Made by a program: the position numbers and the translations under genes. A stretch of DNA of 64,000 nucleotides from Emergencia timonensis (GTDB taxonomy: Bacteria > Bacillota > Clostridia > Peptostreptococcales > Anaerovoracaceae), in NCBI RefSeq assembly GCF_900086585.1, contig NZ_FLKM01000009.1, positions 1,364,001 through 1,428,000 of the forward strand, read 5' to 3'. The notes beneath the pieces are model-generated. The model was given only the letters and a program-made list of their open reading frames with translations, was not told the origin of the DNA and ran no database searches. Position 1 is the first letter of the stretch. Every line of letters begins with the position of its first letter. Positions 1 through 64,000 of the stretch are shown here, one piece after another.

Positions 1-1
1 A

Positions 2-277
2 GATTGCTTTTTTGACTACACGAATTTGGCTGGCAGAGATCTTATTCTCGCAATGAAATTAAGCGGATTCGATTATGCTGAAGCGGTCAGCGAGTATGAA
101 AAACGTGGCATCATCGTCTACGAAAGGGTGGCAGAAAGTTCATATTCTAAGAGAATGGTAGAATCATTTGGATTGGATGGGATTATAAGAGTTTCGCCGC
201 TGCATTGTAATACGGCAGAAGAGATTGATGGATTTTTAAATATCACAAATGAAATCCTGGACAGCAAAAGAAGTTAA
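2..277 (+). CDS. Class V aminotransferase-like PLP enzyme, C-terminal end (partial)
   Basis: The reading frame is open to the left edge of the window, so this is the last ~91 residues of a longer protein. The ending (V/I-R-V-S-P-L-H-C-N-T-x-E-E-I-D-x-F-L) is the usual C-terminal small-domain signature of fold-type I class V aminotransferases and cysteine desulfurase-like enzymes, where a conserved Arg contacts the substrate carboxylate. The PLP lysine and cofactor domain lie outside the window, so the substrate cannot be told. It is followed after 30 bp by an NhaC-type antiporter with its own AGGAGG site, and the two are probably co-transcribed. A TTG at 26 is an internal codon, not a start. 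Confidence 0.7.
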   Translation, partial: DCFFDYTNLAGRDLILAMKLSGFDYAEAVSEYEKRGIIVYERVAESSYSKRMVESFGLDGIIRVSPLHCNTAEEIDGFLNITNEILDSKRS

Positions 278-307
278 TACCCCTATGTATTTTCACAGGA
301 GGTTTTT

Positions 308-1669
308 ATGAACGAGCAAAACAAAAAAATTGAGTTTTTTGGAGGAAAACTTGGTCCATGGATTCCGATTATCGTTCTTGTTATCGGAATGATTACTGTG
401 GTCATATTAAATAAAACCGATTTTTATGTCTATAACTTACTTACTTTGGGTACAATTTTAATTGCTTTCTTCTTAATTAAGAAAAAGAAGAGCTTTGGAG
501 ATGTTGCGATTGCGGCACTTCAGGATTCCATGTTATCAATTCTGATTATCGCATTTCTGCTGGCAGGCATCTTGTCGAAGTTATTGCGCCTAAGTGGATT
601 AATTGAGGCTCTGGTGTATCTTACAAGTGTCTTTAACTTGGATCCGGGATTTATCCCGGTGGTCTCTTTCATCATATGTGCGCTGATTTCAACAGCATGC
701 GGAACTTCGTCGGGGGCAATTGTTGCAGTGCTCCCGGTGATGCTTCCTATTGGAATTGACTTGGGATGTGATGCGTCCCTTGTATGTGGTGCAGTGATAA
801 GCGGAGCGCTGTTTGGTGACAATCTGGCCCCAATTTCTGATACGACCATTGCTTCAGCGCTCACACAGGAATCTAAAATCAACGACGTTGTAAGATCCAG
901 GCTGCCCTATTCTTTGATTGCTGGAGGAATTTCCGCTGTACTGTTCATCATTTTCGGAAAGCTGACAGCGGATGTTGGTTCTACTGTTATCAGTGCTGAT
1001 GGCTCTACGGTTCGTGCTTTAGTCCTTTTAATCGTGCCAGTGATTATGATCGTTTTGATGAAAAAGGGTTGGGATCTGGCAGGAACATTAATTATCTGCG
1101 ACACCCTTGCAATCGTCATCAATCTGGTTCTGAGATTGATAAGCCCGGCTCAGATGGTGAATGCAGAAGGACCTGTTGTCGGCGGGATTAATAGTATGAT
1201 GGATATGATTGTCTTCTGCATCCTGTTCTTCATCATCATAGAGTCACTGAAAGAAAGCGGGGCACTGGATAGCATCAGCAACGGATTGTTGAAATTATGC
1301 AAGGGCATACGATCTGTTCAATTTATCATTATGATCGCTTCTGTATTTGGCACAATTGTTACTGCCGGAAGTTCTACAGGAATTACCTTTGTCGGACCCA
1401 TGGCTAACAAAATTGCAAAGAAGTTTGGAATTGCGGGCACTCGTTCGGCAAATCTGTTAGACACTACAGCTTGCGCAACCTGCGGATTCGTTCCGTTTTG
1501 TACACCTTATTTGCTTTCGTTGAGCATGGGGGCTGAAGTTACAGGAATTCCTGATGACTTTTCTTTCCTGAGTATTGTAAAATATGCTTTTCATCCTCTA
1601 TTTCTCATGATTGTATTCATAATTAGTATTTTGACTGGAAAGGGAAAAATCTTAGAAAAAGATCAGTAA
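308..1669 (+). CDS. NhaC family Na+/H+ antiporter-like membrane transporter
   Basis: This 453-residue, highly hydrophobic protein has about ten to twelve predicted membrane segments. The segment G-A-L-F-G-D-N-L-A-P-I-S-D-T-T (around residues 160-175) matches the NhaC signature, and a second glycine/threonine-rich re-entrant region (T-A-G-S-S-T-G-I-T) lies near residue 350. NhaC members exchange Na+ for H+; relatives such as malate/lactate or amino-acid antiporters share the fold, so the true substrate is open. AGGAGG sits just before the ATG. Its position directly behind a PLP enzyme suggests it imports or exports that enzyme's substrate or product, which is inference. No clear terminator follows. 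Confidence 0.85.
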   Translation: MNEQNKKIEFFGGKLGPWIPIIVLVIGMITVVILNKTDFYVYNLLTLGTILIAFFLIKKKKSFGDVAIAALQDSMLSILIIAFLLAGILSKLLRLSGLIEALVYLTSVFNLDPGFIPVVSFIICALISTACGTSSGAIVAVLPVMLPIGIDLGCDASLVCGAVISGALFGDNLAPISDTTIASALTQESKINDVVRSRLPYSLIAGGISAVLFIIFGKLTADVGSTVISADGSTVRALVLLIVPVIMIVLMKKGWDLAGTLIICDTLAIVINLVLRLISPAQMVNAEGPVVGGINSMMDMIVFCILFFIIIESLKESGALDSISNGLLKLCKGIRSVQFIIMIASVFGTIVTAGSSTGITFVGPMANKIAKKFGIAGTRSANLLDTTACATCGFVPFCTPYLLSLSMGAEVTGIPDDFSFLSIVKYAFHPLFLMIVFIISILTGKGKILEKDQ

Positions 1670-1697
1670 GGAATGGCAAATTTTATAAAACTTGTGC

Positions 1698-1726
1698 TTG
1701 CACGTCCACTTTGTCTGTGATATAAT
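1698..1726 (+). promoter_or_regulatory. Sigma-A promoter for rplS
   Basis: TTGCAC (1698-1703), a 17-bp spacer and TATAAT (1721-1726) with an extended -10 TG (1718-1719). This is an almost ideal vegetative promoter, as expected for a ribosomal protein gene; transcription should begin near 1733. Confidence 0.85.
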
Positions 1727-1732
1727 ACTCAT

Positions 1733-1808
1733 GTTGTAATTACGGGCGGTCCTCTGCATACAGAAAATGAGTGGCAAGAACGTCTTGGAGGGAAGGAGGA
1801 ACCATACA
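1733..1808 (+). promoter_or_regulatory. Candidate structured leader of rplS (L19 leader-like)
   Basis: The untranslated leader can form two small hairpins (TCTG-CATA-CAGA at 1753-1764 and CAAGA-ACG-TCTTG at 1775-1787). These are enclosed by possible pairing of TCCTC (1750-1754) with the GAGGGA just before the ribosome binding site. Firmicute rplS genes are known to carry autoregulatory L19 leaders. The fold and position fit, but I matched no consensus, so this is tentative. Confidence 0.35.
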
Positions 1809-2150
1809 ATGAATATTTTAGATTCAGTTGCACAGGATTACTTAAAGAAAGATATCCCTGCATTTAACGTGGGAGACACCGTCAAGGTACACGTTAAAAT
1901 TAAAGAAGGTAACAGAGAGAGAATTCAGATTTTCGAAGGTTTTGTTCTGAAGAGACAGAACGGCGGAATCGCTGAGACTTTCACTGTTAGAAGAATTGCT
2001 TCCGGCATCGGCGTCGAGAAGACATTCCCACTGCACTCGCCATGGGTAGAGAAGATTGAAGTGGTCAGAAAAGGCCGCGTCAGAAGAGCTAGACTTCACT
2101 ACATGCGTGGAAGAACTGGTAAAGCAGCAAAAATTAAGACAGCAAAATAA
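1809..2150 (+). CDS. rplS: 50S ribosomal protein L19
   Basis: The 113-residue protein matches L19 in length and throughout its sequence: K-R-x-G-G-I-x-E-T-F-T-V-R-R in the middle, basic tail [17 protein letters not shown]19 sits at the 30S-50S interface of the ribosome. The start is the ATG at 1809, which has AAGGAGGA eight bases upstream; an in-frame ATG at 1767 lies inside the leader and has no comparable site. It is a single-gene transcript with its own promoter and a strong terminator. The order rplS-rbgA-rnhB downstream is conserved across Firmicutes and supports the assignment. Confidence 0.98.
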
Positions 2151-2161
2151 TTGTGTCTACG

Positions 2162-2187
2162 AGAGGAACCGTCAGGTTCCTCTTTTT
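2162..2187 (+). terminator. Rho-independent terminator of rplS
   Basis: Perfect 9-bp stem AGAGGAACC/GGTTCCTCT with a GTCA loop followed by a T run. Confidence 0.95.
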
Positions 2188-2190
2188 ATT

Positions 2191-2592
2191 ATATTGTGAT
2201 AAGCATTTTTTGCCAAAATGTGTTTTTTTGGTCTTTTTAGGAAAAACTCTGTGACTATTGGAATTTCAGCGTTTTCTTATGCAGATTGTTGAAAAAGCAG
2301 GCACCAAAATGACGCTAACCCTTGCAATTGCTTGATCAAATTATTTTTTCCAAATCCGCGATTTTTTGCCGTTTTTGCAAAAATGAGTATAAAAAATACT
2401 AGTAAACTCCATATATAGTAAAAATTGCATCTACAGACTGACTTATGATTATTTCCTAAATAGGCGCGAACTTTTAACATCATTTTGTATTTTGCCCGAA
2501 AAACCGAAAAACATATAGCCATAAAGCGGCGAAAAGTGGTATACTAAAGAGGATTTCGATTGAAGAAAACAGCTATTTTAGAAAGGAATTTT
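2191..2592 (+). other. AT-rich intergenic stretch before rbgA
   Basis: About 400 bp with no convincing gene. TATACT at 2540-2545 is a plausible -10 for the rbgA operon, but no good -35 lies at the right distance. An 81-codon minus-strand frame here has no ribosome binding site or recognisable sequence. I see no riboswitch or repeat. Confidence 0.5.
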
Positions 2593-3441
2593 ATGATAGA
2601 AAATATAAACTGGTATCCTGGCCATATGAAGAAGACCAGGGAACTGATTCAGGAAAACCTGAAGATGGTGGATCTGGTCATCGAGGTGATTGACGCTCGG
2701 ATCCCTGTTTCCAGCAGGAATCCGATTATCGACGAGATCGTCAAGGATAAGAAGAGGGTCATCATCCTGAATAAGAGCGATCTGTCAGATCGGATAGAGA
2801 ATCAGAAATGGTCTGACTACTTTGCCGAGAGGGGCAGTCTGGTTCTGATCATGAACTGCATGAGCGGCGGAGGCGTGAATCAGCTTTACAAGCTGCTGGC
2901 AAAAGAACAAGATCGGAAAAACGAAGGTCAGATCAGAAAGAAGCCGCTGCGCATGATGATTGTGGGGGTTCCTAATGTAGGGAAATCCTCTTTGATCAAC
3001 CGAATGACCGGCCGCAAGAGCACGCAGACGGGAGACCGTCCTGGTGTTACGAAAGGCAAGCAATGGCTGACACTGACGAACAATATGCAGCTATTGGATA
3101 CGCCGGGCATCCTCTGGCCTAAATTCGAAGATCCTAAAGCTGGGCTCAATTTAGCGTTCTGTGGTTCCATCAAGGACGAGGTTCTCGATACGGCGACTCT
3201 GGCAATGGAGCTCATTGGCGTTCTGCAGGCAGAATATCCGGCAGAACTGATGGAACGATATAAACTGACAGAGATATCAGAAACGCCTCTTGCCACCATG
3301 GAGGACATCGCAGGCAAGCGAGGATTCATCTTGCCGGGAAAACGCATCGACTATGAGAGGTGCGGGCGCACGGTGCTGGATGAATTCAGAAGCGGCAAAA
3401 TCGGGAATATCACTTTAGAAAAATTGTCAAAACAGGTGTAG
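2593..3441 (+). CDS. rbgA: Ribosome biogenesis GTPase RbgA/YlqF
   Basis: RbgA drives a late step of 50S subunit assembly. The 282-residue protein has the circularly permuted GTPase order: the G4 motif N-K-S-D (residues 60-63) comes first, then the P-loop G-V-P-N-V-G-K-S-S (125-133) and D-T-P-G (169-172). The N-terminal W-Y-P-G-H-M (7-12) is the family hallmark. The ATG at 2593 is chosen because it has an AAAGGA site and yields this conserved N-terminus; an upstream TTG at 2560 would add eleven unlike residues. It lies between rplS and rnhB as in other Firmicutes, and rnhB begins two bases after its stop. Confidence 0.95.
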   Translation: MIENINWYPGHMKKTRELIQENLKMVDLVIEVIDARIPVSSRNPIIDEIVKDKKRVIILNKSDLSDRIENQKWSDYFAERGSLVLIMNCMSGGGVNQLYKLLAKEQDRKNEGQIRKKPLRMMIVGVPNVGKSSLINRMTGRKSTQTGDRPGVTKGKQWLTLTNNMQLLDTPGILWPKFEDPKAGLNLAFCGSIKDEVLDTATLAMELIGVLQAEYPAELMERYKLTEISETPLATMEDIAGKRGFILPGKRIDYERCGRTVLDEFRSGKIGNITLEKLSKQV

Positions 3442-3443
3442 CA

Positions 3444-4109
3444 GTGAAAAAAGCAGAACGGGAAATTTTTTTAAAAAACAGATTAGAAGAACTGAAAACC
3501 ATAGAGAATCAATTGCGAGCAGAAGGTTTTCAGTACATAGCCGGTGTCGATGAGGTCGGCAGAGGACCCTTGGCAGGTCCGGTAGTTGCGGCAGCAGTCG
3601 TGCTTCCGGCGAATTTTGACGTATTGGGCGTGGACGACTCAAAGAAGCTTTCTGAGAAAAAGAGAAACGAGCTCTTTGATGCGATTATCGAAAAGGCAGT
3701 TTGCTACGGAATCGGACAGAAAGACCAACAGGTGATAGATGATATCAACATTCTGGAAGCCACCAAGTTAGCCATGATCGAAGCCATTGAAAACGCAGAG
3801 AAGATGCTGGAGGAAAAGTTAGAGAAACAGATTGACTTTGTCCTCTTTGATGCCATGAAAATCGATGCGGTAGAAAAACCGCAGCAATCCCTGATTAAAG
3901 GCGACAGCAGGAGTATATCCATAGCCGCAGCTTCTATCGTCGCAAAGGTGACCAGGGATCGGCAGATGATTGATTATCATCGAGTCTATCCCCATTATGG
4001 CTTTGAAAGCAACAAGGGATACGGCACCAAAGCTCATTACGAGGGGATTGTAGAGCATGGAATCACACCCATTCACCGAAAGACATTCTTAAAAAATATT
4101 ATTAGATAA
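3444..4109 (+). CDS. rnhB: Ribonuclease HII
   Basis: RNase HII cuts the RNA strand of RNA-DNA hybrids and removes single ribonucleotides from DNA. The signature G-V-D-E-V-G-R-G-P-L-A-G-P carries the catalytic Asp-Glu pair (D36, E37); D-D-S-K-K-L-S follows at 64-70, and the later acidic and S-x-x-A-K-V-x-R-D segments are present. Length 221 is normal. The start is GTG at 3444, two bases after the rbgA stop, so translation is probably coupled. fhs follows after 24 bp without a terminator, so rbgA, rnhB and fhs may share a transcript. Confidence 0.95.
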   Translation: MKKAEREIFLKNRLEELKTIENQLRAEGFQYIAGVDEVGRGPLAGPVVAAAVVLPANFDVLGVDDSKKLSEKKRNELFDAIIEKAVCYGIGQKDQQVIDDINILEATKLAMIEAIENAEKMLEEKLEKQIDFVLFDAMKIDAVEKPQQSLIKGDSRSISIAAASIVAKVTRDRQMIDYHRVYPHYGFESNKGYGTKAHYEGIVEHGITPIHRKTFLKNIIR

Positions 4110-4133
4110 AAGGAAAGAAAAGGAGAGCACAAC

Positions 4134-5810
4134 ATGGAAATCAAAAGCGATATTCAGATTGCACAGGAAGTCAAAATGGCCAATATCAAAGAAATTGCCA
4201 AAACTGCAGGGATTGATGAGAAATATCTTGAACAGTATGGCAACTACAAAGCAAAAGTGGATTACAATCTTTTGGATGATAAAAAAGACACGCCTGACGG
4301 CAAACTGATTTTGGTGACGGCTATTTCACCGACACCGGCAGGCGAGGGAAAAACCACCACATCTGTTGGTCTTGCAGATGCGCTGCACAAAGCAGGCGTG
4401 AATGTGATGACTGCCCTCAGAGAGCCTTCCCTCGGTCCGGTATTTGGTGTCAAAGGCGGCGCGGCAGGAGGCGGATATGCTCAGGTCGTTCCAATGGAAG
4501 ATATCAACCTGCATTTTACAGGCGATTTTCATGCGATCGGAGCTGCAAATAACCTGATTGCAGCAATGGTCGATAATCATATTCAGCAGGGAAATGTGCT
4601 GGGAATCGACCCTAGAAGAATTACCTGGAAGAGAGCTGTAGATATGAATGACAGACAGCTGAGAAATATAGTCGACGGCATGGGTGGTAAGATGAGTGGC
4701 GTTCCAAGAGAGGATGGCTTTGAAATCACCGTTGCCAGCGAGGTTATGGCTATCATGTGCTTAGCTAAGGACATCGACGATTTGAAAGAGAAATTAGCCA
4801 GCATCATCGTCGGATATACATATGAGGATAAGCCGGTTACTGTGCGCGATCTCAAAGCCCAGGGCGCAGCAGCAGCATTGCTGAAAGACGCTCTGAAACC
4901 AAATCTCGTACAAACCTTGGAGAAGACGCCGGCTTTCGTCCACTGCGGACCTTTCGCCAATATCGCTCACGGATGCAACTCCATCATGGCGACAAAAATG
5001 GCTTTGAAGCTGGCTGATTATGTGGTCACAGAGGCTGGTTTTGCAGCAGATCTGGGCGCAGAGAAATTCGTGGACATCAAATGCCGCAAAGCGGGATTGA
5101 CGCCGTCAGCCTGCGTTATCGTAGCAACAGTCAAGGCTCTTAAGTATCATGGCGGCGTAAAAAAAGAAGATCTGGCTGCTGAGAACCTGGAAGCTTTAGA
5201 GAAAGGCTTGCCGAACTTATTGCAGCACGTGGAAAACGTGACGCAGCACTTTGGCCTGCCGGCTGTGGTAGCCATCAATGAATTTCCGACAGATACAGAA
5301 GCAGAATTGAAACTGGTAGAAGAGAAGTGCAAAGAGCTGGGCGTCAACGTAGTATTGAGCCAAGTATGGGGCAAAGGCGGCGAGGGCGGCCTAGCATTGG
5401 CGGAAGAAGTGTTGAGGCTCTGCGAGAAAGAAAACCACTTCCAGTTTGTATATCCTCTCGACGTATCAATTGAATCAAAAATCCAGATGATTGCGCAGAA
5501 GATTTACAGAGCTGACGGCGTTATCTTTGAAGGAAACGCAAAGAAACAGCTGAAACAATTAGAAGATCTAGGATTCGACAATGTGCCAGTCTGCATGGCT
5601 AAGACCCAGTTCAGTTTTTCAGACAATCCGGCTCTGCTGGGAGCCCCAAGAGGATTTCAAATTACAGTCACAGATTTGAAAATAGACGCGGGAGCAGGTT
5701 TTATCGTGGCTAAGACGGGCAATATCATGACAATGCCTGGTCTGCCAAAGGTGCCGGCAGCGGAAAAAATAGATGTAGATAATACAGGGAAAATTACTGG
5801 ACTATTTTAA
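4134..5810 (+). CDS. fhs: Formate-tetrahydrofolate ligase
   Basis: Catalyses ATP-dependent formylation of THF to 10-formyl-THF, the entry step of the methyl branch of the Wood-Ljungdahl pathway and of C1 supply in anaerobes. The 558-residue length is standard. The P-loop T-P-A-G-E-G-K-T-T is at residues 67-75, and the [10 protein letters not shown][12 protein letters not shown] block follows. The C-terminus ends in the family pattern [10 protein letters not shown]-x-P-A-A. Start ATG at 4134 has an AGGAGAG site. The gene ends in its own terminator. Its partners fchA and folD lie 12 kb downstream in a separate transcript, not adjacent as in many acetogens. Confidence 0.97.
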
Positions 5811-5825
5811 TCCCGTACTTGAATG

Positions 5826-5852
5826 GGAGCTTGCAGAATGCAGGCTCCTTTT
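5826..5852 (+). terminator. Terminator of fhs
   Basis: GGAGCTTGCA-GAA-TGCAGGCTCC stem (one G-T pair) followed by TTTT. Confidence 0.9.
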
Positions 5853-5933
5853 CTACCTTACTGCAAAGAAAGAGAGCGATGGATGATATATTTAAATGCA
5901 GTAGAATGAAATCGTTAATTGAGGGAGGACACG

Positions 5934-7148
5934 ATGGTTACATGCAGGCAGCTTATGGAACTAGATATATTTCATAACGTAAAACTGAAAGCGGGCAGGA
6001 GAGGTCTCGATCGGACTGTGTCCTGGGTATATGCAAAACACACGAAGACCATCACTGAGTGGGTTCACGGCGGAGAATTTATTCTAGTTTCTGGATACGA
6101 GTATGGTATAGATGAGACAGAACTGCTGAAACTTGTAGAAGAAGCCGCTCAAAATGACTTATCCGGTATTTTAGTTGAGGGCGGAATTAACTTTAAGGAA
6201 ATGCCGGTTAGCGTCATTAAAGAGGCAGATGAAAGGGAACTGCCCTTATTCTTTGTACGCGGGGTGATTAGCTTTTTGGATGTCACTCACGATGTTTTGG
6301 CGCTTATCATGGAAAACAGATATTTAAAAATACAGAACGTATCCCTGCTGGATAAACTGGTCAATGGGGCGTCATTGAGCCAGAAGGAAGTAGACAATTT
6401 GTTCTGCGGCACAGGGATATCGCCCGACTCCTGTTTTATGCTGGCGGTCTTTAAAATCAGCAATTCCGATGCACAATCGGAGCAGCAGACGGCAGACCAG
6501 GCAGACGCTCTGATCGGCATCGCCAGAATGCTGCAGAAACACATAGCTTCCTTATTTGAACAACTGGGTAAGAGCACGATTTACAAGTTAAATTTGGCTT
6601 CTGTAGATTATTTGCTTTATGCCGACACAGAAGAAGGGCTGATAAAACTTGCAGACGCCTTAAGTCAGATCAATGCCAATGTCAACGCCGAACATCATGA
6701 CTACGATATTTATCTCTCTTTCAGCAGTATCCTATCGGAGAGTCGTAACGTGTTAAACGGCCTCAATGAGGCGTACTTTACCGGAACCCTTTTGATGAAG
6801 AAAATTTTTCCCGATATCAGCAAGCATTTTACAGATATCGGAAGTTACCAGATGCTGTTTTATGCAGAGGATAAAGCAAAATTATTGACTTTCAGGGATC
6901 AATATTTACAAAAGCTGTACGAAGCAGATTTAGAAGGCACTTCCCAGTTGATGGAAACCCTGCATGTGTTCCTGCAGCAAGGCGGAAATATGATGCAGAC
7001 GTCTAAGACATTGTTCATACATAGGAATACATTACAGTATCGTCTCGAACGAATAGAGGCCATTACAGGCAGAAACGTCAATGCCCATGCCGAGCGAAGA
7101 GACTTTATAAACGCCTTTTTGATACACGACCTGTTCCCTTATGAATGA
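5934..7148 (+). CDS. PucR family transcriptional regulator, copy 1
   Basis: This 404-residue regulator starts with a PucR-type ligand-sensing domain (M-V-T-C-R-Q-L-M-E-L onward, residues 1-130). A middle GGDEF-like degenerate region follows, and the protein ends in the PucR helix-turn-helix (M-Q-T-S-K-T-L-F-I-H-R-N-T-L-Q-Y-R-L-x-R-I, about residues 350-385). Such proteins control catabolism of purines, amino acids or related compounds. GGGAGGA precedes the ATG at 5934; a TTG at 5919 is less likely. It is a close paralogue of the regulator at 9475-10698 (identical over most of the N-terminal 130 residues), and the racemase operon probably is, or was, its target. Divergence from copy 2 at the 3' end begins at the last codons, where inserted DNA starts. 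Confidence 0.9.
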   Translation: MVTCRQLMELDIFHNVKLKAGRRGLDRTVSWVYAKHTKTITEWVHGGEFILVSGYEYGIDETELLKLVEEAAQNDLSGILVEGGINFKEMPVSVIKEADERELPLFFVRGVISFLDVTHDVLALIMENRYLKIQNVSLLDKLVNGASLSQKEVDNLFCGTGISPDSCFMLAVFKISNSDAQSEQQTADQADALIGIARMLQKHIASLFEQLGKSTIYKLNLASVDYLLYADTEEGLIKLADALSQINANVNAEHHDYDIYLSFSSILSESRNVLNGLNEAYFTGTLLMKKIFPDISKHFTDIGSYQMLFYAEDKAKLLTFRDQYLQKLYEADLEGTSQLMETLHVFLQQGGNMMQTSKTLFIHRNTLQYRLERIEAITGRNVNAHAERRDFINAFLIHDLFPYE

Positions 7149-7188
7149 ATTAATGCTCGTGGGCAAATCTAATCCCCCCCTTAAGACA

Positions 7189-7935
7189 TCAGGCCTGATA
7201 GTATTTACCGGGGATGACAGCAAGCTGAATCGGCAGCTGCTTTTTCGGCTGTGCCTCGAGCAAGAACGGTACGATTCCGTCCTCCGGCAGACGATTTCCC
7301 GGCAGGATGGTCTGTTTGCCAAATTGATAGGTGACGCACCATGCTTCCGCGCCGTCAGAAAGGGAAGGCCCCAGCGGGAAACAAAACTGGCTCTGATCGT
7401 CCCGCAGAATGTCGATGAATTCTCGGCAATCGGCGGGCACGTTAGGGCTTTCTTTCATTTCGCTGATTTTTTCCGCCGTCGCTGTCAGCCACTCTACATC
7501 GTAGATATGGGTGCGATCCAAAGCGAACACGAAGACTGCGGGCAGATCGTCCTCTCTGCCGGGGAGCCAAAGGCCGCTGTTGGCCTGCACCACTGCGCCG
7601 TAAAGCAAGGGGGCGGTGGCAAACTTTTCACGCCACTTGTCCTTGCCAAAGAGGGGCGCTTTTCCTGCAACATCCTTGAAAAACTCGCTCTCAGTGCTCC
7701 GGGGAGTGGAGCGGTAGGAAGTCAATTTGTTCAAATCGGTAGGGACAGCAGTTGCTTTGCGCTGTTCCATAAAGGCGGCCTCCGCAGCCTCCTCCTGTGC
7801 TGCGATTTCCGCTTGCTTACAACGGACGGACGACATATCATAGCCCTTTTTCTCCATCTCGGTAATTTCTTCCTCGGTCATGGCAGCCTCCCAGCCGCCA
7901 GCCTCTTTTACCAGGTCAAATCCAAACAGTCCCAT
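7189..7935 (-). CDS. Uncharacterised 248-residue protein paired with Imm17-type gene
   Basis: I do not recognise the family. It begins M-G-L-F-G-F-D-L-V, has a charged Glu/Ala-rich helical stretch (about residues 15-62) and then a mixed domain with several Trp and Pro residues. No signal peptide or membrane segment is seen, so it is probably cytoplasmic. AAAAGGAG precedes the ATG. It is the last gene of a minus-strand unit behind the Imm17-type gene (46-bp gap) and a TetR gene, and its codons are visibly richer in G and C than those of the flanking PucR genes, suggesting transfer of the whole module. A plus-strand frame over the same bases is the shadow: the minus frame has the good ribosome site. 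Confidence 0.7.
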   Translation of the reverse strand: MGLFGFDLVKEAGGWEAAMTEEEITEMEKKGYDMSSVRCKQAEIAAQEEAAEAAFMEQRKATAVPTDLNKLTSYRSTPRSTESEFFKDVAGKAPLFGKDKWREKFATAPLLYGAVVQANSGLWLPGREDDLPAVFVFALDRTHIYDVEWLTATAEKISEMKESPNVPADCREFIDILRDDQSQFCFPLGPSLSDGAEAWCVTYQFGKQTILPGNRLPEDGIVPFLLEAQPKKQLPIQLAVIPGKYYQA

Positions 7936-7981
7936 AATTTAAATCTCCTTTTCTGTATTTTACAATAGCCGCACTAGGCTT

Positions 7982-8248
7982 TCACATCAGTATCCACAGC
8001 ACTAGGCCGCATAAGATAATGAGGGCTCCGCTGATCCCTTGAATAACGCGATACCCTTTTTCTCCAAAGTTGCGATAAACAAAGGCCCGAAATCCCAGCA
8101 CATTTTCGCCCTGCGGATCGCAAACCCATTTCCAGCGAAAGATCGCCCCCAACAGGAACAGTGCACCTGTTACAATGAAAAAAAATTGCCAATTTGCCTG
8201 CAGGAAAGGCATAACCCATTCCATAAATCTTGTGTATAGTTCGCTCAT
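7982..8248 (-). CDS. Imm17-family-like small membrane protein
   Basis: This 88-residue protein has two hydrophobic segments (about residues 18-38 and 70-87) joined by a loop with W-K-W-V-C-D-P-Q-G and F-R-A-F-V-Y-R-N-F-G-x-x-G-Y-R. That layout and these motifs match my memory of the Imm17 family (predicted immunity proteins of polymorphic toxin systems, two membrane helices). It should sit in the cytoplasmic membrane. AGAGGAAACC precedes the ATG. No cognate toxin is visible nearby, so it may be an orphan immunity protein or have another membrane role with the 248-residue partner downstream. Family recognition is by eye only. Confidence 0.7.
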   Translation of the reverse strand: MSELYTRFMEWVMPFLQANWQFFFIVTGALFLLGAIFRWKWVCDPQGENVLGFRAFVYRNFGEKGYRVIQGISGALIILCGLVLWILM

Positions 8249-8319
8249 GGTTTCCTCTTCTCGATCACTTACGCTGTATTACTCTGCCCTATGTTTACCA
8301 TGGTCGCAGAAAGATAAAA

Positions 8320-8351
8320 TTAATTACTTTATTGTGATTAAAAGTAATTAA
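8320..8351. promoter_or_regulatory. 11-bp inverted repeat, candidate TetR operator
   Basis: TTAATTACTTT (8320-8330) and AAAGTAATTAA (8341-8351) form a perfect inverted repeat with a 10-bp spacer. It lies between tetR and the Imm17-type gene, 72 bp upstream of the latter's start. The size and place suit an operator for the adjacent TetR protein, which is inference. Confidence 0.6.
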
Positions 8352-8398
8352 ATGAATTATACCTGAACGCAGCGGAAAAATCAAGCCCTTGTCCATAG

Positions 8399-8429
8399 AA
8401 AAACAGCGCATCGTCTAAACGATGCGCTG
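8399..8429 (-). terminator. Terminator of the tetR gene
   Basis: On the minus strand, CAGCGCATCGT and ACGATGCGCTG pair perfectly (11 bp, 4-base loop) and are followed by a run of T. It separates tetR from the downstream Imm17-type gene, so the latter needs its own promoter. Confidence 0.9.
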
Positions 8430-8436
8430 CGTGTTG

Positions 8437-9057
8437 TTATTCTTCTGTATCTACCAACGACGCCAGATATCGGGAAAGAGCAGTTACTTGAGCCTGGGCT
8501 GTCCGTTCCAGCTCTTCAGAGAAAAAGAACGGGAGTGAGCGAGCAGCCGAATTGTAGATTAGTACCACCGAGAGAATCAGGTTGCCCAGCTCTTTTGGAG
8601 TGCATTTTTCCTGTGATATGTGCCAGAGAGAGAGTACTTGTTCATAGAGCCGCACCTGTCCTTGCTGATAGGTAGCGAACTTCTCCGGGCCTAAATGCTT
8701 ATATACCCACATCTCCTCCTCCTGGGTCATGACAAAGAGATGGTGTTGGCGGCTGTGCGTGACCCGATAAAGAAGCCTCTCGATTTTTTCCTCCGGCGTT
8801 ATGTCCTGCCTTGCCGCATCCTCCCGAACCACCTGAAGCAAAAGTGGTACTTCATAATTGATAATGTGGATCACCAACTCGGCCAGGGAAGTGTAATAAT
8901 TGTTGTAGAAAAATGGTTTGGAGATGCCCACAGCTTGGAGAATATCTTGTAGTTTTGTATTTTTTAAGCCTCGCTGGGAGAGCATTTCCAATCCCACCGC
9001 CAGCAGATCCTGTCCGACCCGTTCACGATCCTGCTTGGAATAACCTTTCTTTGACAT
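8437..9057 (-). CDS. TetR family transcriptional regulator
   Basis: The 206-residue protein has an N-terminal TetR helix-turn-helix (residues ~10-58: L-x-x-G-L-E-M-L-S-Q-R-G-L-K-N-T-K-L-Q-D-I-L-Q-A-V-G-I-S-K-P-F-F-Y ending in F-x-x-x) and an all-helical ligand domain. Such regulators repress neighbours and are released by small ligands. It has its own terminator and lies upstream, on the same strand, of the Imm17-type gene; the inverted repeat at 8320-8351 is the likely target. Base composition resembles its two partners rather than the flanking PucR genes. Ligand unknown. Confidence 0.88.
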   Translation of the reverse strand: MSKKGYSKQDRERVGQDLLAVGLEMLSQRGLKNTKLQDILQAVGISKPFFYNNYYTSLAELVIHIINYEVPLLLQVVREDAARQDITPEEKIERLLYRVTHSRQHHLFVMTQEEEMWVYKHLGPEKFATYQQGQVRLYEQVLSLWHISQEKCTPKELGNLILSVVLIYNSAARSLPFFFSEELERTAQAQVTALSRYLASLVDTEE

Positions 9058-9199
9058 GTCCTCACCGCCTTTATTATTGATCTATCAAACAGTTTACCAC
9101 AGCGACGTAAAAATGTCATGTGCTCTTTTGGGGGATAATTGACTCCCGCTGTATGACCTTCCTTTTGAAACGAAATTATTCCCTGAAATATAATTTAAA

Positions 9200-9340
9200 G
9201 CCAGCCGTTGTCATTGTGCACTTTGTACAATGAAATCATAAAATGATGTACAAAAAGTTGCAGAGAATCTGTGAAAATTCTTGTGAATAGTGCGAATTGA
9301 CGATTGAAAGTTGATGAACTATTCTGTTAATAAGTACTAA
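9200..9340 (+). repeat. Duplicated racemase upstream region, copy 1
   Basis: This stretch is clearly related to 10794-10925 upstream of the intact racemase gene: shared blocks include ACAATGAAA, TGTGAAAAT and ATAGTGCGAATTGACG, and both carry the same promoter. It also contains an inverted repeat TTTGTAC (9222-9228)/GTACAAA (9248-9254), a possible regulator site, which is less perfect in copy 2. Confidence 0.85.
9297..9325 (+). promoter_or_regulatory. Promoter driving racemase relic and PucR copy 2
   Basis: TTGACG (9297-9302), 17-bp spacer, TATTCT (9320-9325). The same hexamers and spacing occur at 10887-10915, so selection has probably kept both. Copy 1 now transcribes the racemase relic and then the second pucR gene. 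Confidence 0.75.
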
Positions 9341-9450
9341 CTGTTACCGTAGAGGCTCATATAATGGGCAAACCATTCAGATGTGCGACCGGCGGCGCTC
9401 CCCAGCTTGAAAGAAAAACAAATGGAAAAAGGGAGTCCTTCCGTGAGCAT
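9341..9450 (+). pseudogene. 5' relic of a proline racemase family gene
   Basis: Bases 9341-9450 align with 11004-11118 inside the intact racemase gene (for example GGCGGCGCTCCCCAGCTTG and the following GAAAAA and CTTCCG-GAGCAT blocks). The start codon region is missing, small indels break the frame and the remainder of the gene is gone. The relic runs directly into the ribosome binding site of PucR copy 2. It marks a second, decayed racemase copy left from a tandem duplication. Confidence 0.88.
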
Positions 9451-9474
9451 GAGGTCTGATTGAGGGAGAGCGCA

Positions 9475-10698
9475 ATGGTTACATGCAGACAGCTTATGGA
9501 ACTTGATATATTCCATAACGTAAAACTGAAAGCGGGCAGAAAAGGTCTTGACCGAGCCGTGTCCTGGGTATATGCAAAACACACGAAGACCATTACAGAA
9601 TGGGTTCACGGCAGAGAATTTATATTAGTATCAGGCTATGAATATGGCATAGACGAAGCAGAACTTCTGAAACTGATAGAAGAAGCCGCTCAAAACAATT
9701 TATCCGGTATTTTAGTTGAGGGCGGAATCAATTTTAAGGAAATGCCGGCCAGCGTCATCAAAAAGGCAGATGAAAAGGAACTCCCTTTGTTTTTTGTACG
9801 TGGGGTAATCAGTTTTTTAGATGTGACCCACGACGTATTGGCGCTTATCATGGAAAACAGATATTTAAAAATACAGAATGTATCCCTGCTGGATAAGCTG
9901 CTCAATGCAGCGTCACTGAGTCAGAAGGAGGTGGATAATCTGTTTTGCGGCACAGGGATATCGCCTGATTCCTATTTTATGCTGGCGGTATTTAATATCA
10001 ATACTCTCGATACGTTATCAAAGAGACAAACGACAGACCGGGCTGATGTGTTAATCGGCGTTGCAAGAATCTTGGAGAAACACATTTCCTCTCTATTTGA
10101 ACAAATGGGTAAGAGTACGATCTACAAGGTGAACTTAGATTCTGTAGATTATTTGCTCTATGCCGATACAGAAGAAGAACTGATGGAAGTTGCAGATGCC
10201 CTAAGCCAGATCAATGCAAATGTCAACGCTGAACATCATGACTACGATATTTATCTCTCTTTCAGCAGTATTCTATCTGAGAGCCGCAACGTATTAAATG
10301 GGTTAAATGAAGCATACTTTACTGGCAACCTGTTAAATAAGAAGATTTTTGCCGAGACCAGCAAGCATTTTTCTGATATCGGAAGCTATCAGATCTTGTT
10401 CTATACAGAAGACAAGGCAAAATTATTGGTTTTTAGAGATCGGTATCTAAAGAAACTGTATGAAGCGGATTTAGAAGGCACATCTCAGTTGATGGAAACC
10501 CTGCATACGTTTCTGCTGCAGGGCGGAAATATGATGCAGACGTCAAAGACATTATTCATACACCGCAATACATTACAATATCGTCTGGAAAGAATAGAGA
10601 CGATTACAGGCAGAAACATCAACGGATATCAGGCCAGAAGAGATTTTGTCAATGCTTTTCTAATTCACGACCTGTTCCCCTATCCTGAAGTATTATAA
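9475..10698 (+). CDS. PucR family transcriptional regulator, copy 2
   Basis: This 407-residue paralogue of the 5934-7148 regulator has the same domain order: N-terminal PucR sensing domain, middle region, C-terminal helix-turn-helix (S-K-T-L-F-I-H-R-N-T-L-Q-Y-R-L-E-R-I). Differences cluster in the middle region around residues 150-240, consistent with drift in ligand or partner contacts. ATG 9475 has GAGGGAG upstream. It lies directly before the racemase operon and is its most likely regulator. Its own transcription appears to start at the captured racemase promoter 9297-9325. The last residues (P-E-V-L) differ from copy 1, whose end was altered next to the inserted module. Confidence 0.9.
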   Translation: MVTCRQLMELDIFHNVKLKAGRKGLDRAVSWVYAKHTKTITEWVHGREFILVSGYEYGIDEAELLKLIEEAAQNNLSGILVEGGINFKEMPASVIKKADEKELPLFFVRGVISFLDVTHDVLALIMENRYLKIQNVSLLDKLLNAASLSQKEVDNLFCGTGISPDSYFMLAVFNINTLDTLSKRQTTDRADVLIGVARILEKHISSLFEQMGKSTIYKVNLDSVDYLLYADTEEELMEVADALSQINANVNAEHHDYDIYLSFSSILSESRNVLNGLNEAYFTGNLLNKKIFAETSKHFSDIGSYQILFYTEDKAKLLVFRDRYLKKLYEADLEGTSQLMETLHTFLLQGGNMMQTSKTLFIHRNTLQYRLERIETITGRNINGYQARRDFVNAFLIHDLFPYPEVL

Positions 10699-10722
10699 TG
10701 TAAATATGAATACAAGAAGTGA

Positions 10723-10776
10723 GAGGGCATCGCGCTAACGGATTTATAATCCACTGGTGCGGTGCTCTTTTTGCCT
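10723..10776 (+). terminator. Probable terminator after PucR copy 2
   Basis: GAGGGCATCGC pairs, with a two-base bulge, with GCGGTGCTC (10760-10768), followed by TTTTT. The long loop makes it weaker than other terminators here. Confidence 0.55.
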
Positions 10777-10793
10777 CTGATTTTTATCAATAA

Positions 10794-10925
10794 GGCCTTT
10801 ATGCTGTACATTATGCACAATGAAAACATAAAAAATCATACAAAGTGTTGTAGAGAAACTGTGAAAATCCTTGTGGATAGTGCGAATTGACGGTAAGGGT
10901 CTGATGGACTATTCTGTTAATTAAT
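10794..10925 (+). repeat. Duplicated racemase upstream region, copy 2
   Basis: This is the counterpart of 9200-9340, lying just before the intact racemase gene. It includes the block ATAGTGCGAATTGACG and the conserved promoter. Confidence 0.85.
10887..10915 (+). promoter_or_regulatory. Promoter of the racemase catabolic operon
   Basis: TTGACG (10887-10892), 17-bp spacer, TATTCT (10910-10915), about 70 bp before the racemase ATG. Conserved between both duplicated copies, with the conserved block immediately upstream a candidate PucR site. Confidence 0.75.
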
Positions 10926-10985
10926 AAATAAACAATCCATGGATCAATAAAAAATGTTATTGCTAAAATTATGGAGGGAATTTAA

Positions 10986-11990
10986 ATGAGATCAGAAAAA
11001 ACCCTATTTACCGTAGAATCCCATACTATGGGCGAACCACTCAGATGTGTGGTGGGCGGCGCTCCCCAGCTTGCAGGAAAAACCGTCATGGAAAAAAAGG
11101 AATACTTCCGCGAGCATTACGACTATTTGAGGCAGGCAATTATGCTTGAGCCAAGAGGCCATAAAGACATGTTTGGTTCTATTTTGACGCCACCGACTAT
11201 GCCGGAAGCAGATTACGGCGTGATTTTTATGCACGGGCAGGGTTATCATAACATGTGCGGTCACGGAACCATTGCGACATCGACCATTGCAATTGAAACG
11301 GGTCTGGTAGAGGTAAAGGAACCCGAAACCATTATTCGTCAGGAGGCTCCTGCCGGTCTGGTAACCATTAAGGCGAAGGTCAAGGACGGCAGAGCGGAAC
11401 AGATATCCTTTCAGAATGTACCGGCGTTCCTATATAAACAAGATGTTGTGATTAACGTACCGGGTTATGGGGAGATAAAGCTTGACATATCCTTCGGCGG
11501 CAGTTTCTTCGCAGTGGTGAATCAAGATCAGCTGGGAATGGAAATCTGCCCAGAAAACGGATCAAAATTTGTGGAAGCAGGGATGGCCATTATCAAAGCG
11601 GCCAATAAGCAGATTCAAGTAGTTCATCCGGAACTGCCGGACATCAATACCATCGATCTTTGTGAAATTTACGGACCGGCAAAGTCAGCAGATGCAGACA
11701 TGCAGAATATCACTATATTCGACTATCAAATCGACCGTTCTCCTTGTGGTACTGGCACCTGTGCAAAGCTGGCTACACTTTATGCGAAAGGAGAACTGGG
11801 CGTCAACCAGGACTTTGCTTATGAAAGCGTACTGAAGACAAAATTCACCGGCAGAATTATCGGAGAAACAACAGTCGGCGATTATCCCGCAATTATCCCG
11901 CAGATAACGGGCAGCGCTTATATCACAGGGTACAGTCAGTTTATGATCGACCCAGAAGATCCGGTAAAATACGGATTCGCATTAGGCTAG
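10986..11990 (+). CDS. Proline racemase family protein (two-cysteine type)
   Basis: The family racemises or epimerises proline and hydroxyprolines, or dehydrates 3-hydroxyproline when one Cys is replaced. Here both catalytic cysteines are present: M-C-G-H-G-T (C91) and D-R-S-P-C-G-T-G-T (C254), so a racemase/epimerase is expected rather than the dehydratase. The 334-residue length is standard and the protein is soluble. It is the first gene of a six-gene operon with an ornithine cyclodeaminase-like protein, a tautomerase, an IlvD-like dehydratase, a transporter and an aminotransferase. The substrate may not be proline itself. A relic copy lies at 9341-9450. Confidence 0.9.
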   Translation: MRSEKTLFTVESHTMGEPLRCVVGGAPQLAGKTVMEKKEYFREHYDYLRQAIMLEPRGHKDMFGSILTPPTMPEADYGVIFMHGQGYHNMCGHGTIATSTIAIETGLVEVKEPETIIRQEAPAGLVTIKAKVKDGRAEQISFQNVPAFLYKQDVVINVPGYGEIKLDISFGGSFFAVVNQDQLGMEICPENGSKFVEAGMAIIKAANKQIQVVHPELPDINTIDLCEIYGPAKSADADMQNITIFDYQIDRSPCGTGTCAKLATLYAKGELGVNQDFAYESVLKTKFTGRIIGETTVGDYPAIIPQITGSAYITGYSQFMIDPEDPVKYGFALG

Positions 11991-12006
11991 AGGAAGGAGG
12001 TCATTT

Positions 12007-12993
12007 ATGCAGCTTTTAAATAAAGCAGATATCGACAAAATATTTTCAATGAAAGAAGCGGTCGAGGCGGTAAAAGAAGCTTTTGCCCTTTATTCTCAAG
12101 GTAAGGCTGAAAATCCTCTGAGAACAAACATATACGCTAAAAAATACGAGGGGAATCTCTTATTTATGCCCACCTATGCAGAAGGTGCAGGCTATGCATC
12201 TTTAAAGATTATCAATATCTACCCAGAGAATATGATGAAAGGCATACCGACTAGTTTTGCCCAGGTTATCCTGATTGATGCAAAGTCGGGAGATATCATA
12301 GCTATGCTGGACGGCACCTACGTTACCCAACTTCGAACAGGAGCCGCCTCTGGCGTATGCTTCGATGTATTGGGTCGGAAAGATGCGAAAATCGGAGCCT
12401 TAATAGGAACTGGCGGTCAGGCTCAAACCCAGCTGGAAGCGATGCTTGCGGTTAGAGATCTGGACATCGTCAAAGTACATGACCTCTCCATCGAACGAAC
12501 AGAGGCCTTTGTAAAAATGATGAAAGAAAGACTTAACGGATATGGCACAGAGATTGTTGCGGCAGCTTCGGCCGACGAGGCTGTAGAGGAAGCAGATCTG
12601 CTGATTACTGTAACGCCGTCGAAAAAGCCGGTATTCGACGCATCCAAGTGTAAGGCGGGCCTTACTGTCAGCTGCGTAGGGGCTTATCAGCCTGATATGC
12701 AGGAGATGGATCCAAAGATTCTCACTTGTGCAGATAAGATTTTCTTTGATTCTAAAGATGCCGTATTAGAGGAGTCGGGCGATATTCTCATTCCTATGGC
12801 CGATGGAACAATCACGGAAAATGATTTCACTGGCGAGATTGGCCAGGTGATTTGCGGCGAGCTTACAGGGCGTGAACATGATGAGGAAATCATCGTCTTT
12901 GAAACAGTAGGAATTGGAATGCAGGATCTGGTTACAGCGAAAACAATTTATGAAAAAGCAATCGCTGCTGGAATTGGCACGGCGTGGAAATAG
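12007..12993 (+). CDS. Ornithine cyclodeaminase/mu-crystallin family protein
   Basis: This 328-residue NAD(P)-dependent family includes ornithine cyclodeaminase, alanine dehydrogenase, and delta1-pyrroline-2-carboxylate and ketimine reductases. The sequence shows the substrate-side lysine in A-S-L-K-I-I-N, the Q-L-R-T-G-A-A-S-G motif and the Rossmann loop G-A-L-I-G-T-G-G-Q-A-Q-T-Q (about 130-142). It starts 16 bp after the racemase with AAGGAGG. Next to a proline-racemase family enzyme, a cyclic imine reductase role (as in hydroxyproline breakdown) is plausible, but the rest of the operon does not match that known pathway, so the substrate is open. Confidence 0.85.
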   Translation: MQLLNKADIDKIFSMKEAVEAVKEAFALYSQGKAENPLRTNIYAKKYEGNLLFMPTYAEGAGYASLKIINIYPENMMKGIPTSFAQVILIDAKSGDIIAMLDGTYVTQLRTGAASGVCFDVLGRKDAKIGALIGTGGQAQTQLEAMLAVRDLDIVKVHDLSIERTEAFVKMMKERLNGYGTEIVAAASADEAVEEADLLITVTPSKKPVFDASKCKAGLTVSCVGAYQPDMQEMDPKILTCADKIFFDSKDAVLEESGDILIPMADGTITENDFTGEIGQVICGELTGREHDEEIIVFETVGIGMQDLVTAKTIYEKAIAAGIGTAWK

Positions 12994-13016
12994 ATAAAAC
13001 AGGAAAGGAGCTGTCT

Positions 13017-13235
13017 ATGCCCCATATCAGTTTATCCCTTTATCCGGGAAGAAGCAGAGCAGAAATTGAAATGATGTGCCGCAATTTACAGCAATGCTTA
13101 GTACAAACGGCTGGCTGGAAACCCGACGATATATCCGTATCGGTGGAAGGAATCAGCGCAGAAGCGTTTGCAGCCAAGGTAAAAAGCAAAATGCAGAACG
13201 AAACAATCGTTATTTCATCAGATTATATTAGATAG
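13017..13235 (+). CDS. 4-oxalocrotonate tautomerase family small protein
   Basis: The 72-residue protein begins M-P-H-I-S, so after removal of Met it exposes the N-terminal Pro that is the catalytic base of this superfamily. Length, the alternating start strand and the middle S-V-S-V-E-G-I segment fit PptA-like tautomerases. ATG 13017 is preceded by GGAAAGGAG; a start further upstream at 12984 would bury Pro1 and overlap the preceding gene. Probably interconverts keto/enol or imine/enamine forms of an intermediate made by the neighbouring dehydratase or reductase (inference). Confidence 0.8.
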   Translation: MPHISLSLYPGRSRAEIEMMCRNLQQCLVQTAGWKPDDISVSVEGISAEAFAAKVKSKMQNETIVISSDYIR

Positions 13236-13245
13236 GAGATTCAAA

Positions 13246-14913
13246 ATGGATACTACAAGAAGCTATTGGAACGGAAAAAAAGCAGTTCACAGACGTACGA
13301 TGATGAAAGGAGCAGGATATTGCGATTGTGATATTAGAAATAAACCTCACATCGGCGTAGCCAACACCTTTATGGAAGGTTCGCCGGGAACAGCGCACCT
13401 GCGCACTCTGACAGAGAAGATCAAGCAGGGAATCTGGGAAGCCGGTGGAATTCCTGTGGAGTTCGGTGTACCTGCGACTTGTGGAAACGTAGCAAACGGA
13501 GCCCCTGAGCTGAAGTACGAACAGGCGGCAAGAGATATCGTAGCGGCTTCCATCGAATTTGTAGCCAAAGTCCACAATTTTGACGGTCTGGTTACTGTTG
13601 CATCTTGTGACAATATCATCGCGGGATGTTATCTGGCAATGGCCAGATTGGATTTACCTGCACTGTGCGTGACAGGCGGTTCCATGACAGCCGGCCTTTA
13701 CAAAGGAGAAAAGATGGTACAGGCACAGCTTGACGTCGCTGCCCTCAGCGTCGATGATGAAGAGGTCCTGAGTGAAATGGAAGAGTGCGTCTGCCCGTCC
13801 TTTGGTGCATGTCCTTCCATGGGAACTGCAAATACCATGCAGATGACAGGAGAAATTCTGAACCTGGTATGGCCGGGAACAGGAACCATTCCATCTATTG
13901 ACAATCTGAAGCTGAGAAAGTGCAGAGAAGCCGGCAGAGCCATTGTAAAGATGACCATCGAAGATCGCAAGCCTTCTGTTCTCATGACCAGGGAGACCTT
14001 CATGAACGCTATCGCATTCGCCATGGCCACTGCCGCATCGACGAATATCGTATTACACCTGATTGCCATTGCCAACGAGCTGGGCATCAAAATCACTTTA
14101 GACGACTTTGACCACTATGCAGATAAGATTCCTTGCATTACCGGGGTAATTCCAAGCGGCCCTTATACCGTAGTTGATTTCCACTACGCTGGCGGTCCAT
14201 TGACAGTAATGAAGATGATCGAAAAGGAAATCTACACAGACGTGCCGACCATGGATGGACGTACATGGAAAGACCTTCTTGCAAATATAGAGGCTAAGAG
14301 CTCAGATATTATCAGAACTCTTGATAACCCGCTGTTCGACGAACCGGGACTGAAGATCCTGAAAGGCAACTTATCACCGACAGGCTCCATCGTTCGTCCG
14401 ACAGGGGTTCCTGCTGAGATGAAGCAGTTTTCGGGCAAGGCGAAAGTATTCAGCAGTGACATGGAATCCTGGGACGCCATTGAGCGCGGAGAAATCAAAC
14501 CGGGAGACGTAATCGTCATCCGTTATGAAGGCTGCGTAGGCGCTCCAGGTATGACCGAACTCATGTCATCTACGGATGCTCTTCTTGCAAAGGGCCTAGA
14601 CAAGAGCGTAGGACTCATTTCCGATGCCAGATTCTCGGGCTTCAACTACGGCGCTATCGTCGGACATGTGACACCGGAAGCTGCAAAAGGCGGCTTGATT
14701 GCACTGATTGAAGAGGGGGATATCATTACTGTGGATACGGTGAAAGGTACCATCAACCTGGAAGTTCCGGAAGAAATCATCGCAGAACGCAGAAAGAACT
14801 GGGTCTGCCCTGAACCAAAGGTGAAAACCGGCCTGCTGGCAATCTATGCAGAAAACTGCAGACCTGCTGATGAAGGCGGAGCCATGCAGCCTTGGGACAT
14901 TGATTTTAAATAG
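13246..14913 (+). CDS. IlvD/Edd family dehydratase (not the biosynthetic IlvD)
   Basis: The 555-residue protein is homologous to dihydroxy-acid dehydratase but distinct from the biosynthetic copy at 32565-34235. The three Fe-S cysteines are kept at C79 (A-T-C-G-N), C121 (S-C-D-N) and C189 (G-A-C-P-S-M-G-T-A-N), but surrounding motifs differ: A-T-C-G-N-V-A-N-G replaces G-V-C-D-G-I-A-M-G. Family members dehydrate vicinal diols such as sugar acids or dihydroxy acids, using an iron-sulfur cluster. In this operon it may dehydrate a hydroxylated amino or keto acid. It is 10 bp behind the tautomerase. Annotating it as ilvD would mislead, since a complete ilvD exists. Confidence 0.88.
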   Translation: MDTTRSYWNGKKAVHRRTMMKGAGYCDCDIRNKPHIGVANTFMEGSPGTAHLRTLTEKIKQGIWEAGGIPVEFGVPATCGNVANGAPELKYEQAARDIVAASIEFVAKVHNFDGLVTVASCDNIIAGCYLAMARLDLPALCVTGGSMTAGLYKGEKMVQAQLDVAALSVDDEEVLSEMEECVCPSFGACPSMGTANTMQMTGEILNLVWPGTGTIPSIDNLKLRKCREAGRAIVKMTIEDRKPSVLMTRETFMNAIAFAMATAASTNIVLHLIAIANELGIKITLDDFDHYADKIPCITGVIPSGPYTVVDFHYAGGPLTVMKMIEKEIYTDVPTMDGRTWKDLLANIEAKSSDIIRTLDNPLFDEPGLKILKGNLSPTGSIVRPTGVPAEMKQFSGKAKVFSSDMESWDAIERGEIKPGDVIVIRYEGCVGAPGMTELMSSTDALLAKGLDKSVGLISDARFSGFNYGAIVGHVTPEAAKGGLIALIEEGDIITVDTVKGTINLEVPEEIIAERRKNWVCPEPKVKTGLLAIYAENCRPADEGGAMQPWDIDFK

Positions 14914-14948
14914 ACGCCGCAGATATTTTGATAATTTTGGAGGAAATC

Positions 14949-16151
14949 ATGGAAAACAATACAGGCAGAATACCTGAAAAACGTGAAAAAGAGTTTGGAA
15001 TAGGAACGTTTATCTTCCTGATCATATTAATTGGAGCCATCGCTTATATGGCTTCGGTCATGGGCATTGGACCTATGTTTAAGACTTTGCTGAATACAGC
15101 GTACAGTGTTCTGATTGAAACCGTTCTTTACATCTGCGCCATCTGCGTCATCATGGGTGCTGTTTCTGCCCTGCTGACTGAATTCGGAGTTGTTGGCCTG
15201 GCCCAATGGCTGATTAACCCGATCATGAAACCGCTGTACAACATGCCAGGCGCAGCTTCCTTGGGTATCGTAACCACCTTCCTTTCGGATAATCCGGCAA
15301 TACTGGCGTTATCGCAGGATGCGAAGACTCGCAAGTACTTTAAGAAATATCAGACGCCTGCCCTGTGCAACCTAGGTACGGCCTTCGGTATGGGTATGAT
15401 TGTCTGCACTTTCATGCTGGGCCTTGGAACGGAGTTCCTCCCGGCAGTGGCCGCAGGACTTGGCGGATGCGTCATAGGAAGTATCATATCGACAAGATTG
15501 ATGCAGTTCTTTACCAAGAGACACTATGTGAAAGAAGGCGTCTGGGAAGAAATGCTGGAAATGGAGGAGTTTGATTCTCCTGCAGAACCTACGGAGAACA
15601 CATCAAAGTCCGAAGAAGTCAAGAAAAAAGGTCTCTTCAGCAGAGTAATGGACTGTCTTCTTGAAGGCGGCAAGCTGGGGTGGCAGATCTGCTTCGCAAC
15701 GACACCGGGCGTTATCTGTATCTGCACATTGGTCATGATTTTGACCTTTGGTCCGGGAACAGGAGAAGACGGCGTAGCTGCGTATACGGGCGCTGCATAT
15801 GAGGGAATTGAAGTTCTCCCTAAGCTGGGGGATCTGATTTCACCGGTCACGAAAGTATTATTCGGCTTCCAGGATGGAAGCAATATCGTAGTTCCCATCA
15901 CTTCACTGGGTGCTGTAGGCGCAGCCATCGGCATGATTCCGCAGATGGTTACAAGCGGCCTCGTGGGAGCAAATGAAATCGCAGTATTTACTGCAATGGG
16001 TATGTGCTGGTCAGGTTATCTGAGCACACACGTTTCTATGATGGACGCCCTGGGCAGAAGAGAGTTGATTCCATCCGCTTTGATTTCTCACACCATCGCC
16101 GGACTATGCGCAGGCGTTTCCGCTCACTACATATTCCTTCTCGTAGGCTAG
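14949..16151 (+). CDS. Gate-domain (nucleoside-recognition) membrane transporter, CD0519/CD1768-like
   Basis: This is a ~400-residue protein with about nine membrane helices in two blocks separated by a charged cytoplasmic loop (about residues 200-232). The repeated helix pattern with S-D-N-P-A-I-L-A and D-G-S-N-I-V-V-P-I-T-S-L-G looks like the Gate/nucleoside-recognition fold, and overall it resembles the clostridial CD0519/CD1768 membrane family. It is probably the operon's substrate importer. ATG 14949 has TTGGAGGA upstream; the longer frame from 14928 lacks a site. The substrate is unknown; family assignment is from memory. Confidence 0.7.
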   Translation: MENNTGRIPEKREKEFGIGTFIFLIILIGAIAYMASVMGIGPMFKTLLNTAYSVLIETVLYICAICVIMGAVSALLTEFGVVGLAQWLINPIMKPLYNMPGAASLGIVTTFLSDNPAILALSQDAKTRKYFKKYQTPALCNLGTAFGMGMIVCTFMLGLGTEFLPAVAAGLGGCVIGSIISTRLMQFFTKRHYVKEGVWEEMLEMEEFDSPAEPTENTSKSEEVKKKGLFSRVMDCLLEGGKLGWQICFATTPGVICICTLVMILTFGPGTGEDGVAAYTGAAYEGIEVLPKLGDLISPVTKVLFGFQDGSNIVVPITSLGAVGAAIGMIPQMVTSGLVGANEIAVFTAMGMCWSGYLSTHVSMMDALGRRELIPSALISHTIAGLCAGVSAHYIFLLVG

Positions 16152-16201
16152 TCATGAGAAGAGAACGCAACGAAAGACACGAACATTAACAGGAGGCAGA
16201 A

Positions 16202-17389
16202 ATGAACGAATATTTAAGTTCCAAAATGGACGTCTTTTCAGGGGATAAAGGATTGTTTGCAATCTACGACATCTCGACAAAACTGGAAAGAAGCGGACAG
16301 AAAATTATACATATGGAGATCGGCAAACCTGACTTTGACACTCCTAAGGCCATTAAAAAGGCGGGAATTCAAGCCATTGAGGAAGGCGTTGTGCAGTATG
16401 CGCCTCCTGGCGGGATTTTCGAACTAAAAGAAGCCATTACCGATTGGACACAGAGAAAATACGGATTGGAGTACGATCCTGAAAGTGAACTGCTGATTAC
16501 GGTCGGCGCAAGTGAAGCGATTCATCTGGTTTGGAGCGGATTATTGGATCACGACGAAGAGGTGATGATTCCAAGTCCCTACTACGGTTCCTACGTATAT
16601 CAGGTGGTTTCTGCAGACGCAAAATACGTTGAGGTGCCAGTCTTAAAGGACGGAGATATCAGGTACGATATTGCCGAATTCGAAGCGAGAATTACAGATA
16701 AGACCAAAATATTGCTGATCAATTCTCCCAACAATCCGACCGGATATGTGATGAGCGATGAAGAGATGCAGGCAGTTGCTGACTTCGCCATAAAGCACGA
16801 CCTGATCGTGGTGTCAGACGAATGTTACGACCACTTCGTATTCGACGGTGAGTTCAAGAGCATTGCAACACTGCCGGGAATGAAAGAACGGACCCTGGTG
16901 GTCAATTCTACCTCGAAGACCTTCTCTATGACAGGATGGCGAGTCGGCTATATACTGGGTGATGCGGGCATTATCGGCACGCTGCAGAATATTCACGAGC
17001 ATCTGGCCATCTGTCCTACATCCTTTGCCCAGCAGGGCTCCATCGCGGCGTATAAACAGGAACTTCCGGAGACGAAGGTCATGGTGGACGAGTACAGGAA
17101 AAGAAGAGAGTACATTATCGGCGCTCTTGACAAAATTGAAAAGCTGTCCTTTTATGAACCGCAGGGCGCTTTCTATGTATTCATAGACGTCAGCAAAACG
17201 GGACAGAGCGGAGCTGACTTCTGTCTGGGTCTGCTGAACAAGAAAGGCGTTGCCACGGCTTCAGGAGAGTCCTTTGGAAAACAGTGGGTTGATTATATCA
17301 GAATCTCCTATTGCTGTTCCATGGACGATATCCAGAAAGCCATGGAGTTGATTCAAGAATATATAGACGAGATAGAGAAGCTACAGTAA
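16202..17389 (+). CDS. Class I/II PLP aminotransferase
   Basis: A 395-residue fold-type I aminotransferase of the AAT I-beta/gamma type: N-S-P-N-N-P-T-G-Y (around 178), the cofactor Asp/Tyr segment V-S-D-E-C-Y-D, PLP lysine in S-T-S-K-T-F-S-M-T-G-W-R-V-G-Y (around residue 238) and the substrate Arg near the end (I-R-I-S-Y). It lies 50 bp after the transporter with AGGAGG. It probably transaminates the amino acid or keto acid handled by the racemase operon and closes the pathway. No ilvE is seen elsewhere in the window, but context argues for a catabolic role. Confidence 0.9.
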   Translation: MNEYLSSKMDVFSGDKGLFAIYDISTKLERSGQKIIHMEIGKPDFDTPKAIKKAGIQAIEEGVVQYAPPGGIFELKEAITDWTQRKYGLEYDPESELLITVGASEAIHLVWSGLLDHDEEVMIPSPYYGSYVYQVVSADAKYVEVPVLKDGDIRYDIAEFEARITDKTKILLINSPNNPTGYVMSDEEMQAVADFAIKHDLIVVSDECYDHFVFDGEFKSIATLPGMKERTLVVNSTSKTFSMTGWRVGYILGDAGIIGTLQNIHEHLAICPTSFAQQGSIAAYKQELPETKVMVDEYRKRREYIIGALDKIEKLSFYEPQGAFYVFIDVSKTGQSGADFCLGLLNKKGVATASGESFGKQWVDYIRISYCCSMDDIQKAMELIQEYIDEIEKLQ

Positions 17390-17418
17390 TCATGAAGTTA
17401 CCTGATAATTTCGGTCTC

Positions 17419-17474
17419 ATATAAACGGAGTAAGGAGTTGGAGCAAGCGCTTCAGCTCTTTACTTCGTTTATAT
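17419..17474. terminator. Long 22-bp hairpin ending the racemase operon
   Basis: The arms 17419-17440 and 17453-17474 pair over 22 bp with three G-T pairs and a 12-base loop. The T tract on either side is short, so it may act as a bidirectional terminator or be a palindromic repeat used as one. Confidence 0.65.
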
Positions 17475-17505
17475 TTAAATACAGACTGCTGGCGTTTTGT
17501 GCTCA

Positions 17506-17534
17506 TTGACTTTCCTATAGAAAAAAGATAAAAT
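17506..17534 (+). promoter_or_regulatory. Promoter of fchA-folD
   Basis: TTGACT (17506-17511), 17-bp spacer, TAAAAT (17529-17534), 30 bp before the fchA start. Confidence 0.75.
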
Positions 17535-17564
17535 AGAGTATCAAACATAGGAAGGTGAATGCAA

Positions 17565-18197
17565 ATGAATTTTACAGATATGAGCTGCAAAGAGTTTACA
17601 GAGGTTTTAGCGAGCAAAGCGCCTGTTCCCGGCGGCGGCGGCGCATCTGCCCTGGCAGGCGCTTTAGGTACTGCCTTGGGCAGTATGGTCGGCCAGTTGA
17701 CCTTGGGTAAGAAAAAGTATGCCGAGGTAGAGTCGGACATCAAAGTCTTGATGGAGAAGGCCTCTAAACTGCAGATGGAGCTTTTAACCCTGGTAGAAAA
17801 GGATGCAGAAGTATTTGAGCCTTTGTCAAAAGCCTACGGCATGCCCAAAGAAACCGAGGCGGAAAAAGCGAAGAAAGAGGGGGTCATGGCAGTGGTTCTG
17901 AGGGAGGCAGCAGAAGTGCCTCTGGAAATCATGCGCAAATGTTGTGAGGTCATCGACCTGCAGGCTGAATTTGCGGCGAAGGGCAGTCGTCTGGCCGTCA
18001 GTGATGCGGGAGTGGGCGTCATTTTCTGTAAGTCCGCATTACAGGGCGCCAGTCTCAACGTCTTTATCAATACGAAGTCCATGAAGGACCGGCAGTTAGC
18101 AGAGAAAATCAACAGTGAAGCAGATGAAATGCTCTGCGAATATACTGTGAAAGCAGATGAAGTTTTCGCCTCCGTATTCCACCAGCTGAGAAAATAG
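17565..18197 (+). CDS. fchA: Methenyltetrahydrofolate cyclohydrolase, FchA/cyclodeaminase family
   Basis: The 210-residue protein belongs to the formiminotransferase-cyclodeaminase C-terminal family, with P-V-P-G-G-G-G-A-S-A-L near residue 22 as the folate-binding glycine loop. In anaerobes with folate-dependent C1 metabolism, FchA converts methenyl-THF to 10-formyl-THF and back. AGGAAGG is 9 bases before ATG 17565; the ATG at 17559 is too close to it. folD follows after 16 bp, so both are one transcript. No formiminotransferase domain or histidine pathway gene is near, which favours the cyclohydrolase over formimino-THF cyclodeaminase. Confidence 0.85.
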   Translation: MNFTDMSCKEFTEVLASKAPVPGGGGASALAGALGTALGSMVGQLTLGKKKYAEVESDIKVLMEKASKLQMELLTLVEKDAEVFEPLSKAYGMPKETEAEKAKKEGVMAVVLREAAEVPLEIMRKCCEVIDLQAEFAAKGSRLAVSDAGVGVIFCKSALQGASLNVFINTKSMKDRQLAEKINSEADEMLCEYTVKADEVFASVFHQLRK

Positions 18198-18213
18198 ACT
18201 AGAAAGGAACACT

Positions 18214-19071
18214 ATGGAAAAAGTATTAAAAGGAAAAATCGTTGCAGATGCTATCAATCAAGGAATTTTGAACAGGATGCCGGCCCTGTATGAACGCGGG
18301 ATCGTACCGACACTTGCCATCGTCAGAGTTGGTGAAAATCCTAGTGATATCGCCTATGAAAATGGGGCGGTAAAGAAGGCGAAGACGCTGGGGCTTCAAC
18401 CAGAAAAGTTTATCTGTCCTGCCGATATCGATCAGAGAGATTTGATTGAAGTCATCAAAGCAATTAACAATGATGAGAAAATTCATGGAATTTTACTCCT
18501 GCAGCCGCTTCCCGAATCAATTGATGCAGACGCAGTCAGAAACACGCTTTGTCCGGAAAAAGATCTGGACTGTATTTCTGACGCTTCTCTCTCTCGCTTG
18601 TTTCTTGGCGAAACAACAGGTTTTGCTCCCTGCACGGCGGAAGCCTGCATCGAAATTCTCAAATATAATCATATTGAAATAAAAGGGAAAAAAATAGTGG
18701 TAATCGGCAGAAGCATGGTGATTGGAAAGCCAGTGGCCATGATGCTTCTTAAAGAGAACGCCACCATTACGATCTGCCATACGAAGACAGCAGAAGCAGA
18801 TTTGAAGGATCTCTGCCGGGGAGCGGATATCGTTATCGCGGCAGCGGGTCATGTCGGTACCCTGACGGCGGATATGGTCAGCCCTGGACAAGTAATCATC
18901 GATGTAGGGATTAACTTCAACGAAGAAGGTAAAATGCTGGGAGACGTAGATTTTGAGGCTGTCAGCAAGATTGCCGCTGCAGCTACGCCAGTTCCCGGCG
19001 GTGTAGGCAGCGTAACCACCACGCTTTTAATGAAACACCTGGTGGAGGCTGCTGAAAGAACAGTAAAATAA
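18214..19071 (+). CDS. folD: Methylenetetrahydrofolate dehydrogenase (FolD family)
   Basis: This 285-residue FolD oxidises methylene-THF with NAD(P)+. Visible are G-I-L-L-L-Q-P-L-P (around 88-96), D-x-D-C (118-121), the Rossmann loop G-R-S-M-V-I-G-K-P and the C-terminal T-P-V-P-G-G-V-G-x-V-T. In the region corresponding to Y-x-x-x-K of bifunctional FolD, the sequence is Y48-E-N-G-A52: the lysine needed for cyclohydrolase activity is replaced by Ala, with lysines only at 54-55. With a stand-alone FchA directly upstream, this copy is probably mainly a dehydrogenase. That is inference from the known role of the lysine. Confidence 0.92.
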   Translation: MEKVLKGKIVADAINQGILNRMPALYERGIVPTLAIVRVGENPSDIAYENGAVKKAKTLGLQPEKFICPADIDQRDLIEVIKAINNDEKIHGILLLQPLPESIDADAVRNTLCPEKDLDCISDASLSRLFLGETTGFAPCTAEACIEILKYNHIEIKGKKIVVIGRSMVIGKPVAMMLLKENATITICHTKTAEADLKDLCRGADIVIAAAGHVGTLTADMVSPGQVIIDVGINFNEEGKMLGDVDFEAVSKIAAAATPVPGGVGSVTTTLLMKHLVEAAERTVK

Positions 19072-19190
19072 AGCCGCTGAGCAAATCACATCTAATCCAT
19101 CATACAAATCGGGGCAAACGCCTTCGACTGCATCGCCGCCATGGAAATCTTTCAGGAAGGATAATTTTCTGCAATGCATTAATATTCATA

Positions 19191-19219
19191 TTGACGAAAT
19201 TTTATTTATGGAGTACAAT
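19191..19219 (+). promoter_or_regulatory. Promoter of DHFR-like gene
   Basis: TTGACG (19191-19196), 17-bp spacer, TACAAT (19214-19219), 33 bp before the ATG. Confidence 0.75.
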
Positions 19220-19252
19220 ACTAAACAGTATAAATAAAATGGAGGAAAAAAT

Positions 19253-19786
19253 ATGAAGCGGAAAGTAATCTTGTATATGGCGGTAAGCCTTGATGGATAT
19301 ATTACAGACAAAGACGGCCGTACCAATTGGCGTAATGGTGAAAGTGAGTTTTACCAGGGCGATTACGGTAAGAGTGGTTTTCTCTCTATCGTAGACACCG
19401 TCATCATGGGAAAAAATACTTACAAGAAAATCATGGACAAGGAGGGTGCTGACAACTGGCCATACAAGGATATGACCACCTATGTCATCACCCATTTGCC
19501 GGATGAGGATACGGAAGCGATTAAATTTGTCAACACAAGAATGAGTACTTTCTTACAGAAGTTATTACAGGAAGAGGGTAAGGATATCTGGATCTATGGC
19601 GGTTCTGATATCGCTAACCAGGTCATCAGAGAGAACATGGTAGACGAATATCATCTGACCATTCACCCGATCATTCTCGGCGGCGGCGAGAGATTATTTA
19701 ACGACAAGAACAAAGAAATCAAGCTGCACCTTGTAAAGAATGTGGCGAAGAACGGGGTCATCGACTGCCTCTATGAGAAACAATAG
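19253..19786 (+). CDS. Dihydrofolate reductase/RibD C-terminal domain family protein
   Basis: A 177-residue soluble protein with the DHFR-like fold seen in RibD C-terminal domains: start K-V-I-L-Y-M-A-V-S-L-D-G-Y-I-T, the V-I-M-G-K-N-T-Y segment near residue 50 and the cofactor glycine motif I-W-I-Y-G-G-S-D-I-A near 118. Family members are NAD(P)H-dependent reductases, often of unknown substrate; it need not be true DHFR. It is monocistronic, with its own promoter and terminator, though it lies next to folD. GGAGG precedes the ATG. Confidence 0.85.
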   Translation: MKRKVILYMAVSLDGYITDKDGRTNWRNGESEFYQGDYGKSGFLSIVDTVIMGKNTYKKIMDKEGADNWPYKDMTTYVITHLPDEDTEAIKFVNTRMSTFLQKLLQEEGKDIWIYGGSDIANQVIRENMVDEYHLTIHPIILGGGERLFNDKNKEIKLHLVKNVAKNGVIDCLYEKQ

Positions 19787-19794
19787 TCATAAAG

Positions 19795-19829
19795 AAAACG
19801 CACACTTCGTGATATGAGGTGTGCGTTTT
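19795..19829. terminator. Terminator after DHFR-like gene
   Basis: AAAACGCACAC and GTGTGCGTTTT pair perfectly with a 13-base loop. Flanking A and T runs allow use from both strands, so it could also stop the minus-strand acylation operon. Confidence 0.88.
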
Positions 19830-19849
19830 GCATGGGCATCTTATACGAC

Positions 19850-19881
19850 GCGTTCCAAGCCAGCCATAGGCTGGGGAACGC
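19850..19881. repeat. Palindromic intergenic element (CCAGCC-ATA-GGCTGG core)
   Basis: The outer arms GCGTTCC/GGAACGC and core CCAGCC/GGCTGG form a hairpin. A similar core (CCAGC-TAAA-GCTGGGG) appears at 31392-31406 between ilvN and ilvC. A second pairing, TTCTGTC with GACAGAA, follows at about 19890-19927. It may be a dispersed palindromic repeat. Confidence 0.5.
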
Positions 19882-19929
19882 CAGCATAAATTCTGTCACG
19901 CAAATCGCCTTGGCTCTTTGGACAGAATA

Positions 19930-21075
19930 TTATGAGCTGAGCATCATTTCGAGGGAATTGTCGTTGAAGAACGTATTTGCATTGTAGAGGAACATCACTT
20001 CTGTGATTTCCTCCGCTTTGATAATATCATCGATATTATCGAAGAAATATCTAGGGTCCACTACGACAATTTCTCTGTAGCTCTGTGCCAGGAAAGGTAT
20101 AAAGCTGTTGGCATAAGAATCCTTGACCAGAAGCAGTCTCTTCGATGATTTGGTCGGTGTTTTGATGGTATACATCGGGTGGTTGCTGCCGCCAAAAACA
20201 GTGTAGGCGTCTTTGGTATCCAAATTATCCAGCTGATAAAATTCCGTGGTCTTTGTCTTTGTATCCGCATAGTAGATGACAGAGTTGTTATAGTCCTTAT
20301 CTTTATACGGCATGTAGATTTTGATTGCGTCGTTGACACCGTTGACAAAGCCGCTCTTTGAAGCCAGTGTGCCGCGGAAATCATTCTTTACTACGTAAGG
20401 TTTGTAGGTCACCTCGTCTGTCAGCTTCATCTTTTTAACTGCCTGCTTATAAGCTAAATAGGCGCCGTCGGTGGTCCAGTGATGGTCTGTTCTATAGTAA
20501 ATTTGTGTATCTTCCGTGTGTTTTGCAAAAGTATCCCGCACGTCGATCGGTGTGTAACCGTAACGCTTGATCTCCTTGAAAAATTTATCCATGGACTGAT
20601 CTTGATCGTTGAGCCTTGTAAAATTAGGCAGCTTCTCTTCTAAGATATTTCCTGCATTGGGAGCCAGCAGAAAAAAGGCGTCTAGTTTTTTGTATTGCCT
20701 TTTAAATTGTTTCAGACTGGAGAGGGTGTTCTCCAGCAATTTATCGCTCGGAACTGTCAATTCTTCCATCAAGTAATTATCTTTACAGCGATAGACTCCG
20801 TTAGACTCCAGCTTTCCGGCTGTGACGTCAGCGGTCGCCTTGATTTTAATAAAGGCATTGCGCAGCAGGAATTGATCGTTGACGTAAGTCTCTAATTTGC
20901 TCTCGTAACGGCCTTCCATATAATTTGAAAGAGAGAATTCAGGTTTCTCTTGCAATACCCGGTTTTCTTCCTCAGAAAAGCCTTTGTCCGGCGTAAAGAT
21001 ATTAATGATGAAGGTCACTGCGAGGAGTACAATGAAGCATAATCCCAGAATAGACGACATCGCTTTTTTGTTCAT
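19930..21075 (-). CDS. DHHW family SGNH-like surface protein
   Basis: The 381-residue protein has one N-terminal membrane anchor (residues 6-27) and an extracytoplasmic domain with the D-H-H-W motif (197-200, in R-T-D-H-H-W-T) that names the family. It is related to the AlgJ/AlgX acetyltransferase fold. Such proteins accompany MBOAT acyltransferases and are thought to transfer acyl groups to polysaccharides outside the cell. It is the last gene of a four-gene minus-strand operon, 18 bp behind the MBOAT gene. GAGGAGG precedes the ATG. Confidence 0.85.
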   Translation of the reverse strand: MNKKAMSSILGLCFIVLLAVTFIINIFTPDKGFSEEENRVLQEKPEFSLSNYMEGRYESKLETYVNDQFLLRNAFIKIKATADVTAGKLESNGVYRCKDNYLMEELTVPSDKLLENTLSSLKQFKRQYKKLDAFFLLAPNAGNILEEKLPNFTRLNDQDQSMDKFFKEIKRYGYTPIDVRDTFAKHTEDTQIYYRTDHHWTTDGAYLAYKQAVKKMKLTDEVTYKPYVVKNDFRGTLASKSGFVNGVNDAIKIYMPYKDKDYNNSVIYYADTKTKTTEFYQLDNLDTKDAYTVFGGSNHPMYTIKTPTKSSKRLLLVKDSYANSFIPFLAQSYREIVVVDPRYFFDNIDDIIKAEEITEVMFLYNANTFFNDNSLEMMLSS

Positions 21076-21093
21076 TTGTAATTCCTCCTCTCC

Positions 21094-22488
21094 TTAGAAT
21101 CTAAAGTACAGGAATGGGTTGTAGCTGCTGAAAATCAGATAAGCTGTAGCCAAAACCAGTACTAACAAAATCATTATAATAGCAATCACTGCATTCTTTT
21201 TGCACAAAATATTGAACTGCTTCATCGGCTCCGGCGTAGACGTCAGGCATCCGATGGCAAGCAGAATCAAATTCGTTCTCAGCAAATAGAGCGTATAGGT
21301 GTTGGCAAAAGGTACGCCGCCCATGCAGAACAAGACCTTCAGGTATTCTAAGGCTGCTGAAAGATCTGTACTGCTGAAGAAAACCCAGCCGATCATGACG
21401 ATAATCATGGCATAAAGATGCTGTGCCCAGGTCGGGGCTTTTTCTATATATTTTCCAATCAGGTACTTTTCCAAGATCAGAAGTACGCCGTAATACAGTC
21501 CCCAGACGACGAAATTCCAGCTGGCGCCGTGCCAAAGCCCTGTCAGCGACCACACGACCAAAAGATTGATGATATGCCTGTGCACGGAAACACGATTACC
21601 ACCCAACGGAATGTAAACGTACTCTCTAAACCAGGTGGAAAGAGACATATGCCACCTGCGCCAAAATTCCGTGATGGTCTTTGAAATATAAGGATAGTTG
21701 AAATTCTCCATAAATTCAAAACCAAACATCCTTCCAAGACCGATAGCCATATCGGAGTAGCCGCTGAAATCAAAGTAAATCTGTAAAGTGTAAGCGATAA
21801 TGCCAATCCAGTAGGTCAGCACGGAAACCTGACTGTCCGATACGGCCATAATCTGCGTATAAATCGCTCCCAGATTATTGGCCAGAATGACTTTTTTGCC
21901 GAGGCCGAGAAGGAACCGCATGGTGCCGTCACCAAATTTTTCTAAGGTTACATGCCTTTCATCCAACTGCTCTGCGATGTCCTTGTATTTTACGATAGGA
22001 CCGGCAATGAGCTGCGGAAACAGAGAAAGGTAGAGCGTAAACTTTAAAGGGTTTACCTGCACTTTTACATTTCCTCTGTATACATCAAAGATGTAGGAAA
22101 GAGCCTGGAAGGTATAGAAGGAGATACCAATGGGCAGCGCTAAAGCGGTGTATTTGATATCTGTACCGAGAATTCCATTGACGGTATCCATCAGGAATCC
22201 GTAATATTTGAAAAAGGAAAGAATGAAAAGGTTTACGACTACTGTAAATATAAGAGTCGATTTACCTGAACTCTGATGGACTTTCGCTCTTCCAATATCG
22301 ATGGCCATAAAATAGTTAAATATGGCGCTGAAAATCATTAAAAATACATAAACAGGCTCTCCCCAGCTGTAGAAAAAAATGCTGGCGATGAGGAGCACGA
22401 TATTCTTTGCTTTTTTCGGTACGACGAAATAAGCTAGCAACACGATAGGCAGAAAGTAGAAGAGGAATACAATGCTGCTAAATAGCAT
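21094..22488 (-). CDS. MBOAT family membrane O-acyltransferase (AlgI/DltB type)
   Basis: The 464-residue protein has about eleven membrane helices and the MBOAT hallmarks F-W-R-R-W-H-M-S (H280) and the putative catalytic His in L-W-H-G-A-S-W (H320). Family members move acyl groups, usually acetyl, across the membrane to a partner that modifies exported polysaccharide. The start is the ATG at 22488 (AGGAGGTG seven bases upstream, N-terminus M-L-F-S-S typical of AlgI); it overlaps the upstream gene by 11 bp, indicating coupling. The partners SGNH and DHHW in the same operon support a surface-polymer O-acetylation machine. Confidence 0.92.
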   Translation of the reverse strand: MLFSSIVFLFYFLPIVLLAYFVVPKKAKNIVLLIASIFFYSWGEPVYVFLMIFSAIFNYFMAIDIGRAKVHQSSGKSTLIFTVVVNLFILSFFKYYGFLMDTVNGILGTDIKYTALALPIGISFYTFQALSYIFDVYRGNVKVQVNPLKFTLYLSLFPQLIAGPIVKYKDIAEQLDERHVTLEKFGDGTMRFLLGLGKKVILANNLGAIYTQIMAVSDSQVSVLTYWIGIIAYTLQIYFDFSGYSDMAIGLGRMFGFEFMENFNYPYISKTITEFWRRWHMSLSTWFREYVYIPLGGNRVSVHRHIINLLVVWSLTGLWHGASWNFVVWGLYYGVLLILEKYLIGKYIEKAPTWAQHLYAMIIVMIGWVFFSSTDLSAALEYLKVLFCMGGVPFANTYTLYLLRTNLILLAIGCLTSTPEPMKQFNILCKKNAVIAIIMILLVLVLATAYLIFSSYNPFLYFRF

Positions 22489-22939
22489 CTTTGAACACCT
22501 CCTCATACTTTTCCGGAGTTTTGCTGACACAGTAGAACAGATAGTTGCCTTTTGTCGTTACAATGGCGTTTTTCAGCATCGCCACCTGTTCTGGTCCATA
22601 ACCTTCAAAGGTCTTAATCTGTGAAGCGATTCTAGCGTCGACCGCATCTTTTACTGATGTCAGGTCGTCCTTGCTGTGTGCTTTTACAACCAGTACTTCT
22701 TCGACGCTGAGCGCTTCTTTTCCTTTATAAAAGATATGTGATTCGTACTGTTCGTAGTCAAGTCCGAAAAACTGCATCAGGTTGCGGTTATCGCATTTGG
22801 CCATTTTCTCTATATTTGTTTTTTCTTTTAACTGGTTCTCTATATCCTCCATAGGCAGGTCCTTTGCATTTCCATCAGCGTAAACCATTGCAAGGAATCC
22901 GACCAAAACAACGACGAAAACTATTTTCTTTGTCATCAT
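22478..22939 (-). CDS. DUF4358 family exported protein
   Basis: This 153-residue protein has an N-terminal hydrophobic signal or anchor (about residues 4-21) and a small extracytoplasmic domain. The order of motifs (I-E-x-M-A-K-C-D, F-F-G-L-D-Y-E-Q-Y-E, E-V-L-V-V-K) fits my memory of DUF4358, which is regularly found beside MBOAT/SGNH genes in Clostridia. Function is unknown; it may be an accessory of the acylation complex. It starts in a 4-bp ATGA overlap with the SGNH gene and overlaps the MBOAT gene, so all three are tightly coupled. Confidence 0.75.
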   Translation of the reverse strand: MMTKKIVFVVVLVGFLAMVYADGNAKDLPMEDIENQLKEKTNIEKMAKCDNRNLMQFFGLDYEQYESHIFYKGKEALSVEEVLVVKAHSKDDLTSVKDAVDARIASQIKTFEGYGPEQVAMLKNAIVTTKGNYLFYCVSKTPEKYEEVFKDAI

Positions 22940-23733
22940 AACCCCGCTTTCAATATCATGTTATTCATCCAGAGTGGGTAGAATTCGGATACAACGTGAA
23001 TTCCGTCTCCTGCATAATAGTTTGGATGATCTTCAATGATATAACTATTGTCAATATAAGTTAATTTTAAGTCCTTGCACATCTCTTTCAGCCCATTGTT
23101 GAATTTTTTGTAGTTTGATAAAATTGTATTCTTTGCAATGGCGTCCTTAGATGGCGGGGTAATTCCGTTGATTAAAATTCTCGTGTCTGGAGAAGTTTTT
23201 TTGAATTCTTTGATTAACTTTGTATATTTTTCGATAAACAAATCTGCGTTTCCGGAGTAGTTTCCCATATCGTTCATACCGAAAGACATAAAGGCAAACT
23301 TAGGGTAGGTATTTGCGGCAGATGAGAATAAATCGTCTCCTGAAATGATCGACGCGCCGATTTTACAGAAAACCTGATCACTGCCAAGATAACCATAATC
23401 CACCAGACCTTCTGTGATGGAATCGCCGAGAATGACGCTGGTGCCAAAGATTTTTCTGTATTGCGCTTTTGTCAGTCTTTTCGTGACATCAAAAGTTCCC
23501 CTGGCTTCTGTTGTCTCAAGTTTTTTGATCTTTGATTCCACTGTGGTCACTTTTGAGTAATCGAAAGTGGAAATCGCCGACAAATTGGTATTAATTGTCT
23601 TTGAACTGTAGTCGGCGGAGCTGTTCTTTTTCATAAAATTTATAAAAAATAGACTTACCAGTATCAGTAAGACTAAGATAAAGATCAAATATTTCTTACC
23701 ATGTGTTTTTCTTGCTTGCGTTTTTACTCTCAT
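22936..23733 (-). CDS. SGNH/GDSL hydrolase family exported protein
   Basis: First gene of the acylation operon. The 265-residue protein has one N-terminal membrane segment (residues 15-33) after a basic stretch, then an SGNH domain: block I G-D-S-I-T-E (Ser105), block III G-M-N-D (Asn154) and block V G-D-G-I-H (Asp243, His246). It is probably an extracytoplasmic esterase or acetyltransferase acting on surface polysaccharide together with the MBOAT and DHHW proteins. All catalytic residues are present. The target polymer is not shown by the window. Confidence 0.85.
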   Translation of the reverse strand: MRVKTQARKTHGKKYLIFILVLLILVSLFFINFMKKNSSADYSSKTINTNLSAISTFDYSKVTTVESKIKKLETTEARGTFDVTKRLTKAQYRKIFGTSVILGDSITEGLVDYGYLGSDQVFCKIGASIISGDDLFSSAANTYPKFAFMSFGMNDMGNYSGNADLFIEKYTKLIKEFKKTSPDTRILINGITPPSKDAIAKNTILSNYKKFNNGLKEMCKDLKLTYIDNSYIIEDHPNYYAGDGIHVVSEFYPLWMNNMILKAGL

Positions 23734-23779
23734 TTTTTCCCATTCCCTTTCAAATACTTAAATAAAGATTACCTATATA

Positions 23780-23807
23780 ATAATAGCAAAAAAAAAGTAA
23801 AAATCAA
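23780..23807 (-). promoter_or_regulatory. Promoter of the acylation operon
   Basis: On the minus strand: TTGATT (23802-23807), 16-bp spacer containing a T run, TATTAT (23780-23785), about 45 bp before the SGNH start codon. Confidence 0.6.
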
Positions 23808-23946
23808 TAGATAGAGGGGACTTTTTTCTTAATAATTCTTAAGGTATATTTTGCCCGAAAATTGACTTTTATGTTAACTAGGAGTGGAATGTTGGCAGAA
23901 GGTTTTTCTTGACAGGTGTCTACTGAATGATGTAAATATGCAATAT

Positions 23947-23985
23947 AAAAAGACTTTGCCGCCGGTTACGGAGCAAAGTCTTTTT
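23947..23985. terminator. Terminator of the leu operon
   Basis: AAAAAGACTTTGC and GCAAAGTCTTTTT form a 13-bp perfect stem with flanking A/T runs, directly downstream of leuB on the minus strand; usable in both directions. Confidence 0.9.
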
Positions 23986-23992
23986 TTCCTCA

Positions 23993-25060
23993 TTAGATTA
24001 ATGAAGCGATTTTATCACCGGTTTCTTTCGTACCGATAGATTCTTTTCCGGCGCAGATGTCAGGTGTTCTGTAGCCTGCGGCTAAGAACTTTTTGACGGC
24101 CTCTTCGATATCGTCTGCTTCTTGAGATAATTCGAAAGTATATCGCAGCATCATGGCCACGGAAAGAATTGTGGCGATAGGGTTTGCCAGATTTTGTCCC
24201 GCAATATCTGGAGCAGAGCCGTGGACTGGTTCATACATTCCGAAGTTACCAGTTGCTAAGCTGGCAGAAGGCAGCATACCGATGGAGCCGGTAATCTGGC
24301 TTGCCTCATCGGACAGAATATCGCCGAAGATATTGCTGGTCACTAAGACGTCAAACTGCTTTGGATTTCTCACAAGCTGCATGGCAGCGTTGTCTACATA
24401 GAGGTTTTCCAATTCTACTTCAGGATAGTTTTTCCCGACTTCTGCAACAACTCTTCTCCAGAGTCTTGAACTTTCTAAAACGTTGGCCTTATCCACGCTG
24501 GTCACTTTCTTATTTCGCTTCATGGCCATGTCAAAGGCGACTGCGGCAATTCTTTTAACTTCACCTTCCGAATACTGCTCAATATCGTAGGCAGCAGGTC
24601 CCATGTCCGTTTTTTTTGTGCCTTTTTCGCCAAAGTAGATGCCGCCGGTCAGCTCTCTGACGACGACGATATCAAGACCTCCGTCTATAATCTCTGGCTT
24701 GAGAGGGGAGGCGTCGGCAAGTTCGTCAAAGACCATAGCAGGTCTCAGATTTGCGAAGAGTCCCAAGGCCTTTCTGAGACCGAGAAGGGCTCTCTCCGGT
24801 CTTTCGTCGCCTGGAAGGTCATCCCATTTGGGACCGCCTACTGCACCAAGCAGAACTGCATGGCTGCCTTTGCAGATATCTACTGTATCCGTCGGCAGGC
24901 ATTTGCCTGTTGCATCGATGGCAGCGCCGCCGGCCAGTACGTAATTGTAGTGAAAGGTGTGTCCGTATTTTTCGCCGATCTTGTCGAGGACTTTAATGGC
25001 TTCGGTCACCACTTCCGGACCGATCCCATCGCCTTTGACTACGGCTATATCGTAATTCAT
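23993..25060 (-). CDS. leuB: 3-isopropylmalate dehydrogenase
   Basis: Oxidative decarboxylation of 3-isopropylmalate, third step of leucine synthesis. The 355-residue length, start [29 protein letters not shown] and [13 protein letters not shown] are all standard. The ATG at 25060 is chosen because GGAGG lies 5 bases upstream; the ATG at 25072 is part of that site. It is the last gene of leuA-leuC-leuD-leuB, after a 48-bp gap, and is followed by the operon's terminator. Confidence 0.97.
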
Positions 25061-25108
25061 ATCTTCCTCCATTTGCTTGTCTTTTTTCTGTCAGGCGGTG
25101 ACGGCTGA

Positions 25109-25588
25109 CTATTTAATACTGTTCAGCAGGCCGCCTTTTGCAATCATGTCTTTGATGAAATCAGGGAAGGGCAGAGCCTGGTAGGTTTCTTTTTTAGTAA
25201 CATTGGTGATGATTCCAGTGTTGAAATCGACTTCTACTGTATCTCCGTTTTCAATGCTTTGGCTGGCCTCTGCACATTCTAAAATGGGCAGACCGATATT
25301 GATGGAGTTTCTGTAGAAGATTCTGGCAAAGGTAGTTGCAATGACGCAGCTTACACCACAGGTTTTTAGAGTTGCCGGCGCGTGTTCTCTGGAGGAGCCG
25401 CAGCCGAAATTTTCGCCTGCGACGACGATGTCTCCTGTTTTCACCTTGTTTACAAAGTCAGCGTCGATGTCTTCCATACAGTGGCTGGCCAATTCTTCAG
25501 GGTCATGAATATTGAGATATCTTGCCGGAATAATGACGTCTGTATCAACGTTATTTCCGTATTTATGTACTGTTCCTTTTGCGTCCAT
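25109..25588 (-). CDS. leuD: 3-isopropylmalate dehydratase small subunit
   Basis: Small (swivel-domain) subunit of isopropylmalate isomerase. The 159-residue length is the short archaeal/clostridial type; [12 protein letters not shown] and [11 protein letters not shown] are the swivel-domain signatures. It starts two bases after leuC ends, with AAAGGAG inside the leuC tail, so the two subunits are translationally coupled. Confidence 0.96.
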
Positions 25589-25590
25589 GG

Positions 25591-26853
25591 TTAAACTCTC
25601 CTTTCAGGTGCCACAATTTTTCCAGCGATTGCAGAGGCTGCCGCTACCGCAGGGCTGGCCAGATATATTTCCGATTTAGTATGTCCCATTCTGCCTACAA
25701 AATTTCTGTTGGTGGTGGAAACGCAACGTTCGCCTTCGGCCAGGATACCCATATGGCCGCCCATGCATGGGCCGCACGTAGGTGTTGAAACGACACAGCC
25801 TGCGTCGATGAAGGTTTCCAGGTAGCCAAGTTTGATGCATTCCTTATAAATCTGCTGGGTTGCAGGGACGATAATGCACCTGACATCGGGATGAACTTTT
25901 TGACCTTTTAGAATCTCTGCCGCAATTCGCATGTCAGAAAGCCGTCCGTTGGTGCAGGAGCCGATAACCGACTGCTGAATAGGTACATCGCCGACCTTGT
26001 CTATGGTTCTGCTGTTTCCTGGCAGATGTGGGAAGGCGACAGTCGGTTTGAGAGTACTGAGATCAATATCGTAAACCTGATCGTATTCTGCGTCTGAATC
26101 AGCTTCATAGATGGTATACTCTCTGTCTACCCGGCCTTCCATGTAATCTTTCGTAGTCTTGTCTACCGGGAAGATGCCGTTTTTGCCGCCAGCCTCGATA
26201 GCCATGTTGCAGATTGTGAATCTGTCATCTATGGACAGGGAAGCGACGCCGGGTCCAGTGAACTCCATGGATTTGTAAAGAGCACCGTCTACACCGATCA
26301 TGCCGATAATGTGGAGAATCACGTCCTTACCACTGACATCCTCTTGCAATTCTCCCGTAAGGTTAAACTTCAGGGCGCTTGGCACTTTGAACCAGGTCTG
26401 TCCTGTAGCCATTGAGGCAGCCAGATCAGTAGAACCTACGCCTGTGGAGAAAGCGCCTAAGGCACCATAGGTGCAGGTGTGAGAATCTGCGCCTACGATG
26501 ATTTCCCCGGCTGCTACCAGGCCTTTCTCTGGCAGGAGAGCGTGTTCAATGCCCATGGTTCCCACATCATAATAATGGTCGATATCAAATCTCTTTGCAA
26601 AAGTTCTGCATGTTACACACTGTTCTGCACTTTTAATATCTTTATTGGGTGTAAAGTGATCCATGACTAGCGCGATTTTGCTCTTGTCAAAGACTTCCTC
26701 AAAGCCTGCATCGTCAAATACGTTGACGGATACGGAGCCGGAAATGTCGTTGGCAAGAAGCATATCCACTTTGGCAGTGATTAATTGTCCGGGCACTACA
26801 TTATCAAGGCCGGCGTGTGCGGCCAAAATCTTTTGTGTCATTGTCATTCCCAT
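25591..26853 (-). CDS. leuC: 3-isopropylmalate dehydratase large subunit
   Basis: Large, [4Fe-4S]-containing subunit of the isomerase that converts 2- to 3-isopropylmalate. At 420 residues it is the shorter homoaconitase-like type that pairs with the 159-residue LeuD. The cluster cysteines are seen in V-I-G-S-C-T-N-G-R and [15 protein letters not shown] precedes the ATG at 26853. It is second in the operon, 68 bp after leuA. Confidence 0.96.
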
Positions 26854-26921
26854 AATTTTTTACCTCCTAATGAAGCCCCCTCAATTTGGGAAACAAATTG
26901 CAGGAAACTTCTTCTTATTTT

Positions 26922-28628
26922 CTATTTTACGAAATGTATTTTTTTGTTCATTCTGTTCAGTGCGCTGACGAGAGCATTGACTGATGCCAGGATGATGTCG
27001 GCATGGGTTCCGATACCCCAGTACTGGTTACCGGCTTTGTCAGCGATGCAGACATAAGCGGCGGCCTTGGAGTTGGAGTCAGAACCGATAGCGTGCTCTG
27101 AATAGGTGATGAATTTATAGTCAAAGTGGTACTGCGTCTTTTTCAGGGCGTTGCTGACTGCGTCAAGACGTCCGTTTCCTTCCGCCTCCAGATTGAAGGG
27201 TTCTCCGTCGATGACTACTCTCATTCTCACGCCCACGCTGTTGGCTTCTTCCGATTTTGTCGAAGAAAAATGGCTGAACATAGCTTCAGTGATATCGATT
27301 GGAGTAAAATCGTTGATATACTCTTCTTCAAAGGCCGTAAAGATTTCGGCAGGGGAAAGCTCCTCATGACGCTTATCGGAAATATCCTTCATCATATATC
27401 CTACTTCTGCTCTCATGGCCTTTGGAATCACGTACCCATAGTCGCGTTCAATGATGTATGCGATGCCGCCCTTGCCGGACTGACTGTTAATCCTGATGAC
27501 GTCGCCTTCATATTCTCTGCCCACATCGTGAGGGTCGATCGGGAGATAAGGCACGGTCCATCTGGACGGATCCATCTCTTCTCTCCATTTCATACCCTTG
27601 GCGATAGCGTCCTGATGAGAACCGGAGAATGCTGCAAATACCAGGTCGCCCGCATAAGGCTGACGAGGATTGACCTTCATACCGGTATATTTTTCGTATA
27701 TCTCAACAGCCTGCGGCATATTGGTAAAGTCCAGCTCAGGATCGACGCCGTGGGTGAACATATTCATGGCTAAAGTCACAATGTCGACGTTTCCCGTTCT
27801 TTCACCGTTTCCAAAGAGGGTTCCTTCAATTCTGTCGCCGCCGGCCAAAAGTCCTAACTCTGCATCGGCCACGCCGGTGCCTCTGTCGTTATGAGGATGG
27901 AGGGAAACGACGACGTTCTCTCTGCTATGAAGATGCTTACACATGTATTCGATTTGATTTGCGAAGACATGGGGCATGGACATCTCTACGGTAGCCGGCA
28001 AGTTGATGATCACCTTGTTATCAGGCGTCGGCTGCCAGATATCTATTACTTCGTTACATATATCTTTTGCAAATTCCATCTCTGTTCCAGTGAAGCTTTC
28101 TGGGGAATATTCAAATTGGAACTGTGTCTCAGGAAATTTCTGAGCATATTCCTTCATTAATATAGCGCCGTCTTTTGCAATCTGGATGATTTCTTCTTCA
28201 GAGGCTCTGAACACCTGCTGTCTCTGCGCAAAAGAAGTGGAGTTGTATAAATGTACGACTGCTCGCTTAGCACCTTTCAGTGACTCAAATGTTTTATCTA
28301 TGATGTGTTTTCTCGACTGTGTCAAAACCTGAACGGTTACATCGTCAGGAATCATGTCGTCTTCGATTAATCTTCTTAAGAATTCGTATTCTGTTTCTGA
28401 CGCGGCTGGAAAGCCGACTTCAATTTCTTTAAATCCTATGAAAACCAGGAATTGAAAGAATTCCAACTTTTCTTCTAAACTCATGGGTACAATCAGCGCC
28501 TGATTACCGTCGCGCAGATCTACGCTGCACCATCTGGGCGCTTTTTCGATGTGATTTTTCTTTGGCCATTCCATTTCAGCCATAGGGGGATTAAAATAAC
28601 CTACCCTGTACTTGTCGTAATTTTTCAT
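26922..28628 (-). CDS. leuA: 2-isopropylmalate synthase, long type
   Basis: Committed step of leucine synthesis: acetyl-CoA plus 2-ketoisovalerate. The 568-residue protein is of the longer type (as in Actinobacteria) with N-terminal extension, catalytic TIM barrel (S-V-D-L-R-D-G-N-Q-A at 35-44, metal motif H-P-H-N-D-R-G-T) and a C-terminal regulatory domain for leucine feedback. It is the first gene of the operon and sits behind a leucine T-box leader, so expression should rise when tRNA-Leu is uncharged. The GGAGG site lies just before the ATG. Confidence 0.96.
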   Translation of the reverse strand: MKNYDKYRVGYFNPPMAEMEWPKKNHIEKAPRWCSVDLRDGNQALIVPMSLEEKLEFFQFLVFIGFKEIEVGFPAASETEYEFLRRLIEDDMIPDDVTVQVLTQSRKHIIDKTFESLKGAKRAVVHLYNSTSFAQRQQVFRASEEEIIQIAKDGAILMKEYAQKFPETQFQFEYSPESFTGTEMEFAKDICNEVIDIWQPTPDNKVIINLPATVEMSMPHVFANQIEYMCKHLHSRENVVVSLHPHNDRGTGVADAELGLLAGGDRIEGTLFGNGERTGNVDIVTLAMNMFTHGVDPELDFTNMPQAVEIYEKYTGMKVNPRQPYAGDLVFAAFSGSHQDAIAKGMKWREEMDPSRWTVPYLPIDPHDVGREYEGDVIRINSQSGKGGIAYIIERDYGYVIPKAMRAEVGYMMKDISDKRHEELSPAEIFTAFEEEYINDFTPIDITEAMFSHFSSTKSEEANSVGVRMRVVIDGEPFNLEAEGNGRLDAVSNALKKTQYHFDYKFITYSEHAIGSDSNSKAAAYVCIADKAGNQYWGIGTHADIILASVNALVSALNRMNKKIHFVK

Positions 28629-28669
28629 TGCTGTAACCTCCGCATTTCATATAATGATCATTTTGAGTG

Positions 28670-28912
28670 ACAAGAAAATCGTCTCTTCGGCGATTTTTAC
28701 TAAATCACTAAAGAGACGAAAACACAATTCTTATTGATTGCTTCCGCGGTACCACTCTTTTTGACATAATCTAATTATATGCCCTCTCGTTTTAGTCGCT
28801 CAGGGGTGAGACATTATATAAAGGTTTGCGATCTTCCACCAATCGGCCGCTCTCTGTAAAACCTTTGCATATAATTTATTCCCGTCATTGCAACTTTTTA
28901 AATTTATGCTAT
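28670..28912 (-). ncRNA. Leucine T-box leader of leuACDB
   Basis: On the minus strand the hallmark T-box AGTGGTACCGCGG is at 28744-28757. Upstream are Stem I features (GACGGGAA, AGAGAGC, GGTGGAAG). The likely specifier CTC followed by A (in GTCTCAC near 28810) reads Leu, matching leuA. A terminator hairpin CGTCTCTT/AAGAGACG (28680-28718) with ATTTTCTT follows. Uncharged tRNA-Leu should stabilise the antiterminator. Confidence 0.92.
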
Positions 28913-28918
28913 GATAAT

Positions 28919-28947
28919 AATATAAATGAAGAAGAGCTCGATGTCAA
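28919..28947 (-). promoter_or_regulatory. Promoter of leu T-box transcript
   Basis: Minus strand TTGACA (28942-28947), 17-bp spacer, TATATT (28919-28924), giving a start near 28912 just before Stem I. Confidence 0.85.
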
Positions 28948-29009
28948 CCTAAATTTGTGTTCAATCTTAATTATTGGTGCATTTTTTTGTGAACAAATAA
29001 CAAAAAGAG

Positions 29010-29037
29010 TTGACTTTTATAGTGCGAAGACTATAAT
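29010..29037 (+). promoter_or_regulatory. Promoter of ilvBN
   Basis: TTGACT (29010-29015), 16-bp spacer, TATAAT (29032-29037), diverging from the leu promoter. No T-box or leader peptide is seen between it and ilvB. Confidence 0.8.
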
Positions 29038-29093
29038 AGATATATGGGCTACGGAGGTTAGCCCGTTTAATGCTAGAGAAAAGGAGAGAGAGT

Positions 29094-30755
29094 ATGAAAA
29101 TGACAGGATCACAAGTAGTGGCAGAAGTATTGCTTGATCATGGCGTTGACACTGTCTTTGGATATCCAGGAGGAACGGCTCTGAATATCTATGACGAACT
29201 ATACAAATACAGCGATAGGATTAAGCATGTTCTCACTGCGCATGAACAGGGTGCTGCACATGCTGCCGACGGGTACGCAAGAGCCACGGGGAAAACCGGC
29301 GTGGTCTTTTCTACCAGCGGTCCAGGTGCTACCAATCTGGTAACCGGTATCGCGACGGCATTCATGGATAGCATTCCAATGGTCGCTATTACGGCCAACG
29401 TGCCTGATTCCCTGATCGGTCGCGATACGTTTCAGGAAATTTGTATCACGGGAGTCACACTGCCGATTACAAAGCACAATTACTTTGTAAATAGAATAGA
29501 AGATCTTGAACCGGCCCTCAGAGAGGCGTTTAAGATTGCAAATAGCGGGAGAAAGGGTCCTGTCCTCGTGGACATTACCAAGGACGTAACTTCCGCGAGC
29601 ATTGAATATACATCAAAACCGCCGTTAGAACTGAAACCACGCCCCGTCATGGAGCGAGACGACATCGCGGCAATCGTTAAGCTGATTAATGCTGCAGAGA
29701 AGCCGGTCGCTTATATCGGAGGAGGCGTCGTAGCATCGGACTCCTGTAAGGAACTGACTGCATTGCTGGAGAAGGCGGACATTCCAGCCACCTATACTTT
29801 GATGGCAGCAGGCGTTGTAGGATACGACAGTGACCTTAACCTGGGTCTGATCGGCATGCATGGCAGCGTAGCCGCCAACAGAGCCATCGACCAGGCTGAT
29901 TTGGTCATCGCATTTGGCGCTAGATTCAGCGACAGAGTCGCACTGAATCCAGATAAATTTGCAAAGCGGGCAAAGATCGTACAGATCGACATAGACCGCA
30001 GCGAAATCAACAAGAACGTCATGGTTGACAAGTGCTGTGTCGGTGATATCAAGGAATTCATTACCAGGGCGCTGCCATATATAGAGGAACAGAATCACAC
30101 AGAATGGCATGAACGTGTTGTGGGCTGGAAGAAGAAAGAGCGGATTGTCAAGTCGCCGGATTGCAAACTTCATCCACAGGAAGTCCTATCTACCATTTGT
30201 GATATGACCGATGAAGATACGATTTATGTTACTGATGTTGGACAACACCAAATGTGGGCAGCCCAATATCTCAAACATAACAAAGCCAAGAAGTTCATTA
30301 CCAGCGGAGGCCTGGGCACCATGGGATTCGGCTACGGTGCGGCCATTGGCGCACAAATGGGATGTCCCAAGGACAGAGTCATTCATATCACAGGTGACGG
30401 CTCTTTTCATATGAATCTCAATGAGGCTTGTACTGCGGTCAGTGAGAACCTGCCGGTCATCACAGTTATTATGAACAACCGAGTTCTGGGAATGGTTTAC
30501 CAATGGCAGACTATATTTTATGAGAACAGGTATTCCAATACAACGCCTGAGAGAAAGACCGATTTTGTCAAGCTGGCAGAAGCTTTTGGCGCAAAAGGCT
30601 ACAGAGCAGAAACCGTGGAGCAGTTTGAGGCGGCGATGGAAAAAGCGCTGCAGTCCGATGGACCAGTCTGGATTGACTGTCTGATCTCGAGAGAAGAACG
30701 GGTACTTCCGATGATTCCGGGAGGAAAGACCGTCGAAGATATGATTATCGATTAG
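29094..30755 (+). CDS. ilvB: Acetolactate synthase large subunit
   Basis: The ThDP enzyme that condenses pyruvate (or 2-ketobutyrate) for branched-chain amino acid synthesis. At 553 residues it shows catalytic Glu51 in A-H-E-Q-G-A-A-H-A-A-D-G-Y-A, the FAD/central domain, and the ThDP-Mg motif G-D-G-S-F-H-M-N...N-N. The presence of a regulatory IlvN right behind marks it as the anabolic enzyme rather than catabolic AlsS. ATG 29094 has AAGGAGAG; an upstream ATG at 29070 lacks one. Confidence 0.96.
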   Translation: MKMTGSQVVAEVLLDHGVDTVFGYPGGTALNIYDELYKYSDRIKHVLTAHEQGAAHAADGYARATGKTGVVFSTSGPGATNLVTGIATAFMDSIPMVAITANVPDSLIGRDTFQEICITGVTLPITKHNYFVNRIEDLEPALREAFKIANSGRKGPVLVDITKDVTSASIEYTSKPPLELKPRPVMERDDIAAIVKLINAAEKPVAYIGGGVVASDSCKELTALLEKADIPATYTLMAAGVVGYDSDLNLGLIGMHGSVAANRAIDQADLVIAFGARFSDRVALNPDKFAKRAKIVQIDIDRSEINKNVMVDKCCVGDIKEFITRALPYIEEQNHTEWHERVVGWKKKERIVKSPDCKLHPQEVLSTICDMTDEDTIYVTDVGQHQMWAAQYLKHNKAKKFITSGGLGTMGFGYGAAIGAQMGCPKDRVIHITGDGSFHMNLNEACTAVSENLPVITVIMNNRVLGMVYQWQTIFYENRYSNTTPERKTDFVKLAEAFGAKGYRAETVEQFEAAMEKALQSDGPVWIDCLISREERVLPMIPGGKTVEDMIID

Positions 30756-30772
30756 GAAGGAGGACGCGAAGC

Positions 30773-31288
30773 ATGTATAAACCACTGAAAAAAGAAATCG
30801 TCAGCGTTCTTGTCCTTAACCAGGCAAATGTACTGACGAGAGTAGTCAGTCTCTTTGGAAGAAGAGGTTTCAATATTGATTCTCTGACTGTATCGGCTAC
30901 CAATGATCCCACGCTTTCAAGGATCACCATCGTTTTTAACGCGACAGAGCAGTCCATGCAGCAGATTATCACCCAGACAGAAAAGCTGGAAGTCGTAAAG
31001 AGTATCTACATATTGAACAGAGAAAACAGCCTTTACCGAGAATTACTGCTGCTGAAGGTCAATGCTACGCCAGCTGAACTGTCGACGATCAAGGATATTG
31101 TCGACGTCTACAGAGGCAAAATTGTGGATCTTTCTACGGACAGCATGATTATCGAATTGACTGGAACACCTGAAAAAATTGACGGCTTCATGGATGTCAT
31201 AAAAGACTATGAGATTTCTGAGGTGTGCAGAACGGGTATTACAGGAATCGAAAGCAAAGTCGTAAAAAACAAAAACGATTACTTATAA
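30773..31288 (+). CDS. ilvN: Acetolactate synthase small (regulatory) subunit
   Basis: The 171-residue subunit has an N-terminal ACT domain (V-L-N-Q-A-N-V-L-T-R-V-V-S-L-F-G-R-R-G-F, residues ~8-80) and the C-terminal ALS_SSU domain. It confers valine feedback inhibition on IlvB. AAGGAGGA precedes the ATG, 17 bp after ilvB. A structured stretch ending in a terminator follows before ilvC. Confidence 0.95.
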   Translation: MYKPLKKEIVSVLVLNQANVLTRVVSLFGRRGFNIDSLTVSATNDPTLSRITIVFNATEQSMQQIITQTEKLEVVKSIYILNRENSLYRELLLLKVNATPAELSTIKDIVDVYRGKIVDLSTDSMIIELTGTPEKIDGFMDVIKDYEISEVCRTGITGIESKVVKNKNDYL

Positions 31289-31461
31289 CATAGGAAATAT
31301 CGTCCGAAGGACAGATTTCTGTATGTTTCATCGTTCGCTTTGCTCACTCCTCCAGTCGCTAACGCGCCTTTCGCTGTCCGTTTCGCTCGAGCCAGCTAAA
31401 GCTGGGGCGAAAAGGCAAAGAACGTACCTTGCGAAGAGTCGCCCCCTTGTGGGCGACATGT
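31289..31461 (+). other. Structured intergenic segment between ilvN and ilvC
   Basis: It holds several predicted hairpins: GTCC-GAA-GGAC inside GGAAAT/ATTTC (about 31303-31320), TTTCGC...CCAGC-TAAA-GCTGG...GCGAAA (31381-31412), CTTTGC/GCAAAG spanning about 31337-31420, and GTCGCCC/GGGCGAC (31438-31456). The whole segment plus terminator is flanked by near-identical AACGATTACTTAT (31274-31286) and AACGATTATTTAT (31504-31516), as if inserted. No T-box motif is present. Confidence 0.6.
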
Positions 31462-32532
<1,071 letters not shown>

Positions 32533-32564
32533 TTTGAAATTAATAAGAAGAGGTTTATGTTATT

Positions 32565-34235
32565 ATGTCAAAACGAAGTGATAACGTAACCAAAGGTATA
32601 GAAAAGGCTCCGATGCGTAGCCTTTTTTATGCTATGGGTTACACAAAGGAAGAATTAGAAAGACCGCTGATCGGTGTCGTATCGGCCCACAGTGAAATCG
32701 TGCCGGGCCATATCAATCTGGACAAGATTACAGAAGCCGTCAAGGCTGGCGTCAGGATGGCAGGCGGCACGCCGATCATGGTTCCAGCCATCGGTGTCTG
32801 TGACGGCATCGCCATGGGCCATATCGGCATGAAATATTCTCTGGCGAGCAGAGAGCTGATTGCAGACAGCGTGGAAACCATGGCCATGGCTCATCAATTT
32901 GATGGACTGGTATTGGTTCCTAACTGTGATAAGATTGTGCCGGGCATGGTGATGGGGGCAGTGAGACTGAACATCCCGACGGTTGTATGCTCTGGCGGAC
33001 CGATGATGAGCGGCCTGGTTGACGGCGTAGAGACATCTCTTTCGAAGATGTTCGAAGCAGTCGGCGCACGTAAAGCAGAGATCATCGACGATGCCGGTCT
33101 GGAAGAATTTGAGCAGAACACTTGCCCGGGCTGCGGCTCCTGCTCCGGCATGTATACCGCCAACAGCATGAACTGTCTCTGTGAGGCCATCGGTATCGGA
33201 CTTCCTGGAAACGGAACGATTCCGGCGGTACATAGCGGCAGAATCATGCTTGCAAAGCACGCAGGCATGGCCATCATGAATCTGGTGGAAAAGGACATCA
33301 AAGCCAGAGACATCATCAACGAAAAATCCATCAGAAATGCCCTTGCCTGTGATATGGCTTTGGGATGCTCCTCCAACAGTGTATTGCACCTCCTCGCTAT
33401 CGCCCACGAAGCTGGCGTGGAACTGAATCTGGAGCTGTTCAACGAGATGAGCGCGAAGACGCCGAACCTGTGTCATCTGGCACCAGCAGGCGGCACCCAC
33501 ATGCACGACCTGAACAACGCAGGCGGTGTGCAGGCAGTCATCGCGGAGCTATCCAAAAAAGGACTGATCGACACATCCTTGATTACGGCTAACGGCAGAA
33601 CTGTAGGCGAAAATATCGAGGGAAAATATATCAAAGATTCCGGCGCCATCAGAAGCGTTGAAGATCCTTACAGCGAAACAGGCGGCCTTGCCATCATGTG
33701 GGGGAACATCGCCCAGGAGGGCTGTGTCGTCAAGAGAAGCGCAGTAGCTCCTGAGATGTTGACTCACACTGGTCCAGCAAGAGTCTTCGATTGCGAGGAA
33801 GACGCCATTGACGCCATCTACAAAGGAAAGATTGTAGATGGAGACGTCGTTGTCATTCGCTACGAAGGACCGAAGGGTGGTCCCGGCATGAGAGAGATGC
33901 TCAACCCGACCAGTGCTTTGGCAGGGATGCAGCTCGACAAGACTGTTGCCCTGATTACAGACGGACGTTTCAGCGGCGCCAGCCGTGGAGCCTCCATCGG
34001 GCACGTCTGCCCAGAAGCCGCCAGCGGCGGAAACATCGGCTTGCTCCAGGAGGGAGATATCATCGAAATCGATATCCCAGGGGCAAAGATCAACGCCAAG
34101 GTTTCTGACGAAGAATTTGCAAAGAGACGCGAGACTTATGTACCTCGCGAGCCGAACGTGAAGAGCGGCTGGTTGTACAGATATTCCAAGATGGTTGCAC
34201 CGTCCAGCAAAGGCGCTGTGATGAAGGAGGACTAA
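32565..34235 (+). CDS. ilvD: Dihydroxy-acid dehydratase (biosynthetic)
   Basis: Third step of Ile/Val synthesis. The 556-residue protein has the classic motifs of true Ilv[11 protein letters not shown] (C79), N-C-D-K-I-V-P-G (C121) and [16 protein letters not shown] (C193) for the iron-sulfur cluster, and G-R-F-S-G-A-S-R-G near residue 466. It shares the ilvC transcript. The second IlvD-family protein at 13246 differs at these motifs and lies in a catabolic operon. Confidence 0.97.
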
Positions 34236-34388
34236 TATAATTGTCTGAGCGATCAAATGCTGCAAGCATTTTGAGAGCGAAAGAGAATTACTGGCAGGCC
34301 CCCGTCAGGAGTTCCCGAGAAGACGAGCCTTGGCGAAGTCTGATTGGAAGAACTCTACGGCGAAGAAGATTAATTTAAAAGATTTTTT
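34236..34388 (+). other. Intergenic stretch after ilvD
   Basis: No gene seen. A hairpin-forming part lies near the start (CAAATGCT/AGCATTTTG around 34255-34274, inside outer AATT...AATT pairing), resembling the structured style of the ilvN-ilvC gap but without clear sequence identity. Confidence 0.4.
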
Positions 34389-34425
34389 AGAGCTGTCAAT
34401 ACTGATGATTAGTACTGACAGCTCT
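34389..34425 (+). terminator. Terminator of ilvC-ilvD
   Basis: AGAGCTGTCA and TGACAGCTCT pair perfectly, extended by imperfect pairing towards the loop, followed by TTGTTTT. Confidence 0.85.
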
Positions 34426-34506
34426 TTGTTTTGCCTTATCATTTAGCAAATTTAGAAAGGCAACTTTAAAAGAATTACAAAACGGAACGAAACGGCGCAA
34501 ATACTG

Positions 34507-34532
34507 AAAAAAAGCGGTTGGACGCCGTTTTT
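34507..34532 (-). terminator. Possible terminator of the MATE gene
   Basis: On the minus strand AAAACGGCG...CCGC runs into seven T; the stem is short and has a bulge. It lies about 155 bp downstream of the MATE stop codon. The rest of 34426-34687 shows no supported gene. Confidence 0.35.
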
Positions 34533-34687
34533 CGCCTGTTTTCATGTAAAAAATGTATAATATGAGGCTAAACAAGGTAAAAATATAAATCGCATAGCTA
34601 GGTATTGTGAATACAATGTATGAGATTTGACCAATCTGATGAAAGAATCCGGCGTTACAGGAGTGATTTTTTGACAAAAGCGCCGTT

Positions 34688-36052
34688 TTACTCATGAGAA
34701 CTTGTCCTGGCTGGGTGCAGTTCTTTATGAAGCCGCGTCGCCATCAGCGCAGTTACCGCAGCAGTGAGCACGTCAGCGACAGGCTGGGCGTACAGAACGC
34801 CGTTCAGACTCCAGAACACCGGTAAGATGAGGATGACAGGCACAAAACAGATTCCCTGTCTGCAGGCTCCTAGAATACAGCCTTCCTTTGCCTTTCCCAT
34901 GACGAGGAAGAGGAAAGAATAGACCGTGTAGAAGCCGAACAGAATGAAAGAAAGGCCATTTGCACGCAGGGCAGCAGAGCCGATGGCGATCATCTCCCGG
35001 TCTTCTTCTGTAAACATGGACATGATTTCTTTGGAGAAGACTGCTGCGAGGAGACCGTAGATTACGCAAAACGCTGTTGACCACAATATCGAAGTTTTGA
35101 TCGCTTCCTGCAGGCGGTCGATTTTTTTTGCGCCATAGCTGAAACCGGCGATGGGCTGAAATCCTTTTAAAAATCCAAACACGATCAGAGTACCCATAGA
35201 CATGATCTTTGTCACGGGTCCCATGGCGGCTAGAGCAGAACTGCCGAATTCTTTTGCTGCATCGTTGATCATACTGATGGAAAGACTGGTTAAAAGCTGA
35301 AAGAGCAGTGTAGGGATTCCGATTTTTAGTATTTCAGACATGATTTCTCTTGAAAAACAGCACTCTTTGATGTGAAAGCTGAAAATGCTTTTCTTTCGCA
35401 GAATATAAATGATATAGATTATGGTGGAAACAATCTGTGAGATAGCAGTGGCAATGGCTGCACCAGCTACACCGAAGTCCAGCACATAGATAAACAACGG
35501 GTCCAGCAGTACGTTTAATATTGCGCCTGTCATCAATGCGCACATGGCTGTTTTCGCGGCGCCTTCACTGGAGACGATATTATTCATAGTAACATTGAAG
35601 ACATTAAAAATAGAGAAAATGATATAGATGCGCGTATAAGCGGTGGCATAAGGCATGACGCTGTTTATGGCACCGATCCCCTTCAGGATGGGATTTAAAA
35701 AGATAATGGAACCGAGAATGATGATGGCTCCAACGACAATACTGCAGTAAATGGCAGTGCTGGCTGCTTTGTCCGCAGTCTCGTGATCTCCGCGTCCAAG
35801 GAGCCTGGAAAGATAAGCTGCAGCGCCGTTCCCAAATAATAGTCCTAATCCTACGATAACCTGCCCCAGGGGGAAGGCTACGGTGACTGCTCCCATTTGA
35901 TCGGTACCTAATCCCCCCACAAAGTAAGTGTCAGCCAGATTATATAGTGCGTTGACAAGCATTCCGATCATGGTTGGCACTCCCATTGCCAGCAAAGCCT
36001 TTGATATGGGGGCACTGCCCAGCAACTCCATTTTTTTCTTTTGTTCATTCAT
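34688..36052 (-). CDS. MATE family multidrug efflux transporter
   Basis: The 454-residue protein has twelve predicted membrane helices in two related halves and the MATE start pattern (L-L-G-S-A-P-I-S-K-A-L-L-A-M-G-V-P-T-M-I-G-M-L-V-N). Such exporters use Na+ or H+ gradients to remove cationic drugs or metabolites. AAGGAG precedes the ATG at 36052; the upstream ATG at 36076 lacks a site. It is divergent from a PadR regulator, and two palindromes lie between them, so it is probably repressed by that PadR until an effector appears. Confidence 0.9.
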   Translation of the reverse strand: MNEQKKKMELLGSAPISKALLAMGVPTMIGMLVNALYNLADTYFVGGLGTDQMGAVTVAFPLGQVIVGLGLLFGNGAAAYLSRLLGRGDHETADKAASTAIYCSIVVGAIIILGSIIFLNPILKGIGAINSVMPYATAYTRIYIIFSIFNVFNVTMNNIVSSEGAAKTAMCALMTGAILNVLLDPLFIYVLDFGVAGAAIATAISQIVSTIIYIIYILRKKSIFSFHIKECCFSREIMSEILKIGIPTLLFQLLTSLSISMINDAAKEFGSSALAAMGPVTKIMSMGTLIVFGFLKGFQPIAGFSYGAKKIDRLQEAIKTSILWSTAFCVIYGLLAAVFSKEIMSMFTEEDREMIAIGSAALRANGLSFILFGFYTVYSFLFLVMGKAKEGCILGACRQGICFVPVILILPVFWSLNGVLYAQPVADVLTAAVTALMATRLHKELHPARTSSHE

Positions 36053-36091
36053 AGTAAAACTCCTTCCTATTGACATGAGGTGTAATTTATA

Positions 36092-36110
36092 TTACTATAG
36101 TTTATAGTAA
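36092..36110. promoter_or_regulatory. PadR operator 1 (candidate)
   Basis: TTACTATA-GTT-TATAGTAA: 8-bp perfect inverted repeat, 3-bp spacer, on the MATE side of the divergent intergenic region. Confidence 0.7.
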
Positions 36111-36129
36111 CGGAATCATGTGGCATATA

Positions 36130-36148
36130 CTACTATAAATTATAGTAG
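36130..36148. promoter_or_regulatory. PadR operator 2 (candidate)
   Basis: CTACTATA-AAT-TATAGTAG: same core ACTATA-N3-TATAGT as operator 1, centres 38 bp apart, on the padR side. The pair suggests joint control of both genes. Confidence 0.7.
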
Positions 36149-36175
36149 ATGTCAAGAGGGAAAAAGGAGGCTGTG

Positions 36176-36691
36176 ATGGCAACGATTGATTTGATTGTGC
36201 TGGGAATATTGAAAAAAGAAGCTTTGAGTGCATATGACATTCAAAAATTGGTGGAATATCGAAATATCTCTAAGTGGGTGAAGATCAGTACCCCTTCGAT
36301 TTACAAGAAGGTGATTCAACTGGAGGGCAAGGGATACATCAAAAGTGATATCAAAGAAGGAAAGATGGCAGAGAAGGCCGTCTATTCATTGACAGATGCC
36401 GGGGATAAAGAATTTCAGCGACTGATGCTGGAAATCGCATCCAAGCCTATTCGTATTTTTTTGGACTTTAACGCTGTCATCGTCAATCTGACCAGCCTGC
36501 CTCCAGAGGAGCAAGGGACGTGCCTGGATCATATTGAGGATAACGTTAAAACGTTAAAATCATATATCGAAGAAAACATCAACAGAAAAGAAGGGCTGAC
36601 GGAAATCCCAGAAACAGGCATGGCTGTTTTAAAGCAGCAATTCATATTGGCAGAAGCAATCGAAACCTGGATTGCTTCTCTGAGAGATTGA
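36176..36691 (+). CDS. PadR family transcriptional regulator
   Basis: The 171-residue protein has a PadR winged helix at the N-terminus (I-D-L-I-V-L-G-I-L-K-K-E-A-L-S-A-Y-D-I-Q, then S-T-P-S-I-Y-K-K-V-I-Q-L-E-x-K-G-Y-I) and a helical C-terminal dimer domain, as in the longer PadR group. It is likely the repressor of the divergent MATE exporter and of itself, acting at the two ACTATA-N3-TATAGT palindromes. The start is ATG 36176 with AAAGGAGG; an earlier frame start at 36149 would overlap operator 2. Confidence 0.88.
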   Translation: MATIDLIVLGILKKEALSAYDIQKLVEYRNISKWVKISTPSIYKKVIQLEGKGYIKSDIKEGKMAEKAVYSLTDAGDKEFQRLMLEIASKPIRIFLDFNAVIVNLTSLPPEEQGTCLDHIEDNVKTLKSYIEENINRKEGLTEIPETGMAVLKQQFILAEAIETWIASLRD

Positions 36692-36791
36692 TAATTGCAG
36701 GAGCACTTTTTTTGTGATAGACTAGAAATATAAATCTTATTCGATATTTTGCCTAATAACGAATTATAGACATGTTAAGAATGAGGCTGTC

Positions 36792-37994
36792 ATGACTGGA
36801 TATAGACCCCAAGGCAATCATAATGATATTAGAGAACAGAGGCTTTTAAGAGAAATGAAAGCCTTTGCTTATACTGCAAATGTTCCTGTTACGCTATATG
36901 ATAACAATATGAATATTTTATGGGAATGCCGGCCGGAACTTAAAATTTGCACCATGTTTCTGGCCCATGATATTCGAAACAATCAATGCAATGAGAACCT
37001 GAAGGATGCCATTGCAACAGCAGAAAGTCTCAACGAACCATATGTCTTCATGTGCGCATCCAGACTGACGCAAATTGCATATCCGGTGAAGATAGAAAAT
37101 TCTCTGAAGGGAACCATGATTGCAGGACCAATCATAATGGGAAAAAATCGAGAAAATGCTCTGAAACATATTTTTGAAAATCTGCCGGATTATAGGACTC
37201 ACATCAATGAGCTTCTCGAAATCATTGAAGCAAACCCGATCAGGACTACTTTGGAAGTTTCGTGCATCTATGAGGTGTTTTGTGATTGTATCTTCGCCCA
37301 TAATTTGATGGAGAACAGTCAGCCCTCAGGAGATGCGGCTATCGATGACCTGCTGCAGTCCCTTCAAAAGCGAGACTTGTCAAGTGCCGTGGCAGCGATG
37401 GATATTATCTTTCAACATGCCTATATCGCAAACGGGGGGAAATTAAATCTGATCAAAGTGTACCTGTCAGACTACATTGCTTCTTTACCAAAGCAGACGC
37501 TGCAAAATTATGTCTTTACAGAAGGTTATGAAACCCTGTTAAGTGAACTTAAGGGTGCGGCAACGGCCGAGAAAGTTCACGATATATGCAGGAAAATTGC
37601 CGCGTTTATGACAGATGATGACGATCGCCATCCGCAATACAAAGGATCGTCCCATGTCATTGAAGAGACGATTTTGTATCTGGAAGAACACTATGCAGAT
37701 GATATCGAGTTAAAAGGAATAGCAGATCAGGTTCATGTCAACACTTCCTATTTGTCTTCTCTATTCAAAAAAGAAACATCCATGACCTTTTCGCAGTACC
37801 TGAATATGATTAGATTGAATCAAAGTGTCAAATTATTGAAAACGACTGATCTGCCATTAGAACAGGTTGCAAAACGCTGTGGATTTGCCAGTCAGAGTTA
37901 CTACATCAGAGCTTTTAAACTGCATTATAAGGAAACGCCTGGTAAATATCGGCGGGATTTTAAGGATAAAAGTAAAAGGGAGAGGTTATTATGA
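36792..37994 (+). CDS. AraC family regulator with PocR-type sensory domain
   Basis: The 400-residue regulator has an N-terminal PocR-like ligand domain (about residues 20-150; cysteines in I-C-T-M-F, N-Q-C-N and F-M-C-A-S) and a C-terminal AraC double helix-turn-helix (about 295-392: I-A-D-Q-V-H-V-N-T-S-Y-L-S-S-L-F-K-K, then C-G-F-A-S-Q-S-Y-Y-I-R-A-F-K). PocR domains sense small hydrocarbon or amine ligands in known regulators. It overlaps the next regulator by 4 bp and precedes the methyltransferase operon, so it probably activates that operon in response to its substrate. Confidence 0.85.
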   Translation: MTGYRPQGNHNDIREQRLLREMKAFAYTANVPVTLYDNNMNILWECRPELKICTMFLAHDIRNNQCNENLKDAIATAESLNEPYVFMCASRLTQIAYPVKIENSLKGTMIAGPIIMGKNRENALKHIFENLPDYRTHINELLEIIEANPIRTTLEVSCIYEVFCDCIFAHNLMENSQPSGDAAIDDLLQSLQKRDLSSAVAAMDIIFQHAYIANGGKLNLIKVYLSDYIASLPKQTLQNYVFTEGYETLLSELKGAATAEKVHDICRKIAAFMTDDDDRHPQYKGSSHVIEETILYLEEHYADDIELKGIADQVHVNTSYLSSLFKKETSMTFSQYLNMIRLNQSVKLLKTTDLPLEQVAKRCGFASQSYYIRAFKLHYKETPGKYRRDFKDKSKRERLL

Positions 37995-39115
37995 TTTCAG
38001 CTAAGATCAAAAACAGTTTTTACGACGGGGTGCGAACCGTTATTTTTCACAAATCGGAACTTGTAGAAACGATTGCAAGCCTGCACAGCTTATATGCCGA
38101 AAAGAGTGAAAAACTTCACAGTTTAAAAAACCTGGAAGAGAAATTAGATAACCTGGATCCAGGTGTCAAATATAGCTTATGGAAGTACGGAGAAAGCTAT
38201 GCAGGATGGCTTCTGATCATGGATATCGCAACCTACATATCTTGTATGCATTACGAAGAGACTGGCGAGACCTATCTGACTTTTGAGGCGGCAATGAAAG
38301 AATACGACAAGATCGATCTGGTCACTTACTTGAATATCTTCCTGGGCATGCCGGCTTTGGGATACGAACGCAGTGATGCGGTTCGATGGCTTGAAAACCC
38401 AGATACGATGTCATCAAAAGATATCAAGACAATAGGACAATACATCGCCCAGAAAGACGTGAGGATATTTATTAAAAATATAAAAGAATTGAAGGACGAT
38501 TTGCGAGATTTGCTGACAATCTATTGGAACGATGTTTTTCAGTCTGTTTGGCGTGACATAGAACTGAGCCTGGATAAGACAATCGATTCTGCAAATTACG
38601 AATGCGGCCTTTTGGGCGATGTAACGCAATATATCGCCAATGTACACAGCAGCATAAAGGTATCGAAAGGAACAATCTTTATTCAAAAGGATGTTCCCTA
38701 TATGATAGACTTGGATCATGTGAAAAAAGTTCATGTTTTCCCATCCACCTTTTCAGGAGAAGAGTTACTGATAGACACCTTTGACGAATCGCTGGTGATT
38801 TACTATAATTTGAATTTAATGGATTCGAAATATGTAGGGCAGCAGGGGAAGGAACTATGCAAAATATTCAAGGCTCTGGGTGATGATACGAGACTGAAAA
38901 TAGCAAAGATATTGTGGGGAGCGCCTGCAACCACTCAATATCTGGCGGGAATGCTGGGAATGGCGCCAAGTACCGTGTCTACACATCTCAAAGTGATGAA
39001 GGCGGCAGGACTATTAACAAATAAGGCGATCAAAAAGTTCGTTTATTATGAAGTCAATCAAGAAGCCTTAGTGCAGTTAGGGGAGCAGCTAGTTCGTTAT
39101 TTCAAGGAATCGTAA
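37991..39115 (+). CDS. ArsR-type winged-helix regulator with large N-terminal domain
   Basis: The 374-residue protein has a ~280-residue N-terminal region with no metal-site pattern that I recognise (DUF5937-like at best) and a C-terminal ArsR winged helix (about 285-370: I-F-K-A-L-G-D-D-T-R-L-K-I-A-K-I-L, then S-T-V-S-T-H-L-K-V-M-K-A-A-G-L-L). ATG overlaps the AraC stop (ATGA), so the two regulators are made together. A strong terminator follows, and the methyltransferase operon starts at its own promoter. The palindrome inside that promoter could be this protein's binding site (inference). Confidence 0.78.
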   Translation: MISAKIKNSFYDGVRTVIFHKSELVETIASLHSLYAEKSEKLHSLKNLEEKLDNLDPGVKYSLWKYGESYAGWLLIMDIATYISCMHYEETGETYLTFEAAMKEYDKIDLVTYLNIFLGMPALGYERSDAVRWLENPDTMSSKDIKTIGQYIAQKDVRIFIKNIKELKDDLRDLLTIYWNDVFQSVWRDIELSLDKTIDSANYECGLLGDVTQYIANVHSSIKVSKGTIFIQKDVPYMIDLDHVKKVHVFPSTFSGEELLIDTFDESLVIYYNLNLMDSKYVGQQGKELCKIFKALGDDTRLKIAKILWGAPATTQYLAGMLGMAPSTVSTHLKVMKAAGLLTNKAIKKFVYYEVNQEALVQLGEQLVRYFKES

Positions 39116-39131
39116 AAATTAGTATAGGACA

Positions 39132-39180
39132 AAAATAAGTGCAATTTAACGTCTGAAATGGCTTAAATTGCACTTATTTT
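39132..39180. terminator. Terminator after the regulator pair
   Basis: AAAATAAGTGCAATTTAA and TTAAATTGCACTTATTTT pair perfectly over 18 bp with a 13-base loop and A/T-rich flanks. Confidence 0.9.
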
Positions 39181-39262
39181 ATGTGCAGGTGAGAGACTAT
39201 CAGGCTGCATAAATATAGATAGAGTGAAATTGTGAAAATATTTCGGCAAATCTGATATCGCG

Positions 39263-39291
39263 TTGACTTTGTACTGCCAAAGTGGTAGAAT
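39263..39291 (+). promoter_or_regulatory. Promoter with internal operator for the methyltransferase operon
   Basis: TTGACT (39263-39268), 17-bp spacer, TAGAAT (39286-39291). A perfect inverted repeat ACTTTG-TACTGC-CAAAGT (39266-39283) overlaps the -35 and fills the spacer, the classical place for a repressor. Confidence 0.75.
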
Positions 39292-39305
39292 ATTCACAAC
39301 TTAAA

Positions 39306-39333
39306 GATTCGATGATTCAAAAAATGTCGAATC
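39306..39333. promoter_or_regulatory. Inverted repeat in leader of methyltransferase operon
   Basis: GATTCGA (39306-39312) and TCGAATC (39327-39333) are perfect inverted repeats with a 14-bp spacer, just after the expected transcription start. It may be a second operator or a leader hairpin. Confidence 0.5.
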
Positions 39334-39370
39334 AAAAAATGGAAGTTAAAATAACAAAGGAGGCACACTT

Positions 39371-40822
39371 ATGATAAAGTTTGATGCAGACAGTGCCATA
39401 GGCAGGTTTGAAAGATGGAGTGACGAGGAAAAACAGATGATACATAAAACCTCAATCAAGATTCTTTCGGAAATAGGTATGCATGTATTCCATCAGGAGG
39501 CCAGAAGTCTTCTTCAGGATGCTGGCGCTGTAGTTGATGGAAATTTAGTAAAGGTTCCGGAACGTATGGTAGATGAGGCGCTGAGAAGTGCCCCATCAAA
39601 GTATTCTATCTATAACGTCGATGGATCAGAGGCGTTCTGCCTTGCACCCAATGTGGTCACCTTCGGAACAGGAACGGATATGCCGGAATTTATTGACCTA
39701 TATTCAGGTGAGATCAGGCCAGGCAGGCTGGAGGACTGTGAAAACGCTGCAAAGATTGCTGAGCATTGTAAATCCATAGACTGGCTGGCTCCCTATGCTC
39801 TGGCTAATGATAAAAATCCAAGGACAGCAGATGTACACCATTATAAAGCCATGCGCAAGTATTGCAGCAAACCAATCCTCACTCTGGCTACAGATCCTTA
39901 TAGTCTGCAGGGCATTATCGATATGGCGGCGGCCCAGGCCGGAGGTTATGAACAATTAAAGGCGAAACCGACATTTGTGCACTACGCGGAACCGATTTCC
40001 CCTTTGCAGCATTCTGAGGAGTCTTTGGGAAAATTGCTTCTCTGTGCGGAGTACGGCATCCCAGTTACTTATACGGCAGGTATCACCGCAGGTGCTACCG
40101 GTCCCGTGACGCTGGCAGGCACTTTGGCAGTGGGCAGTGCGGAGTGTCTGATGGGGCTGGTGATTCACCAGCTGAAAGCGCCGGGGGCGCCATTCATGTA
40201 TGGAATAGAAGCTTCCATCATGGATATGAAAACCACAGTATGCATGTACGGCGGACCAGAGTACGGGCTCATGAATTCCTTTGTTGGTGAAATGGGCAGA
40301 TTTTATCAGTTACCGACTTTCGGCATTTCCGGCGCTACGGACGCAAACCAGATCGATTTTCAGATGGGCGCGGAAATGATCTACAGCATGATGACCGCCA
40401 TTTACGGCAGACAAAACTTTGTCCATGACAACGGCTATATGGGAATCGGCCAAATGGGCTGTCTGCAATCGATTCTTGCGGCCAATGAGTTACTGACTTT
40501 TGCGAAGCGTTATGCGCAGGATATAGAGATTACAGAGGAAAGCATCGGTTACGATCTGATTAAGAAAATCGGTATCGGCGGCAATTATCTGCAGACAAAG
40601 GAAACCGCGAGAAAGTTCAGAAAGGAATTCTATTTACCAGAATTTCTCAACCGCAAAAGAAATGTGGCGTGGATTGCAGACGGCTGTCCGAATATTCCTG
40701 ATCAGTTGACGGCCAAAGCAAAAGAAATCATCGAAGGGGATGTACCGACTTTTATTTCGGACGAATTAGAGGCAAAATTTGACGCCATCATAGAAGAACA
40801 CGAATCATATTATTTCACTTAA
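39371..40822 (+). CDS. MttB-family (trimethylamine methyltransferase-like) protein 1, non-pyrrolysine
   Basis: The 483-residue protein has the MttB superfamily TIM-barrel pattern (F-G-T-G-T-D-M-P, Y-C-S-K-P-I-L-T, A-E-P-I-S-P-L, L-L-C-A-E-Y-G-I-P, A-G-A-T-G-P-V-T-L). The frame is continuous with no internal TAG, so it is not the pyrrolysine-containing trimethylamine enzyme. Non-Pyl relatives (MtgB, MtpB, MtcB) move a methyl group from quaternary amines such as glycine betaine, proline betaine or carnitine to a corrinoid protein. A corrinoid protein is encoded two genes downstream. Substrate unknown. Confidence 0.9.
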   Translation: MIKFDADSAIGRFERWSDEEKQMIHKTSIKILSEIGMHVFHQEARSLLQDAGAVVDGNLVKVPERMVDEALRSAPSKYSIYNVDGSEAFCLAPNVVTFGTGTDMPEFIDLYSGEIRPGRLEDCENAAKIAEHCKSIDWLAPYALANDKNPRTADVHHYKAMRKYCSKPILTLATDPYSLQGIIDMAAAQAGGYEQLKAKPTFVHYAEPISPLQHSEESLGKLLLCAEYGIPVTYTAGITAGATGPVTLAGTLAVGSAECLMGLVIHQLKAPGAPFMYGIEASIMDMKTTVCMYGGPEYGLMNSFVGEMGRFYQLPTFGISGATDANQIDFQMGAEMIYSMMTAIYGRQNFVHDNGYMGIGQMGCLQSILAANELLTFAKRYAQDIEITEESIGYDLIKKIGIGGNYLQTKETARKFRKEFYLPEFLNRKRNVAWIADGCPNIPDQLTAKAKEIIEGDVPTFISDELEAKFDAIIEEHESYYFT

Positions 40823-40868
40823 CCACAAATAAAAAAATAGATTTCACACACGAAAGGAGATTGAAAAT

Positions 40869-42332
40869 ATGTATGTAAATCAAACGGGAAATTTCACTCA
40901 CGATTTTAAGATGTGTTCTTATGAACAGCTGACACGTCTTCACAATGCAAGCTTAGAGGTGCTGGAGCGGACAGGAGTGAAAATTTATGAAGAAACTGCG
41001 CTGAAAATTCTGGCAGAAGGCGGCGCCTATGTGGACTTTGATGAAAAGGTGGTCAGAATACCGGCGGCTATGGTAAAAGCGGCCATCCAATCTGCACCAT
41101 CCAGAATCGTCGTTGCAAATCCACAAGGCAAGAGAAGCCTGTTCCTGGAAAGAAACAATGTGTATTTTGGAACCGGCACAGATCTTCCTACTCATATGGA
41201 TCCATATACAAAGGAAGTCAGGCCGACGATGCTGAAAGACGTAGAAAACATTGCAAAAGTGGTGGACAAAGCAGATAATTTTGCTTATGTATCAAACCAG
41301 GGGCTGGCCCAGGATATCCCGCAGCATCTTCACGACATGATTACTCTGAAAACCATGAGAACCTACTGCAGTAAACCGAATCTCTGCACGGCGACGGACA
41401 AAGGGAATTTAATGGCTTTGATCGACATGTGTGCTGAGATGGCAGGCGGTTACGATGAGCTGAGACGGAATCCGACATTGATGCTTTACAATGAGCCGGT
41501 TTCCCCGTTGATGAACAGTGAGGAGGCAATCCAGAAGCTGATGCTCTGTGCCGAGTATGGGATCCCGACGACTTATGCATCAGGCGGTGTGTCGGGGGGA
41601 ACCTCTCCCGTTACATTATCCGGCTCCATCGTATGCAGTAATGCAGAGTGCTTAGCCGGCTTAGTCCTCCATCAGTTAGTCAAGAAAGGCGCTCCATTTA
41701 TTTACGGTTACATCTTCGGAGCCATGGATATGATGACCACCATGAATGTTTACGGCGGACCGGAACTGGGCATGGTGCACGCTGTAATGGCGGATCTGGC
41801 AAAATATTATGATCTGCCTGTATATGGGACATCAGGCTGTACCGACGCCCTGGAGGTTGACGCTCAGGCCGGTACAGAGGCAATGTACAGCATCATGTGC
41901 GCGGCACTTTCTGGAGAAAATCTGGTTCACGACAATGCCTATACCGGAGTCGGCGCCATCGGAAATCTGTCCATGATTCTATTGGTGGATGAACAGATCA
42001 GTTTTGCAAAGCGATTCGTTCAGGGAATCAACTATGATGAAGAGTCCCTCGCCATTGACCTGATCGACAAGGTGAGCTACGGCGGCGCCTATGTATCACA
42101 GAAGCATACGGCAAAGAACTTCAGAAATGAGGTATTCTACCCTAAGTTCTTCAACCGAAAACAGTATCTGGCATGGGAAAGCGAAGGCGGCCTCAGCCTG
42201 AACGAGAAGTTGGACAATGCAGTAAAGACGATCATTGAGGAAGAGGAGTACAGTTATATCGACGAGCGTACTGCCAAAGTCTTTGACGAAATCATCAAAG
42301 ACAGAGCGAAAGAGTTGGCGATCGAGTATTAA
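40869..42332 (+). CDS. MttB-family methyltransferase-like protein 2, non-pyrrolysine
   Basis: This 487-residue paralogue of the preceding gene shares its barrel motifs (F-G-T-G-T-D-L-P, Y-C-S-K-P-N-L, N-E-P-V-S-P-L, L-M-C-A-E-Y-G-I-P, G-G-T-S-P-V-T-L) but is roughly half identical by eye and differs in the substrate-side loops (Q-G-L-A-Q-D against Y-A-L-A-N-D). It too lacks an internal amber codon. Two unlike copies in one operon suggest two successive demethylations, two substrates or a heteromer. It lies 46 bp after copy 1 with AAGGAGA, and the corrinoid protein follows after 13 bp. Confidence 0.9.
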   Translation: MYVNQTGNFTHDFKMCSYEQLTRLHNASLEVLERTGVKIYEETALKILAEGGAYVDFDEKVVRIPAAMVKAAIQSAPSRIVVANPQGKRSLFLERNNVYFGTGTDLPTHMDPYTKEVRPTMLKDVENIAKVVDKADNFAYVSNQGLAQDIPQHLHDMITLKTMRTYCSKPNLCTATDKGNLMALIDMCAEMAGGYDELRRNPTLMLYNEPVSPLMNSEEAIQKLMLCAEYGIPTTYASGGVSGGTSPVTLSGSIVCSNAECLAGLVLHQLVKKGAPFIYGYIFGAMDMMTTMNVYGGPELGMVHAVMADLAKYYDLPVYGTSGCTDALEVDAQAGTEAMYSIMCAALSGENLVHDNAYTGVGAIGNLSMILLVDEQISFAKRFVQGINYDEESLAIDLIDKVSYGGAYVSQKHTAKNFRNEVFYPKFFNRKQYLAWESEGGLSLNEKLDNAVKTIIEEEEYSYIDERTAKVFDEIIKDRAKELAIEY

Positions 42333-42345
42333 AAGGAGGAGACAA

Positions 42346-42972
42346 ATGTTATTAGAAAAGATTGGAAACGCAGTTTTAGAGGGCGATGATGAGGTTGTTT
42401 GTGAATTGGTAGAAAAGGCGTTGGCAGAAGGTACAAAGCCGCTGGATGTCTTGGAACAGGGCCTGGTACCGGGAATGGACGAGGTCGGAAAACTGTTTAA
42501 GACTGGAGAGATGTTTGTACCGGAAGTATTGATGGCTGCAAATGCCATGCAGGCGGGAAATGATATTCTGAAGCCGCTCATGGTTGGCGAAACCCGAGAA
42601 ATGAAAGGAAAAATCATCATAGGCACAGTAAAAGGCGACTTGCATGACATCGGAAAGAAGATTGTGGGCATGATGTTGGAAGGCGCAGGGTATGAGGTGA
42701 TCGACCTTGGAATCGATGTCACCCCAGAAAGATTCCTGGGCGCGCTCGACGAGACCCAGGCTGACTGTGTAGGAATGTCCGCCATGCTGACCACGACGAT
42801 GACAGTGATGGATGAAGTAGCTGCGGCAATAAAGGCTGATCCTAAGTATGCTGATGTGAAGATCATGATCGGAGGAGCACCTGTCACAGCGGACTTTGGA
42901 GAAAAAATCGGCGCAAAATTCTCCTATGATGCAGCTTCTGCTGTAGACCTGGCCAACGAATTGATGGCGTAA
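42346..42972 (+). CDS. Methyltransferase cognate corrinoid protein
   Basis: The 208-residue protein has a helical cap domain (residues 1-85, with F-x-P-E-V-L-M-A-A-N-A-M) and a B12-binding Rossmann domain with D-L-H-D-I-G (98-103; His100 is the lower cobalt ligand), then G-M-S-A-M-L-T-T-T and G-G-A-P-V-T. It matches the MtbC/MtqC group that carries methyl groups between an MttB-type enzyme and a THF- or CoM-linked methyltransferase. The start ATG 42346 has AAAGGAGGAG; a longer frame upstream overlaps gene 2 and is not real. The acceptor methyltransferase and the corrinoid-activating ATPase are not in this window. Confidence 0.93.
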   Translation: MLLEKIGNAVLEGDDEVVCELVEKALAEGTKPLDVLEQGLVPGMDEVGKLFKTGEMFVPEVLMAANAMQAGNDILKPLMVGETREMKGKIIIGTVKGDLHDIGKKIVGMMLEGAGYEVIDLGIDVTPERFLGALDETQADCVGMSAMLTTTMTVMDEVAAAIKADPKYADVKIMIGGAPVTADFGEKIGAKFSYDAASAVDLANELMA

Positions 42973-42993
42973 ATTGGAAGGGAAGCGAAAAAA

Positions 42994-44607
42994 ATGAGTA
43001 AAGAATGGACTCCAAAAGAATTACTGCTGGATCTGGTTTCGGTACAAAGTGATACATACACTACCTTGGAAATAGATATGGCAAAACATATCCTGGAAGT
43101 CATCAAAGGACAGGACTATTGGGAAGAGCATCCCGATTGCTGCGGACTTTACGACGGGAATGACCGGATGGGGCGTCTCATTCCCTGGGCGCTTCGAAAA
43201 GGAACATCCAACAGGTGTCTGGTTCTCTCAGGTCACTTTGACTGCGTCGAAATCGATTGCTATGATACGCTGAAAGAATTTGCATTGAGGCCAGATGAGC
43301 TGAAAGAAAGAATGAAGACCATGGAATGGAGCGATCCTGATGTGGTGAAGGATCTGCATTCAGAGGACTGGCTGTTCGGAAGAGGGACAGCTGATATGAA
43401 GGGTGGTACCGCCGTCATGCTCTGCCAGCTGTTCGAGGTCGCTGCAAAGCACATCAATCCAGAACTGAATCTTCTTTATGTGGGCATCCATGACGAAGAA
43501 ACTGCAGCGGAAGGAATCTTCCAGAGTGTCGGATTGTTCACGGAACTGAAGAAAAAATATGGCTTTGACTACAAGCTTCTCGTCAACGGAGAACCGACGT
43601 CCAAAGACAGCCCGGATAAATACACTTATTATGACGGATCCATCGGCAAAGGACTTCCTTTCGTCGTCATTAAAAGTAAGCTGGTTCATGTAGGAAATCT
43701 GATGCAGGGTCTAAATGGATCGCTGATTGCAGCAAATATCGTCAGACGTATTGAATTGAACACAGATCTTTGTAGTGAAGATTACGGCCAGAAATGTGTG
43801 CCGCCGACAGTGCTTTATATGAAGGACAATAAAAAGTTCTATAACGTTTCGGTTCCCCTCTATACGAATTTGTATCTGAATACTCTATTTACAAATTCCA
43901 ATAACGCGTTGAAAATTCTCGACTCCATTGATCAAATCTGCCGGGAATCGGCAGCAGAAGCGGTGGAGATCTACAACAAGGCATACACCTTTATGGAGCC
44001 GAACCATCCGAACCCCAATCACAATGTGCGTGTGATGTCTCTGGCAGACCTGCAGGCGTATAACCAGGCAAATGTAGAAAACTACGAAGAAGAGAAGGCT
44101 GCTTTTGTCAAGAGGCAAATCGAAATCGTCAACAGAGGAGACTCTCTTACCCAGCTGGCGACGGGCTTCGATATCGTGCAATGGGAAATTCAACAGTCCA
44201 AGATTACAGATCCGATGATTGTTTACGGTCTGATGGCGCCTTATGTGCCGGCAGTAAATAATCACGCCTTTCAAGATTTTGACAGAGAGGGCACCATCAA
44301 TATTGTTCAGGGCGAATTGAAGAAATATGGAATTACCGTTGAGGTAGTACCTTATTTCATGGGACTTTCTGACAACAGCTACATATCATGCGTGGATCCG
44401 ACTGAGGACCTGGAGGCCCTAAAGAGCATGGTCACGCCGAAAGAGGTTTACGATATCCCGCTGAAAGAGGCGGAATATATCGCACTCCCGTCCATTATCT
44501 GCGGACCGTGGGGCAAAGATTATCACACAATTACAGAGAGGGTTTATCTTCCTGACTTGGAAATTCATACACCGGCGGTAATGAGAAGATTAATCGAGTC
44601 GTTTTAA
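42994..44607 (+). CDS. RocB-like M20 family hydrolase
   Basis: The 537-residue protein is of the M20 metallopeptidase superfamily, RocB-like subgroup by length and pattern: S-G-H-F-D-C-V-E (His81, Asp83), G-R-G-T-A-D-M-K-G-G (Asp134), H-D-E-E-T (Glu168/169). Metal and base residues are in place, so it is probably active on an amide or peptide bond. Inside a methyltransferase operon it could release an N-methylated amine or betaine from an amide or peptide, or trim the demethylated product. This combination is not one I know from the described glycine betaine, proline betaine or carnitine systems. Confidence 0.82.
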   Translation: MSKEWTPKELLLDLVSVQSDTYTTLEIDMAKHILEVIKGQDYWEEHPDCCGLYDGNDRMGRLIPWALRKGTSNRCLVLSGHFDCVEIDCYDTLKEFALRPDELKERMKTMEWSDPDVVKDLHSEDWLFGRGTADMKGGTAVMLCQLFEVAAKHINPELNLLYVGIHDEETAAEGIFQSVGLFTELKKKYGFDYKLLVNGEPTSKDSPDKYTYYDGSIGKGLPFVVIKSKLVHVGNLMQGLNGSLIAANIVRRIELNTDLCSEDYGQKCVPPTVLYMKDNKKFYNVSVPLYTNLYLNTLFTNSNNALKILDSIDQICRESAAEAVEIYNKAYTFMEPNHPNPNHNVRVMSLADLQAYNQANVENYEEEKAAFVKRQIEIVNRGDSLTQLATGFDIVQWEIQQSKITDPMIVYGLMAPYVPAVNNHAFQDFDREGTINIVQGELKKYGITVEVVPYFMGLSDNSYISCVDPTEDLEALKSMVTPKEVYDIPLKEAEYIALPSIICGPWGKDYHTITERVYLPDLEIHTPAVMRRLIESF

Positions 44608-44633
44608 CCTTAAATAAGGAGGAGGAAAACGCA

Positions 44634-45734
44634 ATGGATACGAATCAACCAAGAGTAAGTTTGAAAAATGTAATAAAAATTGCCGGAGTATGGATTTCCT
44701 ACTGTATTGGATCCGGATTTGCAACAGGGCAGGATATGATGCAATACTTTGTCGCCTATGGCATGAAGGGCTTCATCGGAATCCTGATCGGTATTGCGAT
44801 TCACATTTATGTGACCACGTCCTACATGTCGCTGGGGAAAACCATGCAGTTTGAAAATCCCATGGGTGTTTTCGATTACTTCTGCGGAAAATACCTGGGC
44901 AAGCTGGTGGCAGCGCTGACAGTGGTTTATGCCCTGTTTGCACCATCTGTCATGATTTCAGGCTTTGGCGCCACCATCAATCAGCTGACGGGATTTCCCA
45001 TGGTTGCAGGAAGCATCATCATGGGTACGATCGTAACTTTGACGGTTATGCTCGGCCTGCACCGCATAGCTGACATCATCGGAACCATAGGGCCGTTATT
45101 AATTATCGTATCGTTATTAACTGGCGGAATCTATCTGATTGGCAATTGGGAGAAGCTGAAAGCCGGTGCATTGGCGGCAGAGGACATGGATTTGTTAAGT
45201 ATTGGAGATAACTGGTTCATGGGCGGTGTGTATTTTGCAACTTGGGCGCCTCTGATGGCGGCACCATTTCTGACGACGACAGCCAAGACCATCGATACGA
45301 AAAAAGAAGGCATTACCGGAATGATTGTAGGAAATGTAGGTTATATGTTTGCAGTTTTCATCATGGTAGCAGCATTCTTATGTGATATCGAAGGTGTTTC
45401 AAAGGTCCTTGTACCGACACTATATCTGGCGCAGCAGATGTCGCCATTCCTCACGGTGCTTTTTATCGGCGTCATCATCCTTGGAATTTACTCCTCTGCA
45501 GTACCGGGCATGTTCACCTTTGTGGCAACCTTTGCAAAGGAAAAGACGAAGCGGTATATGATGATCTCCATTGGAACAGGAATCTTTGTTACCATCGTAA
45601 CTATGCTGATTCCATTTGATTTCCTGACCAATTACATGTTTACGGTCTACGGCGCATTGGGATTGCCGTTTATCTTCCTGATCGCGTTTGCACAGATCAG
45701 AACGAAACTGGCGAAAAATAAAGTGATGAAATAA
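44634..45734 (+). CDS. YkvI-like APC-type membrane transporter
   Basis: The 366-residue membrane protein has ten to eleven helices. The start (G-V-W-I-S-Y-C-I-G-S-G-F-A-T-G-Q-D-M-M-Q-Y-F) carries the unwound first-helix glycine motif of the LeuT/APC fold and matches the YkvI/COG3949 group. Substrates of that group are poorly known. As the last gene of the methyltransferase operon, it is the likely importer of the methylated substrate. AAGGAGGAGG precedes the ATG and a terminator-like hairpin follows. Confidence 0.8.
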   Translation: MDTNQPRVSLKNVIKIAGVWISYCIGSGFATGQDMMQYFVAYGMKGFIGILIGIAIHIYVTTSYMSLGKTMQFENPMGVFDYFCGKYLGKLVAALTVVYALFAPSVMISGFGATINQLTGFPMVAGSIIMGTIVTLTVMLGLHRIADIIGTIGPLLIIVSLLTGGIYLIGNWEKLKAGALAAEDMDLLSIGDNWFMGGVYFATWAPLMAAPFLTTTAKTIDTKKEGITGMIVGNVGYMFAVFIMVAAFLCDIEGVSKVLVPTLYLAQQMSPFLTVLFIGVIILGIYSSAVPGMFTFVATFAKEKTKRYMMISIGTGIFVTIVTMLIPFDFLTNYMFTVYGALGLPFIFLIAFAQIRTKLAKNKVMK

Positions 45735-45750
45735 TGTATCTGTTTCTTAC

Positions 45751-45781
45751 AAAGGGGCTTGCCTGTATAGGCGGCCCCTTT
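45751..45781 (+). terminator. Terminator of the methyltransferase operon
   Basis: AAAGGGGC(TT)GCCT and AGGC(G)GCCCCTTT form a GC-rich stem; the T tract is weak (TGTAGTTTT). Confidence 0.7.
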
Positions 45782-46145
45782 GTAGTTTTAAACTTTGGGA
45801 GGAATAGGACATATAGGGTATGGGGGTATGCTAAAGGAACTTTTTACAATGCGGTTATGCTTTTTGAGGTGTATCTCAAGGACTCTGCGTAACTCTTTGT
45901 CAGTTATTGGAGTCATTCTGCCGAAAACCTGCACGAAATTCCGCGAATGTTAGTAAAAATATTACATTTGATTACTTTTCCAGAGGCTCTGACATAAAGC
46001 AGGTAGATAAATCGGTATAATTTAGTTACCCAGATAAGATATACCCCCTCATTTTCCTGTCAGGAAATGCTCCGGTTACGCGAAATTAGCCGCAAGGGTC
46101 CAAAAAGCGTAACTTTATCGTAAAGAGCTTCATTAATAGTTCTAT
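45782..46145 (+). other. Intergenic stretch without supported gene
   Basis: About 360 bp. There are two hairpin-capable parts near the right end: CATT(T)TCCTG/CAGGAAATG (about 46051-46070) and GTTACGC/GCGTAAC (about 46075-46112, long loop). A TATAAT at 46017-46022 lacks a good -35. It matches no riboswitch consensus that I can recall. A 41-codon minus frame is not supported. Confidence 0.4.
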
Positions 46146-46174
46146 TTGACAAAATCCGTCAATGAATTTACACT
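46146..46174 (+). promoter_or_regulatory. Promoter of cupin-M14 pair
   Basis: TTGACA (46146-46151), 17-bp spacer, TACACT (46169-46174), 34 bp before the cupin ATG. Confidence 0.8.
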
Positions 46175-46208
46175 GATAGTATCTGAGATTAAGAAAGAGG
46201 TACTTGCG

Positions 46209-46538
46209 ATGATAATTGATTTTAAACAAATTGAAGAAACAGTCATTCCACATTTTCGAGGCGGGGAAAAGGAGACCAGGTCCAGGATGTTTGCAGACCC
46301 TGCATGCAAGATCATGCACGGAAGACTGGAACCTGGAGCCTCAATCGGCCTGCATACCCACGATACCAGCAGTGAAATCATCTATATTCTGAAAGGAAGA
46401 GGCAAAGTTCTTTATGATGGCGGTTATGAAGAGGTAGAGGAGGGTTTGTGCCATTACTGTCCTAAAGGCCATGAACACAGCCTAATCAACGACAGCGATG
46501 AGGATTTGATCTTCTTTGCCGTGGTGCCGGAGCAGTAA
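46209..46538 (+). CDS. Small cupin-domain protein
   Basis: This 109-residue single cupin barrel has the metal-binding motif H-T-H-D-T-S-S-E (H49, H51, E56) followed by C-P-K-G-H-E-H (H88/H90) for the fourth ligand. Such small cupins may be isomerases, dioxygenases or ligand-binding proteins; nothing here fixes the reaction. The start ATG 46209 follows AGAAAGAGG and lies downstream of the promoter; the longer frame from 46146 would begin inside the -35 element. It is probably co-transcribed with the M14 gene 12 bp downstream. Confidence 0.85.
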   Translation: MIIDFKQIEETVIPHFRGGEKETRSRMFADPACKIMHGRLEPGASIGLHTHDTSSEIIYILKGRGKVLYDGGYEEVEEGLCHYCPKGHEHSLINDSDEDLIFFAVVPEQ

Positions 46539-46550
46539 GGGGGACGAAAG

Positions 46551-47555
46551 ATGATCAATACCAGCAAAGGCAGGATTGCATTGATTTTGATTGTTTTCCT
46601 AACGATGATGACGGCAATCTCACAGCCGGTTTCGGCTTCCACATCCTACATCGTCAGCCGCAGCGACAAAAAGTACAGCTATACAGATATGAAGAAGGAC
46701 ATTGAAGAGCTGACGGCCAAGTATCCGGACAGGCTGACCAGCCAGGTTCTGGGAGAGAGCGCCGACGGCAGAAACATCTACGCTCTCTGCCTGGGAAATC
46801 CAGAGGCGGAGAAGCAGATATTTGTCACGGCGGGAATGCATGCTCGCGAATACATCAACTGCCAGGTTGTGATGATGATGGTGGAACGCTACTGCCGAAA
46901 CTATGGCGGCAAGTATAAGGGGAAAACCTATCGCCAGCTCTTTGATGAAGTCGCTGTCTACATCATACCGATGGTCAACCCTGACGGTATCGCCATCAGC
47001 CAGTCGGGTCCAGGCGCGATCAGAAATGCAGCGCTCCGCAAAAAAGTACAGAAGATGCCGAGGAGAGGCGGCTACAGCAATTGGAAGTCCAATGCCAGAG
47101 GCGTGGATCTGAACCATAATTACAAGATGTATGCCGGAAAACACCCACAGAAGAAGCCTGCCAGCGAAAACTATCCGGGGCCGTCCAGGTTTTCGGAGAG
47201 TGAGACGAAAGCCGTTCGCGATCTGATGAAATCCATGACCAATATGAAGGCCTGCCTCAACTATCACAGCATGGGACAAGTCATCTATTGGGGATACAAG
47301 AACAAATCCTACAAATCCAAGAGTTATGCCCTGGCAAAGATGTTCCGGCAGATGACAGGTTACTATTTGATCGACGAGAGCTACACCAAAGCTACCTACG
47401 GTGACCTGGAGCACTACGTCATCAATGAATACCGCATTCCTTACGTCTGTATCGAGACAGGCTATGGAGGGGTACCGGTGTCCAGCAGACAGCTTCTGCC
47501 CATCTACAAGAAAGTCATGGATTCCTTTGAAAAGACTGCGTATATGTATCGCTAG
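46551..47555 (+). CDS. Secreted M14 family zinc carboxypeptidase
   Basis: The 334-residue protein begins with a signal peptide (basic start, hydrophobic residues 9-23, cleavage after A-S-A near 29). The M14 domain shows zinc ligands H97-A-R-E100 and H239 (N-Y-H-S-M-G), the substrate arginine/asparagine region in N-A-R-G-V-D-L-N-H-N, and catalytic Glu302 (C-I-E-T-G). It should act outside the cell on peptides or cell-wall stem peptides; members with this short form include gamma-D-Glu-meso-Dpm peptidases. Which peptide it cuts is not shown here. A GGGGACGA site precedes the ATG. Confidence 0.88.
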   Translation: MINTSKGRIALILIVFLTMMTAISQPVSASTSYIVSRSDKKYSYTDMKKDIEELTAKYPDRLTSQVLGESADGRNIYALCLGNPEAEKQIFVTAGMHAREYINCQVVMMMVERYCRNYGGKYKGKTYRQLFDEVAVYIIPMVNPDGIAISQSGPGAIRNAALRKKVQKMPRRGGYSNWKSNARGVDLNHNYKMYAGKHPQKKPASENYPGPSRFSESETKAVRDLMKSMTNMKACLNYHSMGQVIYWGYKNKSYKSKSYALAKMFRQMTGYYLIDESYTKATYGDLEHYVINEYRIPYVCIETGYGGVPVSSRQLLPIYKKVMDSFEKTAYMYR

Positions 47556-47624
47556 TGACTATCCTTTTCCGCAAATTTGTGGTAAAATAGAAGACAAGAT
47601 TTACATAGGGAAAGGAAGAAAAGT

Positions 47625-48836
47625 ATGTTAACTTTAGATGCGTTTGAAGAAGCCACCGAGGTGGTGAAAAAAGTTGCCATAGAGACGAATTTGCTATATA
47701 GTGACTATTTCAGTGAACAGACTGGAAATAAAGTATATTTGAAGCCGGAAAACATGCAGAAGACTGGCGCATATAAGCTCAGAGGCGCTTATTACAAGAT
47801 CAGCACTCTGACTGACGAGGAGAGAGCCAAGGGGCTGATTACAGCCTCAGCCGGAAACCACGCCCAGGGTGTGGCTTATGCGGCAAAAGCTTACGGGTGC
47901 AAGGCGACAATCGTGATGCCGACGACGACACCTTTGATGAAGGTCAACAGAACCAAAAGCTACGGCGCGGAGGTTGTGCTTTACGGTGACGTCTACGACG
48001 AATCCGCAGCCCATGCCCAGAAGCTGGCAGAAGAAAAGGGGTACACATTTATACATCCTTTTGATGATCCTGTGGTCGCGACAGGCCAGGGTACCATTGC
48101 CATGGAAATCGTCAAAGAACTGCCGCTGGTAGACTACATTCTGGTGCCGGTGGGTGGCGGCGGTCTGGCGACAGGTGTTTCCACATTGGCTAAGATGCTC
48201 AACCCGAAGATCAAAATCATCGCTGTAGAGCCGGCAGGAGCTGCCTGCTTACAGGCGTCCTTCGAGGCGGGAAAGCCTGTAACCCTGGATGGTGTCAGCA
48301 CCATCGCCGATGGTACTGCCGTAAAGACGCCAGGCATCGAGATCTTCCCGTTTTTACAGAAAAACATCGACGAAATTATCACAGTGGATGACGATGAGCT
48401 GATCGTTGCCTTCCTGGACATGGTAGAGAATCACAAGATGGTAGTTGAGAATTCCGGCCTTCTGACGGTGGCGGCCCTAAAGCACTTGAAGGTGAAGGAC
48501 AAGAAAGTCGTGTCCATTTTAAGTGGCGGCAATATGGACATCATCACCATGTCCTCTGTCGTGCAGCACGGACTGATTCAGAGAGACAGAATCTTTACTA
48601 TCTCTGTACTGCTGCCTGATAAACCAGGTGAACTGGTGAGGGTGGCAAGCACCATTGCAGAAGCACAGGGCAATGTCATCAGGCTGGATCACAATCAGTT
48701 TGTCAGCACCAACAGAAATGCGGCGGTGGAACTGAAGATCACCATGGAGTCCTTCGGAACAGAACACAAAGACAAGATCATCAAAGCCCTCAAAAAGATC
48801 GGCTACGACCCAAAACTGATCAGCGTCATGATATGA
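47625..48836 (+). CDS. ilvA: Threonine ammonia-lyase
   Basis: The PLP enzyme makes 2-ketobutyrate from threonine, the entry to isoleucine. The 403-residue form has the PLP lysine in T-G-A-Y-K-L-R-G-A (K51), S-A-G-N-H-A-Q-G (phosphate/cofactor loop), G-G-G-G-L-A-T-G and a C-terminal ACT-like domain (I-S-V-L-L-P-D-K-P-G-E-L, about 325-400). This length is shared by biosynthetic and catabolic (TdcB-like with ACT) enzymes. With a complete ilv/leu set in the window, biosynthesis is favoured, but fermentation of threonine is possible. It stands alone, with its own terminator, away from ilvBNCD. Confidence 0.9.
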   Translation: MLTLDAFEEATEVVKKVAIETNLLYSDYFSEQTGNKVYLKPENMQKTGAYKLRGAYYKISTLTDEERAKGLITASAGNHAQGVAYAAKAYGCKATIVMPTTTPLMKVNRTKSYGAEVVLYGDVYDESAAHAQKLAEEKGYTFIHPFDDPVVATGQGTIAMEIVKELPLVDYILVPVGGGGLATGVSTLAKMLNPKIKIIAVEPAGAACLQASFEAGKPVTLDGVSTIADGTAVKTPGIEIFPFLQKNIDEIITVDDDELIVAFLDMVENHKMVVENSGLLTVAALKHLKVKDKKVVSILSGGNMDIITMSSVVQHGLIQRDRIFTISVLLPDKPGELVRVASTIAEAQGNVIRLDHNQFVSTNRNAAVELKITMESFGTEHKDKIIKALKKIGYDPKLISVMI

Positions 48837-48845
48837 TTATTTTTG

Positions 48846-48877
48846 CAGCAAGGCAGGCAGCCTTGCTGTTTTTTTTT
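48846..48877 (+). terminator. Terminator of ilvA
   Basis: CAGCAAGGC-AGGCA-GCCTTGCTG perfect stem followed by nine T. Confidence 0.95.
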
Positions 48878-48905
48878 GCTGTGGTTAGATGTCGGGTTAC
48901 GCAAC

Positions 48906-50666
48906 TTACTGAATCACAGACAATGTAAAAGAAAAGCAGACCATGTCTTCCTTTTGTGATACTGTATAATGGCTATGATGGGCGTCTAATATGCTCTTCA
49001 CAATATCCAGGCCGATTCCCTGACTGGGAAGACGGGCCTGGGTATGTTCGTCGATGGAGAAATCACGATTCCATATTTTCTCCATGATGTCCTCGCTGAT
49101 AGTGCCGCTGTTTTCAACGGAGATGATCAAGTTATTGTCGTTTACTTCCATGCGGATATAGAGCAGGCGGCGAGCATCTCCATATTTGATGGCATTGCTG
49201 ATAAAATTGGAAAGAACCTGATCAATACGGTGGGCATCTGCTGATACCATGACGTCACAGAGCCATGTCTCTACAACAAATCTCAAATTTTCCAGTCGGC
49301 GGGAAAAACGCTCTAAAACAGCAACCACGATATCCTTTGATGAGTATTCACCGATATGGACGCTCCAATAGCCGGATTGTATCCTTGTCAGTTCAATGGC
49401 TTCATTGACCATATCGGTCAGGTTGGCCGTTTCATCCATGATGATATCTAAATAGTAATCTGGTTCCTGCTCATTGATGCCGCGCCTGAGGACATCGGCA
49501 TAACCGCCGATCAAAGCCAAAGGGGTTTTGAATTCATGGGAAACGTCACCGAGGAGTTTTTTCATCCTTTTTTCATTGTTTTTTGCATTTTCAGAGGCGA
49601 TTTCCAGATTTTGATTAGCCGTCTTCAGTTCCTGCAGTGCGCTTTCCAGGCTGGAGGCCATGGTATTGATATTTTGGGAAAGCTGGCCGATTTCATCTTT
49701 TCCCTCATAGGTGGCTTTTTCACTGAAATCCAGGTGGGCGATCTTGTCGGTCACAGAATTGAGATTTTGCATCGGTTTGGAAATCTGACGAGCCAAAATG
49801 TAAGCGCCAGCCATCAAAATAACGGCGAGAACAACAAAAGAACCCTTGAAGATATCGCCCAGATAGGCGCTTTCATAGCCGGTAACGATGATGTTGTGCA
49901 AGGTCAAAAAATAATAGTGATTTCCATCCCTTGCTGTAGATGTGGAAATAAAATAATAAGAAGAACCGTTCAGTTCCTCCGATTTTCCTGTTTTCTTGGA
50001 CATAAAGTCTGCCAGACTGCTTTTGGTAATCAGACAGTCCCTGATATGTTCATAGATCAGTTCTGCCCGTTGATTCTGGGTAGAAGGGTTAGAAGAGTAA
50101 TCTCTGAAGGAAAGAACTTCGGCACTGCATTTAATGATTTTGACGTCCCTGTTAGAGACGGTGTATTGGTGCATGCTGCTGCGGTTGGAATAGGGGACGC
50201 CTTCTATAGTCAGCAGCAGGGGTTCATAGAGGTCGCTGCTTCCTACCCGGACTAATTTGGCCTGGATTTTGGTGCCGTGTTTAATGGAGGGCAGCACATC
50301 TTCATCCAGCTGTGTCAGGTAGAAGACGGGAATCGTATAAATTTTCCCATTATCCTCACATTGCACCCGAAGAGCGGTCAGTTTATTAAAAAAGCCGGTA
50401 TCGGCAAACTTGAAGTCATCGCGAAGAGCTAAAACAGGAGAGCCGGTCGATAAGGAATACTCCTCAAAGGGCCTGTAGTATGTCTCGGAACCAGCCTCGT
50501 GGAAGTCCTCGGTCACTTCGTCCAGACTGGAATAGATGTTTGCATTGATATTCTTGATGTAAAGACGATCAAAAAAGCTGCTGACAAAAATCCACTGTAC
50601 CACCAGAATCAAGAGAAATAACCCGGTCACGACAGTAAATATTTTCAGCGTAATGGATTTTTTCAT
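48906..50666 (-). CDS. Sensor histidine kinase
   Basis: The 586-residue membrane kinase has a first helix at residues 8-30, a large extracytoplasmic sensor of about 240 residues, a second helix at 274-293, a HAMP linker (293-345), a coiled stretch, the HisKA box D-V-S-H-E-F-K-T-P-L (His377) and a C-terminal ATPase domain with N-box N-A-I-K-Y-G and G-I-G-L-D. It starts within the 4-bp ATGA overlap with the response regulator. It lies divergent from the peptide-uptake operon and probably senses a peptide or wall fragment; the ligand is inference. Confidence 0.93.
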   Translation of the reverse strand: MKKSITLKIFTVVTGLFLLILVVQWIFVSSFFDRLYIKNINANIYSSLDEVTEDFHEAGSETYYRPFEEYSLSTGSPVLALRDDFKFADTGFFNKLTALRVQCEDNGKIYTIPVFYLTQLDEDVLPSIKHGTKIQAKLVRVGSSDLYEPLLLTIEGVPYSNRSSMHQYTVSNRDVKIIKCSAEVLSFRDYSSNPSTQNQRAELIYEHIRDCLITKSSLADFMSKKTGKSEELNGSSYYFISTSTARDGNHYYFLTLHNIIVTGYESAYLGDIFKGSFVVLAVILMAGAYILARQISKPMQNLNSVTDKIAHLDFSEKATYEGKDEIGQLSQNINTMASSLESALQELKTANQNLEIASENAKNNEKRMKKLLGDVSHEFKTPLALIGGYADVLRRGINEQEPDYYLDIIMDETANLTDMVNEAIELTRIQSGYWSVHIGEYSSKDIVVAVLERFSRRLENLRFVVETWLCDVMVSADAHRIDQVLSNFISNAIKYGDARRLLYIRMEVNDNNLIISVENSGTISEDIMEKIWNRDFSIDEHTQARLPSQGIGLDIVKSILDAHHSHYTVSQKEDMVCFSFTLSVIQ

Positions 50667-51334
50667 AGGGAATCCTCCATTTTGTAGCCTACAGAAATCA
50701 CGGTTTTGATCAAAGGCGCCTTGTCGCCTATTTTTTTGCGTGTTTTCTTGATCAAAGTATCTACGGCCCTGATATCGCCCACATAGTCCATGCCCCAGAT
50801 CTTTTCTAAAAGGTATTCTCTTGTCAAAACGCGTCCGATATTTTCCATCAGTTCACGGAGCAGGGCGAATTCTTTTGGGGTCAGCTCCACCGCTTTCTCG
50901 TGTACGGTGCAGGTATAGGCGTCCAAATTAAGAATAATGTCAGAAAACTGCAATGTGTGAACAGACTGCTCATGGCTGGATCTGGACAACATCCGCTTTA
51001 CTTTTAAGGCAAAGATGGAAGATTGAAAGGGCTTTACCAGATAGTCGTCTGCGCCGGCATGATATCCCACGATATGATAGCCCTCATCCTCTAAAGCGGA
51101 AAGAAATAGAATGGGCACATCTGATGTCTGGCGTATTTTCTTGCAGACATCAAATCCGCTCAGATCCGGCAGCATGACATCAAGGACGATCAGGTCCGGA
51201 TTTTTAGATTGAAATATTTCTATGGCGGAAGCTCCGTCCGCCGCTTCCAGGACGTTGAGTCCTTCTGAGCGCAGGTACAGGCTGATCAATTCTCTGAATT
51301 TCTTTTCATCGTCAACGACTAATACAGTGTTCAT
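50663..51334 (-). CDS. OmpR-family response regulator
   Basis: The 223-residue protein has a receiver domain with acidic pair D8-D9, phosphoacceptor D52 (V-L-D-V-M-L-P) and K101 (L-V-K-P-F), then an OmpR winged helix (about 125-220: L-T-P-K-E-F-A-L-L-R-E-L-M-E-N, T-L-I-K-K-T-R-K-K-I-G). It is made together with the overlapping kinase. The tandem 9-bp direct repeat at 51435-51454 in front of the divergent peptide operon is its likely binding site. Confidence 0.95.
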   Translation of the reverse strand: MNTVLVVDDEKKFRELISLYLRSEGLNVLEAADGASAIEIFQSKNPDLIVLDVMLPDLSGFDVCKKIRQTSDVPILFLSALEDEGYHIVGYHAGADDYLVKPFQSSIFALKVKRMLSRSSHEQSVHTLQFSDIILNLDAYTCTVHEKAVELTPKEFALLRELMENIGRVLTREYLLEKIWGMDYVGDIRAVDTLIKKTRKKIGDKAPLIKTVISVGYKMEDSL

Positions 51335-51434
51335 GTTTCTCCCTTTCTCAAAGCGTTTCCTTATGAATTCAGTTTACCAAAATCCACAAAAATTACAACA
51401 GTTCCTATAAAAATGCAATAAAAAAGAAAACTAG

Positions 51435-51467
51435 GTACACACCAAGTACAAACCGATATGCTATGAT
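51435..51467 (+). promoter_or_regulatory. Direct repeats with -10: activator-type promoter of the peptide operon
   Basis: GTACACACC (51435-51443) and GTACAAACC (51446-51454) repeat with 11-bp spacing, one DNA turn, as OmpR-type regulators prefer. TATGAT (51462-51467) follows by 7 bp, and no consensus -35 exists; the repeats occupy its place. Confidence 0.65.
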
Positions 51468-51521
51468 TTGATCAAGATAAAAAAACGAAAAATTGTGATA
51501 ATTAATTAGGAGGTTGAAATT

Positions 51522-53039
51522 GTGAAAAAAATCATTGTATTATTGCTGGCCCTGTGTATGGCAGGAGCCTTTGCCGGATGCAAGAACGGCAGTTCCTCTG
51601 GAGACGGCGGTGGAAAAGCCTCTGAAAGAGAAGATGTTGTGATCAGTCTCAAATCGGACCCGAAGACTTTTGATCCAGTCAGCACATCTACGAGCAGTGC
51701 CAACACGGTTATGTTTCAGATCTACGATTCCCTGATTCATATGAACGAGGAATTTGAGGTGGAGCCACGCCTTGCGGAAAGCTATAAGGTATCGGATGAC
51801 GAAAAGACCTATACTTTCAAATTGGCAGAGGGTGTGAAATTCCACAATGGGGAAGCGTTGAAAGCAAGCGACGTAGTTTATTCCATCAAGCGGGCGCAGA
51901 AATCTCCGTACACTTCGGCTTATGTTGATTCTGTGGATTATGCCGAAGCAGTCGACGATAATACTGTTGCGGTTCACCTGACTGACGTGGATGCGTCTTT
52001 CCTGGAAAAAATTCAGATCATCATGATTGTCAATGAGAAGACGGTAAAAGACGCGGGGAAATCCTATGCTGATCATCCGGTGGGAACAGGTCCATACAAA
52101 TTTGTCTCCTATAAAGCCGGGGTGGAAGTCAAGCTGACCAGATTCGACGACTATTACCGCGGTGCGGCGAGAATCAAAGATGTGGATTACCAGATTATCA
52201 CCGATGACAATACGGCTACGGTAAATTTACGTACTGGGGATGTGGACGCTGGAAGTTTTGCCAGAGCATCCTATGATGAAGTGATGAATGAGCCGGCTCT
52301 GACTGTAGCCGACTGGAGTGCAAACAGTCTCTACTATTTTGCAGTCAATAATGAAGTCGCGCCGTTTAACGACCCGATTGTAAGACAGGCGATCAATTAT
52401 GCCATCGACAGAGAATACATCGCTGAAGTTGAGACCAATGGTCTGTCAAAGATTACCTCCGTCATGCTGCCGCCTTCTGTATTCGGTTACTCTGATGAAA
52501 TCAATCAGACCTATACCTATGACCCGGATAAAGCCAGAGAACTGCTGAAAAAAGCCGGCATCAAAACACCGATGGAAATCGGTACGATTAAAATTCCTGA
52601 AGGAGATGGCAAGAATGCGGCAGAAGCGCTGCAGCAGTGTCTTTCTGAAATCGGCCTGGAGGTGGAAATTGAAATCTTAGAACAGAACAAGTTCTATGAT
52701 GAAACCGATTTTGGTGATTATGAAATCGCATGGTGCCAGATCAGTCTTCTGCGGGACGCGGATTCTTATTCCATCCTCTTCACTTCAGATCAGATTGACG
52801 GTATGAATACTGCCCGTTATAGCAATCCGAAAGTAGACAAGCTCTTTACCCAGGCAAAAGCTACCACGGATCAGAAAGAACGTCTGAGACTATATGCCGA
52901 AGTTTTTAATCTGATCGGTGAAGATGCCGCCTATATTCCGGTATATGTTCCAACAAATATCTACGCATATAATAAAAATCTAAAAATTGATGTGCTGGAG
53001 CCATCCGTTCAGTTTGTCTACGATATGCACTGGAATTAA
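51522..53039 (+). CDS. Peptide ABC transporter substrate-binding lipoprotein
   Basis: This is a 505-residue family 5 solute-binding protein with a lipoprotein signal (hydrophobic residues 4-16, lipobox A-F-A-G-C with lipidated Cys20) and a Ser/Gly linker. The mature part has the family start (S-L-K-S-D-P-K-T-F-D-P-V) and G-T-G-P-Y-K-F near residue 188. It captures oligopeptides outside the membrane for the transporter that follows. The start is GTG 51522 with AGGAGG. A hairpin after the gene may keep its level above that of the permeases. Confidence 0.93.
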   Translation: MKKIIVLLLALCMAGAFAGCKNGSSSGDGGGKASEREDVVISLKSDPKTFDPVSTSTSSANTVMFQIYDSLIHMNEEFEVEPRLAESYKVSDDEKTYTFKLAEGVKFHNGEALKASDVVYSIKRAQKSPYTSAYVDSVDYAEAVDDNTVAVHLTDVDASFLEKIQIIMIVNEKTVKDAGKSYADHPVGTGPYKFVSYKAGVEVKLTRFDDYYRGAARIKDVDYQIITDDNTATVNLRTGDVDAGSFARASYDEVMNEPALTVADWSANSLYYFAVNNEVAPFNDPIVRQAINYAIDREYIAEVETNGLSKITSVMLPPSVFGYSDEINQTYTYDPDKARELLKKAGIKTPMEIGTIKIPEGDGKNAAEALQQCLSEIGLEVEIEILEQNKFYDETDFGDYEIAWCQISLLRDADSYSILFTSDQIDGMNTARYSNPKVDKLFTQAKATTDQKERLRLYAEVFNLIGEDAAYIPVYVPTNIYAYNKNLKIDVLEPSVQFVYDMHWN

Positions 53040-53048
53040 TCTAAACAA

Positions 53049-53101
53049 AAGGGCTGGAATGATGCTGAAGCGGAAAATCATCATTTCGGCCCTTCGTTTT
53101 T
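53049..53101 (+). terminator. Attenuating hairpin between SBP and permease genes
   Basis: AAGGGC(T)G.AATGATG pairs with CATCATT.CGGCCCTT, then CGTTTTT. It is likely a partial terminator, since the permease genes 17 bp further have no clear promoter. Confidence 0.65.
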
Positions 53102-53117
53102 CGAGAGGAGAACTGTA

Positions 53118-54047
53118 ATGACCAAATATGTATGGAAGCGATTATTGCTTTTGATACCGACGATATTAGGTGTCATGTTTATCGTGTATACGATTTTATC
53201 TCTGACACCGGGAACACCGGGGAAATTGATCCTCGGCCAGTCGGCCACGCCGGAGGCAATTAATCAGCTAAATGAAGAACTCGGATTTAATAATCCCTTT
53301 TTAGTCCGTTTTTTTGACTATATTGTCGATGCACTGCACGGAGATTTTGGCGTATCCTACAATACACAGAGACCGGTCTTTGACGAAATCTTTCCAAGGT
53401 TTCCGACGACCGTGATCATCGCCTTCCTCAGTGTCATTTCTGCGGCCATCGTCGGCATTCCCATTGGAATCTTGTCAGCGGTGAAACAGTATTCCTTCAT
53501 AGATGGATGCAGCACCACCTTAGCCCTCTTTATGGCGGGAATTCCATCCTTCTGGCTGGGTCTGATGCTGATGCTGGTATTTTCTCTGCAGCTGGGCTGG
53601 CTGCCGCCCAGTGGCACAGGATCGTGGGAAAATTACGTACTGCCGACTTTGACGCTATGCATTACCGGATCGGCGCTGATCGTGCGCATTACGCGGACCA
53701 TGATGCTGGAGACCATCCGGCAGGATTATATTAGAACGGCAAGGGCAAAGGGCGCCAGTGAAAAACGAGTTATTTTCCACCACGCTCTCAAAAATGCCCT
53801 TCTGCCGGTGATCACTTCTCTGGGCATCCAGTTTGGAGGCATGCTGGGCGGTACCATTGTCATCGAATCAGTATTCAGTCTTCCGGGACTGGGCACTCTG
53901 ATTGTCGATGCAATCAGAATGAAGGATATCCCGCTGGTCATGGCATCCGTTATTTTTCTCGCTGTCTTATTCTGCCTGATTCTCTTGCTGATGGATCTTT
54001 TCTATGCATTCATTGACCCGAGAGTGAAAGCCCAATACGTGAAATAG
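53118..54047 (+). CDS. Peptide ABC transporter permease (DppB type)
   Basis: The 309-residue inner-membrane permease has six predicted helices and the DppB-type start (M-T-K-Y-V-W-K-R-L-L-L-L-I-P-T-I-L-G-V). The conserved EAA loop is E-T-I-R-Q-D-Y-I-R-T-A-R-A-K-G-A (about 195-210). It pairs with the DppC-type permease 9 bp downstream. GAGGAGA precedes the ATG. Specificity is set by the binding protein; the downstream enzymes suggest D-amino-acid-containing peptides. Confidence 0.95.
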   Translation: MTKYVWKRLLLLIPTILGVMFIVYTILSLTPGTPGKLILGQSATPEAINQLNEELGFNNPFLVRFFDYIVDALHGDFGVSYNTQRPVFDEIFPRFPTTVIIAFLSVISAAIVGIPIGILSAVKQYSFIDGCSTTLALFMAGIPSFWLGLMLMLVFSLQLGWLPPSGTGSWENYVLPTLTLCITGSALIVRITRTMMLETIRQDYIRTARAKGASEKRVIFHHALKNALLPVITSLGIQFGGMLGGTIVIESVFSLPGLGTLIVDAIRMKDIPLVMASVIFLAVLFCLILLLMDLFYAFIDPRVKAQYVK

Positions 54048-54056
54048 GAGGACGCC

Positions 54057-54941
54057 ATGAATACAATACAGACTAGGAAAACAGAAAAGAGAAAAAGAAA
54101 AAGCCAGGCTCGTGAAATCTGGCACAGAATGAGGAAAAATAAGCTGGCGATGATCGGTCTGGCCATCCTCATCGTATTCCTTCTATTAGCCATCTTCGCC
54201 GATGTTATCGTCGATTACGATACGGATGCCCTGGGCAGGGGCCAGGATAGATTAGCAGGTCCCAGCGCAGAGCACTGGTTCGGAACCGACTATCTGGGCA
54301 GAGATGTATTTGCCAGAATCGTATATGGCACGAGAGTCTCTCTGGCGCTGGGACTGGGAATCACGGTCATCGCCCTTTCAATCGGCGGCTTCCTCGGTGC
54401 AGCAGCAGCCTATTACGGAGGGATCATTGAAAGTGTAATCATGCGTATCGCGGATATGCTGATGTGTATTCCGTCAATTTTGCTGACACTGGCAATTATT
54501 GCAGCTCTGGGAACCAGTCTTCAGAATCTGGTCATTGCGGCAACCATAGCTTCGGTACCAGCATTTACGCGGATCATCAGATCCTATGTCTTCACCGTCA
54601 TCGGAGAAGAGTACATAGAAGCCGCACGGGCAGGGGGAATGAATGATTTTCAGATCATCACTTCTCATATCCTTCCCAACGTGATCGGACCCATCGTTGT
54701 AGAAGCCACCATGAATGTGGCGGGAACCATTCTCTCCATCGCAGGACTCAGTTTTCTCGGCATGGGCGTACAGCCTCCGCAGCCGGAATGGGGCGCTATG
54801 CTCTCTGATGCCAAAGATTTTATGATGAACCAGCCGACCCTGGTCTTCTTCCCGGGACTTGCCATTGTACTGGCGGCCCTATCGCTGAATTTGCTGGGAG
54901 ACGGACTGAGAGATGCCATTGACCCAAGATTAAAGGATTGA
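54057..54941 (+). CDS. Peptide ABC transporter permease (DppC type)
   Basis: The 294-residue second permease has a basic cytoplasmic N-terminus, six helices and the typical DppC segment H-W-F-G-T-D-Y-L-G-R-D-V-F-A-R. The EAA loop is E-E-Y-I-E-A-A-R-A-G-G-M. AGGAGG precedes the ATG, 9 bp after the DppB-type gene. It forms the heterodimeric channel energised by the next two ATPases. Confidence 0.95.
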   Translation: MNTIQTRKTEKRKRKSQAREIWHRMRKNKLAMIGLAILIVFLLLAIFADVIVDYDTDALGRGQDRLAGPSAEHWFGTDYLGRDVFARIVYGTRVSLALGLGITVIALSIGGFLGAAAAYYGGIIESVIMRIADMLMCIPSILLTLAIIAALGTSLQNLVIAATIASVPAFTRIIRSYVFTVIGEEYIEAARAGGMNDFQIITSHILPNVIGPIVVEATMNVAGTILSIAGLSFLGMGVQPPQPEWGAMLSDAKDFMMNQPTLVFFPGLAIVLAALSLNLLGDGLRDAIDPRLKD

Positions 54942-54951
54942 GGATGAAAGT

Positions 54952-55941
54952 ATGAAAGAATCGATGTTAGAGATAAAAGATTTACATGTGGTATATCGCA
55001 CGGAAGCCGGAGAAGTAAAAGCGGTTAATGACGTTGCTCTTTCGGTAAAGAAGGGGGATGTGCTGGGAATCGTGGGAGAAACCGGGGCAGGAAAATCCAC
55101 CACGGCCCTTTCTGTGCTCAGACTGCTGCCGGAGAGAACGGGAAAAATCACCAGAGGCAGGATCCTATTTGACGGGGAAGATCTGCTCACTATGACAGAA
55201 GCTGATATGCGTGCGATTCGAGGAGAACGGATCTCCATGATTTTTCAAGACCCCATGACTTCTCTCAATCCTGTCATTCCGGTGGGCAAACAGATTGCGG
55301 AAGCAATCCGACTCCACCAGGCAGACAGCAAAGGGCAGGAAAGCGTAGAAAAGCGGGTTGACGAAATATTGGAACTGGTTGGAATTCCAAGCTCCAGAAA
55401 AAATGAATATCCCCATCAGTTTTCCGGCGGCATGAAGCAGAGAGTGGGAATTTCTGTGGCTCTGGCCTGCGAGCCGGAACTTCTCATAGCAGATGAACCG
55501 ACCACAGCCTTGGACGTTACCATACAGGCTCAGGTTCTGTCTATGATGCAGGACCTGAAACAGAAGCTGGACATGTCTATGGTTCTGATCACTCACGATT
55601 TGGGCGTCGTAGCTGAAATGTGCGATGACGTTGCCGTGATGTATGCTGGAGAAATCATTGAATCCGGCACGGTGGACGATCTTTTCCTCAGCGAAAAAAG
55701 ACATCCATATACAGAAGGTCTCTTTGGATCTATCCCCGATATAGACAGGGAAGAGCGGAGGCTGCATCCTATCGACGGACTGATGCCGGATCCTGTGGAT
55801 CTGCCAGAGGGATGCAAGTTTCACCCCAGATGCACTCGCTGCATGGAAATATGCAGAACTGAAAAACCGCCGCAGAATGCAGACGGAACCCATATGATTC
55901 GCTGTCACCTGTTCAGTGAGGAAAAGGAGATGATTAAATGA
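54952..55941 (+). CDS. Peptide ABC transporter ATP-binding protein (DppD type)
   Basis: The 329-residue ATPase shows Walker A G-E-T-G-A-G-K-S-T (residues ~37-45), signature F-S-G-G-M-K-Q-R-V, Walker B L-L-I-A-D-E-P-T-T-A-L-D, and the C-terminal oligopeptide-transporter domain with four cysteines (C-K-F-H-P-R-C-T-R-C-M-E-I-C) that in relatives binds an iron-sulfur cluster. It overlaps the next ATPase gene by 4 bp. Confidence 0.95.
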   Translation: MKESMLEIKDLHVVYRTEAGEVKAVNDVALSVKKGDVLGIVGETGAGKSTTALSVLRLLPERTGKITRGRILFDGEDLLTMTEADMRAIRGERISMIFQDPMTSLNPVIPVGKQIAEAIRLHQADSKGQESVEKRVDEILELVGIPSSRKNEYPHQFSGGMKQRVGISVALACEPELLIADEPTTALDVTIQAQVLSMMQDLKQKLDMSMVLITHDLGVVAEMCDDVAVMYAGEIIESGTVDDLFLSEKRHPYTEGLFGSIPDIDREERRLHPIDGLMPDPVDLPEGCKFHPRCTRCMEICRTEKPPQNADGTHMIRCHLFSEEKEMIK

Positions 55942-56894
55942 ACGCCCCATTGCTTGAAACGGTAAATCTGAAAAAGTATTTCAAAACATCAAAGGGAAAT
56001 CTCCACGCGGTGGATAACATCAATCTGCAAGTTGCAGAAGGCTCCACTCTGGGCATTGTAGGCGAATCCGGCTGTGGAAAATCCACCCTGGGACGGACAA
56101 TCCTCAGATTGACAGAACCCACAGAGGGGCAGATTCTCTTTGAAGGCAATGACATCTGCAAATTGTCCAAGAAGGGGCTGAAGGATCTGCGCAAGAGCAT
56201 TCAGATTATTTTTCAAGATCCCTTTTCCAGCCTGGACCCCAGGAAGTGTGTTCTGGACCTCATAGCGGAGCCTTTGCTGGTCAACAAGAAAGAATATTCC
56301 AAGTCTGATGTCTATGCCAAAGCCTATGATCTGATGGATACAGTAGGGCTTGCGGAACGTCTGGCTTATAGTTATCCCCATGAACTGGACGGCGGCCGCA
56401 GACAGAGAATCGGTATCGCCCGTGCTTTGTCCCTGGAGCCAAAATTCATCGTCTGCGATGAACCAGTATCGGCTCTGGACGTGTCCATTCAGGCGCAGAT
56501 CCTGAATCTGCTGATGGATCTGCAGGAAGAGATGGGGCTGACCTATCTTTTCATCACCCACAATCTCAGTGCAGTAAAACATATCTCAGATGAGATCGCC
56601 GTTTTATATCTGGGTCAGTGTGTGGAGAAAGCACCCACTGCCGAATTGTTCCGCAGCCCTCAGCATCCCTATACCAAAGCCCTCCTTTCCGCTGTTTTGA
56701 AACCGAATCTGAACGAGAGAGGACGCCTTCGCAATGTGATTCACGGGGAGGTGACCAGCCCCATCGATCCGGCGCCGGGCTGCCGTTTTGCGGCTCGCTG
56801 CCCGCATCGCACGGAAAAATGTATGACCGCAGATGTTACGTTGAGAGACGTGGGTGCAGGCCATCAGGTCGCCTGTGTCCTGGCGGAGAATTGA
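55938..56894 (+). CDS. Peptide ABC transporter ATP-binding protein (DppF type)
   Basis: The 318-residue partner ATPase has Walker A G-E-S-G-C-G-K-S-T, Walker B F-I-V-C-D-E-P-V-S-A-L-D and the C-terminal C-R-F-A-A-R-C-P-H-R-T-E-K-C block. The signature loop reads L-D-G-G-R-R-Q-R instead of the usual L-S-G-G-Q-R-Q-R: Ser is replaced by Asp. Since the serine contacts ATP gamma phosphate, one of the two composite sites may be weak. It starts within the DppD stop codon (ATGA). Confidence 0.95.
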   Translation: MNAPLLETVNLKKYFKTSKGNLHAVDNINLQVAEGSTLGIVGESGCGKSTLGRTILRLTEPTEGQILFEGNDICKLSKKGLKDLRKSIQIIFQDPFSSLDPRKCVLDLIAEPLLVNKKEYSKSDVYAKAYDLMDTVGLAERLAYSYPHELDGGRRQRIGIARALSLEPKFIVCDEPVSALDVSIQAQILNLLMDLQEEMGLTYLFITHNLSAVKHISDEIAVLYLGQCVEKAPTAELFRSPQHPYTKALLSAVLKPNLNERGRLRNVIHGEVTSPIDPAPGCRFAARCPHRTEKCMTADVTLRDVGAGHQVACVLAEN

Positions 56895-56906
56895 CAAGGA
56901 GAGATT

Positions 56907-58787
56907 ATGTTTCAGGAACAGTTGCAACAGATTTTGGATGATATCATCAATCGCAGCGGGACGGAAGTCAGCGCGGCTATCTATTATAGAGGAAAGTGCG
57001 CAGCTGCAGCAGCGGCAGGAGGCGGGGACGTGAGGGCGAAAGCTACAGATCGCTTTAACATAGGGTCCATTTCAAAGATATACTGTGCTGCCGCTGTAAT
57101 GAAATTAGTAGAAGAAAAGAGAATTACACTGGATACAAAAATCTGCCAGGTACTTCCGCAGTTTCAGATGGCGGACCGTCGCTACCGCGACATCACTTTT
57201 CGCATGTGTCTCAATCATTCGTCGGGATTGCCGGGAACGGGGATGAGACTGGCTTTTCAGGCAGAGTTTCTCTACGACGAATTCAAGGAAGCCTTTTTTG
57301 ACTACCTGTCCCGTGGGAAATTGAAGGCTGATCCGGGCAGTTTTTCTGTCTACTGTAATGACGGCTTTGATTTAGCCGCCTTTGCCATTGAAGAGATAAC
57401 AGGGAGATCTTACAGCAGCTACCTCAGACGGGCAATTTTAGAACCTCTGGGTGCAGGTTCTACAGGATGCGGAATAGAGGTCCTGCCGGGCAAGCTGGTC
57501 AGACAAAATGGCTGCCCTCTGGAATATCTGGCCTGTCTCGGGTCTGGCGGAATTGTGACCAACTTGACCGACTGTGCCAAGTTTGGAGCGATGTTTGCTG
57601 TAGAAAGCAGCAGTCAAATGACCTGCCCGCAGGGAAAATCCCGCACGGGGAATACCCAGTCTCTGTATTACGGATTGGGCTGGGATACGGTTTCACTCTC
57701 TACAGAACACTATGATTTTGGACCAGGCACTTTGGGCAAGAGCGGCGGCACCAGTCAATTCGCCTCCTATCTGCTGGTCAGCCCTCGATATGAACTGTCC
57801 ATTGGTATTTCCGCTACAAAGGATACTGGCATTGTCCCTCTTGAAGTGGCCTCTGAGATTGGAGCGGCTTTTCTGAAGTCTGAGGGCGCTGATATAGTAA
57901 AACCGCAGATGCCATCAGAGCATGTAAGACCAAGGGCAATGGATGGACTATACTTTGGAAACAGAGGCCTGTATCGGGTTTGTTCAAGGGAGATGGATTT
58001 CGCGGTTGATGAATTTACACCTGACGGCTGGAAGAAATTTGCAGAAACTGGAGAGGATTTTTCGTTTCAGGAGAGGGAAGGCGCTGTGGATCTGATGATG
58101 AGATGGCAGGGGGCGGATCTGGTTCTGGCTCAAAAGTTTGAGTCAAAAGAGACCTTGCCAGTGAGAAAGAAAACCGCCTGGGAACAGCGGATCGGCAAGT
58201 CTTATCTCATTTACAACGGGCATCCCGACGATTTGGATATTGGGGATATGGTCAACGGGATTACCATCTATCGGCCAGAGACTGCAGAAAGTGAATTTGA
58301 GAAAAACATTATTCTCTTTTGCGCAAAGGAGGAAGGCGGCTTTCGGATGATGCCGGCTATGCCCGCAGGTGATTTCGAGACAGACTATGTGCTGGACGGA
58401 GAGGGTGGTTCAGGCTGCAGAGACACCTTCACTCCCTTTGTGGAGATAGAATATGGGATAGAAATCCTGTACGACTGCGGTGTGCGCTATATCGACACCG
58501 ATAGTCTGCCGAAACTGGCATCTCAGACGGTCACATCTCGTGAGCCGCAAAAAAATCCCGCCTTTCGAACTGATGCAGGTTATCGTATCACGGCCTGTAA
58601 GCCACAGCATGTAAAGATTCTTCTCTTTGATGAAGAACTGTACCCTTATTATGATGAACGCCGTGACTGCGTTTTTCCTATGACGAAAAAGGGCTACATC
58701 GTATTTCTGGCCAAAGAACCTTTTTCTGCGGAGGTCTCTTATGAACAAAATGAAATAGGTGAAGAAGATGAATATAGAAGCAATTGA
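56907..58787 (+). CDS. Serine hydrolase, beta-lactamase/class C family, with long C-terminal extension
   Basis: This 626-residue protein has an N-terminal beta-lactamase-fold domain: S54-I-S-K57 is the SxxK nucleophile/base pair and Y149-C-N151 the YxN motif. The third motif region is near K-S-G-G-T-S (about residue 278). No signal peptide is seen, so it should act in the cytoplasm on imported substrate. Relatives include D-amino-acid amidases, D-aminopeptidases and esterases. Residues after ~330 form a long second part without family recognition, perhaps lipocalin-like domains as in D-aminopeptidases. It lies directly behind the ATPase genes. Confidence 0.82.
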   Translation: MFQEQLQQILDDIINRSGTEVSAAIYYRGKCAAAAAAGGGDVRAKATDRFNIGSISKIYCAAAVMKLVEEKRITLDTKICQVLPQFQMADRRYRDITFRMCLNHSSGLPGTGMRLAFQAEFLYDEFKEAFFDYLSRGKLKADPGSFSVYCNDGFDLAAFAIEEITGRSYSSYLRRAILEPLGAGSTGCGIEVLPGKLVRQNGCPLEYLACLGSGGIVTNLTDCAKFGAMFAVESSSQMTCPQGKSRTGNTQSLYYGLGWDTVSLSTEHYDFGPGTLGKSGGTSQFASYLLVSPRYELSIGISATKDTGIVPLEVASEIGAAFLKSEGADIVKPQMPSEHVRPRAMDGLYFGNRGLYRVCSREMDFAVDEFTPDGWKKFAETGEDFSFQEREGAVDLMMRWQGADLVLAQKFESKETLPVRKKTAWEQRIGKSYLIYNGHPDDLDIGDMVNGITIYRPETAESEFEKNIILFCAKEEGGFRMMPAMPAGDFETDYVLDGEGGSGCRDTFTPFVEIEYGIEILYDCGVRYIDTDSLPKLASQTVTSREPQKNPAFRTDAGYRITACKPQHVKILLFDEELYPYYDERRDCVFPMTKKGYIVFLAKEPFSAEVSYEQNEIGEEDEYRSN

Positions 58788-60213
58788 CCGCTATGCAGCG
58801 GAGCAGATGGAACGATTTGAGGTTCCGAGCCTTTGTTATGCCCTGGTGCAAAGAGGAAAAGTGATTCACGCCAGCACCCTTGGCACTGCCGATCTGTCAA
58901 CTGGCAGGAAAGCGGATTTACATACCAGGTATCCCATCTGTTCTCTGACAAAGTCCATGACCGCCCTCTGTATGGGCATGCTTGCAGACGAAGGAAAGCT
59001 CAGCTTCGAGATGCCGGTAAGAACTTACTTGCCGGAATTCAAGATGGCAGACACCTATGCGGGTGAACATGCCACGATTCGCGATCTGCTCTCCCATATG
59101 ACGGGGCTTCCCCGGCATGATCCTGCAATCTTCAAAATCGGTGAAGAGAAGGAATCTCTGGAGAGAGTGGTTGAAAAAATCGGAATGCTGCCTATGAATC
59201 GTGAATTTCGCAGCCGTTTTGAATACATCAATCCGATGTACCTGGTCTGCAGTCTGATCATCGAGCGGCTGTCGGGAAAATCTTACGGAGAATTTCTCAA
59301 AGAAAGGCTTTTCAGGCCAATAGGAATGAAAGAGAGTTCTGCCTTCACAGAGGATATGCTGAACTCGGCCAACCGTGCCAAGCCATATATTCGTCTAAAA
59401 GACGGATCAATGGTTGAAACACTCAGTTTTTGCAATGACAGCCTGTCTGGGGCAGGGAATGTGAACTCCACCCTGGCAGACATGGCAGCTTATATGGGTT
59501 ATTTGATAGAACAGAAGACGGAGAAGGGGGAGCAGCTGATTTCTGAACAGACACGAAAGCAGATTTTTGCTACCCATACCATTGACTGGTGCGGGTATGA
59601 CTACAAGTGGCCGGAGATGCCAGTAGCCTGTTATGGTCTGGGATGGACGATTCAGCCGTATCGGGGAAACCTCTGTTTCTGTCATGCAGGCAGCCTCTAT
59701 GGCTTCACCTCTTATATGTCATTTCTGCCCTATGAACAGACAGGTCTCGTGTTGCTGTCTAATCTGGAGCAGTGTTTCCTGCCGCAAACCATGGCCCATC
59801 ATCTCTTTGACGTGGCGTTAAAGCTGCCCTATGTAAACTGGGAGGAACGATATGCCGAGAATCAGCGAAATATGGACGCAGCCTATGAAGCACATAACGA
59901 GGAAATTTTGCGGACCGATCGGAAGAAAAAAAGTAAACTTGTCTCAGATCCCTCACTTTTTCTGGGAGAATATAAAAACAGCGGCTATGGCAGGCTTCAG
60001 GTGTGCCAGCTGGAGGACAGGCTGCAGATCAAATATGGCGGTTGGAATTATCCCCTCATTCACAGTTATGGAAATACCTATTTGCTGGACATCGGCAGGC
60101 CAAACAGACCGCTTCTGACCAGAGCTGAATTTTGCCCGGAAAGAGGGGTAAAAGTCTGGTTTGAAGTGAATTTGGAAGAACCGATAGAGTTTTTGATGGA
60201 GAGGAAGAGATAA
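58768..60213 (+). CDS. Serine hydrolase, beta-lactamase/class C family
   Basis: The 481-residue beta-lactamase-fold enzyme has S59-L-T-K62 and Y153-I-N155; H-A-G-S-L-Y-G-F (about 310) is the third motif, with His in place of Lys as in many esterase/D-peptidase relatives. It has no signal peptide, so it probably works inside the cell on peptides containing D-residues. It overlaps the preceding hydrolase by 20 bp; the ATG at 58768 is preferred over GTG 58759 because AGGTGA then stands at proper distance. The deacylase gene begins immediately after its stop. Confidence 0.84.
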   Translation: MNIEAIDRYAAEQMERFEVPSLCYALVQRGKVIHASTLGTADLSTGRKADLHTRYPICSLTKSMTALCMGMLADEGKLSFEMPVRTYLPEFKMADTYAGEHATIRDLLSHMTGLPRHDPAIFKIGEEKESLERVVEKIGMLPMNREFRSRFEYINPMYLVCSLIIERLSGKSYGEFLKERLFRPIGMKESSAFTEDMLNSANRAKPYIRLKDGSMVETLSFCNDSLSGAGNVNSTLADMAAYMGYLIEQKTEKGEQLISEQTRKQIFATHTIDWCGYDYKWPEMPVACYGLGWTIQPYRGNLCFCHAGSLYGFTSYMSFLPYEQTGLVLLSNLEQCFLPQTMAHHLFDVALKLPYVNWEERYAENQRNMDAAYEAHNEEILRTDRKKKSKLVSDPSLFLGEYKNSGYGRLQVCQLEDRLQIKYGGWNYPLIHSYGNTYLLDIGRPNRPLLTRAEFCPERGVKVWFEVNLEEPIEFLMERKR

Positions 60214-61824
60214 ATGTATGATGTACTAATTAAAAATGGGATGGTAATCGACGGCACCGGTGCAGCGGCAAAGCCACTGGATGTGGCATGTAAAGATGGA
60301 CGAGTTTACATGTTGGAACCTGGAAGCTGTTTTTCGGCAAGGGAAATCATCGATGCTGCCGGACTGTGGGTTTCTCCTGGCTTCATTGATACTCATTCTC
60401 ACGGAGATTTCCCTTATGGCGTTTCCTGCAATTCCCTCGCGAAAGTTTCCCAAGGGATTACCACCCATCTGGGCGGGCAGTGCGGCCTGTCGGCCTTTCC
60501 ACTCTGCAGGGAGCGGATAGAAGAGGTGGCAGATGCTATCGGCCTTTCCCGCTATCCTGAGCGGCCATTGTGTGAGCATACCACCTTTGCCCGGTATCGG
60601 GATTATATGAAAACCATTTCTGCAGCGGAACATATCGGATTTTTTCTCGGCCATGAAACTCTGCGCCAATCTGCCATGGGAGCTGTGCAGAGAGTGCCGT
60701 CCCAGGATGAAATGAATGATATGACAGAGATGCTGGAGGAGGCACTCTTGAACGGAGCCTTTGGCATGAGCACAGGGCTGGCCTATCCGCCGGGAGCCTA
60801 TGCAGAGAAAGAAGAACTATATCAGCTCTGTAAGGTTTTGAAAAAACACGACGGGATATATGCGACTCATATGCGGGATGAGGGAAGACATATCATAGAT
60901 TCTGTCAAGGAAGTTATCTGGCTTGGTAAAGAGACGGGCTGCAGGGTGCACATTTCCCATTTGAAAGTCTGCGGCCTAAAAAACTTCGGTCTTTCTCAGG
61001 AGATTTTTGAACTGTTGGATCAGGCAGAACGCGACGGCGTGCGGATTTCAGCGGATGCTTATCCTTACACCATGTCGGGTACTCAGCTGATCTTCTGTCT
61101 GCCGCCGGATTTGATGGAAGGCGGTATAGACAAGGCTTTGGAGCTGATCAGAACAGATAAAGGCCGCGAAACTGCACGGCAGCGGTTATTGCATGACGAT
61201 AGCTTCGACAATATCTATCAGTCCTGTGGCAGTTTTGAAAAGATGATTGTGGCCGCCTGCGCCGTGACAAAGGACGCCGTGGGAAAATCGGTTGCCCAGT
61301 GGGGAAGAAACCACGGTTATGAGGCATTTGAGGCTTTCTTTGCGCTTCTTCTGCAAAACAGAGGGGAAGTGGGCGCCATGTTCGAAGAAATCGGTGAAGA
61401 GGATATGCGAAGAATTTTACAGGATTCCAGGGTGATGATCGGAAGCGACGGGGCAATCGACAAGCTCTCTGACGGTGGTCATCCTCGCACCTTTGGAACC
61501 TTCCCCAGAGCCATTGTGCTATTTACGAGAGATGAAAAACTGGTGTCCCTTGAGGAGATGATTCGCCGCATGACCTCTCTGCCGGCAAAGACCTTTCAGG
61601 TTGAAGGAAAAGGGATTCTTGCCGATGGAATGGATGCCGATATCACCATCTTTGATCCGAAAGAGATACGGGATCAGGCGACGATTTTGGAGCCGGTCAA
61701 GATCAGCAAGGGCATTGACACTGTACTGGCAGGCGGAAAAATTGTATTTCGTCATGGTGCCTTGACAGGAGAAACACCTGGGACTGTAATCACGAAAGGG
61801 AAAAGGAGCAGCCAACATGAGTAA
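60214..61824 (+). CDS. N-acyl-D-amino-acid deacylase family amidohydrolase
   Basis: The 536-residue metal-dependent amidohydrolase has the N-terminal G-F-I-D-T-H-S-H-G-D (H61, H63, D65), a T-H-M-R-D-E-G block near 220, and the diagnostic C-terminal G-S-D-G-A...H-P-R-T-F-G-T-F-P-R. D-aminoacylases cleave N-acyl-D-amino acids; some members are D-glutamate or D-hydantoin specific. In this operon it would release D-amino acids from acylated products. ATG follows the upstream stop directly, indicating coupling, and its end overlaps the next gene by 8 bp. Confidence 0.9.
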   Translation: MYDVLIKNGMVIDGTGAAAKPLDVACKDGRVYMLEPGSCFSAREIIDAAGLWVSPGFIDTHSHGDFPYGVSCNSLAKVSQGITTHLGGQCGLSAFPLCRERIEEVADAIGLSRYPERPLCEHTTFARYRDYMKTISAAEHIGFFLGHETLRQSAMGAVQRVPSQDEMNDMTEMLEEALLNGAFGMSTGLAYPPGAYAEKEELYQLCKVLKKHDGIYATHMRDEGRHIIDSVKEVIWLGKETGCRVHISHLKVCGLKNFGLSQEIFELLDQAERDGVRISADAYPYTMSGTQLIFCLPPDLMEGGIDKALELIRTDKGRETARQRLLHDDSFDNIYQSCGSFEKMIVAACAVTKDAVGKSVAQWGRNHGYEAFEAFFALLLQNRGEVGAMFEEIGEEDMRRILQDSRVMIGSDGAIDKLSDGGHPRTFGTFPRAIVLFTRDEKLVSLEEMIRRMTSLPAKTFQVEGKGILADGMDADITIFDPKEIRDQATILEPVKISKGIDTVLAGGKIVFRHGALTGETPGTVITKGKRSSQHE

Positions 61825-62635
61825 GATCTTTATCTGTGCAGACATCGAAGGTACTGCAAACATTCAAAATCCTTTGGAGCTGCGGAAAAGCGAACCTCTG
61901 TATCATGGATATTTTGCAGAGCAGATGACGCGGGAAATCTCTGCCGCCTGCCGAGGCGCCAGGGAAGCGGGAGCCGAGATGATTTTAATCAAGGACTCTC
62001 ACGGGGCGGGGGATAATCTTCTGCCAGATCAACTGCCGGAAGATACTGAACTGATCAGAGGGTGGGGGCTTCATCCTTACCACATGATGTTTGGAATTGA
62101 GGCGGACTTTGACGGCGTCTTCCTGACCGGCTGTCACAGTGCAGGCGGCACGGATTCCAGCCCTCTGGCCCATACCAACAATTCAAAAAACTGCTGGGTG
62201 AAAATCAACGGGGAAATCGCAGGAGAAGCTTATATCAACAGCCTGACGGCAGCCTATGTGGGCGTTCCGACCCTGCTCATTACGGGTGATGCAGGGATCT
62301 GTAAATTTATGAAAGAAAAAATACCAGGGGCGGAGATGGTGATTACCACGACTTACGCAGGTAATGCTTCACGCAGCAGACATCCCCGTACCGTAGATGA
62401 AGAAATCAGACGAGCAGCGAAAAGAGCGCTGTCCATTTCCAAAGGGCAGTGTTACCCGAAGATGCCGAAAACCTTTCAGGCAGAAATCTCCTTTTTCAAT
62501 CATCTGCGGGCCAGGGGCGCATCTTTTTACCCGGGGGCGCGGCTGAAAGAAAGTCATATCGTGACCTTTACCCATCAAGACTGGTACGAAGTGCTCCGCT
62601 TTTTCTTTTTTGTTTTAAGTGATAATTTAGTATGA
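61817..62635 (+). CDS. M55 family D-aminopeptidase (DppA-like)
   Basis: The 272-residue cytoplasmic metalloenzyme has the M55 start I-C-A-D-I-E-G-T-A (D9, E11), D-S-H-G (D60, H62) and T-G-C-H-S-A-G-G, which supply the zinc ligands. DppA of Bacillus subtilis removes D-Ala from D-Ala-D-Ala and similar D-peptides. This strongly suggests that the operon handles D-peptides such as wall turnover products. It overlaps the deacylase gene by 8 bp. Confidence 0.93.
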   Translation: MSKIFICADIEGTANIQNPLELRKSEPLYHGYFAEQMTREISAACRGAREAGAEMILIKDSHGAGDNLLPDQLPEDTELIRGWGLHPYHMMFGIEADFDGVFLTGCHSAGGTDSSPLAHTNNSKNCWVKINGEIAGEAYINSLTAAYVGVPTLLITGDAGICKFMKEKIPGAEMVITTTYAGNASRSRHPRTVDEEIRRAAKRALSISKGQCYPKMPKTFQAEISFFNHLRARGASFYPGARLKESHIVTFTHQDWYEVLRFFFFVLSDNLV

Positions 62636-62644
62636 GGTATGACG

Positions 62645-63724
62645 ATGAAAATAACAAAGATACAGATAGAAAAGTTTTCGATTCCCTTTACAGAGCCTTT
62701 TCAGGTGGCCTTCGGACTGATCACCGATAGCGAAAGCTGGACAGTGAAAGTGATGACGGATGAGGGGGTTTACGGTCTCGGTTCGGCAGCGCCTTTGGGA
62801 TTCGTCACGGGAGAAACCATGGATACCTGTTATCTGGTTTTAAAAATGCTTGCAGAGGCGATGATTGGGCGTGATCCCATGGATATCCGGGGAGCCCACG
62901 CCCTGATGGACGGTTTGATTTACGGAAACGGGTCTGCCAAATGTGCCATCGACACAGCTCTTTATGACATTATGGGGAAAAAGAAAGGACAGCCATTGTA
63001 TCGCCTGCTGGGCGGAACAAATCCGACGGTTTATAACGATATTACCATTGGAATTGACGAACCGGCAAAAATGCGTGCTGAAGCCGAAAAGCATGTAAGA
63101 GAAAGAGGCTTTCGTATTCTGAAAGTCAAAACCGGCATTGATCTGCAGCGAGATATCGAAGCGCTGACGCAGATTCGACAGGCGATAGGAGAAGAGGTCC
63201 GTATCCGCGTAGATGCCAATCAAGGATATGATCTGGAAACTGCGCTGACGGCCTGCAAAGAACTGGAATCCTTAGGAATTGAGGCGATGGAGCAGCCTTT
63301 GCCTTGGTGGGATTTTGATGGAGCGGCGGAACTGAAACGCAGAAACGAGACGACAGTAGCTCTGATGCTGGATGAATCGATTCATTCCCCTCACGATGCC
63401 AGCAGGGCAGCAAAGCTGCAGTGTGCGGATTATTATAATATTAAACTGATGAAGTGTGGAGGCCTTTATCACGGTCTCCAGATTGCGGATATCGCGGAGG
63501 GAGCAGGCGTCTCCTGCATGGTCGGATGTATGCAGGAGAACAAGATCAGCTTGACGGCAGGTATCAGTTTGGTGGCTGCGAAGAAAGCTATTATTGAAGC
63601 AGACTGTGACAGCTTTATATTTTTCCCAGGAGATGATGACGGAATTGCAGGCGGCTTTACGCGAGAGGGAGGCGTTTTCACATTGACAGAAAAACCGGGT
63701 CTGGGCATTGAGGCGGATTTTTAG
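62645..63724 (+). CDS. Dipeptide epimerase (L-Ala-D/L-Glu epimerase type, enolase superfamily)
   Basis: A 359-residue muconate-lactonising-enzyme-like member of the enolase superfamily. The two catalytic lysines are in K160-V-K162 and I-K267-L-M-K; metal ligands are D190 (D-A-N-Q), E216 (M-E-Q-P) and D243 (D-E-S). The D-x-D-like tail (P-G-D-D-D-G-I-A-G-G) is typical of dipeptide epimerases (YcjG/YkfB), which convert L-Ala-D-Glu from murein into L-Ala-L-Glu. The ATG at 62645 is taken because GAGG stands 7 bases upstream; ATG 62639 is too close. Confidence 0.88.
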   Translation: MKITKIQIEKFSIPFTEPFQVAFGLITDSESWTVKVMTDEGVYGLGSAAPLGFVTGETMDTCYLVLKMLAEAMIGRDPMDIRGAHALMDGLIYGNGSAKCAIDTALYDIMGKKKGQPLYRLLGGTNPTVYNDITIGIDEPAKMRAEAEKHVRERGFRILKVKTGIDLQRDIEALTQIRQAIGEEVRIRVDANQGYDLETALTACKELESLGIEAMEQPLPWWDFDGAAELKRRNETTVALMLDESIHSPHDASRAAKLQCADYYNIKLMKCGGLYHGLQIADIAEGAGVSCMVGCMQENKISLTAGISLVAAKKAIIEADCDSFIFFPGDDDGIAGGFTREGGVFTLTEKPGLGIEADF

Positions 63725-63733
63725 GAGAGAGAG

Positions 63734-64000
63734 ATGGATGGTGCAATCGGAATAATCGGCGGTATGGGTCCCCTGGCTACGGAACTCTTCTACAAAATGG
63801 TCACAACCCATACAGCAGTTCAAAGTGATCAGGAGCATGTCAGAATGATTTTACTCAGCGATACCTCTATGCCGGACAGGACTGCCGCAATTATAAATGG
63901 GGATAGCCAAAGAATCAGAGAACAGATGCTGCAGGATGCTTTGTTTTTGCAGGACAGCGGCTGCAGAGCCCTGGCAGTCACTTGCAATACGGCTCATTTT
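63734..64000 (+). CDS. Aspartate/glutamate racemase family protein (partial, runs off window)
   Basis: The first 89 residues only; the frame is open at the window end. The start I-G-I-I-G-G-M-G-P-L-A-T and the cysteine motif T-C-N-T-A-H (Cys84) mark the cofactor-independent Asp/Glu racemase family, whose second catalytic Cys would lie in the missing half. AGGAGAG precedes ATG 63734, 9 bp after the epimerase. It would interconvert D- and L-aspartate or glutamate released by the preceding enzymes. Confidence 0.9.
   Translation, partial: MDGAIGIIGGMGPLATELFYKMVTTHTAVQSDQEHVRMILLSDTSMPDRTAAIINGDSQRIREQMLQDALFLQDSGCRALAVTCNTAHF

Follow-up and report, generated by a model that had tools for sequence, protein, structure and literature searches.

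What does an operon do that joins two methyltransferases of the MttB family to a single corrinoid protein, an M20 hydrolase and a membrane transporter? Such an operon lies in a 64 kb stretch of Emergencia timonensis DNA, referred to here as the window. A sequence-only reading had proposed that an amide- or peptide-linked methylated amine is imported, cleaved and demethylated, and that the methyl groups feed the THF pool. The comparisons described below support a corrinoid-dependent demethylation operon with MttB proteins of an uncharacterised clade.

Layout of the locus and its regulatory sites

All seven genes are intact open reading frames at or near the positions first assigned to them (Table 1). 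Five form a forward-strand unit (39371–45734) with intergenic gaps of 13–46 nt, which bears out the proposal that two non-pyrrolysine MttB proteins, one corrinoid protein, a RocB-like M20 hydrolase and a YkvI-like protein are encoded in one operon. The PocR/AraC and ArsR-type genes, which had been thought to head the same operon, are instead a separate unit in front of it, closed by a hairpin. The window also carries fhs (4134–5810), fchA (17559–18197) and folD (18214–19071), all three as previously noted.

Table 1. Features of the locus (positions in the window)
Feature	Position	Strand	Evidence
Candidate operator 1, ATTCG-N16-CGAAT, before regulator unit	36739–36764		exact 26 bp site
PocR-domain AraC-type regulator	36792–37994	+	PF10114 PocR, E 9.6e-15; HTH_AraC
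DUF5937-ArsR type regulator, N-terminal ~280 aa plus ArsR HTH	37991–39115	+	HTH_5 in window copy; DUF5937 in 6 of 7 aligned family members
Hairpin after regulator unit	39129–39184	+	-25 kcal/mol (z -7.3); none of 200 shuffles reaches this stability
Promoter-like site TTGACT-17-TAGAAT with TG	39263–39291	+	consensus scan only
Candidate operator 2, ATTCG-N16-CGAAT, before catabolic operon	39307–39332		exact 26 bp site
MttB1, diverged non-pyrrolysine MttB-family methyltransferase	39371–40822	+	PF06253, E 1.4e-81; longest branch in clade
MttB2, non-pyrrolysine MttB-family methyltransferase	40869–42332	+	PF06253, E 4.6e-86; G860 orthologue 69%
Corrinoid protein, DxHxxG motif GDLHDIGK	42346–42972	+	PF02607, PF02310; translation
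M20 metallohydrolase, RocB-like	42994–44607	+	PF01546, E 1.9e-11
YkvI-like membrane protein, probable amino-acid-type importer	44634–45734	+	relative in P. acidaminophilum (31% identical) follows grdG-grdF
Terminator-like hairpin after operon, then TTTT	45747–45785	+	-26.9 kcal/mol (z -4.9); none of 200 shuffles reaches this stability

Both MttB proteins match PF06253 over nearly their full length and neither gene contains an in-frame TAG, which places them in the non-pyrrolysine MttB superfamily. The second hallmark of an MttB system, a corrinoid protein with a DxHxxG motif encoded beside the MttB genes, is also present; its start was corrected by eye, and the MtgC and TIGR02370 models match it, both below their cut-offs. 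The YkvI-like protein has eight hydrophobic segments in a hydropathy scan. It gave no Pfam or NCBIfam match at E ≤ 0.001 and a PHROGs match at chance level (E 0.049), and since no family model matches, the name YkvI is provisional.

The 280-residue N-terminal domain of the ArsR-type regulator, earlier regarded as unusual, probably belongs to DUF5937 (PF19361; best value 1.2e-17 among the family members), although the window copy itself gives no PF19361 match at E ≤ 1. A PDB profile search with this regulator returned ArsR-type and other HTH regulators, and a single-sequence AlphaFold model (pLDDT 39.9) was too poor for use. In the openly licensed PMC literature, DUF5937 surfaces in the context of salmonellosis severity.

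An exact 26 bp palindrome precedes each of the two units. It occurs twice in 64 kb against 0.17 expected, a count reached by one of 100 shuffles, for a half-site picked post hoc from the palindrome already seen in the window; with free spacing (three against 2.1 expected) or one mismatch (four against 2.9) such sites are not rare. The identical 26 bp form recurs in G860, a genome of another genus, between the DUF5937-ArsR gene and the MttB2 orthologue, and it is missing from the two more diverged of the three sister loci described below. Its three matching positions make the palindrome a candidate operator. A simple terminator scan listed neither hairpin, and the consensus scan found 29 promoter-like sites in the region against 21.3 (s.d. 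4.4) in shuffles.

Placement of the MttB proteins

MttB1 and MttB2 belong to a clade of five sequences with full support, separate from the glycine betaine enzyme MtgB, from pyrrolysine MttB and from the set of G1097, a genome that we take to be E. limosum. From a first tree six of 65 sequences were left out: two duplicates of the window MttB proteins, and L082, L087, L089 and L112 as over-long, TAG-read or very distant frames. For 41 of the 42 MttB proteins of G1097 the identity to the window proteins is at most 36.6%, and the 42nd aligns too poorly for measuring. In a second tree that took in this set, with three of its 43 readings left out (a partial duplicate, a region-edge cut and a very divergent one), 36 of the 40 placed proteins lie in one other clade and none in the clade of the window proteins (100/100), which do not group with the presumed MtpB, MtcB and MtyB. 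Which G1097 genes encode MtcB, MtyB and MtpB is likewise our assumption. Both window proteins thus stand outside every placeable MttB of known substrate, as the sequence-only reading had anticipated.

Close relatives are few for MttB1: among 341 genomes of the class (20 with a match, at most four scored in each), the best match outside its own genome is 36–37% identical. For MttB2, the search of 247 genomes of the family (45 with a match) gave 69% in G860 and 53% in G1023. Relatives of MttB2 also occur in 193 plasmid records, at 28–29% among the matches listed. A halomethane role for the MttB proteins was considered and dropped because CdmB belongs to the UroD superfamily (PMC13222342).

The M20 hydrolase and the sister loci

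Three sister loci of 17.5–19.9 kb were examined: L128 in G860, L129 in G1023 and L101 on contig C8 of the same genome as the window. In each, the genes for a DUF5937-ArsR regulator, an MttB protein and a corrinoid protein are no more than about 3 kb apart. These cassettes have one MttB each (52–69% identical to MttB2) and no M20 gene, whereas the window has two MttB genes and M20; their transporter is of the SNF/NSS type in L128 and of the SSF type in L101 and L129, in place of the YkvI-like protein. NSS, SSF and YkvI-like transporters suit small zwitterions or amino acids. Conservation of the M20 and YkvI-like genes with these MttB genes, which the earlier reading had named as a check, does not hold in any of the three loci; such lack of conservation was one of two outcomes named in advance as speaking against that reading. 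An amide-cleavage step by M20 would be lineage-specific, since the sister loci have neither M20 nor a second MttB.

The hydrolase has the M20 domain together with the motifs HFD (H81, D83), D134, HDEE (E168, E169), GEP (E200) and DYH (H511), residues that we take to be metal ligands, which makes it an M20 metallopeptidase; the motif residues are retained in a Sedimentibacter homologue of 42% identity. A PDB profile search returned distant DapE/ArgE-type chains, and an AlphaFold model from two sequences (pLDDT 33.2) was too poor for use. We presume it to be RocB-like, and RocB is thought to handle arginine-related compounds. Matches were found in 83 of 398 genomes of the phylum and 77 of 148 genomes of the order, its own included in both; besides the window copy the best are 34–36% identical. 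A scan of genome contigs with M20 gave only Sedimentibacter acidaminivorans (41%), and 81 plasmid records carry relatives (best 34.6%).

The neighbourhoods of these relatives bear on the strongest rival, namely that M20 is a passenger, a recent arrival acting on some other, arginine-related amino-acid derivative brought in by the same or another transporter, while demethylation needs only the MttB and corrinoid proteins. The absence of M20 from the sister loci fits this, as do the S. acidaminivorans gene, directly 3' of an argH-like gene (named by sight) with no MttB in 21.6 kb, and the paralogue in the same genome as the window, which adjoins an arginine-deiminase-family gene. Among 60 other M20 loci (mostly about 1.5 kb on each side, some less) none showed a match to the YkvI-like, MttB or corrinoid proteins. 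In seven an agcS-type amino acid carrier adjoins the gene (three of the seven checked by model), which speaks for an amino-acid-like compound; on a Fusobacteria plasmid the relative lies by a sodium:alanine symporter. A search of the openly licensed PMC literature (CC0, CC BY, CC BY-SA) gave nothing on MttB together with a peptidase, or on RocB with M20 and deacetylase. With M20 absent from the sister loci, and YkvI-like, MttB and corrinoid matches absent from the 60 other M20 loci, the link of M20 to demethylation rests on one genome. Against a passenger, the gene is closely packed among its operon neighbours: it follows the corrinoid gene after 21 nt, precedes the transporter gene by 26 nt and shares their strand, and its catalytic motifs are intact. 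We regard the passenger explanation as a serious but minority possibility; an amide- or peptide-linked substrate, suggested by the lineage-specific M20 alone, is possible.

Substrate, methyl acceptor and known systems

We favour, with a probability of roughly 55% for the reading as a whole, an operon that is inducible and serves to break down a small N-methylated compound resembling an amino acid, by MttB–corrinoid demethylation and an M20 step. The substrate would be a betaine or an N-methyl amino acid, imported by the YkvI-like protein. MttB1 and MttB2 would demethylate this compound, or two successive forms of it, and load the methyl groups onto the cobalt of the corrinoid protein they share. 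M20, a lineage-specific addition, would cleave an amide bond, either in the compound as imported or in the product of demethylation. The DUF5937-ArsR protein would bind the 26 bp palindrome and repress both promoters, and the PocR-AraC protein probably activates. Discharge of the methyl-corrinoid would fall to the product of a gene outside the operon, most likely an MtaA-like methyltransferase or a MetH-type fusion.

A rather improbable alternative is that the substrates are tertiary or secondary N-methyl amino acids of the dimethylglycine/sarcosine type, with the MttB proteins acting in series. To our knowledge, quaternary amines are the substrates of all characterised non-pyrrolysine MttB proteins, and pyrrolysine enzymes are required for the methylamines (mono-, di- and trimethylamine), which argues against it. 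In its favour, MttB1 is a long-branch paralogue, and at the positions of MtgB Y94, N199 and R309 the window clade has Thr, Glu and Tyr or Phe, departing from the MtgB pattern with the His345 position kept; N199 and R309 are proposed to hold glycine betaine (PMC6855144). The Glu/aromatic pattern is, however, common to a wider, uncharacterised MttB group. Relatives of the YkvI-like protein occur in ten plasmid records (21.8–31.2%), and in P. acidaminophilum one lies directly behind the sarcosine reductase genes, which hints at N-methyl amino acids and fits the favoured reading as well, but this is the one telling context of three viewed among the ten. Of the six plasmid contexts opened in all, this one and the Fusobacteria M20 context were telling, and one was without annotation. 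A more specific variant is improbable: M20 would unmask an amide-masked N-methyl amino acid, MttB2 would remove its first methyl group and MttB1 the following one. If true, an MttB substrate would be prepared by hydrolysis instead of phosphorylation, and a tertiary or secondary amine would be demethylated without pyrrolysine.

The proposed entry of methyl groups into the THF pool gains little from the genome (96% complete), where PF00809 matches only FolP and a 794-residue MetH-type fusion with homocysteine, pterin and corrinoid modules, and MtrH has no match. Of the two proteins that the sequence-only reading had wanted sought there, the corrinoid activator was located by a RACo_C_ter match at C8:1959816, near another MttB cluster and outside the window operon (605 residues, closest to AcsV, below the AcsV cut-off); a stand-alone corrinoid:THF methyltransferase (PF00809, MtqA type) was not found, the same model matching an MthA/MtqA-type protein of G1097 (E 1.1e-19). 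The fusion could serve THF transfer, because the model for the methyl-THF:corrinoid methyltransferase domain matches its pterin module above the cut-off. That methyl groups go to methionine synthesis or THF through this fusion, not through a dedicated catabolic methyltransferase, has a published parallel in the betaine demethylation–methionine synthesis link of marine bacteria (PMC12478193), yet is unlikely, as the pair of regulators and the putative importer point to catabolism and MtaA-like proteins are encoded near other MttB loci.

For the catabolic operon that we favour, the known systems offer partial parallels. Pyrrolysine MttB (PDB 7XCL) is of the same family by PDB sequence match and lies in the same half of the E. 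limosum-like tree; it has Pyl334, where the window proteins have Cys (MttB2) or Ala (MttB1). The MtgB–MtgC glycine betaine system of Desulfitobacterium (PDB 2QNE, 9YCE) likewise pairs a non-pyrrolysine MttB with a corrinoid protein, but MtgB is only 28–29% identical to the window proteins. Several MttB proteins on one corrinoid protein, as here, is the published arrangement of MtpB, MtcB and MtyB in E. limosum (PMC8604678). The likely MtcB/MtyB pair of G1097, in the other large clade, is accompanied by MFS transporters and sigma-54 regulators, unlike the window genes.

In the gut, enzymes of the MttB family can keep methylated amines from being turned into trimethylamine, and for most of them no substrate has been assigned (PMC8604678). 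For this clade, handles on the substrate come from three interchangeable importer types, from a regulator family and from the candidate operator. The closest parallel to the proposed M20 step is the MthB–MthK choline system (phosphocholine demethylation), in which the compound is modified by another enzyme and only then demethylated by an MttB, the first such case according to its authors (PMC12155760). Its cluster has its own gene for the THF methyltransferase MthA, whereas the window operon has none, and its preparatory enzyme is a kinase, not a hydrolase. The MttB–corrinoid family itself is known; what would be new here are the added hydrolase and the target compound. If the substrate is indeed handled by M20, preparatory enzymes of two kinds, MthK and this hydrolase, would be known.

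Operon structure and sister loci

The window occupies C9:1364001-1428000 of the 4.66 Mb Emergencia timonensis genome. All seven genes named in the sequence-only reading are intact open reading frames, with families as stated wherever a model exists. The genes for MttB1, MttB2, the corrinoid protein, the M20 hydrolase and the YkvI-like putative transporter are separated by 13-46 nt and preceded by a promoter-like site at 39263 (consensus scan only), with a hairpin (45747-45785; -26.9 kcal/mol, z -4.9) closing the unit; they form a real, well formed operon. The PocR-AraC and ArsR-type regulator genes share 4 nt, and another hairpin (39129-39184; -25 kcal/mol, z -7.3) comes after them; they are therefore read as a separate unit. 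Thus, the proposed single operon headed by regulators holds for the five catabolic genes but not for the regulators. Neither hairpin appeared in a simple terminator scan, which showed no excess of sites (6 versus 8.5).

The three sister loci (L128 in genome G860, L129 in G1023 and L101 on contig C8 of the same genome as the window) all carry a DUF5937-ArsR gene, one MttB of the same clade and a corrinoid protein. Their transporters are of the SNF/NSS type in L128 and the SSF type in L101 and L129, and neither M20 nor a second MttB was found in the 17.5-19.9 kb fetched for each. Conservation of the M20 and YkvI-like genes with these MttBs was therefore not borne out, and the comparison suggests that M20, YkvI-like and MttB1 are additions, so far in this genome alone.

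Features of the operon, its regulators and related loci
Feature	Position	Context
Palindrome ATTCG-N16-CGAAT	window 36739-36764	before regulators
Palindrome ATTCG-N16-CGAAT	window 39307-39332	before mttB1
Palindrome ATTCG-N16-CGAAT	L128:9880-9905	between DUF5937-ArsR and mttB (MttB2 orthologue, another genus)
DUF5937-ArsR	L128	269 nt upstream of mttB
DUF5937-ArsR	L101	divergent from mttB, ~160 nt apart
DUF5937-ArsR	L129	~3 kb from mttB, opposite end of cassette
DUF5937-ArsR	L162:8336-9520	no MttB in the fetched stretch
DUF5937-ArsR	L163:8642-9733	no MttB in the fetched stretch
DUF5937-ArsR	L164:3364-4455	no MttB in the fetched stretch
YkvI-type gene, annotated hypothetical protein	L252:7998-9113	Peptoclostridium acidaminophilum megaplasmid, behind grdG-grdF

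Placement of the MttB proteins

The genome has ten PF06253 matches, of which two have TAG in the pyrrolysine column. MttB1 and MttB2 (43% identical) form one clade with the C8 paralogue and the G1023 and G860 proteins (support 100/100 in two trees, of 59 and 57 rows). The Desulfitobacterium glycine betaine enzyme DhMtgB is 28-29% identical to the window MttBs. Genome G1097 carries 42 PF06253 matches, the number published for E. limosum (PMC8604678), and is by inference that species; MtpB and MthB should be among the 42. Its nearest protein to both MttBs, L246:7765-9267, adjoins a BCCT transporter gene and shares 36.6% of residues with MttB1 and 35.3% with MttB2; the second closest reaches 34% and the remainder ~30% or less, one of the 42 not being alignable over 300 residues.

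MtcB and MtyB have a published identity of 53%; each neighbours an MFS transporter, with a RocR-like regulator in divergent orientation, and PMC8604678 describes them as more alike than any other MttBs of the E. limosum genome. L239 and L241 of G1097 match this description (52.7% identical, MFS, sigma-54 regulators) and are likely to be this pair, although other G1097 pairs reach 83% identity and further pairs lie near 53%. Both belong to a large clade of 36, outside which the window MttBs fall. Given their own fully supported clade and low identity to DhMtgB and the G1097 set, neither MttB lies in a known-substrate clade, as anticipated, as far as such clades can be placed with the species and MtcB/MtyB names inferred for G1097.

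Of the four MtgB residues proposed to hold glycine betaine (Y94, N199, R309 and H345; PMC6855144), the window clade keeps only the His, the others being T, E and Y or F, respectively. MttB1 has the longest branch within the clade and Ala at the pyrrolysine column, where MttB2 has Cys, which suggests that its substrate or methylation state may differ from that of MttB2. Elsewhere in the genome, a pyrrolysine MttB, Dimeth_Pyl, PocR-AraC, a corrinoid protein, an MtaA-like protein and a corrinoid activator lie together (G000:C8:1937000-1960600; L104, L165, L169), and a divergent MttB-family protein (L104:7866-9365; branch 1.52) is encoded beside an Na+/H+ antiporter-family gene.

Regulators and a candidate operator

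The ArsR-type protein, whose N-terminal domain was considered unusual in the sequence-only reading, is not unique: it has full-length relatives in five of 247 family genomes (seven copies, including two here), and DUF5937 matches six of the seven aligned members (best 1.2e-17), the exception being the window copy. Four copies (window, L128, L101 and L129) adjoin an MttB cassette. The others (L162, L163 and L164) have no MttB within the stretch fetched; each neighbours an ornithine-cyclodeaminase-family (OCD/mu-crystallin) gene and, in L162 and L164, a Gate-domain transporter, so that this regulator family seems to act at amino-acid-like catabolic loci in general. PocR-AraC genes also occur at the C8 pyrrolysine cluster and two G1097 MttB loci. 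Separately, two PucR-type regulator genes (window 5919-7148 and 9460-10698), 2.3 kb apart and with 86% identical products, are a probable duplication.

The exact 26 bp palindrome, with a half-site picked after inspection of the window, occurs twice in 64 kb against 0.17 expected (at least two in 1 of 100 shuffles). In the window it is not rare with free spacing of 10-26 nt (three versus 2.1 expected) or one mismatch (four versus 2.9). L162 has a further exact copy, at ~8 kb distance from the regulator gene there, and none precedes mttB in L101 or L129, where the regulators are more diverged. We regard it as a candidate operator.

Proposed pathway

In the search for the methyl acceptor, PF00809 matched FolP and a 794-residue MetH-type fusion (homocysteine, pterin and corrinoid modules), MtrH had no match, and no stand-alone MthA/MtqA-type methyltransferase was found by PF00809 in this genome (completeness 96%). 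Since PF00809 does match such a protein in G1097, it would probably have detected a stand-alone gene here. The pterin module clears the threshold set for the methyl-THF:corrinoid methyltransferase domain model, so transfer to THF may proceed via the fusion. Of four UroD-family matches, the three scanned had methylcobalamin:CoM or MtaA/CmuA as best models, all under curated cut-offs, and two of these have other MttB genes within ~5 kb. Given these searches, THF as acceptor, as first proposed, is an assumption. A corrinoid activator is encoded at C8:1959816. A cluster at window 10986-17389 (proline-racemase-like, ornithine-cyclodeaminase-like, ilvD-like dehydratase, CD0519/CD1768 membrane protein and aminotransferase genes) sits immediately ahead of fchA and folD.

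In P. acidaminophilum, the gene for a relative with 31% identity to the YkvI-like protein immediately follows the sarcosine reductase genes grdG and grdF; this one context suggests that the YkvI-like protein may import N-methyl amino acids, and makes the relative a candidate sarcosine importer. Two further relatives adjoin an aspartate aminotransferase family gene (Enterococcus) and nothing telling (Pseudomonas).

At 60 other M20-relative loci (mostly ~1.5 kb flank or less) no YkvI-like, MttB or corrinoid match was found. Seven have an agcS-type amino acid carrier (three confirmed by model), a Fusobacteria plasmid combines an M20 relative with a sodium:alanine symporter, and the M20 paralogue in this genome adjoins an arginine-deiminase-family gene, with a carbon-nitrogen hydrolase nearby. 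The carriers, symporter and deiminase-family neighbour point to amino-acid derivatives as putative M20 substrates. The window M20 and a Sedimentibacter homologue have the metal-site motifs in common. Cleavage by M20, the central novelty of the sequence-only reading, is possible but, given its absence from the sister loci, would be lineage-specific and is unproven.

The best reading is that a compound would be imported and hydrolysed by M20, a step with a putative place in the pathway, with one or two demethylations onto the shared corrinoid protein. The protein families, the clade, the order of the genes and the candidate operator are observed; the substrate, the functions of the regulators and the methyl acceptor are predictions. 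The MttB clade is uncharacterized; the operon is otherwise of a known kind. A hydrolase that prepares an MttB substrate would be new in the literature searched, here in one genome only. In the MthK system the preparatory enzyme is a kinase, which readies the MttB substrate by phosphorylation (PMC12155760), whereas in the window operon a hydrolase is proposed for that role.
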